37,094 bases of DNA from a virus: IMG/VR virus record IMGVR_UViG_3300024054_000524, positions 1 through 37,094 of that record; one strand, 5' to 3'. The notes under the pieces were generated by a model. The model made no database searches and was not told the DNA's origin. It saw only the letters and a program-made list of their open reading frames with translations. The position numbers and the translations under genes are program-made. Positions within the stretch are counted from its first letter, which is position 1; each line of letters begins with the position of its first letter. Shown here piece by piece: positions 1 through 37,094 of the stretch.

Positions 1-345
1 TCAGGCCGGGGGCTGCTGGATCACGAAGGGGACGGCGCGGCCGAGCGCGTCGGTGAATTCCGTTCCGGCCACGGGGCGGCGCTTGATGGCCACCATGCCG
101 TCGCTGCTGTAGAGGTAACTGCTGGCGTGATAGGTGCGCGCCGTGGCCACGCCGCCGCTGCCCACTTCGGTGAGCGGCGCGGCGATGCCGGCGGCGGTCT
201 GACTCGCGGACGGCGGCCTGGGCCGGGCGCTGCCCACCCCGGAGGCGATGGCGCTGGCCGGGGCGCGCGGCGCCAGCGGGGGCGGCGCCGAGGCGGGGTC
301 CACCAGTTGCGACAGGTCGCGCTTCAGGCGTTCGGCTTCGCTCAT
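1..345 (-). CDS. Small tail-region protein, unknown function
   Basis: The 114-residue product is the last gene of the leftward tail cluster visible here. It starts at the ATG at 345, which overlaps the stop of the upstream gene by four bases (ATGA), so translation is probably coupled. The first 15 residues are charged and helical (MSEAERLKRDLSQLV). A Pro/Ala-rich stretch (about residues 17-50) follows, then a compact C-terminal part containing ARTYHASSYLYSSDGMVAIK. There is no signal peptide or membrane segment. I do not recognise the family. Its position downstream of the tail-hub-like gene suggests a small tail-tip or fibre-attachment protein, which is inference only. Confidence 0.7.
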   Translation of the reverse strand: MSEAERLKRDLSQLVDPASAPPPLAPRAPASAIASGVGSARPRPPSASQTAAGIAAPLTEVGSGGVATARTYHASSYLYSSDGMVAIKRRPVAGTEFTDALGRAVPFVIQQPPA

Positions 346-773
346 TGCGGCACCACGGTCAGCGTGTTGAGCGCCAGCGACAAACTGGCATCGTTGGCGA
401 GCACGCCCGTGTTGTCGTCGAATTCCACCCAGACCTGCACGCCGTTGACGGCGCCGAACAGGATCTCGGTGCCCAGGTCCAGGGGATCGCCGCCCACTGC
501 AGTGGCCAGCCCGGACTGGGTCAGGGCCAGCTTGAGGGCGCTGGCGGGCTGGCCGCTGCCCGGCGCGGAATCGACCACGGACAGGGTGATGGGGTCCACG
601 CCGGGGTCGGAGTTGGCCTGGAATTTCCAGGCGCCGGATGCCGGCCACATGACGTAGAAGCGGCGCTGGTGCGGCGGCAACAGGCCGGCATCGTCCTGGC
701 TGAATGCCAGGGGCAGCGTCGCCGGCGTGGTGCCGGCGGGGTCCAGGTAGGGCAGCAGGGTGGGCGTGGTCAT
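342..773 (-). CDS. Putative tail-tip structural protein
   Basis: A 143-residue product whose start at 773 is preceded by GAGG at suitable distance. The protein looks beta-rich, with regularly alternating hydrophobic residues and an acidic segment (VWVEFDDNTGVLAND) near residue 115, and it has no membrane segment. It lies eight bases downstream of the large hub-like gene and overlaps the next gene by four bases, so it belongs to the same late tail transcript. I cannot assign a named family. A beta-sandwich tail-tip or fibre-base protein is the most economical guess. Confidence 0.7.
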   Translation of the reverse strand: MTTPTLLPYLDPAGTTPATLPLAFSQDDAGLLPPHQRRFYVMWPASGAWKFQANSDPGVDPITLSVVDSAPGSGQPASALKLALTQSGLATAVGGDPLDLGTEILFGAVNGVQVWVEFDDNTGVLANDASLSLALNTLTVVPQ

Positions 774-780
774 GGCGGCC

Positions 781-2760
781 TCAATACGTGATGTTGAAAA
801 CGTCTTCCGGGATGCGCACCCGGTACCCGGCGGCGAGGGGCACGTCCAGGTTATCGCGGGCGGCGGCCTCCACCTCGGGCGGGCGCAGGCGGAACTGCAC
901 GGGGTAGGCGTTGGCGGCCACGTAGTCGGGGTTGGCGATGCTGCCGTCGAACTTGCTGGCCGGCTCGTCGCCGTAGGTGACGGCGAACGCCGGGCCCTGG
1001 CCGCCCCCATAGATCTCGCCGGCGGCGGTCATGGTCATGCCGCTCCAGCGCGTGATCATGCCGTCGACGATGTTTTCGCTCGGGACGTTGATGAGCCATC
1101 CGCTCCAGGCCTCGTCATAGGCCGGCGAGCCGCCCAGGGCACCGACGCGGTTGCCGAGTTCCAGGTAGTGGGCTTCGGCGACACCCGCCGCCAGGGCGGG
1201 AATGCCCGGCGCCACGGGCGGATCGAGGGCATCGTCCGCCGCCGGGTTGGCCAGGTGCGGGCGGCTGATCGCCAGCGTCACGGTGGTGGTGGCCTGGCCG
1301 GCGTCGAAATCGAGCCGGTGCGCTACCTGCTGCACCTTGCCGACCACGTTCCGTCCCGGGAGATCGAGTTCCACGGTGTGGGCGCGGCCGATGAAGGGAT
1401 TGAGCGGCACCTCGAAACGCACGCGATTCTGGCGGTGGCTGCCGCGAATCTCCCTGACCGCCATGGCCAGCAGGGTGCGCAGCGCGTTCTCCGCGCCGGC
1501 GCGGCCGCTGTCCGGGTCGGTGGTGGCATCCTGGGCGCTTTCCACGCCCCAGCCCGGGGCCGGCAGCACCGGCGCCAGGCCGGCGTCGGCCTCCCAGCGC
1601 GCCAGGTCGAACGGCGCTTCCAGCGCGCCGCCCAGGCTGGATTGAAGGCGAGCGTCGATACCGCCCTCGGCGCAGTCCACGGTCAGGGTGTAGTGCTCCT
1701 CGACGGATTGGCCGAAACGCTTGCCCAGGCGCGCGGTGGCGGCCAGGACGCCGTTGTCCGAGTCGCAGCCGTAATAGATGCCGCTGTGCAGATACCACTC
1801 GGCCGGGCGGGTGTAGAGGGGGCGGTCCAGCACCTCCCAGCCGGCACCGTCGACGGCCTCCTCGATGAGCGCCGAGCTGGGCATGTTCACGGCATGGTTG
1901 AACATATCCAACAGGTCGAAGGTGTAGCGCAGCCGTGCTTCGCGGCGGCGCAGGCGGGTGAAGCGATAGGTGAAGTCGACCACCACCCGGTGCACCAGGT
2001 CGGTGAAGCGCGCATAGTCGATGGCCAGGCTGTCGGCGACGACGCGCGTGATCGTCCAGTCCGCCGTGGCCTTGGCCGCCCACGGCGTCAGGCGCGGGGC
2101 GCCATCGGGGTCCAGGTCGAAATCCGCGCACAGCGTGGACAATCGATCCTCGGCGTGGCGCAGCCCGTCCACGTCGGCGCGGAACACGCCGGCGCTCCAC
2201 AATGAGCCCGGCAACAGGCCGGCGATGATGGCCGGGTCCGCCCCCAGCAGCAGCCCCTTGCGCCGATCGGAAATGGTCAGGGTGATGACGCGGCGGGCAT
2301 CGTCGACGCTGAACTGGTCCACCGTGCCGCGAATCATGGGCACGGTGTAGGTCTGCGCACCGCCCGGTGCGGCCCAGACATAATCCAGCGCCGCCTCCAC
2401 CCCCTGCCAGTCCTCCGGATCGAACGCCCCGGCCGGCAGGCGCAACGAGACGCGGGCGATGGCCGAGGCGTTGGCCTCCGCGTCCACCTCGACCGGGCCC
2501 TCCAGGCTGGCGGTCCAGTCGACGCCGGCCAGGGTCAGCGCGCGACCCCAGACATGCTCCGGCGATGCGGTGACCGCCGCCAGGTCGAGCACGTCCAGGG
2601 CCAGGGGCCATTGCGGCGTCACCGTGCCGGTGACCACCAGCGCCAGCGGCCATTGCGGCGTCGCCGCATAGGGCACGACGCTCAGGACGAGCGGCCAGCT
2701 GCTTTCCCCAGCCGGCGCGGCGTTGAACGGCGTCGAGTTGAACGGCGCGGCGTTGAACAT
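781..2760 (-). CDS. Large tail tip / baseplate hub-like protein
   Basis: The product is 659 residues long. The N-terminus carries three copies of a WPL-x-L-x-V motif within about 40 residues (WPLVLSV, WPLALVV, WPLALDV), the last two each preceded by TPQ. Residues 60-330 look beta-rich, and a region near residue 480 contains NRVRFEVPLNPFIGRAHTVE, followed by LDLPGRN, which resembles the hub domains of long-tailed phages that set off from the tail tube. It follows the two proteins encoded after the tape measure, the position of central hub genes in siphovirus-like Mu relatives such as B3 and D3112. The family is inferred from size, order and composition. No enzymatic motif is visible. Confidence 0.6.
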   Translation of the reverse strand: MFNAAPFNSTPFNAAPAGESSWPLVLSVVPYAATPQWPLALVVTGTVTPQWPLALDVLDLAAVTASPEHVWGRALTLAGVDWTASLEGPVEVDAEANASAIARVSLRLPAGAFDPEDWQGVEAALDYVWAAPGGAQTYTVPMIRGTVDQFSVDDARRVITLTISDRRKGLLLGADPAIIAGLLPGSLWSAGVFRADVDGLRHAEDRLSTLCADFDLDPDGAPRLTPWAAKATADWTITRVVADSLAIDYARFTDLVHRVVVDFTYRFTRLRRREARLRYTFDLLDMFNHAVNMPSSALIEEAVDGAGWEVLDRPLYTRPAEWYLHSGIYYGCDSDNGVLAATARLGKRFGQSVEEHYTLTVDCAEGGIDARLQSSLGGALEAPFDLARWEADAGLAPVLPAPGWGVESAQDATTDPDSGRAGAENALRTLLAMAVREIRGSHRQNRVRFEVPLNPFIGRAHTVELDLPGRNVVGKVQQVAHRLDFDAGQATTTVTLAISRPHLANPAADDALDPPVAPGIPALAAGVAEAHYLELGNRVGALGGSPAYDEAWSGWLINVPSENIVDGMITRWSGMTMTAAGEIYGGGQGPAFAVTYGDEPASKFDGSIANPDYVAANAYPVQFRLRPPEVEAAARDNLDVPLAAGYRVRIPEDVFNITY

Positions 2761-2761
2761 C

Positions 2762-3442
2762 TCAGGCGAACAGCTTGAACGACCCCATCTGATCGTCGCC
2801 GAAATGGGCGATCTCGACCATCAGGCGCGTCTTGCCGGCCACGAATTGCGGGCTGCCGGCCTCCCAGCGTAGCGAGCCGGTGCCGTTGATGCCCCAGGCC
2901 AGCGCCGGTTGCGCGGCGAGCGTATCGACCAACAGCAAGCGGGTCACGTGCCCGCCGTTGAAGACCTGCTCGTAATGGCCGAACGGCGTCGCCGCGCCCT
3001 GCAAGGCCGTCTCGATCAGGATCGTGCCGGCCTGCTCGATGTCGAGCTTGTGGGCCACGCCATGCTGCGTGGTAATGCTGTAGACGGCGCCGCTGATCGC
3101 CCCGTAGATCAGTTGCCCGCTTTGCAACAGGCTCATGATGTCGTGGTTCATGGCGCTGATGATGCGCACCGGCCCCGGGATATCCGCCTGGTTGAGCGCG
3201 TCGATGTACAGCCTGTTCGGAAATTCCTGCCAGCCAGTGCAGACCGTGTTCAGGATTGGCGCATTGTCCGAGTCCAGCAGGGTGATGGGCACGGCGATGT
3301 CCCCCCGGGAGACATTGAGCCCCAGTTCGCCGCCGTTGAGGTTGGCCGGGATGACATCCACGTCGATGTAATTGTTGGACCCGCCGACGCCGCCGGCGGC
3401 CATGGCGTCGTAATTGTCGATCACAGTGATGCGCTTGGTCAT
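2762..3442 (-). CDS. Tail protein downstream of tape measure
   Basis: The 226-residue product starts at the ATG at 3442, which has a strong AGGAGG Shine-Dalgarno sequence six bases upstream. The start was chosen on this basis, since the reading frame stays open further upstream. It opens MTKRITVIDNYD and has mixed alpha/beta composition. It sits one base from the hub-like gene and one base after the preceding small tail gene, so the group 3974 to 781 is a tightly packed operon. Position two genes after the tape measure suggests a distal tail or tail-tip connector protein. I do not recognise a domain. Confidence 0.65.
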   Translation of the reverse strand: MTKRITVIDNYDAMAAGGVGGSNNYIDVDVIPANLNGGELGLNVSRGDIAVPITLLDSDNAPILNTVCTGWQEFPNRLYIDALNQADIPGPVRIISAMNHDIMSLLQSGQLIYGAISGAVYSITTQHGVAHKLDIEQAGTILIETALQGAATPFGHYEQVFNGGHVTRLLLVDTLAAQPALAWGINGTGSLRWEAGSPQFVAGKTRLMVEIAHFGDDQMGSFKLFA

Positions 3443-3443
3443 A

Positions 3444-3974
3444 TCAAACCTCCTCCAAAGTGATCGACCAGCGCCGCGCCGCCTGCCAGGGCGAGCCGCC
3501 GGACTTGTGGACCAGCAGGCCGCTGAACTTGGGCCAGTAGCGCGCATGGTAGTGTTGCGCGCCGCTCACCACGGTCAGGGTGGCGACGTGGCCCACCAGC
3601 GACAGCGCCGTGGGCACCAGCAGGCCGTCCACCAGGGCATAGCCGTCCGGCGTATGGCCGCTGTCGGTCCGGCGGCCGGCGGGCAGGGTGATGACGTTGC
3701 CGGCGGCCGCGATGCGTCGCGGCTCGGCGCAACTGATCTCGTGGGCCGCGCCCCGGTCCAGCGAGTCCAGCGGCGCGGGCAGGCTGCCGCCGCCGCTGAT
3801 CGTGGTGCGCAGTTTGTAGCCCGTCGCCGGCCAGGCGCGCTGGATCACCAGGCCGCCGTCTGACAGGCGCAGGCCGGCGATGCCGGCCAATTCCTCATAG
3901 TCCTGGGAAAATTCGTCGGACAGGGCGTGGCGCGGGATCTCGATGCCGCCGACGATCAGGCTTTGCCAGCTCAT
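3444..3974 (-). CDS. Probable distal tail protein
   Basis: A 176-residue product starting MSWQSLIVGGIEIPRH. The start ATG at 3974 overlaps the tape measure stop (ATGA), implying coupled translation. The pattern of an N-terminal beta segment, a Gly/Ser-rich middle (SGGGSLPAPLDSL), and a C-terminus ending in a tryptophan-rich strand (SPWQAARRWSITLEEV) resembles small distal tail proteins that cap the tube next to the tape measure. Assignment rests mainly on gene order (tape measure, distal tail, hub). Confidence 0.6.
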   Translation of the reverse strand: MSWQSLIVGGIEIPRHALSDEFSQDYEELAGIAGLRLSDGGLVIQRAWPATGYKLRTTISGGGSLPAPLDSLDRGAAHEISCAEPRRIAAAGNVITLPAGRRTDSGHTPDGYALVDGLLVPTALSLVGHVATLTVVSGAQHYHARYWPKFSGLLVHKSGGSPWQAARRWSITLEEV

Positions 3975-6196
3975 CGCGCGCCTCGCTTCAGGGCCGCGCT
4001 GCGGATGGCCTGCTCCAGCCCGTCCGCCACGTCGGGCGCGGCGGCGAGCGGATAGCTGGCGCCGCCGAGATTGAGGTTGACGTTGACGGTGCGGCCGCCA
4101 CCGCCGCCTGCGCCCACCAGGCCGCCGGCGGCGAAGGCGGGAAAGCGCAGGGCGTTCATGGAGGACAGGCGCTCGACGCCCCACTGCCGCACCGCCGCGG
4201 CGCGCATGACGAATTCGCCGGGCGACAGCCAGGCCAGCAGGTTGTCGGAGGTGTCGTGGCCGGGGCCGGAAATCAGGCCGCCGGCAGCCTTGCCGGGAAT
4301 CGTGGCGCCGCCCCCTTCCGTGCGGACGGGGATGGTCACGCCACGCCCCAGGTCGGCCAGTTGCGCTTTCAGGGCGGCGAGATCGCCGTTGACCTTGGCC
4401 ATGGCGGCTTCGTCGGCCTGAATTTTCAGATTGGTCGTCTCGGCCGCCATGTCCGACAGTTTCTGTTCGATGTCCGCCAGGCTGGTCTTGAAGGTGGCGA
4501 GCCGTCCTTCATTGGCCTTGATTTCAATGGCAAGCCCCTCCTGTCTCTGTTTCTCAGCGGCGGCGGCCTTCTCCAGGGCTTCGGCCTCATCCAGGTCGGC
4601 ACGCCGTTTGGCCCACTGGGCATAGGCGGCATCGTTGATGTTGTCGGCCAGCTTGCGCACCAGCTCGGCCTGTTTCTGGGTGGCCTCCAGGTCGTCGCCA
4701 CCCTTCAGGCGCATCAGCTTTTCCTGGGCGGCAACCAGATCCAGGGTGGCGAGGGCCTGGCCCTCGACGCTGTTGTCATTCGGCTGTTCCGTGGCCTTCG
4801 CGCGCAGGGCGGCGGCCCTGTCCAGCAGGCTCTTGCTTTTCTCGCCCGCCTCCTCGAAGGCCTTGACCAGGGCATCGCGCAGCCGCTCGGCATCGCCGAT
4901 CTGCTCGCCCAGATACTTCTTGGCGGCCTCGTAGGCCTCCTTGACGGCGGCCTTGGCATCCTCGGCGGCCTGTTTTTCCAGGGCGACGCGTCGCTTCACC
5001 AAGGCCTCGATGCGGTCTTCCAGATCCTTGCGCGCGCCGGCGATCTTGTCGGCCTCGTCCTTGGCGGTGGTGGTGGTGTCGCGCAGTGAGTCCTTGAGTT
5101 TCGCCGCGCCGAACACGATCAGCCCCAGGGTGGACGCCAGGGTGACGAAGGCGCCCAGCGGCGTGGCGTTGAGCGCCAACAGGGCGACGCGCAGACCGCC
5201 CAGGGAGACGGTGAGCCCGCCGGCGGCCGTGGCCGTCGTGACCATGGCGCCCGCCGCGCCAAACAATCCGGCGATGAGCGCGCCCAGCCCCAGGGCGATG
5301 ACCGCGTCGCCCAACAGGCCGAAGTTGTCCGCCAGGGTCTTGACGGCGCCGGCCAGCCCGTTGGACAGACCGGAAGCCTCGCCGGTCTGGCCGAGATACT
5401 TGGTGAACGCATCGGAGAGTTGCTGGAATGAGCCGCCGATGGTGTCGGGGATCTTGCCGGCTTCGGCGCGCAGCTTTTCCAAGGCCTTGGGCAGATTCTC
5501 CGCCAGCACGTCGGACGTGAGCTTGCCTTCCTCTGCCATCTGCCGCAGCGCGCCCACCGGCACGCCAAGGCTGTCGGCCAGGGCCTGCATCAGGCGCGGC
5601 GCAGACTCGTTGACGCTGTTGAATTCGTCGCCGCGCAGGGTGCCGGAGGCGAAGGCCTGGGAGAGCTGCAGCATGGCCGATCCGGCCTCGGCCGCGGTAG
5701 CCCCGGAGATCTTCAGCGCCAGCGCCACGGTTTCCGTGATCCGCGCCGTATCGGCCGAGCTGGCGCCCATGGCGCGCAGGCTGTTTGACAGGCGCGCATA
5801 GAGCTGCGCCACGGTCGCTACCGGCGCCTGGGTGGCGGCAGCGATGCGCTGCACCTCGCTCATGGCGGCCTTGAAGCTCTCCGCCGATCCGGTCGCCAGC
5901 TTCAGGCGCGCGATGAAGCTGGAATAAGCATCGACGCGGTCGGTGATGTCCTTGGCGGCGTACACGGCCGCCTGGATGGACTGGAACGCCAGGTAGGCGT
6001 TGCGTGCCAGCGCCAACTGGCTGGAGATGGATTGCAGGCCGGCGCGGGTGCGCGCGAAATCGCCCTTGGCGTCCGCCGCCGAGGCGGCGGTTCCGATGGA
6101 TTCCATCCCGGCCTTGACCGCCTTGATGTCCTTGCTGGCGGCGTCCTTGGCTACAATGGAAATGGCAACACGGAGATCACTGGCCATGTCATTCAA
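3971..6196 (-). CDS. Tape measure protein
   Basis: A 741-residue tape measure protein that sets tail length and is probably ejected with the DNA. Residues about 85-270 match the tape-measure N-terminal domain pattern (DRVDAYSSFIARLKLATG, then FNSVNESAPRLMQALADSLG). A hydrophobic stretch at 295-363 contains two or three probable membrane segments. Residues about 370-620 are a long charged coiled coil. The C-terminus is Gly-rich (AAGGLVGAGGGGG). Two possible starts exist, M1 at 6196 and M4 at 6187, and neither has a good Shine-Dalgarno sequence. The gene follows the chaperone pair, as is standard for long non-contractile tails. Confidence 0.93.
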   Translation of the reverse strand: MNDMASDLRVAISIVAKDAASKDIKAVKAGMESIGTAASAADAKGDFARTRAGLQSISSQLALARNAYLAFQSIQAAVYAAKDITDRVDAYSSFIARLKLATGSAESFKAAMSEVQRIAAATQAPVATVAQLYARLSNSLRAMGASSADTARITETVALALKISGATAAEAGSAMLQLSQAFASGTLRGDEFNSVNESAPRLMQALADSLGVPVGALRQMAEEGKLTSDVLAENLPKALEKLRAEAGKIPDTIGGSFQQLSDAFTKYLGQTGEASGLSNGLAGAVKTLADNFGLLGDAVIALGLGALIAGLFGAAGAMVTTATAAGGLTVSLGGLRVALLALNATPLGAFVTLASTLGLIVFGAAKLKDSLRDTTTTAKDEADKIAGARKDLEDRIEALVKRRVALEKQAAEDAKAAVKEAYEAAKKYLGEQIGDAERLRDALVKAFEEAGEKSKSLLDRAAALRAKATEQPNDNSVEGQALATLDLVAAQEKLMRLKGGDDLEATQKQAELVRKLADNINDAAYAQWAKRRADLDEAEALEKAAAAEKQRQEGLAIEIKANEGRLATFKTSLADIEQKLSDMAAETTNLKIQADEAAMAKVNGDLAALKAQLADLGRGVTIPVRTEGGGATIPGKAAGGLISGPGHDTSDNLLAWLSPGEFVMRAAAVRQWGVERLSSMNALRFPAFAAGGLVGAGGGGGRTVNVNLNLGGASYPLAAAPDVADGLEQAIRSAALKRGAR

Positions 6197-6315
6197 CGCC
6201 TATCTGTTCATCAGCCTACTCGCCGCGACGGCGCTGCTCATCAGCATGCATCCCATCGCCTGGGCGCTGTGGGGCGTGTTACTGCTGGTCACGATCCTGC
6301 GCCTGGCCGGCCTGC

Positions 6316-6746
6316 TCATCGGCCTGACGCGCTGACCCCCGCCACCGCCGCGCGCCACACACTCCACGGGTAATCCCAGACGTGGGCGTGGCCGTGGGTG
6401 ACCAGGGCGCACGCCTCCGCCTCTAGCTCGCGCCTTGCGCCGCCAGCGCCGCCTGGCCGAGCTTCGCCAGCCGGGCGCGCATCCCGAAAAAATCCGCGTT
6501 CACCTCCGCGCAAGCGGCTTGCACCTGGCGCAACTCGGACGGCGCCATGGCCTCCATCTCGGCGGCCGAGAGGTCGGTCATGCGCGCCAGGTCGGCGAGG
6601 CTGAACTCCTCGAACAGGGTGGCATCGAGCACGTCCATGGCCGGCTCCGCCTCCAGGCTCTTCAGCCAGGCGCGGATGTCGGCCACGGTCAGCTCGCGCA
6701 CCTCGACGGCGCGCTGGCCGACGGTGACGGTCTTGGTCAGCCTCAC
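6316..6746 (-). CDS. Tail assembly chaperone, -1 frameshift product (GT-type)
   Basis: If ribosomes slip -1 at 6486-6492, the first 87 residues of the short chaperone continue into a second frame for 56 more codons, ending at the TGA at 6316, to give a 143-residue product. The added part ends in a conserved-looking segment, HVWDYPWSVWRAAVAGV, which resembles the aromatic C-terminal segment of chaperone extensions in D3112-like phages. The extension frame has no ATG with a Shine-Dalgarno sequence, so fusion is more likely than separate translation. Production of both forms at a fixed ratio is well established for lambda G/GT and many other long-tailed phages; here it is inferred from sequence. 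Confidence 0.75.
6423..6746 (-). CDS. Tail assembly chaperone, short form (G-type)
   Basis: A 107-residue acidic, helical protein in the classical chaperone slot between tail tube and tape measure. Such proteins coat the tape measure during tail assembly. Its start overlaps the tail-tube stop (ATGA). Codons 85-87 (Asp-Phe-Phe) contain a slippery heptamer that allows a -1 shift into an overlapping frame, giving a longer form (separate entry). The C-terminal 20 residues of this short form (RARLAKLGQAALAAQGAS) are read only without the shift. Confidence 0.85.
   Translation of the reverse strand: MRLTKTVTVGQRAVEVRELTVADIRAWLKSLEAEPAMDVLDATLFEEFSLADLARMTDLSAAEMEAMAPSELRQVQAACAEVNADFFGMRARLAKLGQAALAAQGAS
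6486..6492 (-). other. -1 ribosomal frameshift slippery heptamer
   Basis: On the minus strand the bases read T TTT TTC in the frame of the short chaperone (GAT TTT TTC), a perfect X XXY YYZ heptamer. Slippage re-pairs both tRNAs on TTT TTT and opens the 56-codon extension. It lies about 60 bases before the zero-frame stop, a usual distance in chaperone genes. Confidence 0.85.
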
Positions 6747-7516
6747 AGCATCACCATGCGGCCGAACTGGCCGAAGGCGCCGGCCTGGGTCTTGGTGCTG
6801 TCGGCCAGCACCGAGCCCTCCAGGGCGAACTGGGCGATGTCATCGTTGATCAGCGCCATGTCCTTGGCGGGGGAGAGACGCACGCGGTAGAGGTCCACCA
6901 TGACGTTGGGTGAGCCGGAGACGGCGGTGTTCTTGCCGACGAAGCGCAGCCAGTATTCCACCGCGCTGGTGCCGAACAGCTTGGTGATCTGGGTGGCCAC
7001 GGCGCGGGTGTAGTCGGCCTTCAGCGGGCCGGTGAAGGGGCCGCCGGTGGTGACATCGAGGATCTCGATCTGGCCGGCCGACAGGTCGGCGCTGTAGTTG
7101 GTGCCGCTGGTCAGGGTCTTGGGCGTGCCGGTGGAGTCCTTGATGACCAGGGCGGCGACGTTGAACGAATCCAACAGATAGATATCGCCCACGGCGGGGG
7201 TGGTGCTGCCCTCGATGGACTCGGCGGTGACGGCGGAGACGGCCTGGGCGGCGGTGGTGCCGAACAGCAGGAGGTTGAGGTTGTCGGCGTCAAGTTGTTC
7301 GAGCGTCATGGACGCGCCGGCGGTCAGCTCGGTGGTCAAGCGCACGTCGGTGAGACGCAGGCCGGAACTGGACTCCTTGTGCTCCTGGGTCTTCTCGTCC
7401 AGGGAGAACTTGAATTCCGGCGCGTTGCCGACGTACTTCATGGCCAGCGGATTGCCGTTGGCGTCGCGGGTGCCCAGGTAAATCTTGCCCTGGCCGTTGA
7501 AATACTGTTTGGTCAT
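6743..7516 (-). CDS. Major tail tube protein
   Basis: A 257-residue product starting MTKQYFNGQGKIYLGTRD, with an AGGAGG Shine-Dalgarno sequence directly upstream. It is rich in beta-strand and Thr/Ser/Gly, as expected for a stacking tail-tube subunit. An internal segment (about 90-160, VGDIYLLDSFNVAALVIKD) looks like an inserted domain. The gene sits between the tail terminator-like gene and the chaperone pair, the invariant place of the tube gene. No sheath gene accompanies it, which argues for a non-contractile tail. Confidence 0.85.
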   Translation of the reverse strand: MTKQYFNGQGKIYLGTRDANGNPLAMKYVGNAPEFKFSLDEKTQEHKESSSGLRLTDVRLTTELTAGASMTLEQLDADNLNLLLFGTTAAQAVSAVTAESIEGSTTPAVGDIYLLDSFNVAALVIKDSTGTPKTLTSGTNYSADLSAGQIEILDVTTGGPFTGPLKADYTRAVATQITKLFGTSAVEYWLRFVGKNTAVSGSPNVMVDLYRVRLSPAKDMALINDDIAQFALEGSVLADSTKTQAGAFGQFGRMVML

Positions 7517-7526
7517 GTGAAACCTC

Positions 7527-7973
7527 CTAGGCGGTCACGGTGATGAGGGCGGCCTCGAAGGCCAGGGGATAGAAGCCGAAGGCCGGGCTGTAGCCCGGCA
7601 GCGGCGCGGCCACGCGGTAGAGTGGCCGGTGGTCCACAGAGGGCGCCCAGCCCTGCAGCGCCTCCAGCAGATCGGACAAGAGCGGGCCGGCGTCGCCGGT
7701 GAGGGCGGCACCGCCGTCGGACTGCGCCGCGTTGCGCACCGCCAGCACCACCAGCCAGCGCTGATGCACGATGCGCGCGCCGCCGCGCCCGGCCGCGTCG
7801 CCCAGGCGGTCGCCGTCGTAGACCACGAACACCGCCGGCGACTGCAGCGCCGACTCCGCCAGGCGAGACAGATCGCGAGCCGGCAGCACGGCGGCGATGT
7901 CCGCGACCGCATCGCGGATGCGCTGCATGATGAGGGGGCCGGCGGCGAGGTAATCGGCGAGCATGGCGCCCAT
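7527..7973 (-). CDS. Tail terminator-like protein (DUF1834/gp37 type)
   Basis: The 148-residue product has the pattern of the Gp37/DUF1834 family found between head-completion and tail-tube genes in Mu-like phages (LADYLAAGPLIMQRIRDAV near the start, then AVFVVYDGDRLGD and QRWLVVLAVRNAAQ). Such proteins close the head-proximal end of the tail. It is the first gene after dyad B, so it begins a separately controlled tail block. Two ATGs are possible (7973 and 7964). Neither has a Shine-Dalgarno sequence; the preceding bases are C-rich and GC-alternating. Confidence 0.75.
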   Translation of the reverse strand: MGAMLADYLAAGPLIMQRIRDAVADIAAVLPARDLSRLAESALQSPAVFVVYDGDRLGDAAGRGGARIVHQRWLVVLAVRNAAQSDGGAALTGDAGPLLSDLLEALQGWAPSVDHRPLYRVAAPLPGYSPAFGFYPLAFEAALITVTA

Positions 7974-8001
7974 GCTGCCCGCGCGCGGGGGGGGCGGGAA
8001 T

Positions 8002-8016
8002 ACTGAAGGGGTTCAG
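8002..8016 (-). promoter_or_regulatory. Late dyad, copy B
   Basis: Read on the minus strand this is CTGAACCCCTTCAGT: inverted 5-base arms CTGAA/TTCAG around four bases. It differs at one base from copies at 14531-14545 and 28077-28091. It lies in the 62-base gap between the fibre-assembly gene and the tail terminator gene, 29 bases before the latter's start. The C-rich run that follows (CCCGCCCC, then GCGCGCGGG) resembles the sequence after copy C. It is probably an activator site or an mRNA leader hairpin of the tail block. Confidence 0.55.
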
Positions 8017-8035
8017 CGGAGGCGCTGCGTGGGCA

Positions 8036-8557
8036 CTACGATCCCGGCCAGCCCACCGTCCAGTCATAAGCCATCAGATCGTCTTGCCGCGTGATCGCCG
8101 AAACCGCGTCCGTGTGTCTCCCAGCCGCACCGGCAATGGCCGCCTCAAGCTGCGAGAGCAAGGTCGCCTTGGCCAGCACCTTCTGGGCCAGCGTTCCAAG
8201 GTCAACGCCCCTGACGTATGCCTCCATGCCAAGCATGGGCGCGTCCGTCGCGTTGCCACTGGCCAAGTAGGCCGCCGCCTCAGCCCGCTTGATGGGCCAG
8301 GAGGCCATCTCAGCCGGGGAGATGTTGCTCACCACGTAGTCGCGCAGTGCCTTGGCATGGGCGTCGATGGCCCGGACGGTTTCCTTGATCTGCTGCTGGG
8401 AAGCCGGGACCGGGTAGTCCATGTAGACCCAGGCGTGACCCGTCCAGTTGGGCCGCTTGCCGTCCGGCCAATCCGCCACATCGGGCGGCGCCACCGTGGT
8501 CTCGCGCCCGGCGATGGGGACGTCTGACAGGAAGCCGTAATCGTCGAAGCTATGCAT
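8036..8557 (-). CDS. Tail fibre assembly-like protein
   Basis: A 173-residue product just downstream of the fibre gene, with one base between the two genes, a usual pairing in phages. The N-terminal half has the layout of fibre-assembly proteins (a Pro/Trp-rich region, PDGKRPNWTGHAWVYMDY). The C-terminal half (PIKRAEAAAYLASG to DLMAYDWTVGWPG) resembles the DUF4376-type helical domain of such chaperones. It probably helps fold or trimerise the adjacent fibre. Confidence 0.7.
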   Translation of the reverse strand: MHSFDDYGFLSDVPIAGRETTVAPPDVADWPDGKRPNWTGHAWVYMDYPVPASQQQIKETVRAIDAHAKALRDYVVSNISPAEMASWPIKRAEAAAYLASGNATDAPMLGMEAYVRGVDLGTLAQKVLAKATLLSQLEAAIAGAAGRHTDAVSAITRQDDLMAYDWTVGWPGS

Positions 8558-8558
8558 T

Positions 8559-9671
8559 TCAGGTCACCCGCATGAAGTATCTGGTTGGGCCTGTCTGCGG
8601 CTCCATGTAGGGGATGTGCTTCTTGCCGGACACCGGGATCGGGCTGGCAATCAGGTAGCCGCCAAGCAAGGAGAACCAGATTTTGTCGTAGAGGATCATG
8701 CCCCCGTAAAAGCTGGTGCCCGCCGGGGTGTCGTAATTCCGCTTCGTCCAGGTCGTACCGTTGGTCGAGGTGTAGATCGCCGAGTTGCCGCCGCCCATGA
8801 CAAGGTGCGTGCCGGTCCAAAGGATGTAATTCGGGCCATGCCTATCATCGAAGGCCACAGTCGACCAAGTGATTCCGTCCGCGCTCTTGATGATCGTCCC
8901 GCTGACGCCGACGGCGTAGAAGTTGGAACCGTCATGACAGACCGAGTTCAGGCCGTTCGTTGTGCCTGACGTCCTTGATGTCCACGTCACGCCGTCGGGC
9001 GAGGTGTAGACCGCGCCGCCCGACCCGACGATGACCAGCAGGGAACCGTTCCAGGCTCCGCTCGCATAGTTCGCCGTGCCCGTGGTGCGGTTCGTCCATG
9101 TGATGCCGTCGGGCGACGTCTTGATAAGGCCCGAGTCACCAATGGCGACGAACTGCGACAGGCTGGACACCCAGAACACATACCTGGGGGGTGACGTTCC
9201 GCCAAATGTTCTACTCGTCCACGTCACGCCGTCGGGCGAGGTGTAACAGGCTGGCCCGGTCAGAACCATGACGAACACCGTGCCGTTCCAGGCGATGCTG
9301 TTGATGGTGCTGTTGTAGCCGACGTTCCGCACCGTCCATGTCTTGCCCTTGTCGGTGCTGGTGTAGTACGTACCCGAGCCGCCAGCGGCGATCATGATGG
9401 ACCCATTGCCGCCGAGGCACACCGAGACGAGGGAGGTTACGGCCCCGTGGTTTTCCCATACCACGCCCGGTTCGGCATCCGCCGGCAGGGAGGCCAGGGC
9501 CGGGTAGGTCGTGGTGCTGACATGACTCCCGTCGCACGGCAGGTAATCGGTGGCGGAAACGTCGCTCGGCAAAAGAAGGATGGACCCGGGCACGACGGAA
9601 TGCGCGTGGTCGCTCCCCTGAAGCTCCTTCACGACGCCGGAGTACAGGCACAGGGGTCGCTTCTCAGCCAT
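8559..9671 (-). CDS. Tail fibre with Asp-box beta-propeller repeats
   Basis: The 370-residue product has a short N-terminal attachment part containing PGSILLLPSDVSATDYLPCDG, a pattern of phage fibre collars. It is followed by six Asp-box (BNR-like) repeats of the form S-P-D-G-[VI]-T-W at about residues 103-114, 143-153, 184-195, 222-232, 262-271 and 300-311, spaced 37-42 residues. This predicts a six-bladed propeller head, a fold used for glycan or protein binding. It probably recognises the host surface. Part of the repeat is nearly identical at DNA level (8980-9008 and 9217-9245), which could allow recombination or blade-number change. The gene sits unusually between head and tail-tube genes. 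Confidence 0.8.
   Translation of the reverse strand: MAEKRPLCLYSGVVKELQGSDHAHSVVPGSILLLPSDVSATDYLPCDGSHVSTTTYPALASLPADAEPGVVWENHGAVTSLVSVCLGGNGSIMIAAGGSGTYYTSTDKGKTWTVRNVGYNSTINSIAWNGTVFVMVLTGPACYTSPDGVTWTSRTFGGTSPPRYVFWVSSLSQFVAIGDSGLIKTSPDGITWTNRTTGTANYASGAWNGSLLVIVGSGGAVYTSPDGVTWTSRTSGTTNGLNSVCHDGSNFYAVGVSGTIIKSADGITWSTVAFDDRHGPNYILWTGTHLVMGGGNSAIYTSTNGTTWTKRNYDTPAGTSFYGGMILYDKIWFSLLGGYLIASPIPVSGKKHIPYMEPQTGPTRYFMRVT
8980..9008. repeat. 29-base direct repeat in fibre gene, copy 1
   Basis: Identical to 9217-9245. Both encode the same blade motif (YTSPDGVTW) of the fibre propeller. The exact match over 29 bases suggests recent duplication or conversion between blades. Confidence 0.85.
9217..9245. 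repeat. 29-base direct repeat in fibre gene, copy 2
   Basis: Second exact copy of the segment at 8980-9008, 237 bases away, in the same frame of the fibre gene. Confidence 0.85.
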
Positions 9672-9680
9672 GCTTACCCC

Positions 9681-10193
9681 TTATGCCAGGACGATGCCGT
9701 CGTCCATTTCGGTGGAGATGGACGTCGCGGAGGTGGCCACGCCGAGAAGCTGGACCACGTTGCCGGAAGCGGACGGCGCGGTTTCGACGGACTGCCCGGG
9801 CGTCGCGGCGGAGAGGTACTGGCGGGCGCCGACAGTCTTGCCGGTGACCTGGGTGTTGGACCCTTCCAGATACACCGTCGCGTTGGCGCCGTTGGCGACG
9901 GCGGCGAGCACGAAGCCATGCGCCTCCTTGCCCGACACGGACGCATCCGCCTTGCGGACACGGGCGCCGCCGGAGTTCCAGATGTTGACGAAGTCGCCGG
10001 CAGACAAAGCCTCGCTGGCCTGGACGGTGACGGTATCCGCGCCAATGCCGACGGGCATGACTGTGGAGTCGAGCTTGCCAGTGGCATCGAGGGCGACGAT
10101 CTTGCCGTCGTCGGCGGCACCAGCACTGGCGACGGTAGCCTGGACCTCCTGAATGCGCCCGGAGGAGTGGGAGAGGTATTTCTTGGCGGCCAT
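9681..10193 (-). CDS. Virion structural protein, fibre-associated
   Basis: A 170-residue product with a strand-rich, low-Cys composition and the segment ALDATGKLDSTVMPVGIGAD, typical of phage structural proteins encoded next to fibres. The middle (VTVQASEALSAGDFVNIWNS) resembles DUF2190-like beta-barrel decoration domains. It is read between a collagen-motif protein and the fibre gene. Whether it decorates the head or forms part of a fibre base cannot be decided from sequence alone. Confidence 0.65.
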   Translation of the reverse strand: MAAKKYLSHSSGRIQEVQATVASAGAADDGKIVALDATGKLDSTVMPVGIGADTVTVQASEALSAGDFVNIWNSGGARVRKADASVSGKEAHGFVLAAVANGANATVYLEGSNTQVTGKTVGARQYLSAATPGQSVETAPSASGNVVQLLGVATSATSISTEMDDGIVLA

Positions 10194-10205
10194 GGTGGTA
10201 GGCTC

Positions 10206-10703
10206 CTATGCGGTGAGGATGGTTTGACGCGGGGTGAGCAGGATGCGAGTGGCGGTGAGGGCCACGGCCGCCAGCTGCACCCAACCCGAGGCGGGCGGGG
10301 TGTGGGAGAGCAAGCCGTTGGCGATCACGTACAGGGGCAGGCCTGGTGTCCAGGCCCAGGAGGGCTCGGTGATCTCGCCGGCGGCCAGGATGGTGGCAGT
10401 GTCGCCCTGCACGACGGCGCCGATGGTGAGGCCCAGCAGGGCGTCGGCATGGCCCGAGGTGGCGGGGTCGGCATACACCGCGCCGGCGGGCGTGGCCACC
10501 GCCATGCGGTGGCCGGAGAGGGTCTGGGCGGCGGGGAACGACAGCGTTTGCGCCCCTCCCGATCCTGGCGGTCCTGGTGGCCCGGGCGGGCCTTGCTCGG
10601 CAACCTCTACGATTTCCGGGCGAACATCGGGCAGAACGATGACGTCGCCGGTGGCTTCCGCCACCAGCACGCTGTCCAGGCTGAGTTCGACGACATCAGA
10701 CAT
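10206..10703 (-). CDS. Structural protein with collagen-like Gly-Pro-Pro run
   Basis: A 165-residue product. Residues 38-47 read GPPGPPGPPG, a short collagen-like triple-helix seed common in trimeric phage fibres and spikes. The beta-rich remainder includes AQTLSGHRMAVATPAGAVY. The gene overlaps the upstream gene by eight bases. It is probably a trimeric minor structural or fibre-linker protein. Confidence 0.7.
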   Translation of the reverse strand: MSDVVELSLDSVLVAEATGDVIVLPDVRPEIVEVAEQGPPGPPGPPGSGGAQTLSFPAAQTLSGHRMAVATPAGAVYADPATSGHADALLGLTIGAVVQGDTATILAAGEITEPSWAWTPGLPLYVIANGLLSHTPPASGWVQLAAVALTATRILLTPRQTILTA

Positions 10704-11046
10704 CGCCCACCACGCGCCAGGTGCCGCGCAGCAGGGGGCGCACGCGGCCGGATTCGGTCAGATTCAGGCGGTAGGTGTACTGCCCGCCGGGTAGCGCGAC
10801 GTAGTTGGCGTGTCCCAGATCGATGCGGATTTCGCCTGTGGCATCCAGGGCCGCCAGGCCGCCATTCGCCGTGGAAAGGGTAGCCAGCGTGGAGCCTGTG
10901 GCGCGGTCGAAAAACATCAGCGTGGCCGACATGCCTGTCTGGTCCACAGGCGGTCCGCCCAATGATTGCCGGCGTGTCAGCACCAGGACGCGGGTATCGC
11001 CCAGGCTGCGGGCGATGTCGTAACGGGCGGAGGACTCGGGCAGCAT
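10696..11046 (-). CDS. Small structural protein, beta-rich
   Basis: A 116-residue product beginning MLPESSARYDIARSLGDTRV. The composition suggests a beta sandwich (IDLGHANYVALPGGQYTYRL), similar in style to the BppU-like N-domains of baseplate-associated proteins. It lies in the chain of short genes leading to the fibre and is separated from the upstream gene by two bases. The role is inferred from context only. Confidence 0.6.
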   Translation of the reverse strand: MLPESSARYDIARSLGDTRVLVLTRRQSLGGPPVDQTGMSATLMFFDRATGSTLATLSTANGGLAALDATGEIRIDLGHANYVALPGGQYTYRLNLTESGRVRPLLRGTWRVVGDV

Positions 11047-11048
11047 GG

Positions 11049-11291
11049 TCAGGGCTCGCGGTATTCCGGCGGCAAATGGCGGCGCAGGCGCTCTGATTCA
11101 TAGGCGGCGCGGCAGTGGTCGTCCGCTAAAAAGAACAGGGTATTGATCGCACGATAGGCGATCCGCCAGTGGCGACGAGTGTCGCGCAGACGCCAGGCGC
11201 GCGCGGACAGGGTTTCGTCCGGGTGGCCGCCGGCTAGGACGTTGGCTACCTGGTCGAGGGCGACGGCGAGTCGCAGCAGGCGGGTCATCAC
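11049..11291 (-). CDS. Small conserved-looking phage protein near fibre genes
   Basis: The 80-residue basic protein starts MMTRLLRLAVALDQ and contains GGHPDETLSARAWRLRD and DHCRAAYESERLRRHLPPE. This pattern (an N-terminal hydrophobic helix, PDETLSARAWR, and a C-terminal H-C-x-x-A-Y-x-x-E) recurs in small proteins encoded near fibre genes of many prophages, often with misleading database names. Its function is unknown. The start overlaps the stop of the DUF1320 gene by four bases. Confidence 0.7.
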   Translation of the reverse strand: MMTRLLRLAVALDQVANVLAGGHPDETLSARAWRLRDTRRHWRIAYRAINTLFFLADDHCRAAYESERLRRHLPPEYREP

Positions 11292-11698
11292 ATCAACCCC
11301 AGCGTGTCGTCGTCGAACGTGCGCCCCGGCGTGCTGTGGGCCGGGCCGCCCACGCTGGCCGGCTCGGGCTGCGCGCCGAGGCTGATCTTGCCCTGGCCGG
11401 CCAGGGCCAGGAATTTGCGGGCATCGTCGGCGCGCTTGATCACGATCTCCGGCGCGGCGTCCTTGTAGAGCCGCTCCCGCGCCAGGTCGCAGGCGTAGCC
11501 CACCAGGATGGCGGGCACGGGCGACAGCGGCAGGGTGTAGCGGCCGGCGAGAAAGCCGTTGATCACCGCATCGGCATCGGCCAGCGCCTGGCTGACAACC
11601 GCCGCGTCCAGGACGCCATCACCCAGGCGGTCGGTGAGCTGGATCAGTTCAGACTCGCCGAAGCGGGCGACCAGGTCGGCGGTGGTGGCGTAGGGCAT
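11288..11698 (-). CDS. Head-tail connector (DUF1320, Mu gp36 type)
   Basis: The 136-residue product begins MPYATTADLVARFGESELIQLTD, the hallmark of DUF1320 (Mu gp36-like) proteins, which complete the head-tail joint. Helix-rich residues 1-100 cover the domain (YACDLARERLYKDAAPEIVI). The C-terminal tail is disordered and ends in FDDDTLGLM. The start is coupled to the stop of the gp35-like gene (TGATG). Confidence 0.85.
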   Translation of the reverse strand: MPYATTADLVARFGESELIQLTDRLGDGVLDAAVVSQALADADAVINGFLAGRYTLPLSPVPAILVGYACDLARERLYKDAAPEIVIKRADDARKFLALAGQGKISLGAQPEPASVGGPAHSTPGRTFDDDTLGLM

Positions 11699-11889
11699 CA
11701 GGCGGCGGGCTCGATGACGCCGGGCTCGATGACGCCGGCGGCCTTGAGGGGGGCGGCGGCGACGGCATCCAGATCGATCGTGTCGCCGGGGGCGTAATCC
11801 ACGCCGTCGTGGCGCAGGGGTTCGATCACCGTATAGGTGGCAAGGTCGACTTCCGGGGGTTCGGGTGTGGCGGTCTTGGCTTTGGCCAT
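11698..11889 (-). CDS. Small Mu gp35 / FluMu-type N-terminal domain protein
   Basis: A 63-residue product with start at 11889 and AGGAG seven bases before the ATG. The core (YTVIEPLRHDGVDYAPGDTI, then DLDAVAAAPLKAAGVI) matches the short FluMu gp35-type domain encoded between capsid and gp36 in Mu relatives. A duplicated tail (GVIEPGVIEP) is present, produced by a 12-base tandem repeat near the 3' end. It is probably a minor head protein. Confidence 0.75.
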   Translation of the reverse strand: MAKAKTATPEPPEVDLATYTVIEPLRHDGVDYAPGDTIDLDAVAAAPLKAAGVIEPGVIEPAA

Positions 11890-11917
11890 GGTCAAAACTC
11901 CTTGTCTTCTGTGCAAA

Positions 11918-11985
11918 GCGGCCTTGCGGCCGCCCCTCTCCCTAACCCTCCCCCGGCGGGGGAGGGGATGGGGGCGGTGGGTTAG
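11918..11985. repeat. Hairpin plus GC-rich palindromic element R1
   Basis: Two inverted repeats lie in the gap after the capsid gene: GCGGCC-TTGC-GGCCGC (11918-11933) and CCCTCCCCC-GGC-GGGGGAGGG (11946-11966), the latter embedded in a C-rich/G-rich module of the same style as R5-R7. The pair may attenuate transcription after the capsid gene and so raise capsid expression relative to downstream genes. That role is inferred; no U-run follows. Confidence 0.6.
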
Positions 11986-12926
11986 GCCACGGCGGCGGAG
12001 ATCAGGTAGCCGGCGTTGATGCTGGCGGCCACCGGCTGCAGGCTGTCGTTGACCGGGTAGATCCAGCTCTTGGCGTTGCGGTCCTGGTAGGCGCTCTCGA
12101 CGTTGGGGTAGTTGCGCAGGCGGTAGGTATAGCCGTAGCTGGGCAGGCCGGCGTCCATCAGGCTGCCCATCTCGGTGTAGGCCACCACCACGAACTTGCC
12201 CCACACGTCCTGGAGGGCGCCGGCGGCATCCTCGTAGACCACATCGCCCACCACCACGCGCTTCACGTCCCACAGGGTGGCGAGCATGTCCAGGGTGATG
12301 GAGTCGCGCCCGGTGTACTTGATGCGATCGATGATCAGCGGGTGGGTCTTCAGCGCGGCCCAGACCTTGGGGCCCAGCACCACGGTGTTGGCGCGCTTGC
12401 CGACGGCGGCGCGCACCGCCTCGATGGCGGTCTGGATGTCCTTGCTCGGGTTGGAGACGCCGGAGGTCTGGTCGCTCCACTGGCTGGTGCCGGACAGGGT
12501 GGTCTTGTTGGCGGCCTGGTAGCTGGCGGCGGTGGTGGCGATGGCGGCGGCGGCCACCTCGTTGCCGAGCTGGATGATGTTCTGCGTCTTCATCACCGCG
12601 ATGCGCCCCAGGTCGATGCCGGGCACCGCGTTGGCGTCCTGCATCTGCTCGAACGGCACCTGGCCCTCCAGGCTGTAGTCGGTCAGGGCGAAGCCGCTGC
12701 CGGAATAGCCGAACTGGATGCGCTTGGTGGCGGCGCCCGGCGCGCGGGCGCTGTTGTAGAGGCGGAAGTCCTCACGGCCGAACTGGATGATCTTGCCGCC
12801 ACGCTGGTCCACCGGCACGACCGGGAACAGGGTGGGGAAGATCAGCTCGTTGTTCTGGTAGCCCTGGGCGACCGTGGTGAGGATGGGGTCGATCACACGG
12901 GCCTGGGCGGCGGTCATCTGGGTCAT
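11982..12926 (-). CDS. Major capsid protein
   Basis: The 314-residue product is in the place of the Mu T/major head gene, after protease/scaffold and decoration genes. N-terminal LFPVVPVDQRGGKIIQFGRE and the later IDLGRIAVMKTQNIIQLGNE resemble the N-arm and spine helix of HK97-fold capsids. A C-terminal stretch (YGYTYRLRNYPNVESAYQD) is typical of Mu-like and related major capsid proteins. The start at 12926 has GGAGA upstream. It assembles the procapsid with the nested scaffold encoded two genes before. Confidence 0.88.
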   Translation of the reverse strand: MTQMTAAQARVIDPILTTVAQGYQNNELIFPTLFPVVPVDQRGGKIIQFGREDFRLYNSARAPGAATKRIQFGYSGSGFALTDYSLEGQVPFEQMQDANAVPGIDLGRIAVMKTQNIIQLGNEVAAAAIATTAASYQAANKTTLSGTSQWSDQTSGVSNPSKDIQTAIEAVRAAVGKRANTVVLGPKVWAALKTHPLIIDRIKYTGRDSITLDMLATLWDVKRVVVGDVVYEDAAGALQDVWGKFVVVAYTEMGSLMDAGLPSYGYTYRLRNYPNVESAYQDRNAKSWIYPVNDSLQPVAASINAGYLISAAVA

Positions 12927-12941
12927 GGTTCGTTCTCCGGG

Positions 12942-13289
12942 TTAGGCCACGTTGGGCATCAACAGCACTTCGATCATCTGGCCGGCGGCGGTGGCCGCCT
13001 CCAGGGCGAGGCCCACCTTGGCGCCGGACGTGACCCAGGTGATGGCGCGGCCGGACGCATCCGACTTGACGGTGGCGCCGGCGGACAGGGCCGCGCCGGC
13101 CTCGACGATGGCCGTGCCGAGCACATCGACGGTGACCTTGTCGCCGGACACGCCGGCGGAGCGGGCCACGCCCAGGGTGTTGGCGTCCGCGCCGGCCTGG
13201 GCGCCGGCGGGGGTGACGAAGCGGTTGACCGCGACCGTGCCGGTGAGGGCCACGGTCAGGGGCAGGACGGGAATGTTCTGGTAGCTCAT
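12942..13289 (-). CDS. Capsid decoration protein (DUF2190-like)
   Basis: The 115-residue, Ala/Gly/Val-rich, beta-barrel-like protein matches the DUF2190 pattern (GADANTLGVARSAGVSGDKV, later GTAIVEAGAALSAGATVKS). Such proteins stabilise the expanded capsid from outside. GGAG lies six bases before the ATG, and the gene sits between scaffold and capsid genes. Confidence 0.82.
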   Translation of the reverse strand: MSYQNIPVLPLTVALTGTVAVNRFVTPAGAQAGADANTLGVARSAGVSGDKVTVDVLGTAIVEAGAALSAGATVKSDASGRAITWVTSGAKVGLALEAATAAGQMIEVLLMPNVA

Positions 13290-13298
13290 GGGGGCTCC

Positions 13299-13790
13299 TT
13301 ATGCGGGGATGGAGACCGCTTTCACGGCGGCCAGGTAATCGGTGTCGGGGTGGGCCTTTTGCCAGGCAATGGCGCGGGCATGGGTGTCGGCGCCGGCGGC
13401 GTCCACGGCATAGCCCTGGGGGACAGCAAAGGCGGCGACGGCGGCGGACTCATCGCCCGGCGCGGAACGCTCGGCGAAGTCCACCACCACCGGCGCGGCG
13501 GCGATGGCGGCCTTGAGCGCCTCGGTCAGCGGCTGGGCGGCGTCGCCCTCGCCGAACTGCGGCGCCTCGCCCAGGCCGCCCAGCACGTCCAGGGCCTGGA
13601 CGATGACGGGGCTCATGGCCGGGGTGAGGCGGCCGGCCTTGACCTGCGCCTCGGCGAAGGCGGCGTGCTCGGCATGGCGCTTGAGCCGGTCGGCTTCGGC
13701 CATCTGGGCGACCAGGGTGGCGTTTTGCGCGGACAGCGTGGCGGCTTGCGCCTCCAGCTCCGCCAGGCGGGCTTTGTCAGCGTCGCTCAT
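13299..13790 (-). CDS. Internal-start scaffold protein (Z-like) nested in protease gene
   Basis: An in-frame ATG at 13790 is preceded by AAGGAG five bases upstream, the best ribosome site in the gene, and begins the 163-residue segment MSDADKARLAELEAQAATLS. It is a coiled, Ala/Glu-rich scaffold with a compact C-terminal domain that would bind capsid. Mu makes its scaffold Z from a start inside gene I, so this is established for the family and seen here by its ribosome site. Confidence 0.8.
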   Translation of the reverse strand: MSDADKARLAELEAQAATLSAQNATLVAQMAEADRLKRHAEHAAFAEAQVKAGRLTPAMSPVIVQALDVLGGLGEAPQFGEGDAAQPLTEALKAAIAAAPVVVDFAERSAPGDESAAVAAFAVPQGYAVDAAGADTHARAIAWQKAHPDTDYLAAVKAVSIPA

Positions 13791-14492
13791 GGAGTCTCCT
13801 TCGGTGGGGGGTGCGGCATAAAGCGGCATGGGCGCGGCGGCATCGGCGGCCGCTTCGCGGCGCGCCTCCTCTTCCAGCGTGCCCACGGAATAATCGGGGA
13901 TAACCTTGTCGGCCTCGTCCAGGCCGAACTTGGCGATGAGCCATTCGCGCATGCGGCGCCACAGGCCGGCGTTGACCTGGTCCTCCCAGGCGAACTCCAG
14001 CACCAGGTCGTCCGCCTCGGCGGCGAATTCCACCGGCTTCAGGCCGGACACCGCCGGCGCGGCGGCGCCCAAAAAGCCAATGTGCTTGAGGTAGTAGACG
14101 CCGGGCGCGGGGTTGCGCGGATGCTCGGGCGTGAACCACGCGGCGGAGACCTTCTTGAAGCGGCCCTCCCTGACCAGTTCCGCGAATTGGGCCTCGACCT
14201 GGTCGGGTTCGGCATACAGCTCGCCCGCCTGGTCAGCGACGCGCTTCACCCAGCCGTAGGCCGGGGCGTCGATCTGGGGATGGCCCACGACGATGGGCGC
14301 CTGCCACTTGGCCGGGTCGTAGGCGGCAGCCGCCGCGCTCAGGTCATCGGCGGTGAACTCGATTTCCTGCCCCGACATGGCCGTGTGCCGACCGGGGCGG
14401 AAGAAGTGGATGCGGGGCAGCGAAGCCCTTGGCGCTTTAGCGCTTAGGGGTTCGGCGTCCTTCTTTTGCGAGGGGAGTTGTGCGGTAGCCAT
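13299..14492 (-). CDS. Mu I-like head maturation protease with scaffold C-terminus
   Basis: The 397-residue product matches the Mu I protein: residues about 28-95 contain PRIHFFRPGRHTAMSGQEIE and APIVVGHPQIDAPAYGWVKR, with a conserved Gly-His that belongs to the catalytic part. From about residue 235 the protein is helical and Gln/Glu/Ala-rich scaffold, also made separately from an internal start. Residues 1-27 are not typical of the family and precede the conserved start of homology. The ATG at 14492 has no Shine-Dalgarno sequence and abuts a perfect hairpin (14493-14513), so the start is uncertain. It is the first gene of the leftward late arm. Confidence 0.88.
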   Translation of the reverse strand: MATAQLPSQKKDAEPLSAKAPRASLPRIHFFRPGRHTAMSGQEIEFTADDLSAAAAAYDPAKWQAPIVVGHPQIDAPAYGWVKRVADQAGELYAEPDQVEAQFAELVREGRFKKVSAAWFTPEHPRNPAPGVYYLKHIGFLGAAAPAVSGLKPVEFAAEADDLVLEFAWEDQVNAGLWRRMREWLIAKFGLDEADKVIPDYSVGTLEEEARREAAADAAAPMPLYAAPPTEGDSMSDADKARLAELEAQAATLSAQNATLVAQMAEADRLKRHAEHAAFAEAQVKAGRLTPAMSPVIVQALDVLGGLGEAPQFGEGDAAQPLTEALKAAIAAAPVVVDFAERSAPGDESAAVAAFAVPQGYAVDAAGADTHARAIAWQKAHPDTDYLAAVKAVSIPA

Positions 14493-14513
14493 GGCCGCCA
14501 GTTTCTGGCGGCC
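14493..14513 (-). promoter_or_regulatory. Perfect hairpin directly before the protease start codon
   Basis: GGCCGCCAG-TTT-CTGGCGGCC: nine-base arms and a three-base loop, immediately 5' of the ATG at 14492 in the transcript. There is no Shine-Dalgarno sequence between the hairpin and the start, so the fold would sit over the initiation region and could limit translation of the protease while leaving the internal scaffold start free. Confidence 0.6.
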
Positions 14514-14530
14514 TGGGAGGGTGGGTTAAG

Positions 14531-14546
14531 ACTGAAGCGGTTCAGT
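14531..14546 (-). promoter_or_regulatory. Late dyad, copy A, with flanking promoter-like hexamers
   Basis: ACTGAA-GCGG-TTCAGT is a 6+6 dyad. On the minus strand the 17 bases 14545-14529 are identical to 28077-28093. A leftward sigma70-like promoter lies beside it: TTGATG (14582-14577), 17 bases, TATAGA (14559-14554), which would start transcription at the edge of the dyad. On the plus strand TATAAG (14556-14561) could instead serve as the -10 of the DUF5131 gene, with the dyad near its -35. It could therefore control both arms. Confidence 0.55.
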
Positions 14547-14621
14547 GGCTCATTCTATAAGCCTATGGGGGCTTAGCATCAAGCGCGTTGTTGCCTACAC
14601 TCGCGACTTAACGGAGGGATC

Positions 14622-15365
14622 ATGAGCACCCAAACCAGCATTGAGTGGACGGAACAAACCTGGAACCCGACGACAGGCTGCACCAAGATTTCACCTGGGT
14701 GCAAGCACTGCTACGCGGAAACCATGGCGCGGCGCCTTCACGCCATGGGTGCGAACGGTTATATCAACAACTTCAAACTTACCCTGCAGCCGAACAGGCT
14801 GTCCCAGCCGCTGCTTCGCAAGAAACCCACGGTCTACTTCGTCAACTCCATGAGCGACCTTTTTCACGAGGATGTGCCGGACGCATTCCTAGACCAGGTA
14901 TTTCATGTCATCCGCCAGACGCCTCAGCATACTTACCAAATCCTGACCAAGCGGGCTGAACGCTTGCCCAGTTACTTTGGAACGCGGGCGTGTCCAGACA
15001 ACATATGGCTGGGTGTAAGCGTAGAGGACCGCGAGTATGGCATTCCACGCATAGGCCACCTGCGTAACATCAACGCATCCGTGCGCTTCCTATCCATTGA
15101 GCCGCTGTTGGAGGATTTGGGCCAAATGGACCTGTCTGGCATTCACTGGGTCATTGTCGGCGGAGAATCCGGACATAAGGCCAGGCCCATGCGCCTGGAG
15201 TGGGTGGAGAACATCCAGACCCAGACCGAGGCAGCTGGCGCTGCGTTCTTCTTCAAGCAATGGGGCGGATGGGGTGCGGACGGCGTGAAGCGCCACAAGA
15301 AAGCGAACGGCAGGCTGTTGCGTGGCCGCACATGGGATAGTTATCCAGCCATGATGGGAACCTAG
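14622..15365 (+). CDS. DUF5131 (phage Gp37/Gp68) three-Cys protein
   Basis: The 247-residue product has GGAGG six bases before its ATG. Family hallmarks: C20-x6-C27-x2-C30 with HCYAE, then GVSVED (131-136), SIEPLL (158-163), GGESG (180-184), FFKQWG (210-215) and C-terminal GRLLRGRTWD. The clustered cysteines and barrel-like strand-loop motifs suggest a radical-SAM-like iron-sulfur protein, although the spacing is not the classical CxxxCxxC. In many genomes it is the neighbour of TcmP, as here. Its codons are less GC-rich than the phage core, suggesting acquired cargo. The substrate is unknown; nucleic-acid modification or defence is conjecture. Confidence 0.85.
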   Translation: MSTQTSIEWTEQTWNPTTGCTKISPGCKHCYAETMARRLHAMGANGYINNFKLTLQPNRLSQPLLRKKPTVYFVNSMSDLFHEDVPDAFLDQVFHVIRQTPQHTYQILTKRAERLPSYFGTRACPDNIWLGVSVEDREYGIPRIGHLRNINASVRFLSIEPLLEDLGQMDLSGIHWVIVGGESGHKARPMRLEWVENIQTQTEAAGAAFFFKQWGGWGADGVKRHKKANGRLLRGRTWDSYPAMMGT

Positions 15366-16189
15366 AAATCCCAGCTGCCCTGCTTGTGTTCTGACTCTAC
15401 TGCATCCTTCCAGAAGCGATGAGCAAGGTCGCTGCCTGATGCAAGTGCCAGCCAGTACAGGCGTTTGTTGTCGACCGTGATCAGCTTCATTAGAGGCGAA
15501 GGCCATTTGCCAAGACTGGCAACCTTTGTCCTCCAGTAGTTGACCACTCCCTCTCGCAGTTTCCAACTCGAAGCAGGTAAATGGACGTGCTCGCGCCAGC
15601 CGGGTGCAAGCCGGTCGAACCCCTTGTCCTCGCCTACATGCTGCCACGCGTTTCTATTCAGTCCAAGCGCACTGAGGTGGATCATCATATCCATCCTTTT
15701 AAGCCTGGAAAGCGCCGCGATAATGTGGAAATCCAGGTCAGCCAGGCCAAACGGATCGACCAGCGCGAAGTGGTAGCCATACGGATCCAGCCGCTTGGCT
15801 ATTGCTTTCGACGCAGCAATTGCATCCCCTTCGATAACTTCAAATGGCGCGCCAGCGCTGGCGAGCCTTTCGGCACAAGCGTCGCGTCTAGGGGGTTCTA
15901 TATCAGCGATGTACATCCTGGTGAATGGCGATTCTGATGCGACACTGGATCTCCACGCGGCCAGCGGACTTCCATCCACCCACTCTCCAGTTTCCTTAAT
16001 CAGAGCACGCCCTGTTCCACAGAAGACATCGATGTAAGTCGAAACGGGTTTCTTGTCCCGCACAACAGGCTTCTTCCGCACCATCTTTGCGGTGTCCAGG
16101 TAATAGCAGAGCAACTCGTGTTTGCGCTTCACCCAGTCATGGACTTCTTCGGCGATCAATCCATCGTCACCTTGTATCAGGTCTCCCAT
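15362..16189 (-). CDS. tcmP: Three-Cys-motif partner protein TcmP
   Basis: A 275-residue product. The start was set at 16189 (MGDLIQGDDG) because GGGAG lies six bases upstream; the open frame extends further without family sequence. Motifs: IDVFCGTGRA (53-62), EGD (120-122), LVDPFG (143-148) and C-terminal LYWLALASGSDLAHRFW, which together fit TcmP and a methyltransferase-like Rossmann fold. TcmP is defined by its recurrent pairing with the three-Cys protein encoded next door. The two genes are convergent and overlap by four bases at their stops, so their transcripts are complementary at the 3' ends. Base composition is less GC-rich than neighbours. Confidence 0.85.
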   Translation of the reverse strand: MGDLIQGDDGLIAEEVHDWVKRKHELLCYYLDTAKMVRKKPVVRDKKPVSTYIDVFCGTGRALIKETGEWVDGSPLAAWRSSVASESPFTRMYIADIEPPRRDACAERLASAGAPFEVIEGDAIAASKAIAKRLDPYGYHFALVDPFGLADLDFHIIAALSRLKRMDMMIHLSALGLNRNAWQHVGEDKGFDRLAPGWREHVHLPASSWKLREGVVNYWRTKVASLGKWPSPLMKLITVDNKRLYWLALASGSDLAHRFWKDAVESEHKQGSWDF

Positions 16190-16316
16190 CACACTCCCTT
16201 TCTTTGGAAAAGCACCCCGCCAACGATTTATAAAGCGGGTTACAGCCGCTTTCTCGGCCGGGTGGCTACATCGATGCCCAAGCCTATTCGTGCGCGTCCT
16301 GGGCGAAATTCGCGCA

Positions 16317-16976
16317 TCACTCCCAGCGGTCCTTCTCCTTCGCCTCCCGGACGGTCTGCCATTGCATGTTGCTGGGCGCATCCGCGCCGCCGCGCTTGAG
16401 CGGCTGGATATGGTCGATCACGTAGCCGGGGCACGGCCCGGTGGATCGACCGGTGGCCGGGCACGGGTTGCGCAGCTGGAAATCCCGCTTGGCCGATTCG
16501 CTGCGCTTGATCCGGCCGCGTGAATCCCGCTCCACGATGCCCGCCGGCTTGTAATGGGTTCCCTCCCGCGTGATCGGACGTGGGTTCGGAGACGGTCTGA
16601 ACGAGGTGGCGCGAGACCGATTCGATGCATAGGCCGGCTGGGGAACGTAAGTCGGCGCCGGCGGCGCCTCGTCGATCTGAATGCGGGTGACCTCTCGCTT
16701 CATGCCTGGGTACGTGGCCGCGGATACGTCGACATCCCGGCTCCAGCCATGGGCGTCGGTGTTAGGAGGCGGCGCATCGCCGGTGTAGTAGCCCGCTGAA
16801 CTACCGCCTGAATCCGCACTGCCTGTTGGGCCGCGTCGATTATAAGCACGGACATGGGTGCCGTCACGGCGCGTGTAGCTGTCAACGTGCTGGGTGCCGC
16901 CGCTGCCGCCCTTGGGCCAGGCAGGGAAGGCCAGCATGGCGGCCATGGCGACGAGCAAGGCGACTGTGGCTTTCAT
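16317..16976 (-). CDS. Exported HNH-type nuclease, candidate superinfection barrier
   Basis: The 219-residue product opens with a clear signal peptide (MKATVALLVAMAAMLAFPAW). A low-complexity linker with GTQHVDSYTRRDGTHVRAYN follows. The C-terminal HNH-like domain has paired cysteines (NPCPATGRSTGPCPGY, C172 and C182), the catalytic-type D188-H189 (VIDHIQPLKRGG) and N203 (SNMQWQT). It probably acts in the periplasm. It is the last gene of the repressor operon (its start overlaps the 59-residue gene by four bases), so it should be made in lysogens. A role in cutting incoming DNA is inferred. Confidence 0.75.
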   Translation of the reverse strand: MKATVALLVAMAAMLAFPAWPKGGSGGTQHVDSYTRRDGTHVRAYNRRGPTGSADSGGSSAGYYTGDAPPPNTDAHGWSRDVDVSAATYPGMKREVTRIQIDEAPPAPTYVPQPAYASNRSRATSFRPSPNPRPITREGTHYKPAGIVERDSRGRIKRSESAKRDFQLRNPCPATGRSTGPCPGYVIDHIQPLKRGGADAPSNMQWQTVREAKEKDRWE

Positions 16977-17152
16977 GATTTCTCCTTATGCAGCACGACT
17001 TCAAGCCTGACGCTCTGGATGGACAGCCAGGACGCACGCTCCGGCGCGGCCACGGTGATCTGCAGCATGACGGGCTGGTGATGGTGGGTCTGGCTGACCC
17101 GGTTGTCGTTACCCTCGATCCGGACTTCTTGCCTTTCTGACTGGCCTTTCAT
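16973..17152 (-). CDS. Small protein in repressor operon, unknown
   Basis: The 59-residue product is read from the ATG at 17152, which has GGGAGG upstream; the start lies inside the 3' end of the repressor gene. It begins MKGQSERQEVRIEGNDNRVS and is followed by a His/Gln run and a C-terminal strand-rich part. The motif GNDNRVSQ resembles GNQNSINQ near the repressor C-terminus. No membrane segment is seen. I do not recognise the family. Confidence 0.55.
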   Translation of the reverse strand: MKGQSERQEVRIEGNDNRVSQTHHHQPVMLQITVAAPERASWLSIQSVRLEVVLHKEKS

Positions 17153-17564
17153 GCGCCCCTCCCTGGGACTGGTTGATTGAATTCTGGTTGCCGGTGATGA
17201 CTGCGGTTTGCGTGTTGGCCAGGGCGCCGCTGCCGCGCAGCGCATCCACCGCGGCGGCCTCCTGGGGGCTGAGCACGCGCACCACATAGCCGGCGCGCTC
17301 CTGCTCCGCACTCATCGCCGGCACGCCTCGATGGCCTGTCAACACGTAATACGCATCCACACCTTTGGCTGCCACCAGGTCCAAATAGTCAGACGTAGGG
17401 GCGCTCTTGTTGTTCTCGTAGTTGTACTGCGTCTTCCTGGTCACATGGCCTATGGCTGCCAGCACCTGCATTTCATAGCCAAGCCGCTCCCGCTCAAGGC
17501 ACAACCTCCCCCCAGTAGAAAAATATTTCTCGTTATTGCTTGACGTGGGTATCTTTTTTCCCAT
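17109..17564 (-). CDS. Phage repressor, XRE-type helix-turn-helix
   Basis: A 151-residue product. The HTH lies at about residues 17-75 (GGRLCLERERLGYEMQVLAA, later TRKTQYNYENNKSAPTSDYL, then VDAYYVLTGHR), a pattern of Cro/C1-type repressors of beta-proteobacterial prophages. The C-terminal part (AEQERAGYVVRVLSPQEAAA) may mediate oligomer formation. ATG 17564 is preferred; a TTG at 17576 would add four residues. It points away from the early genes, as in Mu. Two GTGCAA repeats 11 bases apart lie just upstream (17588-17604). Confidence 0.8.
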   Translation of the reverse strand: MGKKIPTSSNNEKYFSTGGRLCLERERLGYEMQVLAAIGHVTRKTQYNYENNKSAPTSDYLDLVAAKGVDAYYVLTGHRGVPAMSAEQERAGYVVRVLSPQEAAAVDALRGSGALANTQTAVITGNQNSINQSQGGAHERPVRKARSPDRG

Positions 17565-17587
17565 ACTTCCATCCAACGCTCATTCAC

Positions 17588-17604
17588 GTGCAAGCAAAGT
17601 GCAA
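17588..17604. promoter_or_regulatory. GTGCAA direct repeat upstream of repressor
   Basis: GTGCAA occurs at 17588-17593 and 17599-17604, exactly 11 bases (one helical turn) apart, in the short gap between the divergent repressor and a plus-strand ORF. TTTGC/GCAAA elements also build the dyad at 18679-18705, so both may be repressor sites. This is a proposal from base pattern only. Confidence 0.35.
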
Positions 17605-17955
17605 ACCCAAACCCCCGACCAAGAAGCCCTCCGCGCCCGCCTCAATGCCCTGGCCGACGCGTGGCTGCTGATCGCGGGAAACAAATTCCGCACCGCGCCG
17701 GAAGAGCCGACGGAGTTCGGCAGGCGGTTCATCGAGCACGGCGCCATCTGCTACTTCAACTGCGCCCGGGCTCTAAAAGAGCTTGTCCAGGCCGGGGACG
17801 CCGCGCCCGATCTCGGCCCTGAGGTAGCCGAGCAGGATGCCAAAGGTCCACGAGGCCGAGGGCTTGATGACCTGGTCCTTCGCCTTCCTCCAGAGCGTGT
17901 CGTCGACGATGGCATCCGCGAAATCCATATCCCTCTGCATTTCCCACTCCTATAG
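17599..17955 (+). CDS. Small hypothetical phage protein, possibly truncated
   Basis: An ORF of 118 codons from the GTG at 17599, with no good Shine-Dalgarno sequence. The first 55-60 residues look like genuine protein: ALRARLNALADAWLLIAG, then FGRRFIEHGAICYFNCARAL. Beyond about codon 60 the frame becomes Pro/Arg/Asp-rich and lies antisense to a convincing 55-codon gene at 17773-17940, so the original C-terminus may have been lost. The function is unknown. It could also be a remnant of a small gene conserved next to repressors. Confidence 0.4.
   Translation: MQTQTPDQEALRARLNALADAWLLIAGNKFRTAPEEPTEFGRRFIEHGAICYFNCARALKELVQAGDAAPDLGPEVAEQDAKGPRGRGLDDLVLRLPPERVVDDGIREIHIPLHFPLL
17773..17940 (-). 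CDS. Small protein opposite the 17599-17955 ORF
   Basis: The 55-residue product has GGAG six bases before its ATG (17940) and a natural-looking sequence: DFADAIVDDTLWRKAKDQVI, then SWTFGILLGYLRAEIGRG and GLDKLF at the end. Its stop lies in a small palindrome (GCTCT-AAA-AGAGC, 17770-17782) that could end transcription in both directions. It is divergent from the gp16-like gene at 17977. I do not recognise it. Confidence 0.5.
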   Translation of the reverse strand: MQRDMDFADAIVDDTLWRKAKDQVIKPSASWTFGILLGYLRAEIGRGVPGLDKLF

Positions 17956-17976
17956 ACCATGACCCAGGAGACCCCC

Positions 17977-18171
17977 ATGACCTCCCAGACCTTCAAGGCG
18001 CGCCTGCGCGCACAGGGCAAGACCATCGGCCAGTGGGCCGACGAGAACCAGTTCAACCGCCTGGACGTGTACCGGGTGCTGAACGGCGTCTACAAGGCCC
18101 ATTACGGCAAGGCGCACGAGATCGCCGTCCGCGCCGGGCTGAAGGCCGATCCCGATCAACTCGCCGCCTGA
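17977..18171 (+). CDS. DNA-binding protein, BcepMu gp16 family
   Basis: A 64-residue product; the start at 17977 is preferred over the upstream in-frame ATG at 17959 because AGGAG lies six bases before it. The sequence (TFKARLRAQGKTIGQWADEN, then YRVLNGVYKAHYGKAHEIAV) matches the short BcepMu gp16-type HTH protein of Mu-like phages. It probably binds DNA as a regulator in the immunity region. Confidence 0.75.
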   Translation: MTSQTFKARLRAQGKTIGQWADENQFNRLDVYRVLNGVYKAHYGKAHEIAVRAGLKADPDQLAA

Positions 18172-18209
18172 TGTAACCATGCTCTCCATCCGTCTACCCC
18201 TGTCCACGC

Positions 18210-18623
18210 TTAGAACGATTCCGGCCATAGAGACCGTGCGGCCGCTGTTGAATGCAGGTTCTCGCCCGTCATGGCCAGGAACACCGCGCGCCACGTGTCA
18301 CGGGGCGGCATCCACAAGTGCGGATGCGGATCTTCGAGCATCGCCCGCCACGCCTGCGTGTAATGCGCCCAGCGGGAAAAAAGGGCAATGAGCGTGTCCG
18401 CCTCCAGCTGCGCAAGGATGGCCCGGCACTCTGTCTCGCCTGCGCCGGTGGCGAGCGCCACCAGGGCGTGGCCCACCCGCTCTGCCTCGCGATCCACCAG
18501 GCCGGCAAACGCCTCCGCCGGCATGCCATGCCCGAACAGTTCCACGCCGCTGCCGGCCGGCTTGAGCACGGCCATCAGGGATGCGGAGATTTCCAGCCAG
18601 TGCGCGACGTCCTCGTTCTTCAT
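18210..18623 (-). CDS. Hypothetical leftward early-region protein
   Basis: A 137-residue product starting MKNEDVAHWLEISASLMAVL, with GGAGGG seven bases before the ATG. It is helical, Ala/Leu-rich, with tryptophans clustered in the second half (FSRWAHYTQAWRAMLEDPHP, then HLWMPPRDTWRAVFL). It has no recognised domain, signal or membrane segment. It is divergent from the early operon across the dyad at 18679-18705, so its expression may be controlled together with the early promoter. Confidence 0.6.
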   Translation of the reverse strand: MKNEDVAHWLEISASLMAVLKPAGSGVELFGHGMPAEAFAGLVDREAERVGHALVALATGAGETECRAILAQLEADTLIALFSRWAHYTQAWRAMLEDPHPHLWMPPRDTWRAVFLAMTGENLHSTAAARSLWPESF

Positions 18624-18678
18624 GTTGCCGCCCTCCGTTTCATGCCCCGCATTTTACGCAGCGGAAACCGTTTTCCTA

Positions 18679-18705
18679 GGCGCAAAACCTGAGTTTGTTT
18701 GCGCC
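18679..18705. promoter_or_regulatory. Operator-like dyad in the early control region
   Basis: GGCGCAAA (18679-18686) and TTTGCGCC (18698-18705) are a perfect 8-base inverted repeat with 11 bases between. A second, smaller dyad (AAAC-CTGA-GTTT) is nested at its centre. It lies in the 105-base gap between divergent genes, 24 bases before the early start at 18729. It is a strong candidate for the repressor or Ner-like operator. Confidence 0.6.
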
Positions 18706-18728
18706 GCCACTTTTCCCCAGGGGGACAA

Positions 18729-19205
18729 ATGACCCGCCGCAATTGGAAGAAGGCCAACCCGCGCAGCCTGCGCGAGGCCCTGGAACTCTGCAAGGACCAC
18801 GCCCGCGAGGTGCACAACCGCTCGGTGGAGCGCATCGCCGAACTGATGGGGGAGGAATCCCACTGGACCGTCTACGGCTGGCTGCGCGACGGCTCCATCC
18901 CCGGCAAGAAGATCCCGGCCTACCAGCACGCCTGCGGCTGCGACTTCATCACCCGCTGGCTGGCGCACCACGCCGGCAAGCTGCTGATCGACATTCCATC
19001 CGGCCGGCTGGTCGGCGCCGACGACCTGCAGCAGCTGCAGGGCACGCTCAACGCCGCCATGGGGGCGCTGATCGGCTTCGCCTCCGGCCGGCTGGACGCC
19101 GAGGAGGTGGCGGCCGAGATCAACGCTGCCCTGGAGGCCCTGGCCTGGCACCGGGAGAACGTAGTGAAGGCCGAACAGCCGGAACTGGAGTTCGGCCATG
19201 AGTGA
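18729..19205 (+). CDS. First early gene: conserved Mu-like phage regulator-type protein
   Basis: A 158-residue product. The start at 18729 (MTRRNWKKANPRSLREALEL) is preferred to the upstream ATG at 18699, which lies in the operator; GGGGGA precedes it. The segment VERIAELMGEESHWTVYGWL looks like a helix-turn-helix and is followed by a helical middle and an acidic C-terminus. Proteins of this layout open the early region of BcepMu-type phages. It may act as a Ner-like switch or an early regulator, which is inference. Confidence 0.65.
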   Translation: MTRRNWKKANPRSLREALELCKDHAREVHNRSVERIAELMGEESHWTVYGWLRDGSIPGKKIPAYQHACGCDFITRWLAHHAGKLLIDIPSGRLVGADDLQQLQGTLNAAMGALIGFASGRLDAEEVAAEINAALEALAWHRENVVKAEQPELEFGHE

Positions 19206-19509
19206 ACGCAAGACCCAACCCACGCAATCCGCCATGAAGGTGCTGGACGTGCTGAGCGTGCTGCTGCGCCACTTCGCCCACGGCATGACGCCGGGCGATA
19301 TCGCCAAGGCCACGGGCCTGGGTGCGGCCCTGGTGACCCGCTACGTGGCCACGCTGGAAGCGGCGGGATTCGCCGAGCGCATCCCGGAGACCGGCCGCAT
19401 CCGCGCCAGTGCGAGGCTGGCCCAGGCCGCCGTATCGATTCTCAAGAGTCTGGACGACGCCAGCGGCCGCCTGGACGAACTCAAGACCCGCATCACCCGT
19501 ACCCACTAA
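19198..19509 (+). CDS. IclR-like winged-helix early regulator
   Basis: A 103-residue product coupled to the upstream gene by an 8-base overlap. The N-terminal 75 residues form a winged helix of IclR type (AMKVLDVLSVLLRHFAHGMT, then GDIAKATGLGAALVTRYVAT), with no ligand domain. Short IclR-like proteins occur at this position in other Mu-like prophages. It probably binds DNA near the early promoter or the transposition enhancer. Confidence 0.7.
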   Translation: MSERKTQPTQSAMKVLDVLSVLLRHFAHGMTPGDIAKATGLGAALVTRYVATLEAAGFAERIPETGRIRASARLAQAAVSILKSLDDASGRLDELKTRITRTH

Positions 19510-19518
19510 GGAGCAAGC

Positions 19519-20454
19519 ATGGCCCGCACGCCCAACAGCACGATCAACCCGCCCAGCGATGTGGAAACCCCCGGCCTGCCGGCCCTGGTCGACCAGGCCC
19601 GCGACATGGACGCGGTGATCGCCCAGTACAACGAGGAACGCGACCTGGCGAACCGGCTTCTCGGCCAGGTTCAAGCTATGAGCGCCGTTGCAAAACTGAC
19701 GACCGTCGTCGGTTTACAAAAGCTCGCGCACATCAAGCAACACAAGCTGTATCGCGCTCTGGCGGGTAAAAAATCCCTGGACGTGGACGGCAACGAAATC
19801 GCCGACGTCGGCACTTGGGATGGTTTCTGCGTGGCGATTGGTTGCAGTCGTCAGAAGGTCGACGAGGACCTGATGAACCTCGCCATTTTCGGCGAGGAGG
19901 CCCTGGCCCAGCTCAGCGCCGTGGGCGCCGGCTACCGCGAGCTGCGCAAGTTGCGCAAGCTGCCCGAGAACGAGCGGCTGGCGATCGCCAAGGCTCCGGA
20001 CAAGGAAAGCCTGCTGGAGCTGATCGACGACCTGGCGGCCAAGCACGCCGCCGAAAAGGCCGCGCTGGAGAAAGCCGCCGCCGACGCCCGCGCCGACTAC
20101 GAAGCGCAGCAGACCATCAGCAAGAACAAGCAGAAGCGCATCGACGAGTTGGAGCGGGAGACCGCGCGCATCGCCCACCTGGAACCCGACCAGCGCCTGG
20201 AGGAACTGCGCCAGCGCACCGTCAACACCGCCGGCATGGCCGAGGTGGCGGTGCGTGCCCTGGGCCAGGACCTGGAGGCCCTGCGCGCGTTTCGGTCCGA
20301 CCACCCCGGCACCGACGCGCCGATCCTGGCCGGCCTGCTGGCCAACATCGAAATGGCGCTGATCGGCCTCAAGAACGAGTTCGGCATCGAGGACGCGCCG
20401 GTGGCGGATGAACGTCCGGAATGGGTACGCCTCCGGGAAGCCGGCCAACTCTAA
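19519..20454 (+). CDS. Coiled-coil early protein, DUF3102-like layout
   Basis: A 311-residue product with GGAG before the ATG. Residues 60-150 hold a compact region (VVGLQKLAHIKQHKLYRALA, then WDGFCVAIGCSRQKVDEDLM), and residues about 165-230 are a charged coiled coil (KHAAEKAALEKAAADARADY). The C-terminal part is helical. Similar proteins precede transposase A in BcepMu-like phages. The first region resembles DUF3102-type DNA-associated proteins. A role in early transposition or DNA organisation is likely but unproven. Confidence 0.65.
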   Translation: MARTPNSTINPPSDVETPGLPALVDQARDMDAVIAQYNEERDLANRLLGQVQAMSAVAKLTTVVGLQKLAHIKQHKLYRALAGKKSLDVDGNEIADVGTWDGFCVAIGCSRQKVDEDLMNLAIFGEEALAQLSAVGAGYRELRKLRKLPENERLAIAKAPDKESLLELIDDLAAKHAAEKAALEKAAADARADYEAQQTISKNKQKRIDELERETARIAHLEPDQRLEELRQRTVNTAGMAEVAVRALGQDLEALRAFRSDHPGTDAPILAGLLANIEMALIGLKNEFGIEDAPVADERPEWVRLREAGQL

Positions 20455-20475
20455 CCCCCCCAGGGAGACCGCGCG

Positions 20476-22263
20476 ATGAGCCCCGCCCAGAACGAACGTC
20501 TGGTCGCCATTGCCCAGTCCGCGCGCCTTGCGGCCTGGGGCGAGAAGGAAACGATCTATGCCGCCGCCTGCGCCGAACTGGGCCTCTCCCGCGCCACCCT
20601 GCTCAAACGCCTGAAAGCCGCCACCGTGACCACACCCCGCAAACGCCGCGCCGACGCCGGCGCCTCGGACCTGACCCGGGACGAGGCCATCACCCTCGAC
20701 GCCTACCTGCTCGAATCCACGCGCAAGAACGGCAAGCGCCTGGCCAGCCTGGACCTGGCGGTGGAAACCCTGCGCGCCAACGGGCTGGTCCGCGCCGGCC
20801 GAGTGGACCGGGACACCGGCGAGATCGTACCGCTGTCCATCCCGGCCATCCGCAAGGCCATGGCCCACTACGGCCTGCATCCGGACCGGGTCAATGCGCC
20901 CGAGCCGGTGACGGCCCTGGCCAGCAAGCATCCCAACTGGTGCTGGCAGATCGACCCGTCCCTGTGCGTGCTCTACTACCTGCGCGGCGGCCAGAAGACC
21001 CACGGCCTCCAGGTCATGGACGCCAAGGCCTTCTACAAGAACAAGCCGGGCAATGTGGAGAGGATCATCAACGAGCGGGTGTGGCGCTACGTGGTCACCG
21101 ACCACCTGTCCGGCACCTTTTACGTGGAATACGTGACCGGCGCCGAGAGCGGCGAGAACCTCAGCCACATCTTCATCAACGCCACCCAGAAGCGGGAAGA
21201 CGACCCGTTCCACGGCGTGCCCTTCTTCACCATGCTGGACCCGGGCAGCGCCAACACCGGCGCGGTGTTCCGCAACCTGGCCCGGCACCTGCAGATGGAG
21301 TTGCTCATCAATCTGCCCGGCCGGCCGCGCGCCAAGGGACAGGTCGAGAAGACCAACGACCTGATCGAGCGGGAGTTCGAGTCCGGCCTCAAGTTCATGC
21401 GCGTGGAGAGCCTGGACGACCTCAACGCCCAGGCCTGGCGCTGGATGCGCTGGTTCAACGGCGCCAGGCTCCACAGCCGCCACGGCATGAGCCGCTATGG
21501 CGCCTGGCTGTCGATCCGCGAGGCCGAACTGCGCCTCGCACCGCCCGTGGCGCTGATGCGCGAACTGGCCCACACCGCGCCCCAGGCGCGCACCGTCACC
21601 CCCTACCTGCGCGTGAATTTCGAGGGCATGGAATACGACGTCTCCGGCGTGCCCGAGGTGTGCGTCAAGGAAAAGGTGCTGGTGTGCCGCAACCCCTGGC
21701 GCCTGGAATCCGCCCAGGTGGTGCGGGTGGGCGAGGACGGCCACGAGCACTTCCACATCATCGAGCCGGTGCTGAAGGACGCTTACGGCCAGGTGGTGGG
21801 CGCGGCCGTCATCGGCGAATCCTACAAGCGCCACGCCGACACGCCGGCCCAGAGCGCCGCGAAAGAGATCGAGCGGCGCGTCACCGGCGCCGACAGCCAG
21901 GCCGAGGCCGAGGCCGCGCGCAAGCGCCTGGATGCCAACCAGGCCCTGCCCCTTGGCGGTCGGATCGACCCCTACCTGCACACCGACCCGGGGGTGCTGC
22001 CCACCTACCTGCCCAAGCGCGGCACCGCCCTTTCCGTTCCCATGACCGCCCACGCCGAGGAAAAGCCCCTGAACCACGTGGAAGCCGCCGGCCACCTGCG
22101 CCGGCTCTTGGGCGAGACCTGGGGCCCGACGTTGTTCCAGCGCCTGGTGGCGGGCTGGCCGGAGGGGGTGATGCCAGCGGATTTGCCCGACGTGGCGCAG
22201 GCGCTGCGCGGGGCGGAAGACAACACGAGCCAGAAGCGGGCGGGCCTGCGCCTGGTGAGTTGA
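20476..22263 (+). CDS. muA: Transposase A (DDE, Mu A family)
   Basis: The 595-residue transposase cuts and joins phage ends during integration and replicative transposition. N-terminal HTH-like segments (about 25-55) would bind end sites. The RNase H-like core carries D160 (CWQIDPSLCVLYY), D255 (TMLDPGSAN) and E291 (GQVEKTNDLIERE), with 35 residues between the second Asp and the Glu, as in rve/DDE enzymes. The Mu-type beta-barrel domain follows (about 375-460). It is shorter than Mu A (about 660), mainly at the N-terminus. GGGAG lies 7-9 bases before the ATG. Confidence 0.95.
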   Translation: MSPAQNERLVAIAQSARLAAWGEKETIYAAACAELGLSRATLLKRLKAATVTTPRKRRADAGASDLTRDEAITLDAYLLESTRKNGKRLASLDLAVETLRANGLVRAGRVDRDTGEIVPLSIPAIRKAMAHYGLHPDRVNAPEPVTALASKHPNWCWQIDPSLCVLYYLRGGQKTHGLQVMDAKAFYKNKPGNVERIINERVWRYVVTDHLSGTFYVEYVTGAESGENLSHIFINATQKREDDPFHGVPFFTMLDPGSANTGAVFRNLARHLQMELLINLPGRPRAKGQVEKTNDLIEREFESGLKFMRVESLDDLNAQAWRWMRWFNGARLHSRHGMSRYGAWLSIREAELRLAPPVALMRELAHTAPQARTVTPYLRVNFEGMEYDVSGVPEVCVKEKVLVCRNPWRLESAQVVRVGEDGHEHFHIIEPVLKDAYGQVVGAAVIGESYKRHADTPAQSAAKEIERRVTGADSQAEAEAARKRLDANQALPLGGRIDPYLHTDPGVLPTYLPKRGTALSVPMTAHAEEKPLNHVEAAGHLRRLLGETWGPTLFQRLVAGWPEGVMPADLPDVAQALRGAEDNTSQKRAGLRLVS

Positions 22264-22268
22264 GAGGT

Positions 22269-22319
22269 GCCGGCCGCCGGGGTGGAGCCCGGCGGCCGGC
22301 GAATTGGCCCGCAAGGGCC
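22269..22319 (+). promoter_or_regulatory. Tandem hairpins between A and B
   Basis: Right after the A stop, a 13-base perfect inverted repeat (GCCGGCCGCCGGG, loop of six, CCCGGCGGCCGGC; 22269-22300) is followed by GGCCC-GCAA-GGGCC (22306-22319), a GNRA-type tetraloop. GTTT follows but not a full U-run. It could partly terminate transcription or protect the A message 3' end, setting the A:B ratio. Confidence 0.65.
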
Positions 22320-22342
22320 GTTTGACGCAAGGAGAGTATCGC

Positions 22343-23584
22343 ATGAAGCGCACGAGCTTACGGGAGGCGGCCATGCGGCCGGATGGCCCGCCGTTGTGCC
22401 TGAAGGCCACGCTGATCCGCCACGGCATCGACCAGTCGCAGCTGGCCCGCTGCATCCGCCAGCCCAGCGGCAAGCCGCTGCACCGCGCTGCGCTGAACCT
22501 GCTGCTGAATGGCCACCGCTGGCCGGTGACGACGCCGGCCGACGAAATCGTCGCGGCCACCGAGTCCATGCTGCGGCAGCACGGCGTGCCCGAGGCGGAG
22601 ATTGCCGGCATCTGGGACGCCGATCCGGGCGATCCGGCGCGCCACGCGCAACCCCAGTACCGCCGCCCGGCGGCGCTCAACGACCCCGACCTGGAAAACG
22701 ACACCCCGGAGACCCGCGAAATGCTCTCACCCGACGCACGCAAACACTTTTCCCTGTTCCGCGACCCCTTCCAGGACGATGTCCAGGGCGCCGACGACGT
22801 CTATCTCTCGGCCGACGGGCGCTACATCCGCGAGGCCATGTTCACCACCGCCAGGCACGGCGGCTTCCTCGCCGTGGTGGGCGAGTCCGGCGCCGGAAAG
22901 ACCATCCTGCGCAAGGACCTGATCGAGCGCATCAACCGGGAAGGCCAGGCCATCGTCCTGATCCAGCCGCAGGTGATCGACAAGACCCGCCTGACCGCCG
23001 GCATGATCTTCGAGGCCATCATCGACGACCTGGTGCCCGGCACGCCGATCCGCCGCAGCCAGGAGGCCAAGGCGCGCCAGGCGCAGAAGATGCTCACCGA
23101 GAGCAGCCGCGCCGGCAACAGCCACGTGCTGGTGATCGAGGAGGCCCACGATCTGTCCGTGCCCACCCTGAAGGTGCTCAAGCGCTTCTGGGAACTGGAG
23201 GACGGCTTCAGGCGCCTGCTGGCCATCATCCTGATCGGCCAGCCGGAACTGAAGCTGCGCCTGGACGAACGCCACAACTACGACGCCCGCGAGGTGATCC
23301 GCCGCTGCGAGGTGGCGGAGCTGATGCCGCTGGATCGCCACCTGGAGGACTACCTGGCGAAGAAGTTCCAGCGGGTAGGCGCCGACGCGGCCCGGCTGCT
23401 CGGCGCCGACGCCTACGACGCCATGCGCATCGTGAAGGGGCCGCAGACGCGACCCGGCGGCGTGGTGGCCAAGCCCAGCCAGCTTTATCCCCTGGTCGTC
23501 AACAACCTGGTCACCAAGGCCATGAACCACGCCGCCGAACTGGGCGTTCCGGTGGTGAACGGCGACGTGATCCGGGCGCTGTAA
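22343..23584 (+). CDS. muB: Target-capture ATPase B (AAA+, Mu B family)
   Basis: A 413-residue product; start 22343 has AGGAG eight bases upstream. An N-terminal HTH (KATLIRHGIDQSQLARCIRQ, about 21-55) is followed by an AAA+ domain: Walker A GESGAGKT (180-187), Walker B VLVIEEAHD (262-270) and a sensor-like ILIGQPEL. The ATPase binds DNA, delivers targets to A and gives target immunity in Mu. It is longer than Mu B (312) because of the added N-terminal region, as in the ExeA/TniB-like B proteins of BcepMu-type phages. Confidence 0.93.
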   Translation: MKRTSLREAAMRPDGPPLCLKATLIRHGIDQSQLARCIRQPSGKPLHRAALNLLLNGHRWPVTTPADEIVAATESMLRQHGVPEAEIAGIWDADPGDPARHAQPQYRRPAALNDPDLENDTPETREMLSPDARKHFSLFRDPFQDDVQGADDVYLSADGRYIREAMFTTARHGGFLAVVGESGAGKTILRKDLIERINREGQAIVLIQPQVIDKTRLTAGMIFEAIIDDLVPGTPIRRSQEAKARQAQKMLTESSRAGNSHVLVIEEAHDLSVPTLKVLKRFWELEDGFRRLLAIILIGQPELKLRLDERHNYDAREVIRRCEVAELMPLDRHLEDYLAKKFQRVGADAARLLGADAYDAMRIVKGPQTRPGGVVAKPSQLYPLVVNNLVTKAMNHAAELGVPVVNGDVIRAL

Positions 23585-23594
23585 GGAGACCACC

Positions 23595-23816
23595 ATGCTG
23601 AATCCCCACGACAAACCGCGCGCCGCCGAAGTCGCCCTGGTGCTGCTGTTCATCCTGCTGGCGATGGCCTTCGCCGGCGGCGTCGACTACCAGGACGAAC
23701 TGGAGCGCGAGAACCGCACCCTGCGCGCGTCCGCCGCCCGCTGCCAGATGATCCAGGCCCTGCGCGAGGCGGAGCCGGCGCGCGTTGCGCAATCCCACGA
23801 GGAGATCCGGCCATGA
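23595..23816 (+). CDS. Small membrane protein after B
   Basis: A 73-residue product with one strong membrane segment (VALVLLFILLAMAFAGGV, about 13-30) followed by a charged helix (ELERENRTLRASAARC). AAGGAG precedes the start. It is overlapped by four bases with the next gene. The layout resembles bitopic early phage proteins; the function is unknown. Confidence 0.65.
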   Translation: MLNPHDKPRAAEVALVLLFILLAMAFAGGVDYQDELERENRTLRASAARCQMIQALREAEPARVAQSHEEIRP

Positions 23817-24088
23817 TGCTCGCCGCCCTGATCAACTGGCGCCCCATCGCGGTGCCGCCGGAAACCCATGAGCTGTTCACCGCCGTGCTGGCCTTCGAGG
23901 ACGACGAGGGCCGGGCGGTACTGGAGCCGACGCTCTATGTTTGGCAGGACGGATGCTGGGTGGACGAGATCGACGGCCGCGCCAACACCAGCGCGCGCTG
24001 GTGGGTGCCGGAATCCGAACTGGTGGCGCAGCTCAACGTGAGCCTGGCCTATGGCCGTCGGCATGCGGCGGTAGGCCATGACGCTTGA
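23813..24088 (+). CDS. Small early protein, DUF551-like
   Basis: A 91-residue product starting at 23813 (ATGA overlap). It contains INWRPIAVPPETHELFTAVL and a Trp-rich end (ARWWVPESELVAQL), resembling the W-R-P-I...W-W-P pattern of DUF551-type proteins that are common in phages. The function is unknown. The last ten bases overlap the start of the next gene. Confidence 0.65.
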   Translation: MMLAALINWRPIAVPPETHELFTAVLAFEDDEGRAVLEPTLYVWQDGCWVDEIDGRANTSARWWVPESELVAQLNVSLAYGRRHAAVGHDA

Positions 24089-25046
24089 GTCCGCCATCCT
24101 CGACGTCCTCGCCGGCGCCAGCGCGCAGAAGCCGGTGGCGCTGTTCCAGCTCGCCGGCCGACTGCCCGGCCCCCTGGCGCCGGAAGCGGACATCGTCGCC
24201 GCCCTGGCCGACCTGGTGGAACGCCGGGCGGTGAACACCGCGCGCCTGTCCGCCGACGGCCAGAACTGGCGCGACGTGTACTGGCTGACCGGCGTACCGC
24301 CGGCGCCGCTGCCGCGCGGCATCACCCTCAACAAGCACACCCAGGCCGACGCCCAGGCCGCCCACGCTGCCCAGGTGGCGGCCGAGGCAAGCCGTGACGA
24401 ACTCAAATCCCCCCCAGCCCCCCTTTTGCAAAGGGGGGAGAAAAACCAGGAGAACCCCATGCCGCGCATTGCCAAACCCGCTCGAACCCAGGCCAAACCG
24501 GCCAAACCCGACGTCATCGTCGAAGTCCACGCCCACCGCCGCGCGCCGGATGGCGCGGTGATTGCCCAGGCGATGGCGGCCCTGGCGGGCACCACCGCCG
24601 AGTCCGCCCTGGCCACCGACGAGCTGCTGGCCCGCTGCCCGGCCGCGGCCTCGCTGGGCTCGCTGCGCGCCACCCTGCGCACCCTGGCCAAGCGCGGGGC
24701 AATCCAGACCGAGGGCCGCACGGCGCGGCGAAAGCTGCGCTACTTCTGGTGGGCGGCCGCGCCCGTGGCGCTCAACGACGGCCACGAGAAGAACCTGGCG
24801 GTGCTGAAGCGACTGGGTGGGGAGGAACACCCCGCCGGAGCGGAGACGCGGACCGTGGAGCCCGATCAGGTCGCCGAGGCCGCAGCCACCCTGGGCCTGG
24901 ATGTCGCGCCGGGCACCACACGCTACGCCCTGTGGGATGACGGCCAGCTGCTGGTGTCGGCGGGCGACGACATGATCGTCCTGGACGCGGGCTCCACCCG
25001 CCGCCTGGCGGACTTCCTGGAAAGCTGCCTGGGGGTGCTGCCATGA
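24078..25046 (+). CDS. Early ORF joined to the next gene through a palindromic repeat
   Basis: An open frame of 322 codons that looks like two genes. Residues 1-107 (MTLESAILDVLAGASAQKPV, then AALADLVERRAVNTARLSAD) resemble a winged-helix protein. Residues 110-121 (KSPPAPLLQRGE) are read from palindromic repeat R2. From M128 a second protein begins with its own ribosome site (separate entry). The repeat probably removed the first gene's stop by in-frame insertion, so both a long fusion and the short second protein could be made. Confidence 0.55.
   Translation: MTLESAILDVLAGASAQKPVALFQLAGRLPGPLAPEADIVAALADLVERRAVNTARLSADGQNWRDVYWLTGVPPAPLPRGITLNKHTQADAQAAHAAQVAAEASRDELKSPPAPLLQRGEKNQENPMPRIAKPARTQAKPAKPDVIVEVHAHRRAPDGAVIAQAMAALAGTTAESALATDELLARCPAAASLGSLRATLRTLAKRGAIQTEGRTARRKLRYFWWAAAPVALNDGHEKNLAVLKRLGGEEHPAGAETRTVEPDQVAEAAATLGLDVAPGTTRYALWDDGQLLVSAGDDMIVLDAGSTRRLADFLESCLGVLP
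24407..24440. repeat. Palindromic element R2 (CCCCCCTTT/AAAGGGGGG family)
   Basis: The core CCCCCCTTT-TGC-AAAGGGGGG (24418-24438) is preceded by AATCCCCCCCAGC. It shares this design with R3 and R4. It is translated in frame within the 24078-25046 ORF. Confidence 0.85.
24459..25046 (+). CDS. Early winged-helix-like protein (second half of fused ORF)
   Basis: The ATG at 24459 has AGGAG seven bases upstream and begins a 195-residue protein (MPRIAKPARTQAKPAKPDVI). The N-terminal basic stretch is followed by helical repeats (ATDELLARCPAAASLGSLRA, then LAKRGAIQTEGRTARRKLRY), again a winged-helix style, and a C-terminal strand-rich part. It is probably the authentic gene; the longer frame adds the upstream protein by read-through of R2. 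No name can be given. The stop overlaps the next start (ATGA). Confidence 0.65.
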   Translation: MPRIAKPARTQAKPAKPDVIVEVHAHRRAPDGAVIAQAMAALAGTTAESALATDELLARCPAAASLGSLRATLRTLAKRGAIQTEGRTARRKLRYFWWAAAPVALNDGHEKNLAVLKRLGGEEHPAGAETRTVEPDQVAEAAATLGLDVAPGTTRYALWDDGQLLVSAGDDMIVLDAGSTRRLADFLESCLGVLP

Positions 25047-25264
25047 GCAGCATCGATAATGCCAAGGCGGCCATGGGGTTTCATGGCGCCCAGGACCGCA
25101 CCGACGTGTGCGCCTGGTGCGCGCATCTGGACGCCGACTATCCGGACCGCTCGCCGCCCTACGACAAGCCCACGTTACGCTGCAAGCTGGGCGGCTTCCG
25201 CACCAGCCTGATGGCGATCTGCGACGCGCACGTCCTGGGCAAGTCCCGCAAGGGGCTGTGGTGA
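25043..25264 (+). CDS. Small Cys-rich protein, putative zinc binding
   Basis: A 73-residue product with C-x2-C (DVCAWCAHLDADYP), then C (TLRCKLGGFRT) and C-D-A-H (MAICDAHVLG), enough ligands for one zinc ion. It is coupled to neighbours by 4-base overlaps on both sides. Similar small Cys-rich proteins are common in Mu-like early regions. The function is unknown. Confidence 0.65.
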   Translation: MSSIDNAKAAMGFHGAQDRTDVCAWCAHLDADYPDRSPPYDKPTLRCKLGGFRTSLMAICDAHVLGKSRKGLW

Positions 25265-25887
25265 GCGGCCTGCCCGTCGTCGCCTGCCCCTGCTGCAACG
25301 TGCAGCTGCCGCTGGAAGGGTGGATCGCCAACACCGCCGCGCGCGAGGCCTTCCTGGCCCTGGCCGGGCTGCATCCGTCCATGCGCCTGCCCATGACCTG
25401 CCTGCGCTACGTGGGCCTGTTCGCCCCCATCAAGCACACCATGCGCTGGGAGCGCATCGCCGACCTGCTCAACGAGGTGCGCGAACTCATCTCCACCGGC
25501 CGGGTGACCTGGAAACATCAGGAGCTGCCCGCGCCCCTGGACTACTGGCTCACCGGCATGGAAACCCTGCTGGCCAAGGGCGACCTGCGCCGGCCCCTGG
25601 CCAACCACAACTACCTGAAGGCGGTGGTGGCGGGCATGAGCGAGCAGGCCCAGGCCGGCGACGAGCAGCGGCGCATCGCCGGCGGGCGAGGCGAGACGCC
25701 CGTGTCTTCCCCCCTTTCCCAAAGGGGGGAGAGGGGGGATTCAGACCCAGCCGGCCAGGCCACCGCCCCCTCAATCCCCCCCAGCCCCCCTTTTGCAAAG
25801 GGGGGGGAAAAGAAGCCCCGCCACAACCGCGAGGCCGCCGCCAAGGCCCTCGCTGACATCTCCGAAAAACTGAAAGGAGCCAAGTAA
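25261..25887 (+). CDS. Early phage protein with zinc ribbon and embedded repeats
   Basis: A 208-residue product from a GTG start (GTGA overlap). The N-terminal CPCCNVQLPLEGWI is a zinc-ribbon knuckle and is followed by a helical domain (MRLPMTCLRYVGLFAP, then MRWERIADLLNEVRELISTG) found in BcepMu-like early proteins. Residues about 149-182 are read from palindromic elements R3 and R4 (SSPLSQRGERGD, IPPSPPFAKGGE) and form a low-complexity linker before the last 25 residues. The inserts keep the frame open. The function is unknown. Confidence 0.65.
   Translation: MSGLPVVACPCCNVQLPLEGWIANTAAREAFLALAGLHPSMRLPMTCLRYVGLFAPIKHTMRWERIADLLNEVRELISTGRVTWKHQELPAPLDYWLTGMETLLAKGDLRRPLANHNYLKAVVAGMSEQAQAGDEQRRIAGGRGETPVSSPLSQRGERGDSDPAGQATAPSIPPSPPFAKGGEKKPRHNREAAAKALADISEKLKGAK
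25707..25742. repeat. Palindromic element R3
   Basis: CCCCCCTTT-CCC-AAAGGGGGG core followed by AGAGGGGGGATT. It is inverted in flank order relative to R4 (AATCCCCCC on the far side), so R3 and R4 form a facing pair, about 30 bases apart, within one coding frame. Confidence 0.85.
25774..25807. repeat. Palindromic element R4
   Basis: Core CCCCCCTTT-TGC-AAAGGGGGG (25785-25805), preceded by AATCCCCCCAGC: nearly identical to R2. It faces R3. Confidence 0.85.
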
Positions 25888-26411
25888 TGGCCAAAGTCAC
25901 CCGCCTCAAAGCCCCCGCCCTGGAGGCGCCCCAGTCCCGCGACGACGTCGCACGGATGATCCGCGAGATCGGCGACCTGCAGCGGGATTTCGTCCGCATC
26001 CAGGCGGACATGAACGATGCGATCGCGGCGGCGACGGATCACGCCCAGCCTATGCTCTCCGGCCTCACCGCGCGCATCGAGGCGCTGCAGGCCGGCGTGC
26101 AGACCTGGTGCGAGGCGCACCGGGCCGAACTCACCCGCGACGGCCGCGTGAAGTCCGCCAACCTGGTCACCGGCGAGGTGCAGTGGCGCCAGCGGCCGCC
26201 CAGCGTGCGCGTGCGCGCCCTGGACGCGGTGCTGGCAGAGATCCGCGCCCGCGGCCTGGCGGACGCCTACATCCGCACCACCGAGGCGCTGGACAAGGCC
26301 GCCGTGCTGGCCTCGCCGGACGAGGTGGCGGGCATTCCCGGCCTGGCTGTCGTCACCGGCGTCGAGGACTTCGTCATCACCCCCTTCGAATTCGAGCAAA
26401 CGGCCGCGTAG
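25887..26411 (+). CDS. gam: Host-nuclease inhibitor Gam (Mu Gam family)
   Basis: A 174-residue product. Mu Gam binds double-stranded DNA ends and blocks RecBCD. The family pattern is present: a long N-terminal coiled coil (DVARMIREIGDLQRDFVRIQ), CEAHRAELT near 75, then GEVQWRQRPPSVRV and a C-terminal VTGVEDFVITPFE. Length fits the family. The start is coupled to the preceding stop (TAATG). Confidence 0.93.
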   Translation: MAKVTRLKAPALEAPQSRDDVARMIREIGDLQRDFVRIQADMNDAIAAATDHAQPMLSGLTARIEALQAGVQTWCEAHRAELTRDGRVKSANLVTGEVQWRQRPPSVRVRALDAVLAEIRARGLADAYIRTTEALDKAAVLASPDEVAGIPGLAVVTGVEDFVITPFEFEQTAA

Positions 26412-26549
26412 GTCGCCACCCGCCCAAGGAAACCGTGGGGAAACGGAACCGGCCGGCATGGAAAAAGCAAAGGACACCTTGGGGCCTTTCACCCCGAACA
26501 GTCGCCAGGAACCGGCAACCCTCAACCACTCAGACTCAGGAGCCCGACC
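26412..26549. other. Gap between Gam and HU, with a weak 31-codon ORF
   Basis: The 138-base gap holds an ORF of 31 codons (26458-26553, MEKAKDTLGPF) whose stop overlaps the HU start (ATGA). No Shine-Dalgarno sequence precedes it. It could be a leader ORF that couples HU translation, or chance. Nothing else stands out. Confidence 0.3.
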
Positions 26550-26849
26550 ATGAATCAGAAAGACCTTATCGAGCGCGTCCGCATCCAGGGCGCCCACAAC
26601 AACGAGCAGATCCTCAACGCTGTCACCAAGAAGACGGCCGAGGCCTGGCTGGATGCCGTGTGCCGGGTGGCCGCCAAGGCCCTGGACGATGGCGAGGAAG
26701 TCACCCTGCCCGGCCTGGGCAAATTCAAGGTGGCCTTCAAGGCCGCTCGTACCGGCCGCAACCCGGCCACCGGCGAGGCCATGCAGATCCCGGCGAAGTA
26801 CGTGGTCAAGTTTGTGCCCTCGAAGTCCCTGAAGGGGGCGCTGGCCTAG
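26550..26849 (+). CDS. HU-family DNA-bending protein
   Basis: A 99-residue histone-like protein: MNQKDLIERV, helical dimer part, then GEEVTLPGLGKFKVAFKAAR and TGRNPATGEAMQIPAKYVVK, where the conserved R-N-P beta-arm proline is present. HU stimulates assembly of the Mu transpososome, so a phage-borne copy next to Gam fits transposition. AGGAG lies seven bases before the start. Confidence 0.93.
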   Translation: MNQKDLIERVRIQGAHNNEQILNAVTKKTAEAWLDAVCRVAAKALDDGEEVTLPGLGKFKVAFKAARTGRNPATGEAMQIPAKYVVKFVPSKSLKGALA

Positions 26850-26850
26850 C

Positions 26851-26893
26851 CGCCCTTCTCCCTCTCCCGCCGGGAGAGGGCTGGGGTGAGGGG
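26851..26893. repeat. Palindromic element R5
   Basis: CCCTCTCCC-GCC-GGGAGAGGG (26860-26880) followed by CTGGGGTGAGGGGG, right after the HU stop. Same family as R1, R6 and R7. It may act as an mRNA 3' stabiliser. Confidence 0.85.
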
Positions 26894-26933
26894 GCAACGC
26901 CACCCTCACCGGAGCCCACCAGGAGACCGCACC

Positions 26934-27170
26934 ATGCACTTCGCCCGCCTCAGAAACAGCCCGCGCCTGGCCACCATGATGCGCATCCTCGCCGACGGCC
27001 GCGAGCACACCACCGCCGAGTTGATCGACCTGTCCGCGCAGCTGGCGCGCAATCGCGACGGCGTGCGCTTGTGCGCGGTCAACAGCATCGCCGCCGAACT
27101 GCGCGCCAACGGCCTGGCCGTCAGCGTGCGGCGCCAGGGCAGCCGCTATTACTACCGGCTGGGGCGGTGA
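26934..27170 (+). CDS. Small winged-helix protein
   Basis: A 78-residue product with AGGAG before ATG 26934, preferred over the longer frame that runs back into R5. MMRILADGREHTTAELIDLS, then VNSIAAELRANGLAVSVRRQ and a GSRYYYRL wing give a winged-helix signature. It probably binds DNA. It is located between HU and GemA. Confidence 0.7.
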   Translation: MHFARLRNSPRLATMMRILADGREHTTAELIDLSAQLARNRDGVRLCAVNSIAAELRANGLAVSVRRQGSRYYYRLGR

Positions 27171-27172
27171 GC

Positions 27173-27625
27173 ATGGACCACCATCGATTCCTTCGCGCCC
27201 TCTTCGCCGCCTGCCGCCGGCTGGGGATGGACGATGAGCAGCGCTACGCCATGCTCCATGGCGTCACCGGCAAGGCCAGCAGCGCCGACCTCACCCCCCT
27301 GGAACGCGCCAGGGTGCTGGACCACCTGAACCGCCTCACCGGCCACGTGCCCGCGCACGGCCGCGCGCCCAACGCGCCGGCGCCGGACAAGGCGGCGCTG
27401 ATGGGCAAAATCGAGGCCCAGCTGGCGGACATGGGCCTGCCCTGGCATTACCTGACCAGCGCCAGGCACGGCAAGAGCATGGTGCAGCGCCTGGCCGGGG
27501 TGGATGCCCTGGAGTTCGCCACGCCGGCGGGCCTGTCCAAGATCGTCGCGGCCCTGGCCTATCGCCAACAGAAGCTCCCCTCGCCCGCAAGCGGGAGAGG
27601 GGCCGGGGGAGAGGGAAAGCCCTGA
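27173..27625 (+). CDS. gemA: GemA (Mu gp16, DUF1018) with repeat-derived C-terminus
   Basis: The 150-residue product matches GemA/DUF1018: HHRFLRALFAACRRLGMDDE, YAMLHGVTGKAS and KIEAQLADMGLPWHYLTSAR, then MVQRLAGVDALEFATPAGLS and KIVAALAYRQQK. Mu GemA alters host gene expression and supercoiling. The last 17 residues (LPSPASGRGAGGEGKP) come from palindromic element R6 and are not part of the family. It is the gene just before Mor, as in Mu-like phages. Confidence 0.85.
   Translation: MDHHRFLRALFAACRRLGMDDEQRYAMLHGVTGKASSADLTPLERARVLDHLNRLTGHVPAHGRAPNAPAPDKAALMGKIEAQLADMGLPWHYLTSARHGKSMVQRLAGVDALEFATPAGLSKIVAALAYRQQKLPSPASGRGAGGEGKP
27574..27615. repeat. Palindromic element R6
   Basis: CTCCCCTCG-CCCGC-AA-GCGGG-AGAGGGG with trailing CCGGGGGAGAGGG, in frame at the 3' end of gemA, supplying its last codons and ending at the mor start. 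Confidence 0.8.
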
Positions 27626-28002
27626 TGCCCGTCGCCGACCCCGCCTACCTGGTGGATCTGCTCGGCCCCAGCGCCGTCACCGCCCTGGTGAAGGCCTTCG
27701 GCGGCCTGGTGCTGGACGTGCCCAAGCGCCAGGACGGCCAGGCCTACCAGCGCATCGAGGAGGTGACCGGCCCGGCCGCCGCCGCCAAGCTGGTGGAAAA
27801 GTTCGGCGGTACGCCGGTCTACATCGCCAAGCTGTATGCGGCCAGCCTGGCGGCGCGCAATCGGCATATCCGCGCCGCCTACGACGCGCGGGTGAGCGTC
27901 GCGGAACTGGCGCGCCAGCATCAGCTCACCGAGCGGCAAATCTGGAACATCCTGGGGCGGGGAGAGGACCCCGGTATCCCGGGACAGGCAAACCTGTTTT
28001 AA
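27625..28002 (+). CDS. mor: Middle/late transcription activator Mor
   Basis: A 125-residue product; Mor/C family activators bind dyads as dimers upstream of phage promoters. Family features: N-terminal dimer part (LVDLLGPSAVTALVKAFGGL), then RIEEVTGPAAAAKLVEKFGG with the GGTPVYI strand, and a C-terminal HTH (RVSVAELARQHQLTERQIWN ending ILGRG). It is the last gene before the terminator. Only one Mor/C protein is seen in the window, so it may drive all late blocks through the CTGAACC dyads. Confidence 0.93.
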   Translation: MPVADPAYLVDLLGPSAVTALVKAFGGLVLDVPKRQDGQAYQRIEEVTGPAAAAKLVEKFGGTPVYIAKLYAASLAARNRHIRAAYDARVSVAELARQHQLTERQIWNILGRGEDPGIPGQANLF

Positions 28003-28020
28003 GATTCGCTCACCTCCATG

Positions 28021-28067
28021 ACCGCCGCTAGGCGGTCTTCTGGCCCCGGTTACCCGGGGCCTTTTTC
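28021..28067 (+). terminator. Tandem hairpin terminator after mor
   Basis: ACCGCC-GCTA-GGCGGT (28021-28036) is followed by GGCCCCGG-TTAC-CCGGGGCC (28042-28061) and TTTTT (28062-28066). The second is a textbook intrinsic terminator. It closes the early transcript ten bases before dyad C. Confidence 0.9.
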
Positions 28068-28076
28068 TTGGTGCCG

Positions 28077-28091
28077 CTGAACCGCTTCAGT
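28077..28091 (+). promoter_or_regulatory. Late dyad, copy C
   Basis: CTGAA-CCGC-TTCAG then T. It lies between the early terminator and the amidase gene (start 38 bases on). With the following CT it gives 17 bases identical to copy A read toward the protease. No -10-like hexamer is visible downstream; the following bases are CCC- and GCGCGC-rich as in copy B. It is the probable control site of the rightward late arm. Confidence 0.6.
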
Positions 28092-28128
28092 CTGCCCGGC
28101 CCACCCCGCGCGCGCGGACACTCGCCGC

Positions 28129-28677
28129 ATGCCGCGCCCGATCCGCCTCCTCGTCATCCATTGCTCCGCCAGCCCGGACGAGCGGACGCTGTTCACCGGG
28201 CATTACTGGGAGCCGGGCTTCCGCACGCCGGTCATGGAGATCGACGCCTGGCACAAGGCGCGCGGATTCCAACGCGACACCTACTGGCGCGGCCGTCTGA
28301 ACCCGAGCCTGGAGGCCATCGGCTACCACTACGTGATCGCGCGCAACGGGGCGCTGTTCACCGGCCGCCACGAGGATGAGCCGGGCGCGCACGCGGAAGG
28401 CTGGAACGTGCCGTCGCTGGGTCTCTGCCTGGTGGGCACTCAACGCTTCGCGCCGGAGCAGTGGCTGCAGCTGAAGGCCACGGTGGAGGGGCTGGCCAAG
28501 CGCCACGACATTCCCCTGGTGTCGCCTCACCTGGTGGTCCAGGGCCGGCATCGCATGGTGGTGCACGGCGGCATCTGCGGCCACCGCGATCTGCCGGAGG
28601 TGGCCAAGGCCTGCCCGGGGTTCGATGTTGCCGCCTGGCTGGCGGACGGCCTGGCGCCGCCGAAAGGGGAATCATGA
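28129..28677 (+). CDS. Endolysin, N-acetylmuramoyl-L-alanine amidase
   Basis: The 182-residue product is an amidase_2 (T7 lysozyme-like) enzyme that cuts the peptidoglycan amide bond. Zinc ligands are in place: H11 (LLVIHCSASPDER), and H152 with Cys at the end of a CGHRDLPEVAKACPGFDV motif. Internal GYHYVIARNGALFTGR and GLCLVGTQRF are typical. It has no signal peptide, so it needs the holin-like neighbours. The ATG lacks a Shine-Dalgarno sequence. It is the first gene of the rightward late arm. Confidence 0.93.
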   Translation: MPRPIRLLVIHCSASPDERTLFTGHYWEPGFRTPVMEIDAWHKARGFQRDTYWRGRLNPSLEAIGYHYVIARNGALFTGRHEDEPGAHAEGWNVPSLGLCLVGTQRFAPEQWLQLKATVEGLAKRHDIPLVSPHLVVQGRHRMVVHGGICGHRDLPEVAKACPGFDVAAWLADGLAPPKGES

Positions 28678-28859
28678 ATCTGCTCTTCTCCGTGGCCTTG
28701 AGCCTGGGCCTGCAGCAGCCGGTGTATCTGTATGGCTGCTGCCCGGTCTCGAACCTGCTGGTGTGGCGCGTGGTGCCGGTGCTGGTGGTGGCCGCGCCGC
28801 CGGCGACGATCCACGAGCCGCGCGAGATCGGCGCGGTGCCGCACGTGGCGAGGATCTGA
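28674..28859 (+). CDS. Small hydrophobic lysis-region protein
   Basis: A 61-residue product with a start overlapping the amidase stop (ATGA). Hydrophobic segments at 1-15 (MNLLFSVALSLGL) and about 27-42 (NLLVWRVVPVLVVAAP) are separated by YLYGCC. It may assist lysis as a holin or antiholin component, by position and hydrophobicity only. Confidence 0.55.
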   Translation: MNLLFSVALSLGLQQPVYLYGCCPVSNLLVWRVVPVLVVAAPPATIHEPREIGAVPHVARI

Positions 28860-29131
28860 TGAATCCCGGTATCTCCCCCTCCCAGCCCTCCCCCGCAAGC
28901 GGGGGAGGGCAATGTGATGCCTGGCTGAAGTGGGCGGAGCGGGTGGACGCCTGGCGCCTGTTCCCGCGCCTGTTCGTGGCGGGCTACGGCGTGCTGGCCT
29001 GGGATGTGTGGCAGTGGGTGCAGTCGTTGAAGGATCTGAGCCCGGCGCAGACGGCGTTCACCACGGCGGTGATCGGCCTGTGCATTCCGCTGCTGGGCTG
29101 GTACATGAACACGGGAAGGAAGTGGCAATGA
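28859..29131 (+). CDS. Holin-like membrane protein with repeat-derived N-terminus
   Basis: A 90-residue product. Residues 1-17 (NPGISPSQPSPASGGG) are read from palindromic element R7. The rest, WLKWAERVDAWRLFPRLFVA, GYGVLAWDVWQWV, then TAVIGLCIPLLGWYMNTG, contains two membrane segments in the layout of small phage holins (IFPR-LxxxGY-WDVxQW pattern). The start overlaps the previous stop (TGATG) and the stop overlaps the next start. Confidence 0.7.
   Translation: MNPGISPSQPSPASGGGQCDAWLKWAERVDAWRLFPRLFVAGYGVLAWDVWQWVQSLKDLSPAQTAFTTAVIGLCIPLLGWYMNTGRKWQ
28873..28910. repeat. Palindromic element R7
   Basis: CCCTCCCCCGC-AA-GCGGGGGAGGG, a perfect 11-base inverted repeat (28886-28909), preceded by CTCCCCCTCCCAG. 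It is in frame within the holin-like gene and read in the same frame as R6, so both give the peptide SPASG. Confidence 0.88.
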
Positions 29132-29718
29132 GGCTGATGGCGCTGCGCAATCGGGTCATGCCCTGGCTGGCGCCGGGCCTGCTGTTCCTGGCGCTGGCGG
29201 GCGCCGCGCTGGCCCTGTGGGTGCTGGTGTCGCCGGCCCGCGTGCCCATGGCCCGCTACGTGCCCGCCGCGCCGGCCCCCGCCGTAGCCGAGGCGGAGAC
29301 CGTGGCCACGCCCATCAAGACCGGCACCGTCCAGGCCTACAAGCCGGCGGCCAAGCGGGCGCTGAAGCTACCGGACCCGATCCAGGCGGCGCCCGAGCAA
29401 CAGGTGATCGCGGCCGCCACGGTGTCGCCTTCTGACCAAGCCTACACGCTGACCACGCTGATCGATACCGACACCGGCGTGGTGCGCACCCTGCAGCGCG
29501 CCGAGCCCCTGCCCTGGCTGGCGCGCGATCCGTCCGGGCGGCTGGATCTGTTGCTGGGGCAGAGCCAGGACGGCCCGGTGGCGCGGCTTTCCGTGACGCA
29601 AAACCTGTTGCGGATGCGGGAATGGCGCCTGGGCGTGGCCGGGTCGGTGACCCAGCACCTGGGCGGCCGGCCGGAGACGGATTGGCTGGTGGGCGTCAAC
29701 CTGGGGACGTCCTGGTGA
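29128..29718 (+). CDS. Single-span membrane protein in lysis cluster
   Basis: The 196-residue product has one membrane anchor at about 12-35 (APGLLFLALAGAALALWVLV), a Pro/Ala-rich stalk with KPAAKRALKLPDPIQ, and a C-terminal beta-rich domain (TTLIDTDTGVVRTLQRAEPL, then MREWRLGVAGSVTQHLGG). It might take the place of a spanin, but no Rz/Rz1 signature or lipobox is seen. GGAAGGA precedes the start. Confidence 0.65.
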   Translation: MRLMALRNRVMPWLAPGLLFLALAGAALALWVLVSPARVPMARYVPAAPAPAVAEAETVATPIKTGTVQAYKPAAKRALKLPDPIQAAPEQQVIAAATVSPSDQAYTLTTLIDTDTGVVRTLQRAEPLPWLARDPSGRLDLLLGQSQDGPVARLSVTQNLLRMREWRLGVAGSVTQHLGGRPETDWLVGVNLGTSW

Positions 29719-30062
29719 GCCGGCCCGAGCCCATTCGTTATGCGGATCCGCTGCACCCCGCGCATCCGCTGCGCGAGATCACGCTCTGGCGGCCGACCTG
29801 GTGCAACTGCCTGATCTGGGCGCGCCACCAGCAGCGCGCGCACGGCGGCTATCTGATGCAGCGGCGCAGCGTGGTGCGCTGGCGCTGGCGCCGCGCCGGC
29901 CGCGACCGTCTGGCGTTCTGGCCGCACGCGCTGTGGAGCCCGGACGGTGAGACCTGCTTCGAGTACACCACGGACAAGCCGGCCTGGCTGCCGTGGTACC
30001 GGCTGCCTGCGATGCTGCTGTTTCGCGGCCGCGTGCAGCGGGTGACGCGGCAATGGCCCTGA
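29715..30062 (+). CDS. Basic, Trp/Arg-rich small phage protein
   Basis: A 115-residue product from a GTG start overlapping the previous stop (GTGA). Starts VSRPEPIRYADPLHPAHPLR, then ITLWRPTWCNCLIWARHQQR and a highly basic SVVRWRWRRAGRDRLAFW. It has no membrane segment. Similar basic proteins are encoded in this slot in BcepMu-like phages. The function is unknown. Confidence 0.6.
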   Translation: MSRPEPIRYADPLHPAHPLREITLWRPTWCNCLIWARHQQRAHGGYLMQRRSVVRWRWRRAGRDRLAFWPHALWSPDGETCFEYTTDKPAWLPWYRLPAMLLFRGRVQRVTRQWP

Positions 30063-30076
30063 TCCGGAGCGCCGCG

Positions 30077-30292
30077 ATGGATGATGCCGACCGCGCCGAG
30101 GAGAGGATCGAGCAGGTCCTTGAGGACGCCCTGGCGGAGGTGCGCCGCGCCCAGGAGCGCGGCATCAAGGCCGTGGGCGTGTGCCTGTTCTGCGGCGAGC
30201 CGCTGCCGGACCACATGCGGTTTTGCGATGCGGATTGCCGCGACGGATGGGAATTTGAAGCGCGCATGCAGCGCATGAACGGGGTGACGTGA
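30077..30292 (+). CDS. TraR/DksA-like zinc-finger protein
   Basis: A 71-residue product. Start 30077 (GGAG upstream) is preferred to the ATG at 30053. An acidic coiled N-terminus (DDADRAEERIEQVLEDALAE) is followed by a C4 finger: VCLFCGEPLPDH, then RFCDADCRDGWE. This is the layout of the small TraR-type proteins of phages, which may act on RNA polymerase. Confidence 0.8.
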   Translation: MDDADRAEERIEQVLEDALAEVRRAQERGIKAVGVCLFCGEPLPDHMRFCDADCRDGWEFEARMQRMNGVT

Positions 30293-30624
30293 TGGATTTG
30301 GGCTGGCTGGATTTCGCCTGGAAGGTGGTGATCACCATCCTCAACTTCGCCGGCTGGGTGTGGATGTACCTGTCCAGCCGCGACAAGGTCACGAATGCGC
30401 GCATCACCACGCTCCAGGAGGAGATCGACGTGAAGCTGGACGACCACGGCACCCGCCTTACCAGCCTGGAGCGCACCCAGGAACTGGGGCCGACCCACGA
30501 AGATCTGGGAAAGCTGCACGGCAGGATCGATGAGCTGTCGAGCCTGCTCAAGCGCATCGAGGGCGAGAGCAACGCCCAGACCCGGATCCTCAATCTTGTG
30601 TACGAATCGCTGATCAAGAGGTAG
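30292..30624 (+). CDS. DUF2730 membrane-anchored coiled-coil protein
   Basis: A 110-residue product with a membrane segment at about 8-28 (FAWKVVITILNFAGWVWMYL), then a coiled coil with DDHGTRLTSLERTQELGPTH and LHGRIDELSSLLKRIEGE, which matches the DUF2730 (Mu gp25-like) pattern. Probably a morphogenesis or lysis accessory protein. The ATG 30292 is preferred to GTG 30289. Confidence 0.8.
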   Translation: MDLGWLDFAWKVVITILNFAGWVWMYLSSRDKVTNARITTLQEEIDVKLDDHGTRLTSLERTQELGPTHEDLGKLHGRIDELSSLLKRIEGESNAQTRILNLVYESLIKR

Positions 30625-30626
30625 CC

Positions 30627-30923
30627 ATGAACACGCTGAACACCCTGGTGACCGAGGACCGCCGCCTGGCGGTCCTGACCCTTCTGGCCGATTCCCACGC
30701 CTACCAGGCCGGGGCGCCCATGCTGCAGATGGTGCTGGCCGGCTTGGGCCACGCGGTGGCCCTGGAAACCGTGTTGGCGGACCTGACCTGGCTGCGCGAC
30801 GCCGGCCTGGTGAGCCTGCGCGAGGTGGGCGGCGTGCACATCGCCACCCTGTCCGGGCGCGGCCTGGACGTGGCAACGGATCGGACGCAGGTGCCGGGCG
30901 TGGCGCGGCCGCGGCCGGAGTAG
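30627..30923 (+). CDS. VpaChn25_0724-family phage protein (winged helix)
   Basis: A 98-residue product. RRLAVLTLLADSHAYQAGAP, then LETVLADLTWLRDAGLVSLR and VHIATLSGRGLDVA form the ArsR-like winged-helix pattern of the small family found before the small terminase in Mu-like phages (Mu gp26 position). AGAGG precedes the start. The function is unknown. Confidence 0.82.
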   Translation: MNTLNTLVTEDRRLAVLTLLADSHAYQAGAPMLQMVLAGLGHAVALETVLADLTWLRDAGLVSLREVGGVHIATLSGRGLDVATDRTQVPGVARPRPE

Positions 30924-30926
30924 GCC

Positions 30927-31445
30927 ATGGGCCGCAAATCCGCCATCACCCGGATGGACCCGCGCATCCGCGCGGCGGTGGACACGGCGATCCGCGAGGG
31001 CCGGGCCACCATCGCGGATATCGTCGGCCTGATCCGCGAGATGGGCGGGCAGGCCAGCATGAGCGGCGTTGGGCGCTACAAGCAGAGCGTGGAAGCCCAG
31101 ATGGCGCACTACCGCCAGGCCCAGGAACTGGCGCGGGTGTGGGCGGAGCAGATCCCGGACAACGGCGACGTGGCCCAGCTCACGCGCCAAGTGCTGTCCG
31201 TGCTGGCCTTCCGCGCCGCCGGTGACATGAGCGAGGGCGAGACCGTCGAGGGCAAGGAGGTGGCCTGGCTGGCCCGGGCGCTGAAGGACATCGCGGCCAG
31301 CGCCAAGCAGGACGTGGACACCCGCCGCGCAGTACGCGCGGAGATCGAGGCCGAGCAGCAGCGCAAGCTTGAGGGCGTGGCCAGGAACCGCAGCCTGGAC
31401 GCCGAAACCCTGAAGGCCGTGCGCGAGGCGCTGTACGGTTCCTGA
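30927..31445 (+). CDS. Small terminase subunit (DUF3486, Mu gp27)
   Basis: A 172-residue product. GRKSAITRMDPRIRAAVDTA, then ADIVGLIREMGGQASMSGVG and RYKQSVE match DUF3486 (Mu gp27). The protein binds phage DNA and starts headful packaging with the large subunit next door. The C-terminal helix includes LEGVARNRSLDAETLKAVRE. GGAG lies nine bases before the ATG. Confidence 0.9.
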   Translation: MGRKSAITRMDPRIRAAVDTAIREGRATIADIVGLIREMGGQASMSGVGRYKQSVEAQMAHYRQAQELARVWAEQIPDNGDVAQLTRQVLSVLAFRAAGDMSEGETVEGKEVAWLARALKDIAASAKQDVDTRRAVRAEIEAEQQRKLEGVARNRSLDAETLKAVREALYGS

Positions 31446-31455
31446 GCCTGATTCC

Positions 31456-32823
31456 GTGTCCGCCCCCGTCCTCTACCCGTATCAGCGCCGGTATCTCGCG
31501 GACACCCGCCGCTTCAAGGCCGGCATGTGGAGCCGCCAGACCGGCAAGACCTTCACCACCACCCTGGAGGCGGTGCTGGATGTGCTGGAGGCCGAGGCGT
31601 CGGGACGCATCAGCCGCTGGACCATCCTCTCCGTGTCCGGCGCGCGCGCCCTGGATGCCATGGACAACGGCGTGAAACTGCATTTGCGCGCCTTCCGCGC
31701 TGCCTTCGAGTCCCTGGCGCTGCCCTTCGAGGCCGACGAGATGGCCCAGGTGGTGCGTCTGCCCGGCGGCAGCTACATCCGCGCCATCGCCAGCAAGCCC
31801 AGCACGGCGCGCGGCATGAGCGACAACCTGATCCTCGACGAGTTCGCGCACCACCAGGACAACCGCGCCATCTGGACCGCCCTGTTGCCGGTGGTGTCCA
31901 AGCCCGGCCTGAAGCTGCGCGTGATCTCCACGCCGAACGGCGTGGGCGACAAGTTCCACGAGATCATGACCGCGCCGGACAGCATCTTTTCCCGCCACGT
32001 GGTCACCCTCCAGGACGCGGTGGCGGACGGCCTGCCGCGTGACATCGAGGAGCTGCGCCGGGCTATGGCCGATCCGGAGGCCTGGGCGCAGGAATTCGAG
32101 TGTCAGTTCGTCGACGCGGCGGCGGCCTGGCTGCCCTACGAGCTGATCGGCGCCTGCGAGCACGCGGACGCGGGTGTGCCGGATGGCTATGCCGGCGGCC
32201 CATGCTTTGTGGGCATGGACTTCGCCGCGCGCGGCGACCTGACCGTGCTGGCCGTGCTGGAGCAGGTGGGCGACGTGCTGTGGTGCCGCGAGCTGATCGA
32301 GATGCACCGCGTGAGCTTCGCCGAGCAGCTGGCCCGCCTGGATGCGGTGATGCGCGGCTACCGCGTGATCCGCGCCGCCCTGGACCAGACCGGCCTGGGC
32401 GAGATGCCCGTGGAAGAGGCGCGCCGCCGCCATGGCAGCCTGCGCGTGGAGGGGGTGCTGTTCAGCCCGGCGCGCAAGCTGGACCTGGCCACGGCGCTCA
32501 AGCAGGCCATGGAGGACCGGCGCCTGCGCATCCCCAGCCGGCCGGAGCTGCGCGCCGATCTGCACAGCGTCAAGCGCGAGATGGGTCCCACCGGCGCGCC
32601 GCGGCTCACCGCCGAGCGCGAGGCGGGCAGCCACGCCGACCGCTTCTGGGGCCTGGCGCTGGCCGCCGGCGCCGCCCACGGCGGCGGCGTGGTGATCGAC
32701 TACCAATCCGCCGGCCAGCGCGTGGGCGGCCTGCCCGCCGGCCGCTTCGAGGCGCTTCCTGGCCAGACCACGCCCGCCGGCTGGGGCACCGTGGCCGGCG
32801 GCAATGACATGGAAGGATTCTGA
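31456..32823 (+). CDS. Large terminase subunit (Mu gp28 type)
   Basis: A 455-residue product from a GTG start. The ATPase has SRQTGKTF (26-33, Walker A with Q-T-G-K-T) and LILDEFAHH (124-132, Walker B with catalytic Glu). The nuclease domain begins GMDFAARGD (252-260), with D254 as a metal ligand and later AALDQTGLG and SHADRFWGLAL. It drives DNA packaging and headful cutting. It is shorter than Mu gp28 (551), chiefly at the C-terminus. Confidence 0.93.
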   Translation: MSAPVLYPYQRRYLADTRRFKAGMWSRQTGKTFTTTLEAVLDVLEAEASGRISRWTILSVSGARALDAMDNGVKLHLRAFRAAFESLALPFEADEMAQVVRLPGGSYIRAIASKPSTARGMSDNLILDEFAHHQDNRAIWTALLPVVSKPGLKLRVISTPNGVGDKFHEIMTAPDSIFSRHVVTLQDAVADGLPRDIEELRRAMADPEAWAQEFECQFVDAAAAWLPYELIGACEHADAGVPDGYAGGPCFVGMDFAARGDLTVLAVLEQVGDVLWCRELIEMHRVSFAEQLARLDAVMRGYRVIRAALDQTGLGEMPVEEARRRHGSLRVEGVLFSPARKLDLATALKQAMEDRRLRIPSRPELRADLHSVKREMGPTGAPRLTAEREAGSHADRFWGLALAAGAAHGGGVVIDYQSAGQRVGGLPAGRFEALPGQTTPAGWGTVAGGNDMEGF

Positions 32824-32825
32824 CG

Positions 32826-34304
32826 ATGGCCACCCCGGAAAAGAACGAGATCGCGTCGACGCTGGACGGTCGCGACATCACGCGCGGCTTCCTCTCGCCG
32901 CTGATGCTGGAACCGCCCGACGATACCGTGCTGATGACGCGCGGGGCGGGGGATTACAGTCTGTACCGCGAGGTGCTGCGCGACGACCACGTCAAGGCGG
33001 CCCTGACCCAGCGCATCCAGTCGGTGATCGCTCGGCCGTGGGAGGTGAAGGCGGGCGGCAAGCGGGCCGTCGACAAGGCGGCGGCGGAATTCCTGGCCGA
33101 GCAGCTGGAGGCCGTGCGCTGGGACGACATCACCGCCAAGATGCTCTACGGCGTGTTCTATGGCTTCGCCGTGGCCGAGGTGATGTGGGGCACGGATGGC
33201 CGGCATGTGACGCTGGCCGACATCAAGGTGCGCGACCGGCGACGCTTCGGCTACGACGGCGCCCAGCGCCTGCGCCTGAAGACCATGGCGAATTTCAACG
33301 GGGAGTTGTTGCCCGAGCGCAAGTTCTGGGCGTTCAACACCGGCGCGGACCACGACGACGCGCCCTATGGCCTGGGCCTGGCGCACTGGCTGTATTGGCC
33401 GGTCTGGCTGAAGCGCAACGGCATCCGCTTCTGGGCCACGTTCCTGGAAAAATTCGGTATGCCCACCGCCGTGGGCAAGTTCCCGCCCGGCAGCAGCCAG
33501 GAGGACCAGAGCAAGCTGTTGGCGGCGCTGCAAGCCATCCAGCGCGATTCGGCCATCATATTCCCGGACGGCATGCAGGCCGAGCTGCTGGAGGCTACCC
33601 GTTCCGGCACGGCGGACCACGCCAGCTTCACCGCCATGCTCAACGCCGCCATCCTGGTGATCACCATCGGCCAGACCGCCAGCACCCAGGGCACGCCGGG
33701 CAAGCTGGGCAACGACCAGGAACAGGGCGAGGTGCGGGACGACATCACCAAGGCGGACGCCGACCTGGTGTGCATGAGTTTCAACGCCACGGTGGCAAAG
33801 TGGCTGACGGAGTTCAACTTCCCCGGTGCCGAGCCGCCCCTGGTGTGGCGCGTGATGGATGAGCCGGAGGATCTGAACCAGTCCGCCGAGCGCGACGAGC
33901 GCCTGGCGCGGGTGGGCTATAAGCCCAGCCTGGCGCGGGTGACGGAGGTGTATGGCGAGGGGTATGAGGCCGCTTCTCAGGCAGCGGTGGATGCCGTTCC
34001 TGGCGCCGCGCCAAATGGCGAGCCCGCCCAGTTCGCCGAGGGCGATGGCGCCGACCTGACACCCATCGATGCCATGGCCGAGCGCATGACCGAGGAGGCC
34101 GCGCCGGCCTTGAGAGACATGCTGGATCAAATCCGCGTGTTCGCCGAATCCGCCGAGTCACTGGAACAACTGCGCGATTGGCTGCTGGAATCCTATGGTG
34201 ATTTGGACACCGGCGAGCTGGCCAAGGTGATGCAGACCGCGTTCGCGGCGGCGGAGCTGTCCGGGCGGTTCGACGTGGCCGAAGAGGCCGGGTTGCTGAA
34301 GTGA
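32826..34304 (+). CDS. Portal protein (DUF935, Mu gp29)
   Basis: A 492-residue product that matches Mu gp29: N-terminal GRDITRGFLSPLM, then YREVLRDDHVKAALTQRIQS, IARPWEVKAGG, LARWDD-type EAVRWDDITAKMLYGVFYGF, and FWATFLEKFGMPTAVGKF. The portal dodecamer is the DNA gate of the capsid. AAGGA precedes the start. The C-terminal 100 residues are acidic and helical. Confidence 0.93.
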   Translation: MATPEKNEIASTLDGRDITRGFLSPLMLEPPDDTVLMTRGAGDYSLYREVLRDDHVKAALTQRIQSVIARPWEVKAGGKRAVDKAAAEFLAEQLEAVRWDDITAKMLYGVFYGFAVAEVMWGTDGRHVTLADIKVRDRRRFGYDGAQRLRLKTMANFNGELLPERKFWAFNTGADHDDAPYGLGLAHWLYWPVWLKRNGIRFWATFLEKFGMPTAVGKFPPGSSQEDQSKLLAALQAIQRDSAIIFPDGMQAELLEATRSGTADHASFTAMLNAAILVITIGQTASTQGTPGKLGNDQEQGEVRDDITKADADLVCMSFNATVAKWLTEFNFPGAEPPLVWRVMDEPEDLNQSAERDERLARVGYKPSLARVTEVYGEGYEAASQAAVDAVPGAAPNGEPAQFAEGDGADLTPIDAMAERMTEEAAPALRDMLDQIRVFAESAESLEQLRDWLLESYGDLDTGELAKVMQTAFAAAELSGRFDVAEEAGLLK

Positions 34305-34460
34305 TGCAGAAAAGAGGAAGGCGACGGGCCGGGTGCGGGAACACCCTGCCCGCCGCCGCCGCCCACAGGGCTGCTGTGAGCATTGGCCAAGGCCCTCCCC
34401 ACCGTGCACACGGCGGAGCGAGCCTATCAGTGAAACACCTGACACGAAAGGCGATGACTC
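34305..34460 (+). ncRNA. Hairpin-rich leader upstream of the methylase, candidate structured RNA
   Basis: A 156-base non-coding gap inside an otherwise tightly overlapping operon. It can fold into a long stem (34320-34357: GGCGACGGGC pairs with GCCCGCCGCC, extended by GGGTG/CACCC around CGGGAA), a CACAG/CTGTG hairpin, CCGT-GCAC-ACGG, and TCAG/CTGA just before the methylase start. The ribosome site of the methylase (AAGG) is weak. It may be a cis-acting RNA or attenuator for this one gene. No known riboswitch is recognised. Confidence 0.45.
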
Positions 34461-35231
34461 ATGCACTCCGCACGCCCCCTGGTGCCCTGGATCGGCGGGA
34501 AACGCCGTCTGGCGAAGCACATCCTGCCGCTTTTTCCGGACCACACCTGTTATGTGGAGCCGTTTTGCGGGGCGGCGGCCCTGTTTTTCATGAAGGCGCC
34601 GGCGCCGTCCGAGGTGCTCAACGACGTGAACGGCGACCTGGTGAACCTGTATCGGGTGGTGAAGCACCACCTGGAGGAGTTCGTGCGCCAGTTCAAGTGG
34701 GCGTTGGTGTCGCGCCAGCTGTACGAGTGGGCGCGGGAGACGCCGCCGGAGACGCTGACCGACATCCAGCGCGCGGCGCGGTTCTATTTTCTGCAGCGGC
34801 AGGGCTTCGGCGGCAAGGTGGAAGGTCGGACGTTCGGCACGTCAACCACCGATGGGCCGCGCTTGAACCTGTTGCGCATGGAGGAGGAGCTGTCGGCCGC
34901 GCATCTGCGCTTGTCCCAGACCGTGGTGGAACATCTGGACTGGGCGGAGTGCGTGCGCCGCTACGACAGGCCACACACGCTGTTTTTCTGCGACCCGCCC
35001 TATTGGGGGACGGAGGGCTACGGCGTGGATTTCGGCATGGACCAGTACGCCAGGCTGGCGGATCTGGCCCGCTCGATCCAGGGGCACATGGTGATCACGG
35101 TGAATGAAATTCCGGCCATGCGCGAGGCGTTCCATGGCCTGCCTATGGAGGCGGTGGATATCCGCTACAGCGTGGGTGGCGGCGGGCGCGGAAACGCGAC
35201 GAGCGGCGAACTGATCATCCGGAGCTGGTGA
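34461..35231 (+). CDS. dam: DNA adenine N6-methyltransferase (D12/Dam class)
   Basis: A 256-residue product. LVPWIGGKRRLAKHIL (motif X/I region), CYVEPFCGAAALFF (SAM site), NDVNGDLVNLYRVVKHHLEE and FCDPPYWGTEGYG (catalytic DPPY) identify a D12-class N6-adenine methylase. It probably protects phage DNA from restriction or alters expression. It is inserted between portal and MuF, a place where the Mu family usually has no gene, and it has its own structured leader, so it looks like a cargo gene. The stop overlaps the MuF start (TGATG). Confidence 0.93.
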   Translation: MHSARPLVPWIGGKRRLAKHILPLFPDHTCYVEPFCGAAALFFMKAPAPSEVLNDVNGDLVNLYRVVKHHLEEFVRQFKWALVSRQLYEWARETPPETLTDIQRAARFYFLQRQGFGGKVEGRTFGTSTTDGPRLNLLRMEEELSAAHLRLSQTVVEHLDWAECVRRYDRPHTLFFCDPPYWGTEGYGVDFGMDQYARLADLARSIQGHMVITVNEIPAMREAFHGLPMEAVDIRYSVGGGGRGNATSGELIIRSW

Positions 35232-36463
35232 TGCCGGATCCCCTCGCTCTAGTCCTGAAAAAGCCCTTCGCCGAGCAGGTGGCGTTTTTCCGCCAGAAGC
35301 TCGGCAACCTGGTGCCCACAGAGCGCTGGACGGATCTGTGGAAGGCGCAGCACGACACCGCCTTCATGGTGGCGGGGGCGATGAAGGCGGATCTGCTGGC
35401 CGATCTGGCCGGTGCTGTGGACCGGAGCATCGCGGAGGGCAAGAGCATCGAGGCCTTCCGCAAGGATTTCGACGCCATCGTGGCGCGGCACGGCTGGGCC
35501 TACCGGGGCGAGCGCAACTGGCGCACGCGGGTGATCTACCAGACCAACATTTCGACGTCCTATGCGGCCGGTCGTGAGGCCCAGATCGCCGCCGCCGGCT
35601 TCCCCTACAAGCTGTATAAGCACAGCGACAGCGTGCTGCACCCGCGTCCGCTGCACGTAAGCTGGGACGGCCTGGTGCTGCCGGTGAACCACCCGTTTTG
35701 GGCCACGCACACGCCGCCCAACGGCTGGGGCTGCAAGTGCCGTGTGATCGGCATCCGCGACGAGGCCGCCGCCCGCCGCCTGGGTGGTCGTTGGGGCGAT
35801 GCGCCGCCAGCGGAATGGCAAGAAATCGACGCGAAGACTGGCGAGCCGGTGGGGGTGGACAAGGGATGGGGGTATCGGCCGGGAACGACGGTGGACGTCA
35901 AGGTCCAGCAGATGGCGGCCAAGACGCAGCAGTGGGAATACACGCTGGCCAAGGCCTTCATGCAGTCCGTGCCGGAGCGCCAGCGTGACGCCATGGCCAT
36001 CGCGTACCGAAACCTGCCATCGGTGGCCGATGACGCTCGGCGTTACGCCGCCCGGGCCTTGGCAGGCGAAACGGATGACCCGCCGTATCGCACGCTGGGA
36101 TTGTTGACCAGCGAGGACGTTACTCGGATTAAGCGGTTGTCCGGGATTGATGTCGGCCTGTTCGATTACGCCCTGGACCGATCCGCCATCACCCATATCG
36201 GTGAGCGCCATGGTTCGGCGGCCAAAGAGGCGGGTCGTGGCCAGATCGCCATCGAGGCCAAGCACTTCGCCAAATTGCCTGAACTCCTCAATTCGCCTGA
36301 TAGCGTTGAGGACGCCGGGCGTTCCTGGCGTGGGAATCTTCCCTTGGTGCGCTACATAAAGCGGTTTGACGACGAGGAATACGTGGTGGTGATGGAGGTG
36401 CGCGGCGGACGGAAGATGCTGGTTCCGGAGACCTATTTCATCAGGAAGCGTCGCTCGTCATGA
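35231..36463 (+). CDS. MuF head morphogenesis protein with C-terminal toxin-like nuclease domain
   Basis: A 410-residue product. Residues 1-215 are the MuF (Mu gp30/F) head protein: KPFAEQVAFFRQKLGNLVPT, ARHGWAYRGERNWRTRVIYQ, HPRPLHVSWDGLVL and PPNGWGCKCRVIGI. A linker region follows (215-290). Residues about 295-410 resemble the BECR-fold phage nuclease (PBECR) toxin domains: SAITHIGERHG, ELLNSPDSVED, then VRYIKRFDDEEYVVVMEVRG and LVPETYFIRKR at the end. MuF-toxin fusions are a known class; the domain could be injected into the host. No immunity gene is seen downstream. Confidence 0.88.
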   Translation: MPDPLALVLKKPFAEQVAFFRQKLGNLVPTERWTDLWKAQHDTAFMVAGAMKADLLADLAGAVDRSIAEGKSIEAFRKDFDAIVARHGWAYRGERNWRTRVIYQTNISTSYAAGREAQIAAAGFPYKLYKHSDSVLHPRPLHVSWDGLVLPVNHPFWATHTPPNGWGCKCRVIGIRDEAAARRLGGRWGDAPPAEWQEIDAKTGEPVGVDKGWGYRPGTTVDVKVQQMAAKTQQWEYTLAKAFMQSVPERQRDAMAIAYRNLPSVADDARRYAARALAGETDDPPYRTLGLLTSEDVTRIKRLSGIDVGLFDYALDRSAITHIGERHGSAAKEAGRGQIAIEAKHFAKLPELLNSPDSVEDAGRSWRGNLPLVRYIKRFDDEEYVVVMEVRGGRKMLVPETYFIRKRRSS

Positions 36464-36542
36464 CCCGACCCCTACGCCCTGGGCGCTTCGTGGTATGAGC
36501 ACGACGGTGTGTGCCTGGCGAGCAACGACTCAAGGATAGCCG
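36464..36542 (+). other. Gap between MuF and gpG, open in the MuF frame
   Basis: After the MuF TGA (followed by C, a leaky context) the same frame stays open for 33 codons (PDPYALGASWYEHDGVC and so on) and stops inside gpG. A 12-codon ORF starts at 36460 in another frame. No gene of immunity-protein size fits. The in-frame stretch may be a remnant or a read-through tail. Confidence 0.3.
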
Positions 36543-37094
36543 ATGATTACCATCACCGTCGATGATCAATCCATTCTTGCCGCCTTGGAGCATCTGCGCG
36601 CCAGGATCGGCGACTTGACGCCTGCAATGCAGAATATTGGCGAGCATCTGTCCGAGACCACCAAGCGCCGCTTCGAGACCTCCACCAGCCCGGACGGCCA
36701 GCGTTGGGCGCCGAACAGCCCGGTGACCATCCTCCAGTACCTGCATGTCAAATCTGGAAAATACGACGATGAAGGCAAGCGTACGGGCGACAAGAAAGGC
36801 TACTACCTCCAGGATGGCCGGATCGGCGCAAAAGGCATCGATGCGGTGATGGGCAAGAAGCCCCTGATCGGCGAGAGCCGCAGCCTGATGAGCACGATCC
36901 ATTACCGCGCCAACGCCGACAGCGTGGAGGTTGGCAGCCCCATGGAATATGCCGCCGTGCAGCAGTTCGGGGCCAAAGCGCACCAGTTCGGCCGATCGCC
37001 CTGGGGCGACATCCAAGCCCGTCCCTTCATTGGATTGTCCAACGAGGATAGGCGCTCGATCATGGACATCATTTCCGGGTATCTCTCGGCCTGA
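36543..37094 (+). CDS. Virion morphogenesis protein gpG (tail completion)
   Basis: A 183-residue product. It matches the phage virion morphogenesis family (PF05069, Mu gpG): MITITVDDQSILAALEHLRA, GEHLSETTKRRFETSTSPDG, QRWAPNS, then VGSPMEYAAVQQFGAKAHQF and the Pro-rich QARPFIGLSNEDRRSIMDII. It acts in head-tail joining. AGGA lies eight bases before the start. In Mu the protease gene I would follow; here the window ends, and the I gene lies on the opposite arm. Confidence 0.92.
   Translation: MITITVDDQSILAALEHLRARIGDLTPAMQNIGEHLSETTKRRFETSTSPDGQRWAPNSPVTILQYLHVKSGKYDDEGKRTGDKKGYYLQDGRIGAKGIDAVMGKKPLIGESRSLMSTIHYRANADSVEVGSPMEYAAVQQFGAKAHQFGRSPWGDIQARPFIGLSNEDRRSIMDIISGYLSA

Follow-up and report, generated by a model that had tools for sequence, protein, structure and literature searches.

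A predicted exported HNH-family nuclease encoded behind the repressor of a B3/Mu-like transposable phage: a candidate barrier to DNA import

Why should a transposable phage place, directly behind its repressor gene, a gene for a nuclease-like protein that carries an apparent export signal? This question is raised by the window studied here, i.e. the whole stretch of DNA that was analysed, a 37,094-base IMG/VR record. The match of its transposase A to those of B3, JD18 and PhiKM (Table 1) identifies the window as a B3/Mu-like transposable phage, and genes for transposase B, head, tail, terminase and a late activator are also present.

The sequence-only reading of this DNA had described a repressor, a 59-residue ORF and an HNH ORF as one overlapping leftward operon, and all three were indeed found at the place given, on the minus strand. 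The 59-residue ORF shares 44 nt with the repressor gene and 4 nt (ATGA) with the HNH ORF, AAGGAG precedes the HNH start codon, and the ribosome-binding sites are good across the operon genes. A promoter/terminator scan detected no leftward terminator between the repressor and HNH genes; the number of sites that it called was no higher than chance, and the operon is neither proved nor broken by it. Taking into account the overlapping frames behind the repressor and this lack of a leftward terminator, the HNH gene is probably transcribed in the lysogen. The repressor resembles those of Ps56, Carl1, Milagro and others (tblastn), and searches of Pfam, PHROGs and viral contigs found no homologue of the 59-residue protein. 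Upstream of the repressor, a 57-residue ORF lies antisense to a plus-strand ORF.

Table 1. Coordinates of features in the window
Feature	Position	Strand	Basis or remark
Protease to tail genes	1-14492	-	left part of the window
DUF5131 (phage Gp37/68-type)	14622-15365	+	Pfam 9e-109; PADLOC 6e-113 and 1e-111, candidates PDC-M30B/M41B
TcmP (three-Cys-motif partner)	15362-16189	-	NCBIfam TIGR04474 4e-41; PADLOC 4e-12, candidate PDC-M41A
219-aa HNH-family protein, predicted exported	16317-16976	-	family searches, alignment, AlphaFold
HNH domain	16320-16529	-	alignment A1, family columns, AF2 model
59-aa ORF, without family	16973-17152	-	sequence
Phage repressor (XRE/Cro-CI HTH), first gene of the operon	17109-17564	-	HTH_3 E=0.004 (Pfam); PHROG transcriptional regulator E=2e-9
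ORF antisense to the 57-aa ORF	17536-17955	+	weak PHROG match
57-aa ORF (MQRDMDFADAIVDDTLWRKAKDQ...)	17772-17945	-	good RBS
Ner-like HTH protein	17977-18171	+	PHROG 925 4e-23; divergent from repressor
DDE transposase A	20476-22263	+	tblastn 48-55% over full length to B3, JD18, PhiKM
Lysis genes	28129-28677	+	opposite strand from HNH gene
Terminase to Neck1/G genes	31456-37094	+	
DNA adenine methylase	34461-35231		74% identical to that of Escherichia phage PhiKM

The gene next to the HNH ORF, transcribed in the same direction, encodes TcmP, with a start likelier at 16189 than at 16381. The TcmP and DUF5131 genes are convergent and touching (14622-16189), and both are defence candidates of PADLOC (PDC-M41/M30); DUF5131 genes come after the exported HNH gene in two other loci as well, L070 (75% identical) and L118. 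The late genes of the window are split between the two strands, and the last base of the record is the end of the G stop codon. The relative L133 likewise has its protease gene past the repressor operon and in minus orientation, and given this the split arrangement may be real. The DNA adenine methylase gene lies between the portal and F genes, and in PhiKM its counterpart is sited elsewhere, upstream of Ner.

The 219-residue protein consists of a signal peptide (residues 1 to about 20), a GYxRxDGTxV-like motif (about 30-42), a linker and the HNH domain (about 150-219), with conservation confined to the C-terminal 70 or so residues. Single-sequence searches retrieved 16 viral and 41 bacterial relatives, and a profile search 174 viral stretches, the best 80 of which were used. 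The HNH assignment proposed in the sequence-only reading is weak for the single protein (Pfam E=0.0077, below the cut-off) and firm for the family, nine of whose 34 members match Pfam HNH at E<=0.01 (best 2e-4). AlphaFold (AF2) predicts a domain at residues 150-219 with pLDDT mostly >90, whose structural neighbours (VIA) are Cas8f-HNH (Z 6.5, the best), EcoKMcrA and the Gme HNH nickase (Z 5.2); the Z values of 5-6.5 to HNH domains span 56-72 residues, colicin nucleases reach Z 3-3.5, and Foldseek gave an E no better than 0.016. The AF2 model and VIA thus reveal the beta-beta-alpha fold of the HNH endonuclease superfamily. The sole PDB match found by sequence was dismissed as chance.

Residues D188, H189 and N203 are invariant in alignment A1, which confirms H189 and N203 at the positions named earlier and provides the first His (general base) and the central Asn of the superfamily; N203 was part of a search pattern, and H189 lay outside it in the single-sequence viral and bacterial searches. 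K215, D216 and E219 are conserved in 97-99 of 102 members. Canonical HNH enzymes (the Gme HNH nickase, EcoKMcrA, Cas8f-HNH) share with this family the beta-beta-alpha metal fold with DH...N, but they are cytoplasmic and possess the third His/Asn, a metal ligand placed nine positions past the Asn, whereas the window family carries A/G/S there (A212 in the window protein; 99/102 members), together with a conserved KxKDxxE motif and paired cysteines. On these sequence features the protein is a member of a broad family without a name, a distinct, non-canonical HNH subfamily for which catalysis is predicted. The absence of the third catalytic His throughout the family counts against the role proposed below, and it would fit an exported yet catalytically dead protein with a structural or DNA-binding function only. 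We consider such a protein very unlikely, since the nearly invariant D188, H189, N203, K215, D216 and E219 suggest a retained active site, and in other phages the slot behind the repressor holds SNase, an established family of nucleases.

The signal peptide noticed in the window protein is plausible (MK followed by hydrophobic residues 3-16). It lacks a clean AXA cleavage site, and the protein may therefore stay anchored in the membrane. According to a simple heuristic signal-sequence rule, 63 of the 72 non-redundant viral HNH members have signal-like N-termini, as against 18% of control ORFs in the same loci, and several family members have lipoboxes. Of the cysteines C172 and C182, 88 members have both, 12 have neither and 2 have a single one, while a second pair, with one cysteine between H189 and N203 and the other in the C-tail, is complete in 72, missing in 22 and discordant in 8, all counts ignoring kinship. 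Such co-varying pairs behave as disulfides would, as expected of an exported protein. All four combinations of the two pairs occur; because the pairs occur independently, the idea of one zinc site formed by the four cysteines was rejected.

The location behind a repressor proved to be recurrent. Of the 72 non-redundant viral HNH loci, 28 have a co-oriented CI/XRE repressor gene less than 1.6 kb upstream, compared with 62 of 629 control ORFs (9.9%) in the same loci (Fisher p=2e-9, kinship ignored; HTH calls were heuristic, and genes were simple ORF picks, so that the controls include spurious ones). In none of the 72 was a repressor found within 1.6 kb downstream. The 28 upstream proteins are of the CI type (HTH_3 in 21, Peptidase_S24 in 11, Phage_CI_repr in 3), and inspection by eye added up to five further loci with repressor-like genes or a divergent Cro. 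In L072, L096 and L097 the HNH gene is directly adjacent, 11-30 nt past the repressor gene; L096 is a transposable relative of the window phage (transposase 49%). Elsewhere the genes in between encode mostly lipoproteins or membrane proteins, among which 62-67-residue proteins with a single TM and zinc-ribbon membrane proteins recur (small membrane proteins of this kind are found in L071, L082 and L091, and in L004, L089 and L065). Comparison across many phages therefore supports well both the co-location with the repressor and the predicted export.

Not all members conform to this arrangement. Chromosomal homologues of free-living bacteria (e.g. Methylopumilus) stand alone among housekeeping genes; these solitary copies imply a further role of the family outside phage biology and count against a barrier to DNA import. 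They would suit a gene that improves the fitness of the lysogen by other means, such as scavenging of extracellular DNA or remodelling of biofilms. That phage copies, unlike chromosomal ones, are strongly concentrated behind repressors (28/72 vs 2/38) makes this explanation quite unlikely. The 7.2-kb Polaromonas plasmid pW9NP1 also has a family member, an exported HNH gene that lacks annotation (L147, 4001-4255) and shares 62% identity with its phage counterpart.

A minority of the HNH genes is located in lysis cassettes or other late regions (L005, L105, L117, L119), which also argues against an import barrier, and the one record of an isolated phage with the HNH family, a Manatee Spring podovirus, has the gene in its late region, without a repressor. 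A nuclease expressed late and set free when the cell lyses, to remove host DNA from the lysate or the cell surface, would fit the positions in lysis cassettes; it would also fit the lysis genes that come after the operon, on its strand, in L096 and TJ1. In the window, however, the lysis genes are elsewhere and on the other strand, and the HNH gene overlaps the 59-residue ORF, which in turn overlaps the repressor gene. Release at lysis is therefore an unlikely function of the window protein.

The same slot is used by a second type of nuclease. In the transposable relative L130 the repressor gene is followed by one gene and then by a gene for an exported SNase with an Excalibur domain (2974-3660; Pfam 4e-21), and a repressor is encoded just upstream in all 12 loci of this SNase subfamily. 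For the wider SNase family, this holds for 27 of 55 non-redundant viral loci, compared with 68 of 460 control ORFs (15%; p=3e-8, kinship ignored), and the products of 46 of the 55 loci look exported. Exported SNase genes directly behind a repressor gene occur in many temperate phages (L130, L135-L146, TJ1, Mcat8). Two of these are isolated phages: Curvibacter phage TJ1 (L149), with transposase, CI, one gene and a thermonuclease, and Moraxella phage Mcat8 (L150), with a repressor-like gene and an SNase gene 13 nt later. Other exported genes of the HNH loci are mildly enriched in the slot as well, but an association of exported genes in general was rejected: the slot is occupied by 39% (HNH) and 49% (SNase) of the nuclease genes vs 18% and 18% of other signal-bearing ORFs (p=0.001 and 9e-5, respectively). 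It thus appears from these sequence comparisons that exported nucleases of two unrelated folds recurrently accompany the prophage repressor.

Prophage-encoded secreted DNases are already known as a functional class. Dns of the Campylobacter jejuni Mu-like prophage CJIE1 (with CJIE2/CJIE4) and IdeA of the Vibrio cholerae SXT element are, like the window HNH gene product, encoded by mobile genetic elements, Dns and the window gene both by Mu-like prophages. Dns and IdeA are enzymes of the Endonuclease_1 family, and YokF of Bacillus subtilis SPbeta is an exported protein of the SNase type, like its analogues in L130, TJ1 and Mcat8. With this class, whose members are exported and encoded by prophages or ICEs, the window protein shares the phage-borne location (transposases A and B, head and tail genes) and, on heuristic calls for its family, signal-like N-termini and paired cysteines. 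It differs from Dns and IdeA in matching HNH models only: neither the window protein (at E<=0.1) nor the members of A1 match the Endonuclease_1 profile (Dns/IdeA/EndA). The parts of the literature covered here report no link of Dns or IdeA to a repressor operon. YokF differs in coming from a Gram-positive host and in having an SNase rather than an HNH fold. Such DNases lower transformation 10- to 1000-fold (PMC4774983; also PMC11472951): about tenfold for YokF, a hundredfold for CJIE2/CJIE4 and up to a thousandfold for CJIE1 Dns and IdeA (PMC4774983). Their presence has been explained as guarding the element from recombinational loss (PMC4774983; PMC11472951).

By analogy, our preferred reading, to which we give slightly less than an even chance, is that the exported HNH protein acts as a barrier to DNA import and chiefly blocks natural transformation of the lysogen. 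The transposable prophage would produce this small protein, with its disulfide bonds and its non-canonical HNH nuclease domain, from the repressor operon and hence in the lysogen. Once exported, it would encounter DNA beyond the inner membrane and cut double-stranded DNA before import, and the resulting block of transformation would prevent recombination from removing the prophage. Transforming DNA is favoured over superinfecting phages as the target because the tested secreted DNases of mobile elements block natural transformation (PMC4774983).

The sequence-only reading had instead proposed superinfection exclusion, with the exported nuclease cutting the genomes of other phages as they cross the periplasm, a reading that we consider possible but doubtful. 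Genes of repressor operons are often exclusion genes, the neighbouring DUF5131 and TcmP genes are the PADLOC defence candidates described above (DUF5131 recurring after HNH in L070 and L118), and the in-between genes of the other phages mostly specify lipoproteins or membrane proteins, all of which speak for it. Tailed phages, however, usually deliver their DNA via a protected channel, and our literature search found no experimentally tested example of phage exclusion by an exported nuclease of a prophage. SNIPE, an envelope-positioned nuclease that cuts incoming DNA, as is predicted for the window protein, demonstrates that phage DNA can be cut during entry; it is, however, a GIY-YIG enzyme anchored in the inner membrane, with a cytoplasmic rather than exported nuclease domain and phage DNA as its target, and is not encoded in a repressor operon (PMC13190303). 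More broadly, and in our view rather improbably, repressor operons may serve quite generally as a platform from which temperate phages deploy exported nucleases, of unrelated folds, to protect the envelope against any foreign DNA, superinfecting phage genomes included, as a periplasmic innate immunity carried by prophages.

The earlier suggestion that this combination matches no described system holds in part: the literature search yielded no paper on HNH proteins described as exported, secreted or periplasmic, nor on a repressor-HNH operon, but secreted DNases of prophages were known before. What appears new is the predicted exported nuclease family, its conserved location in the repressor operon and the convergence of two folds on this site. 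A single odd gene thereby becomes an instance of a recurrent rule, i.e. the concentration of two unrelated families of predicted exported nucleases behind prophage repressors. Curvibacter phage TJ1 offers a tractable phage with which to ask whether prophages use them against transformation, other phages, or both. The rule would account for the means by which many uncultured temperate phages may block the uptake of foreign DNA by their hosts.
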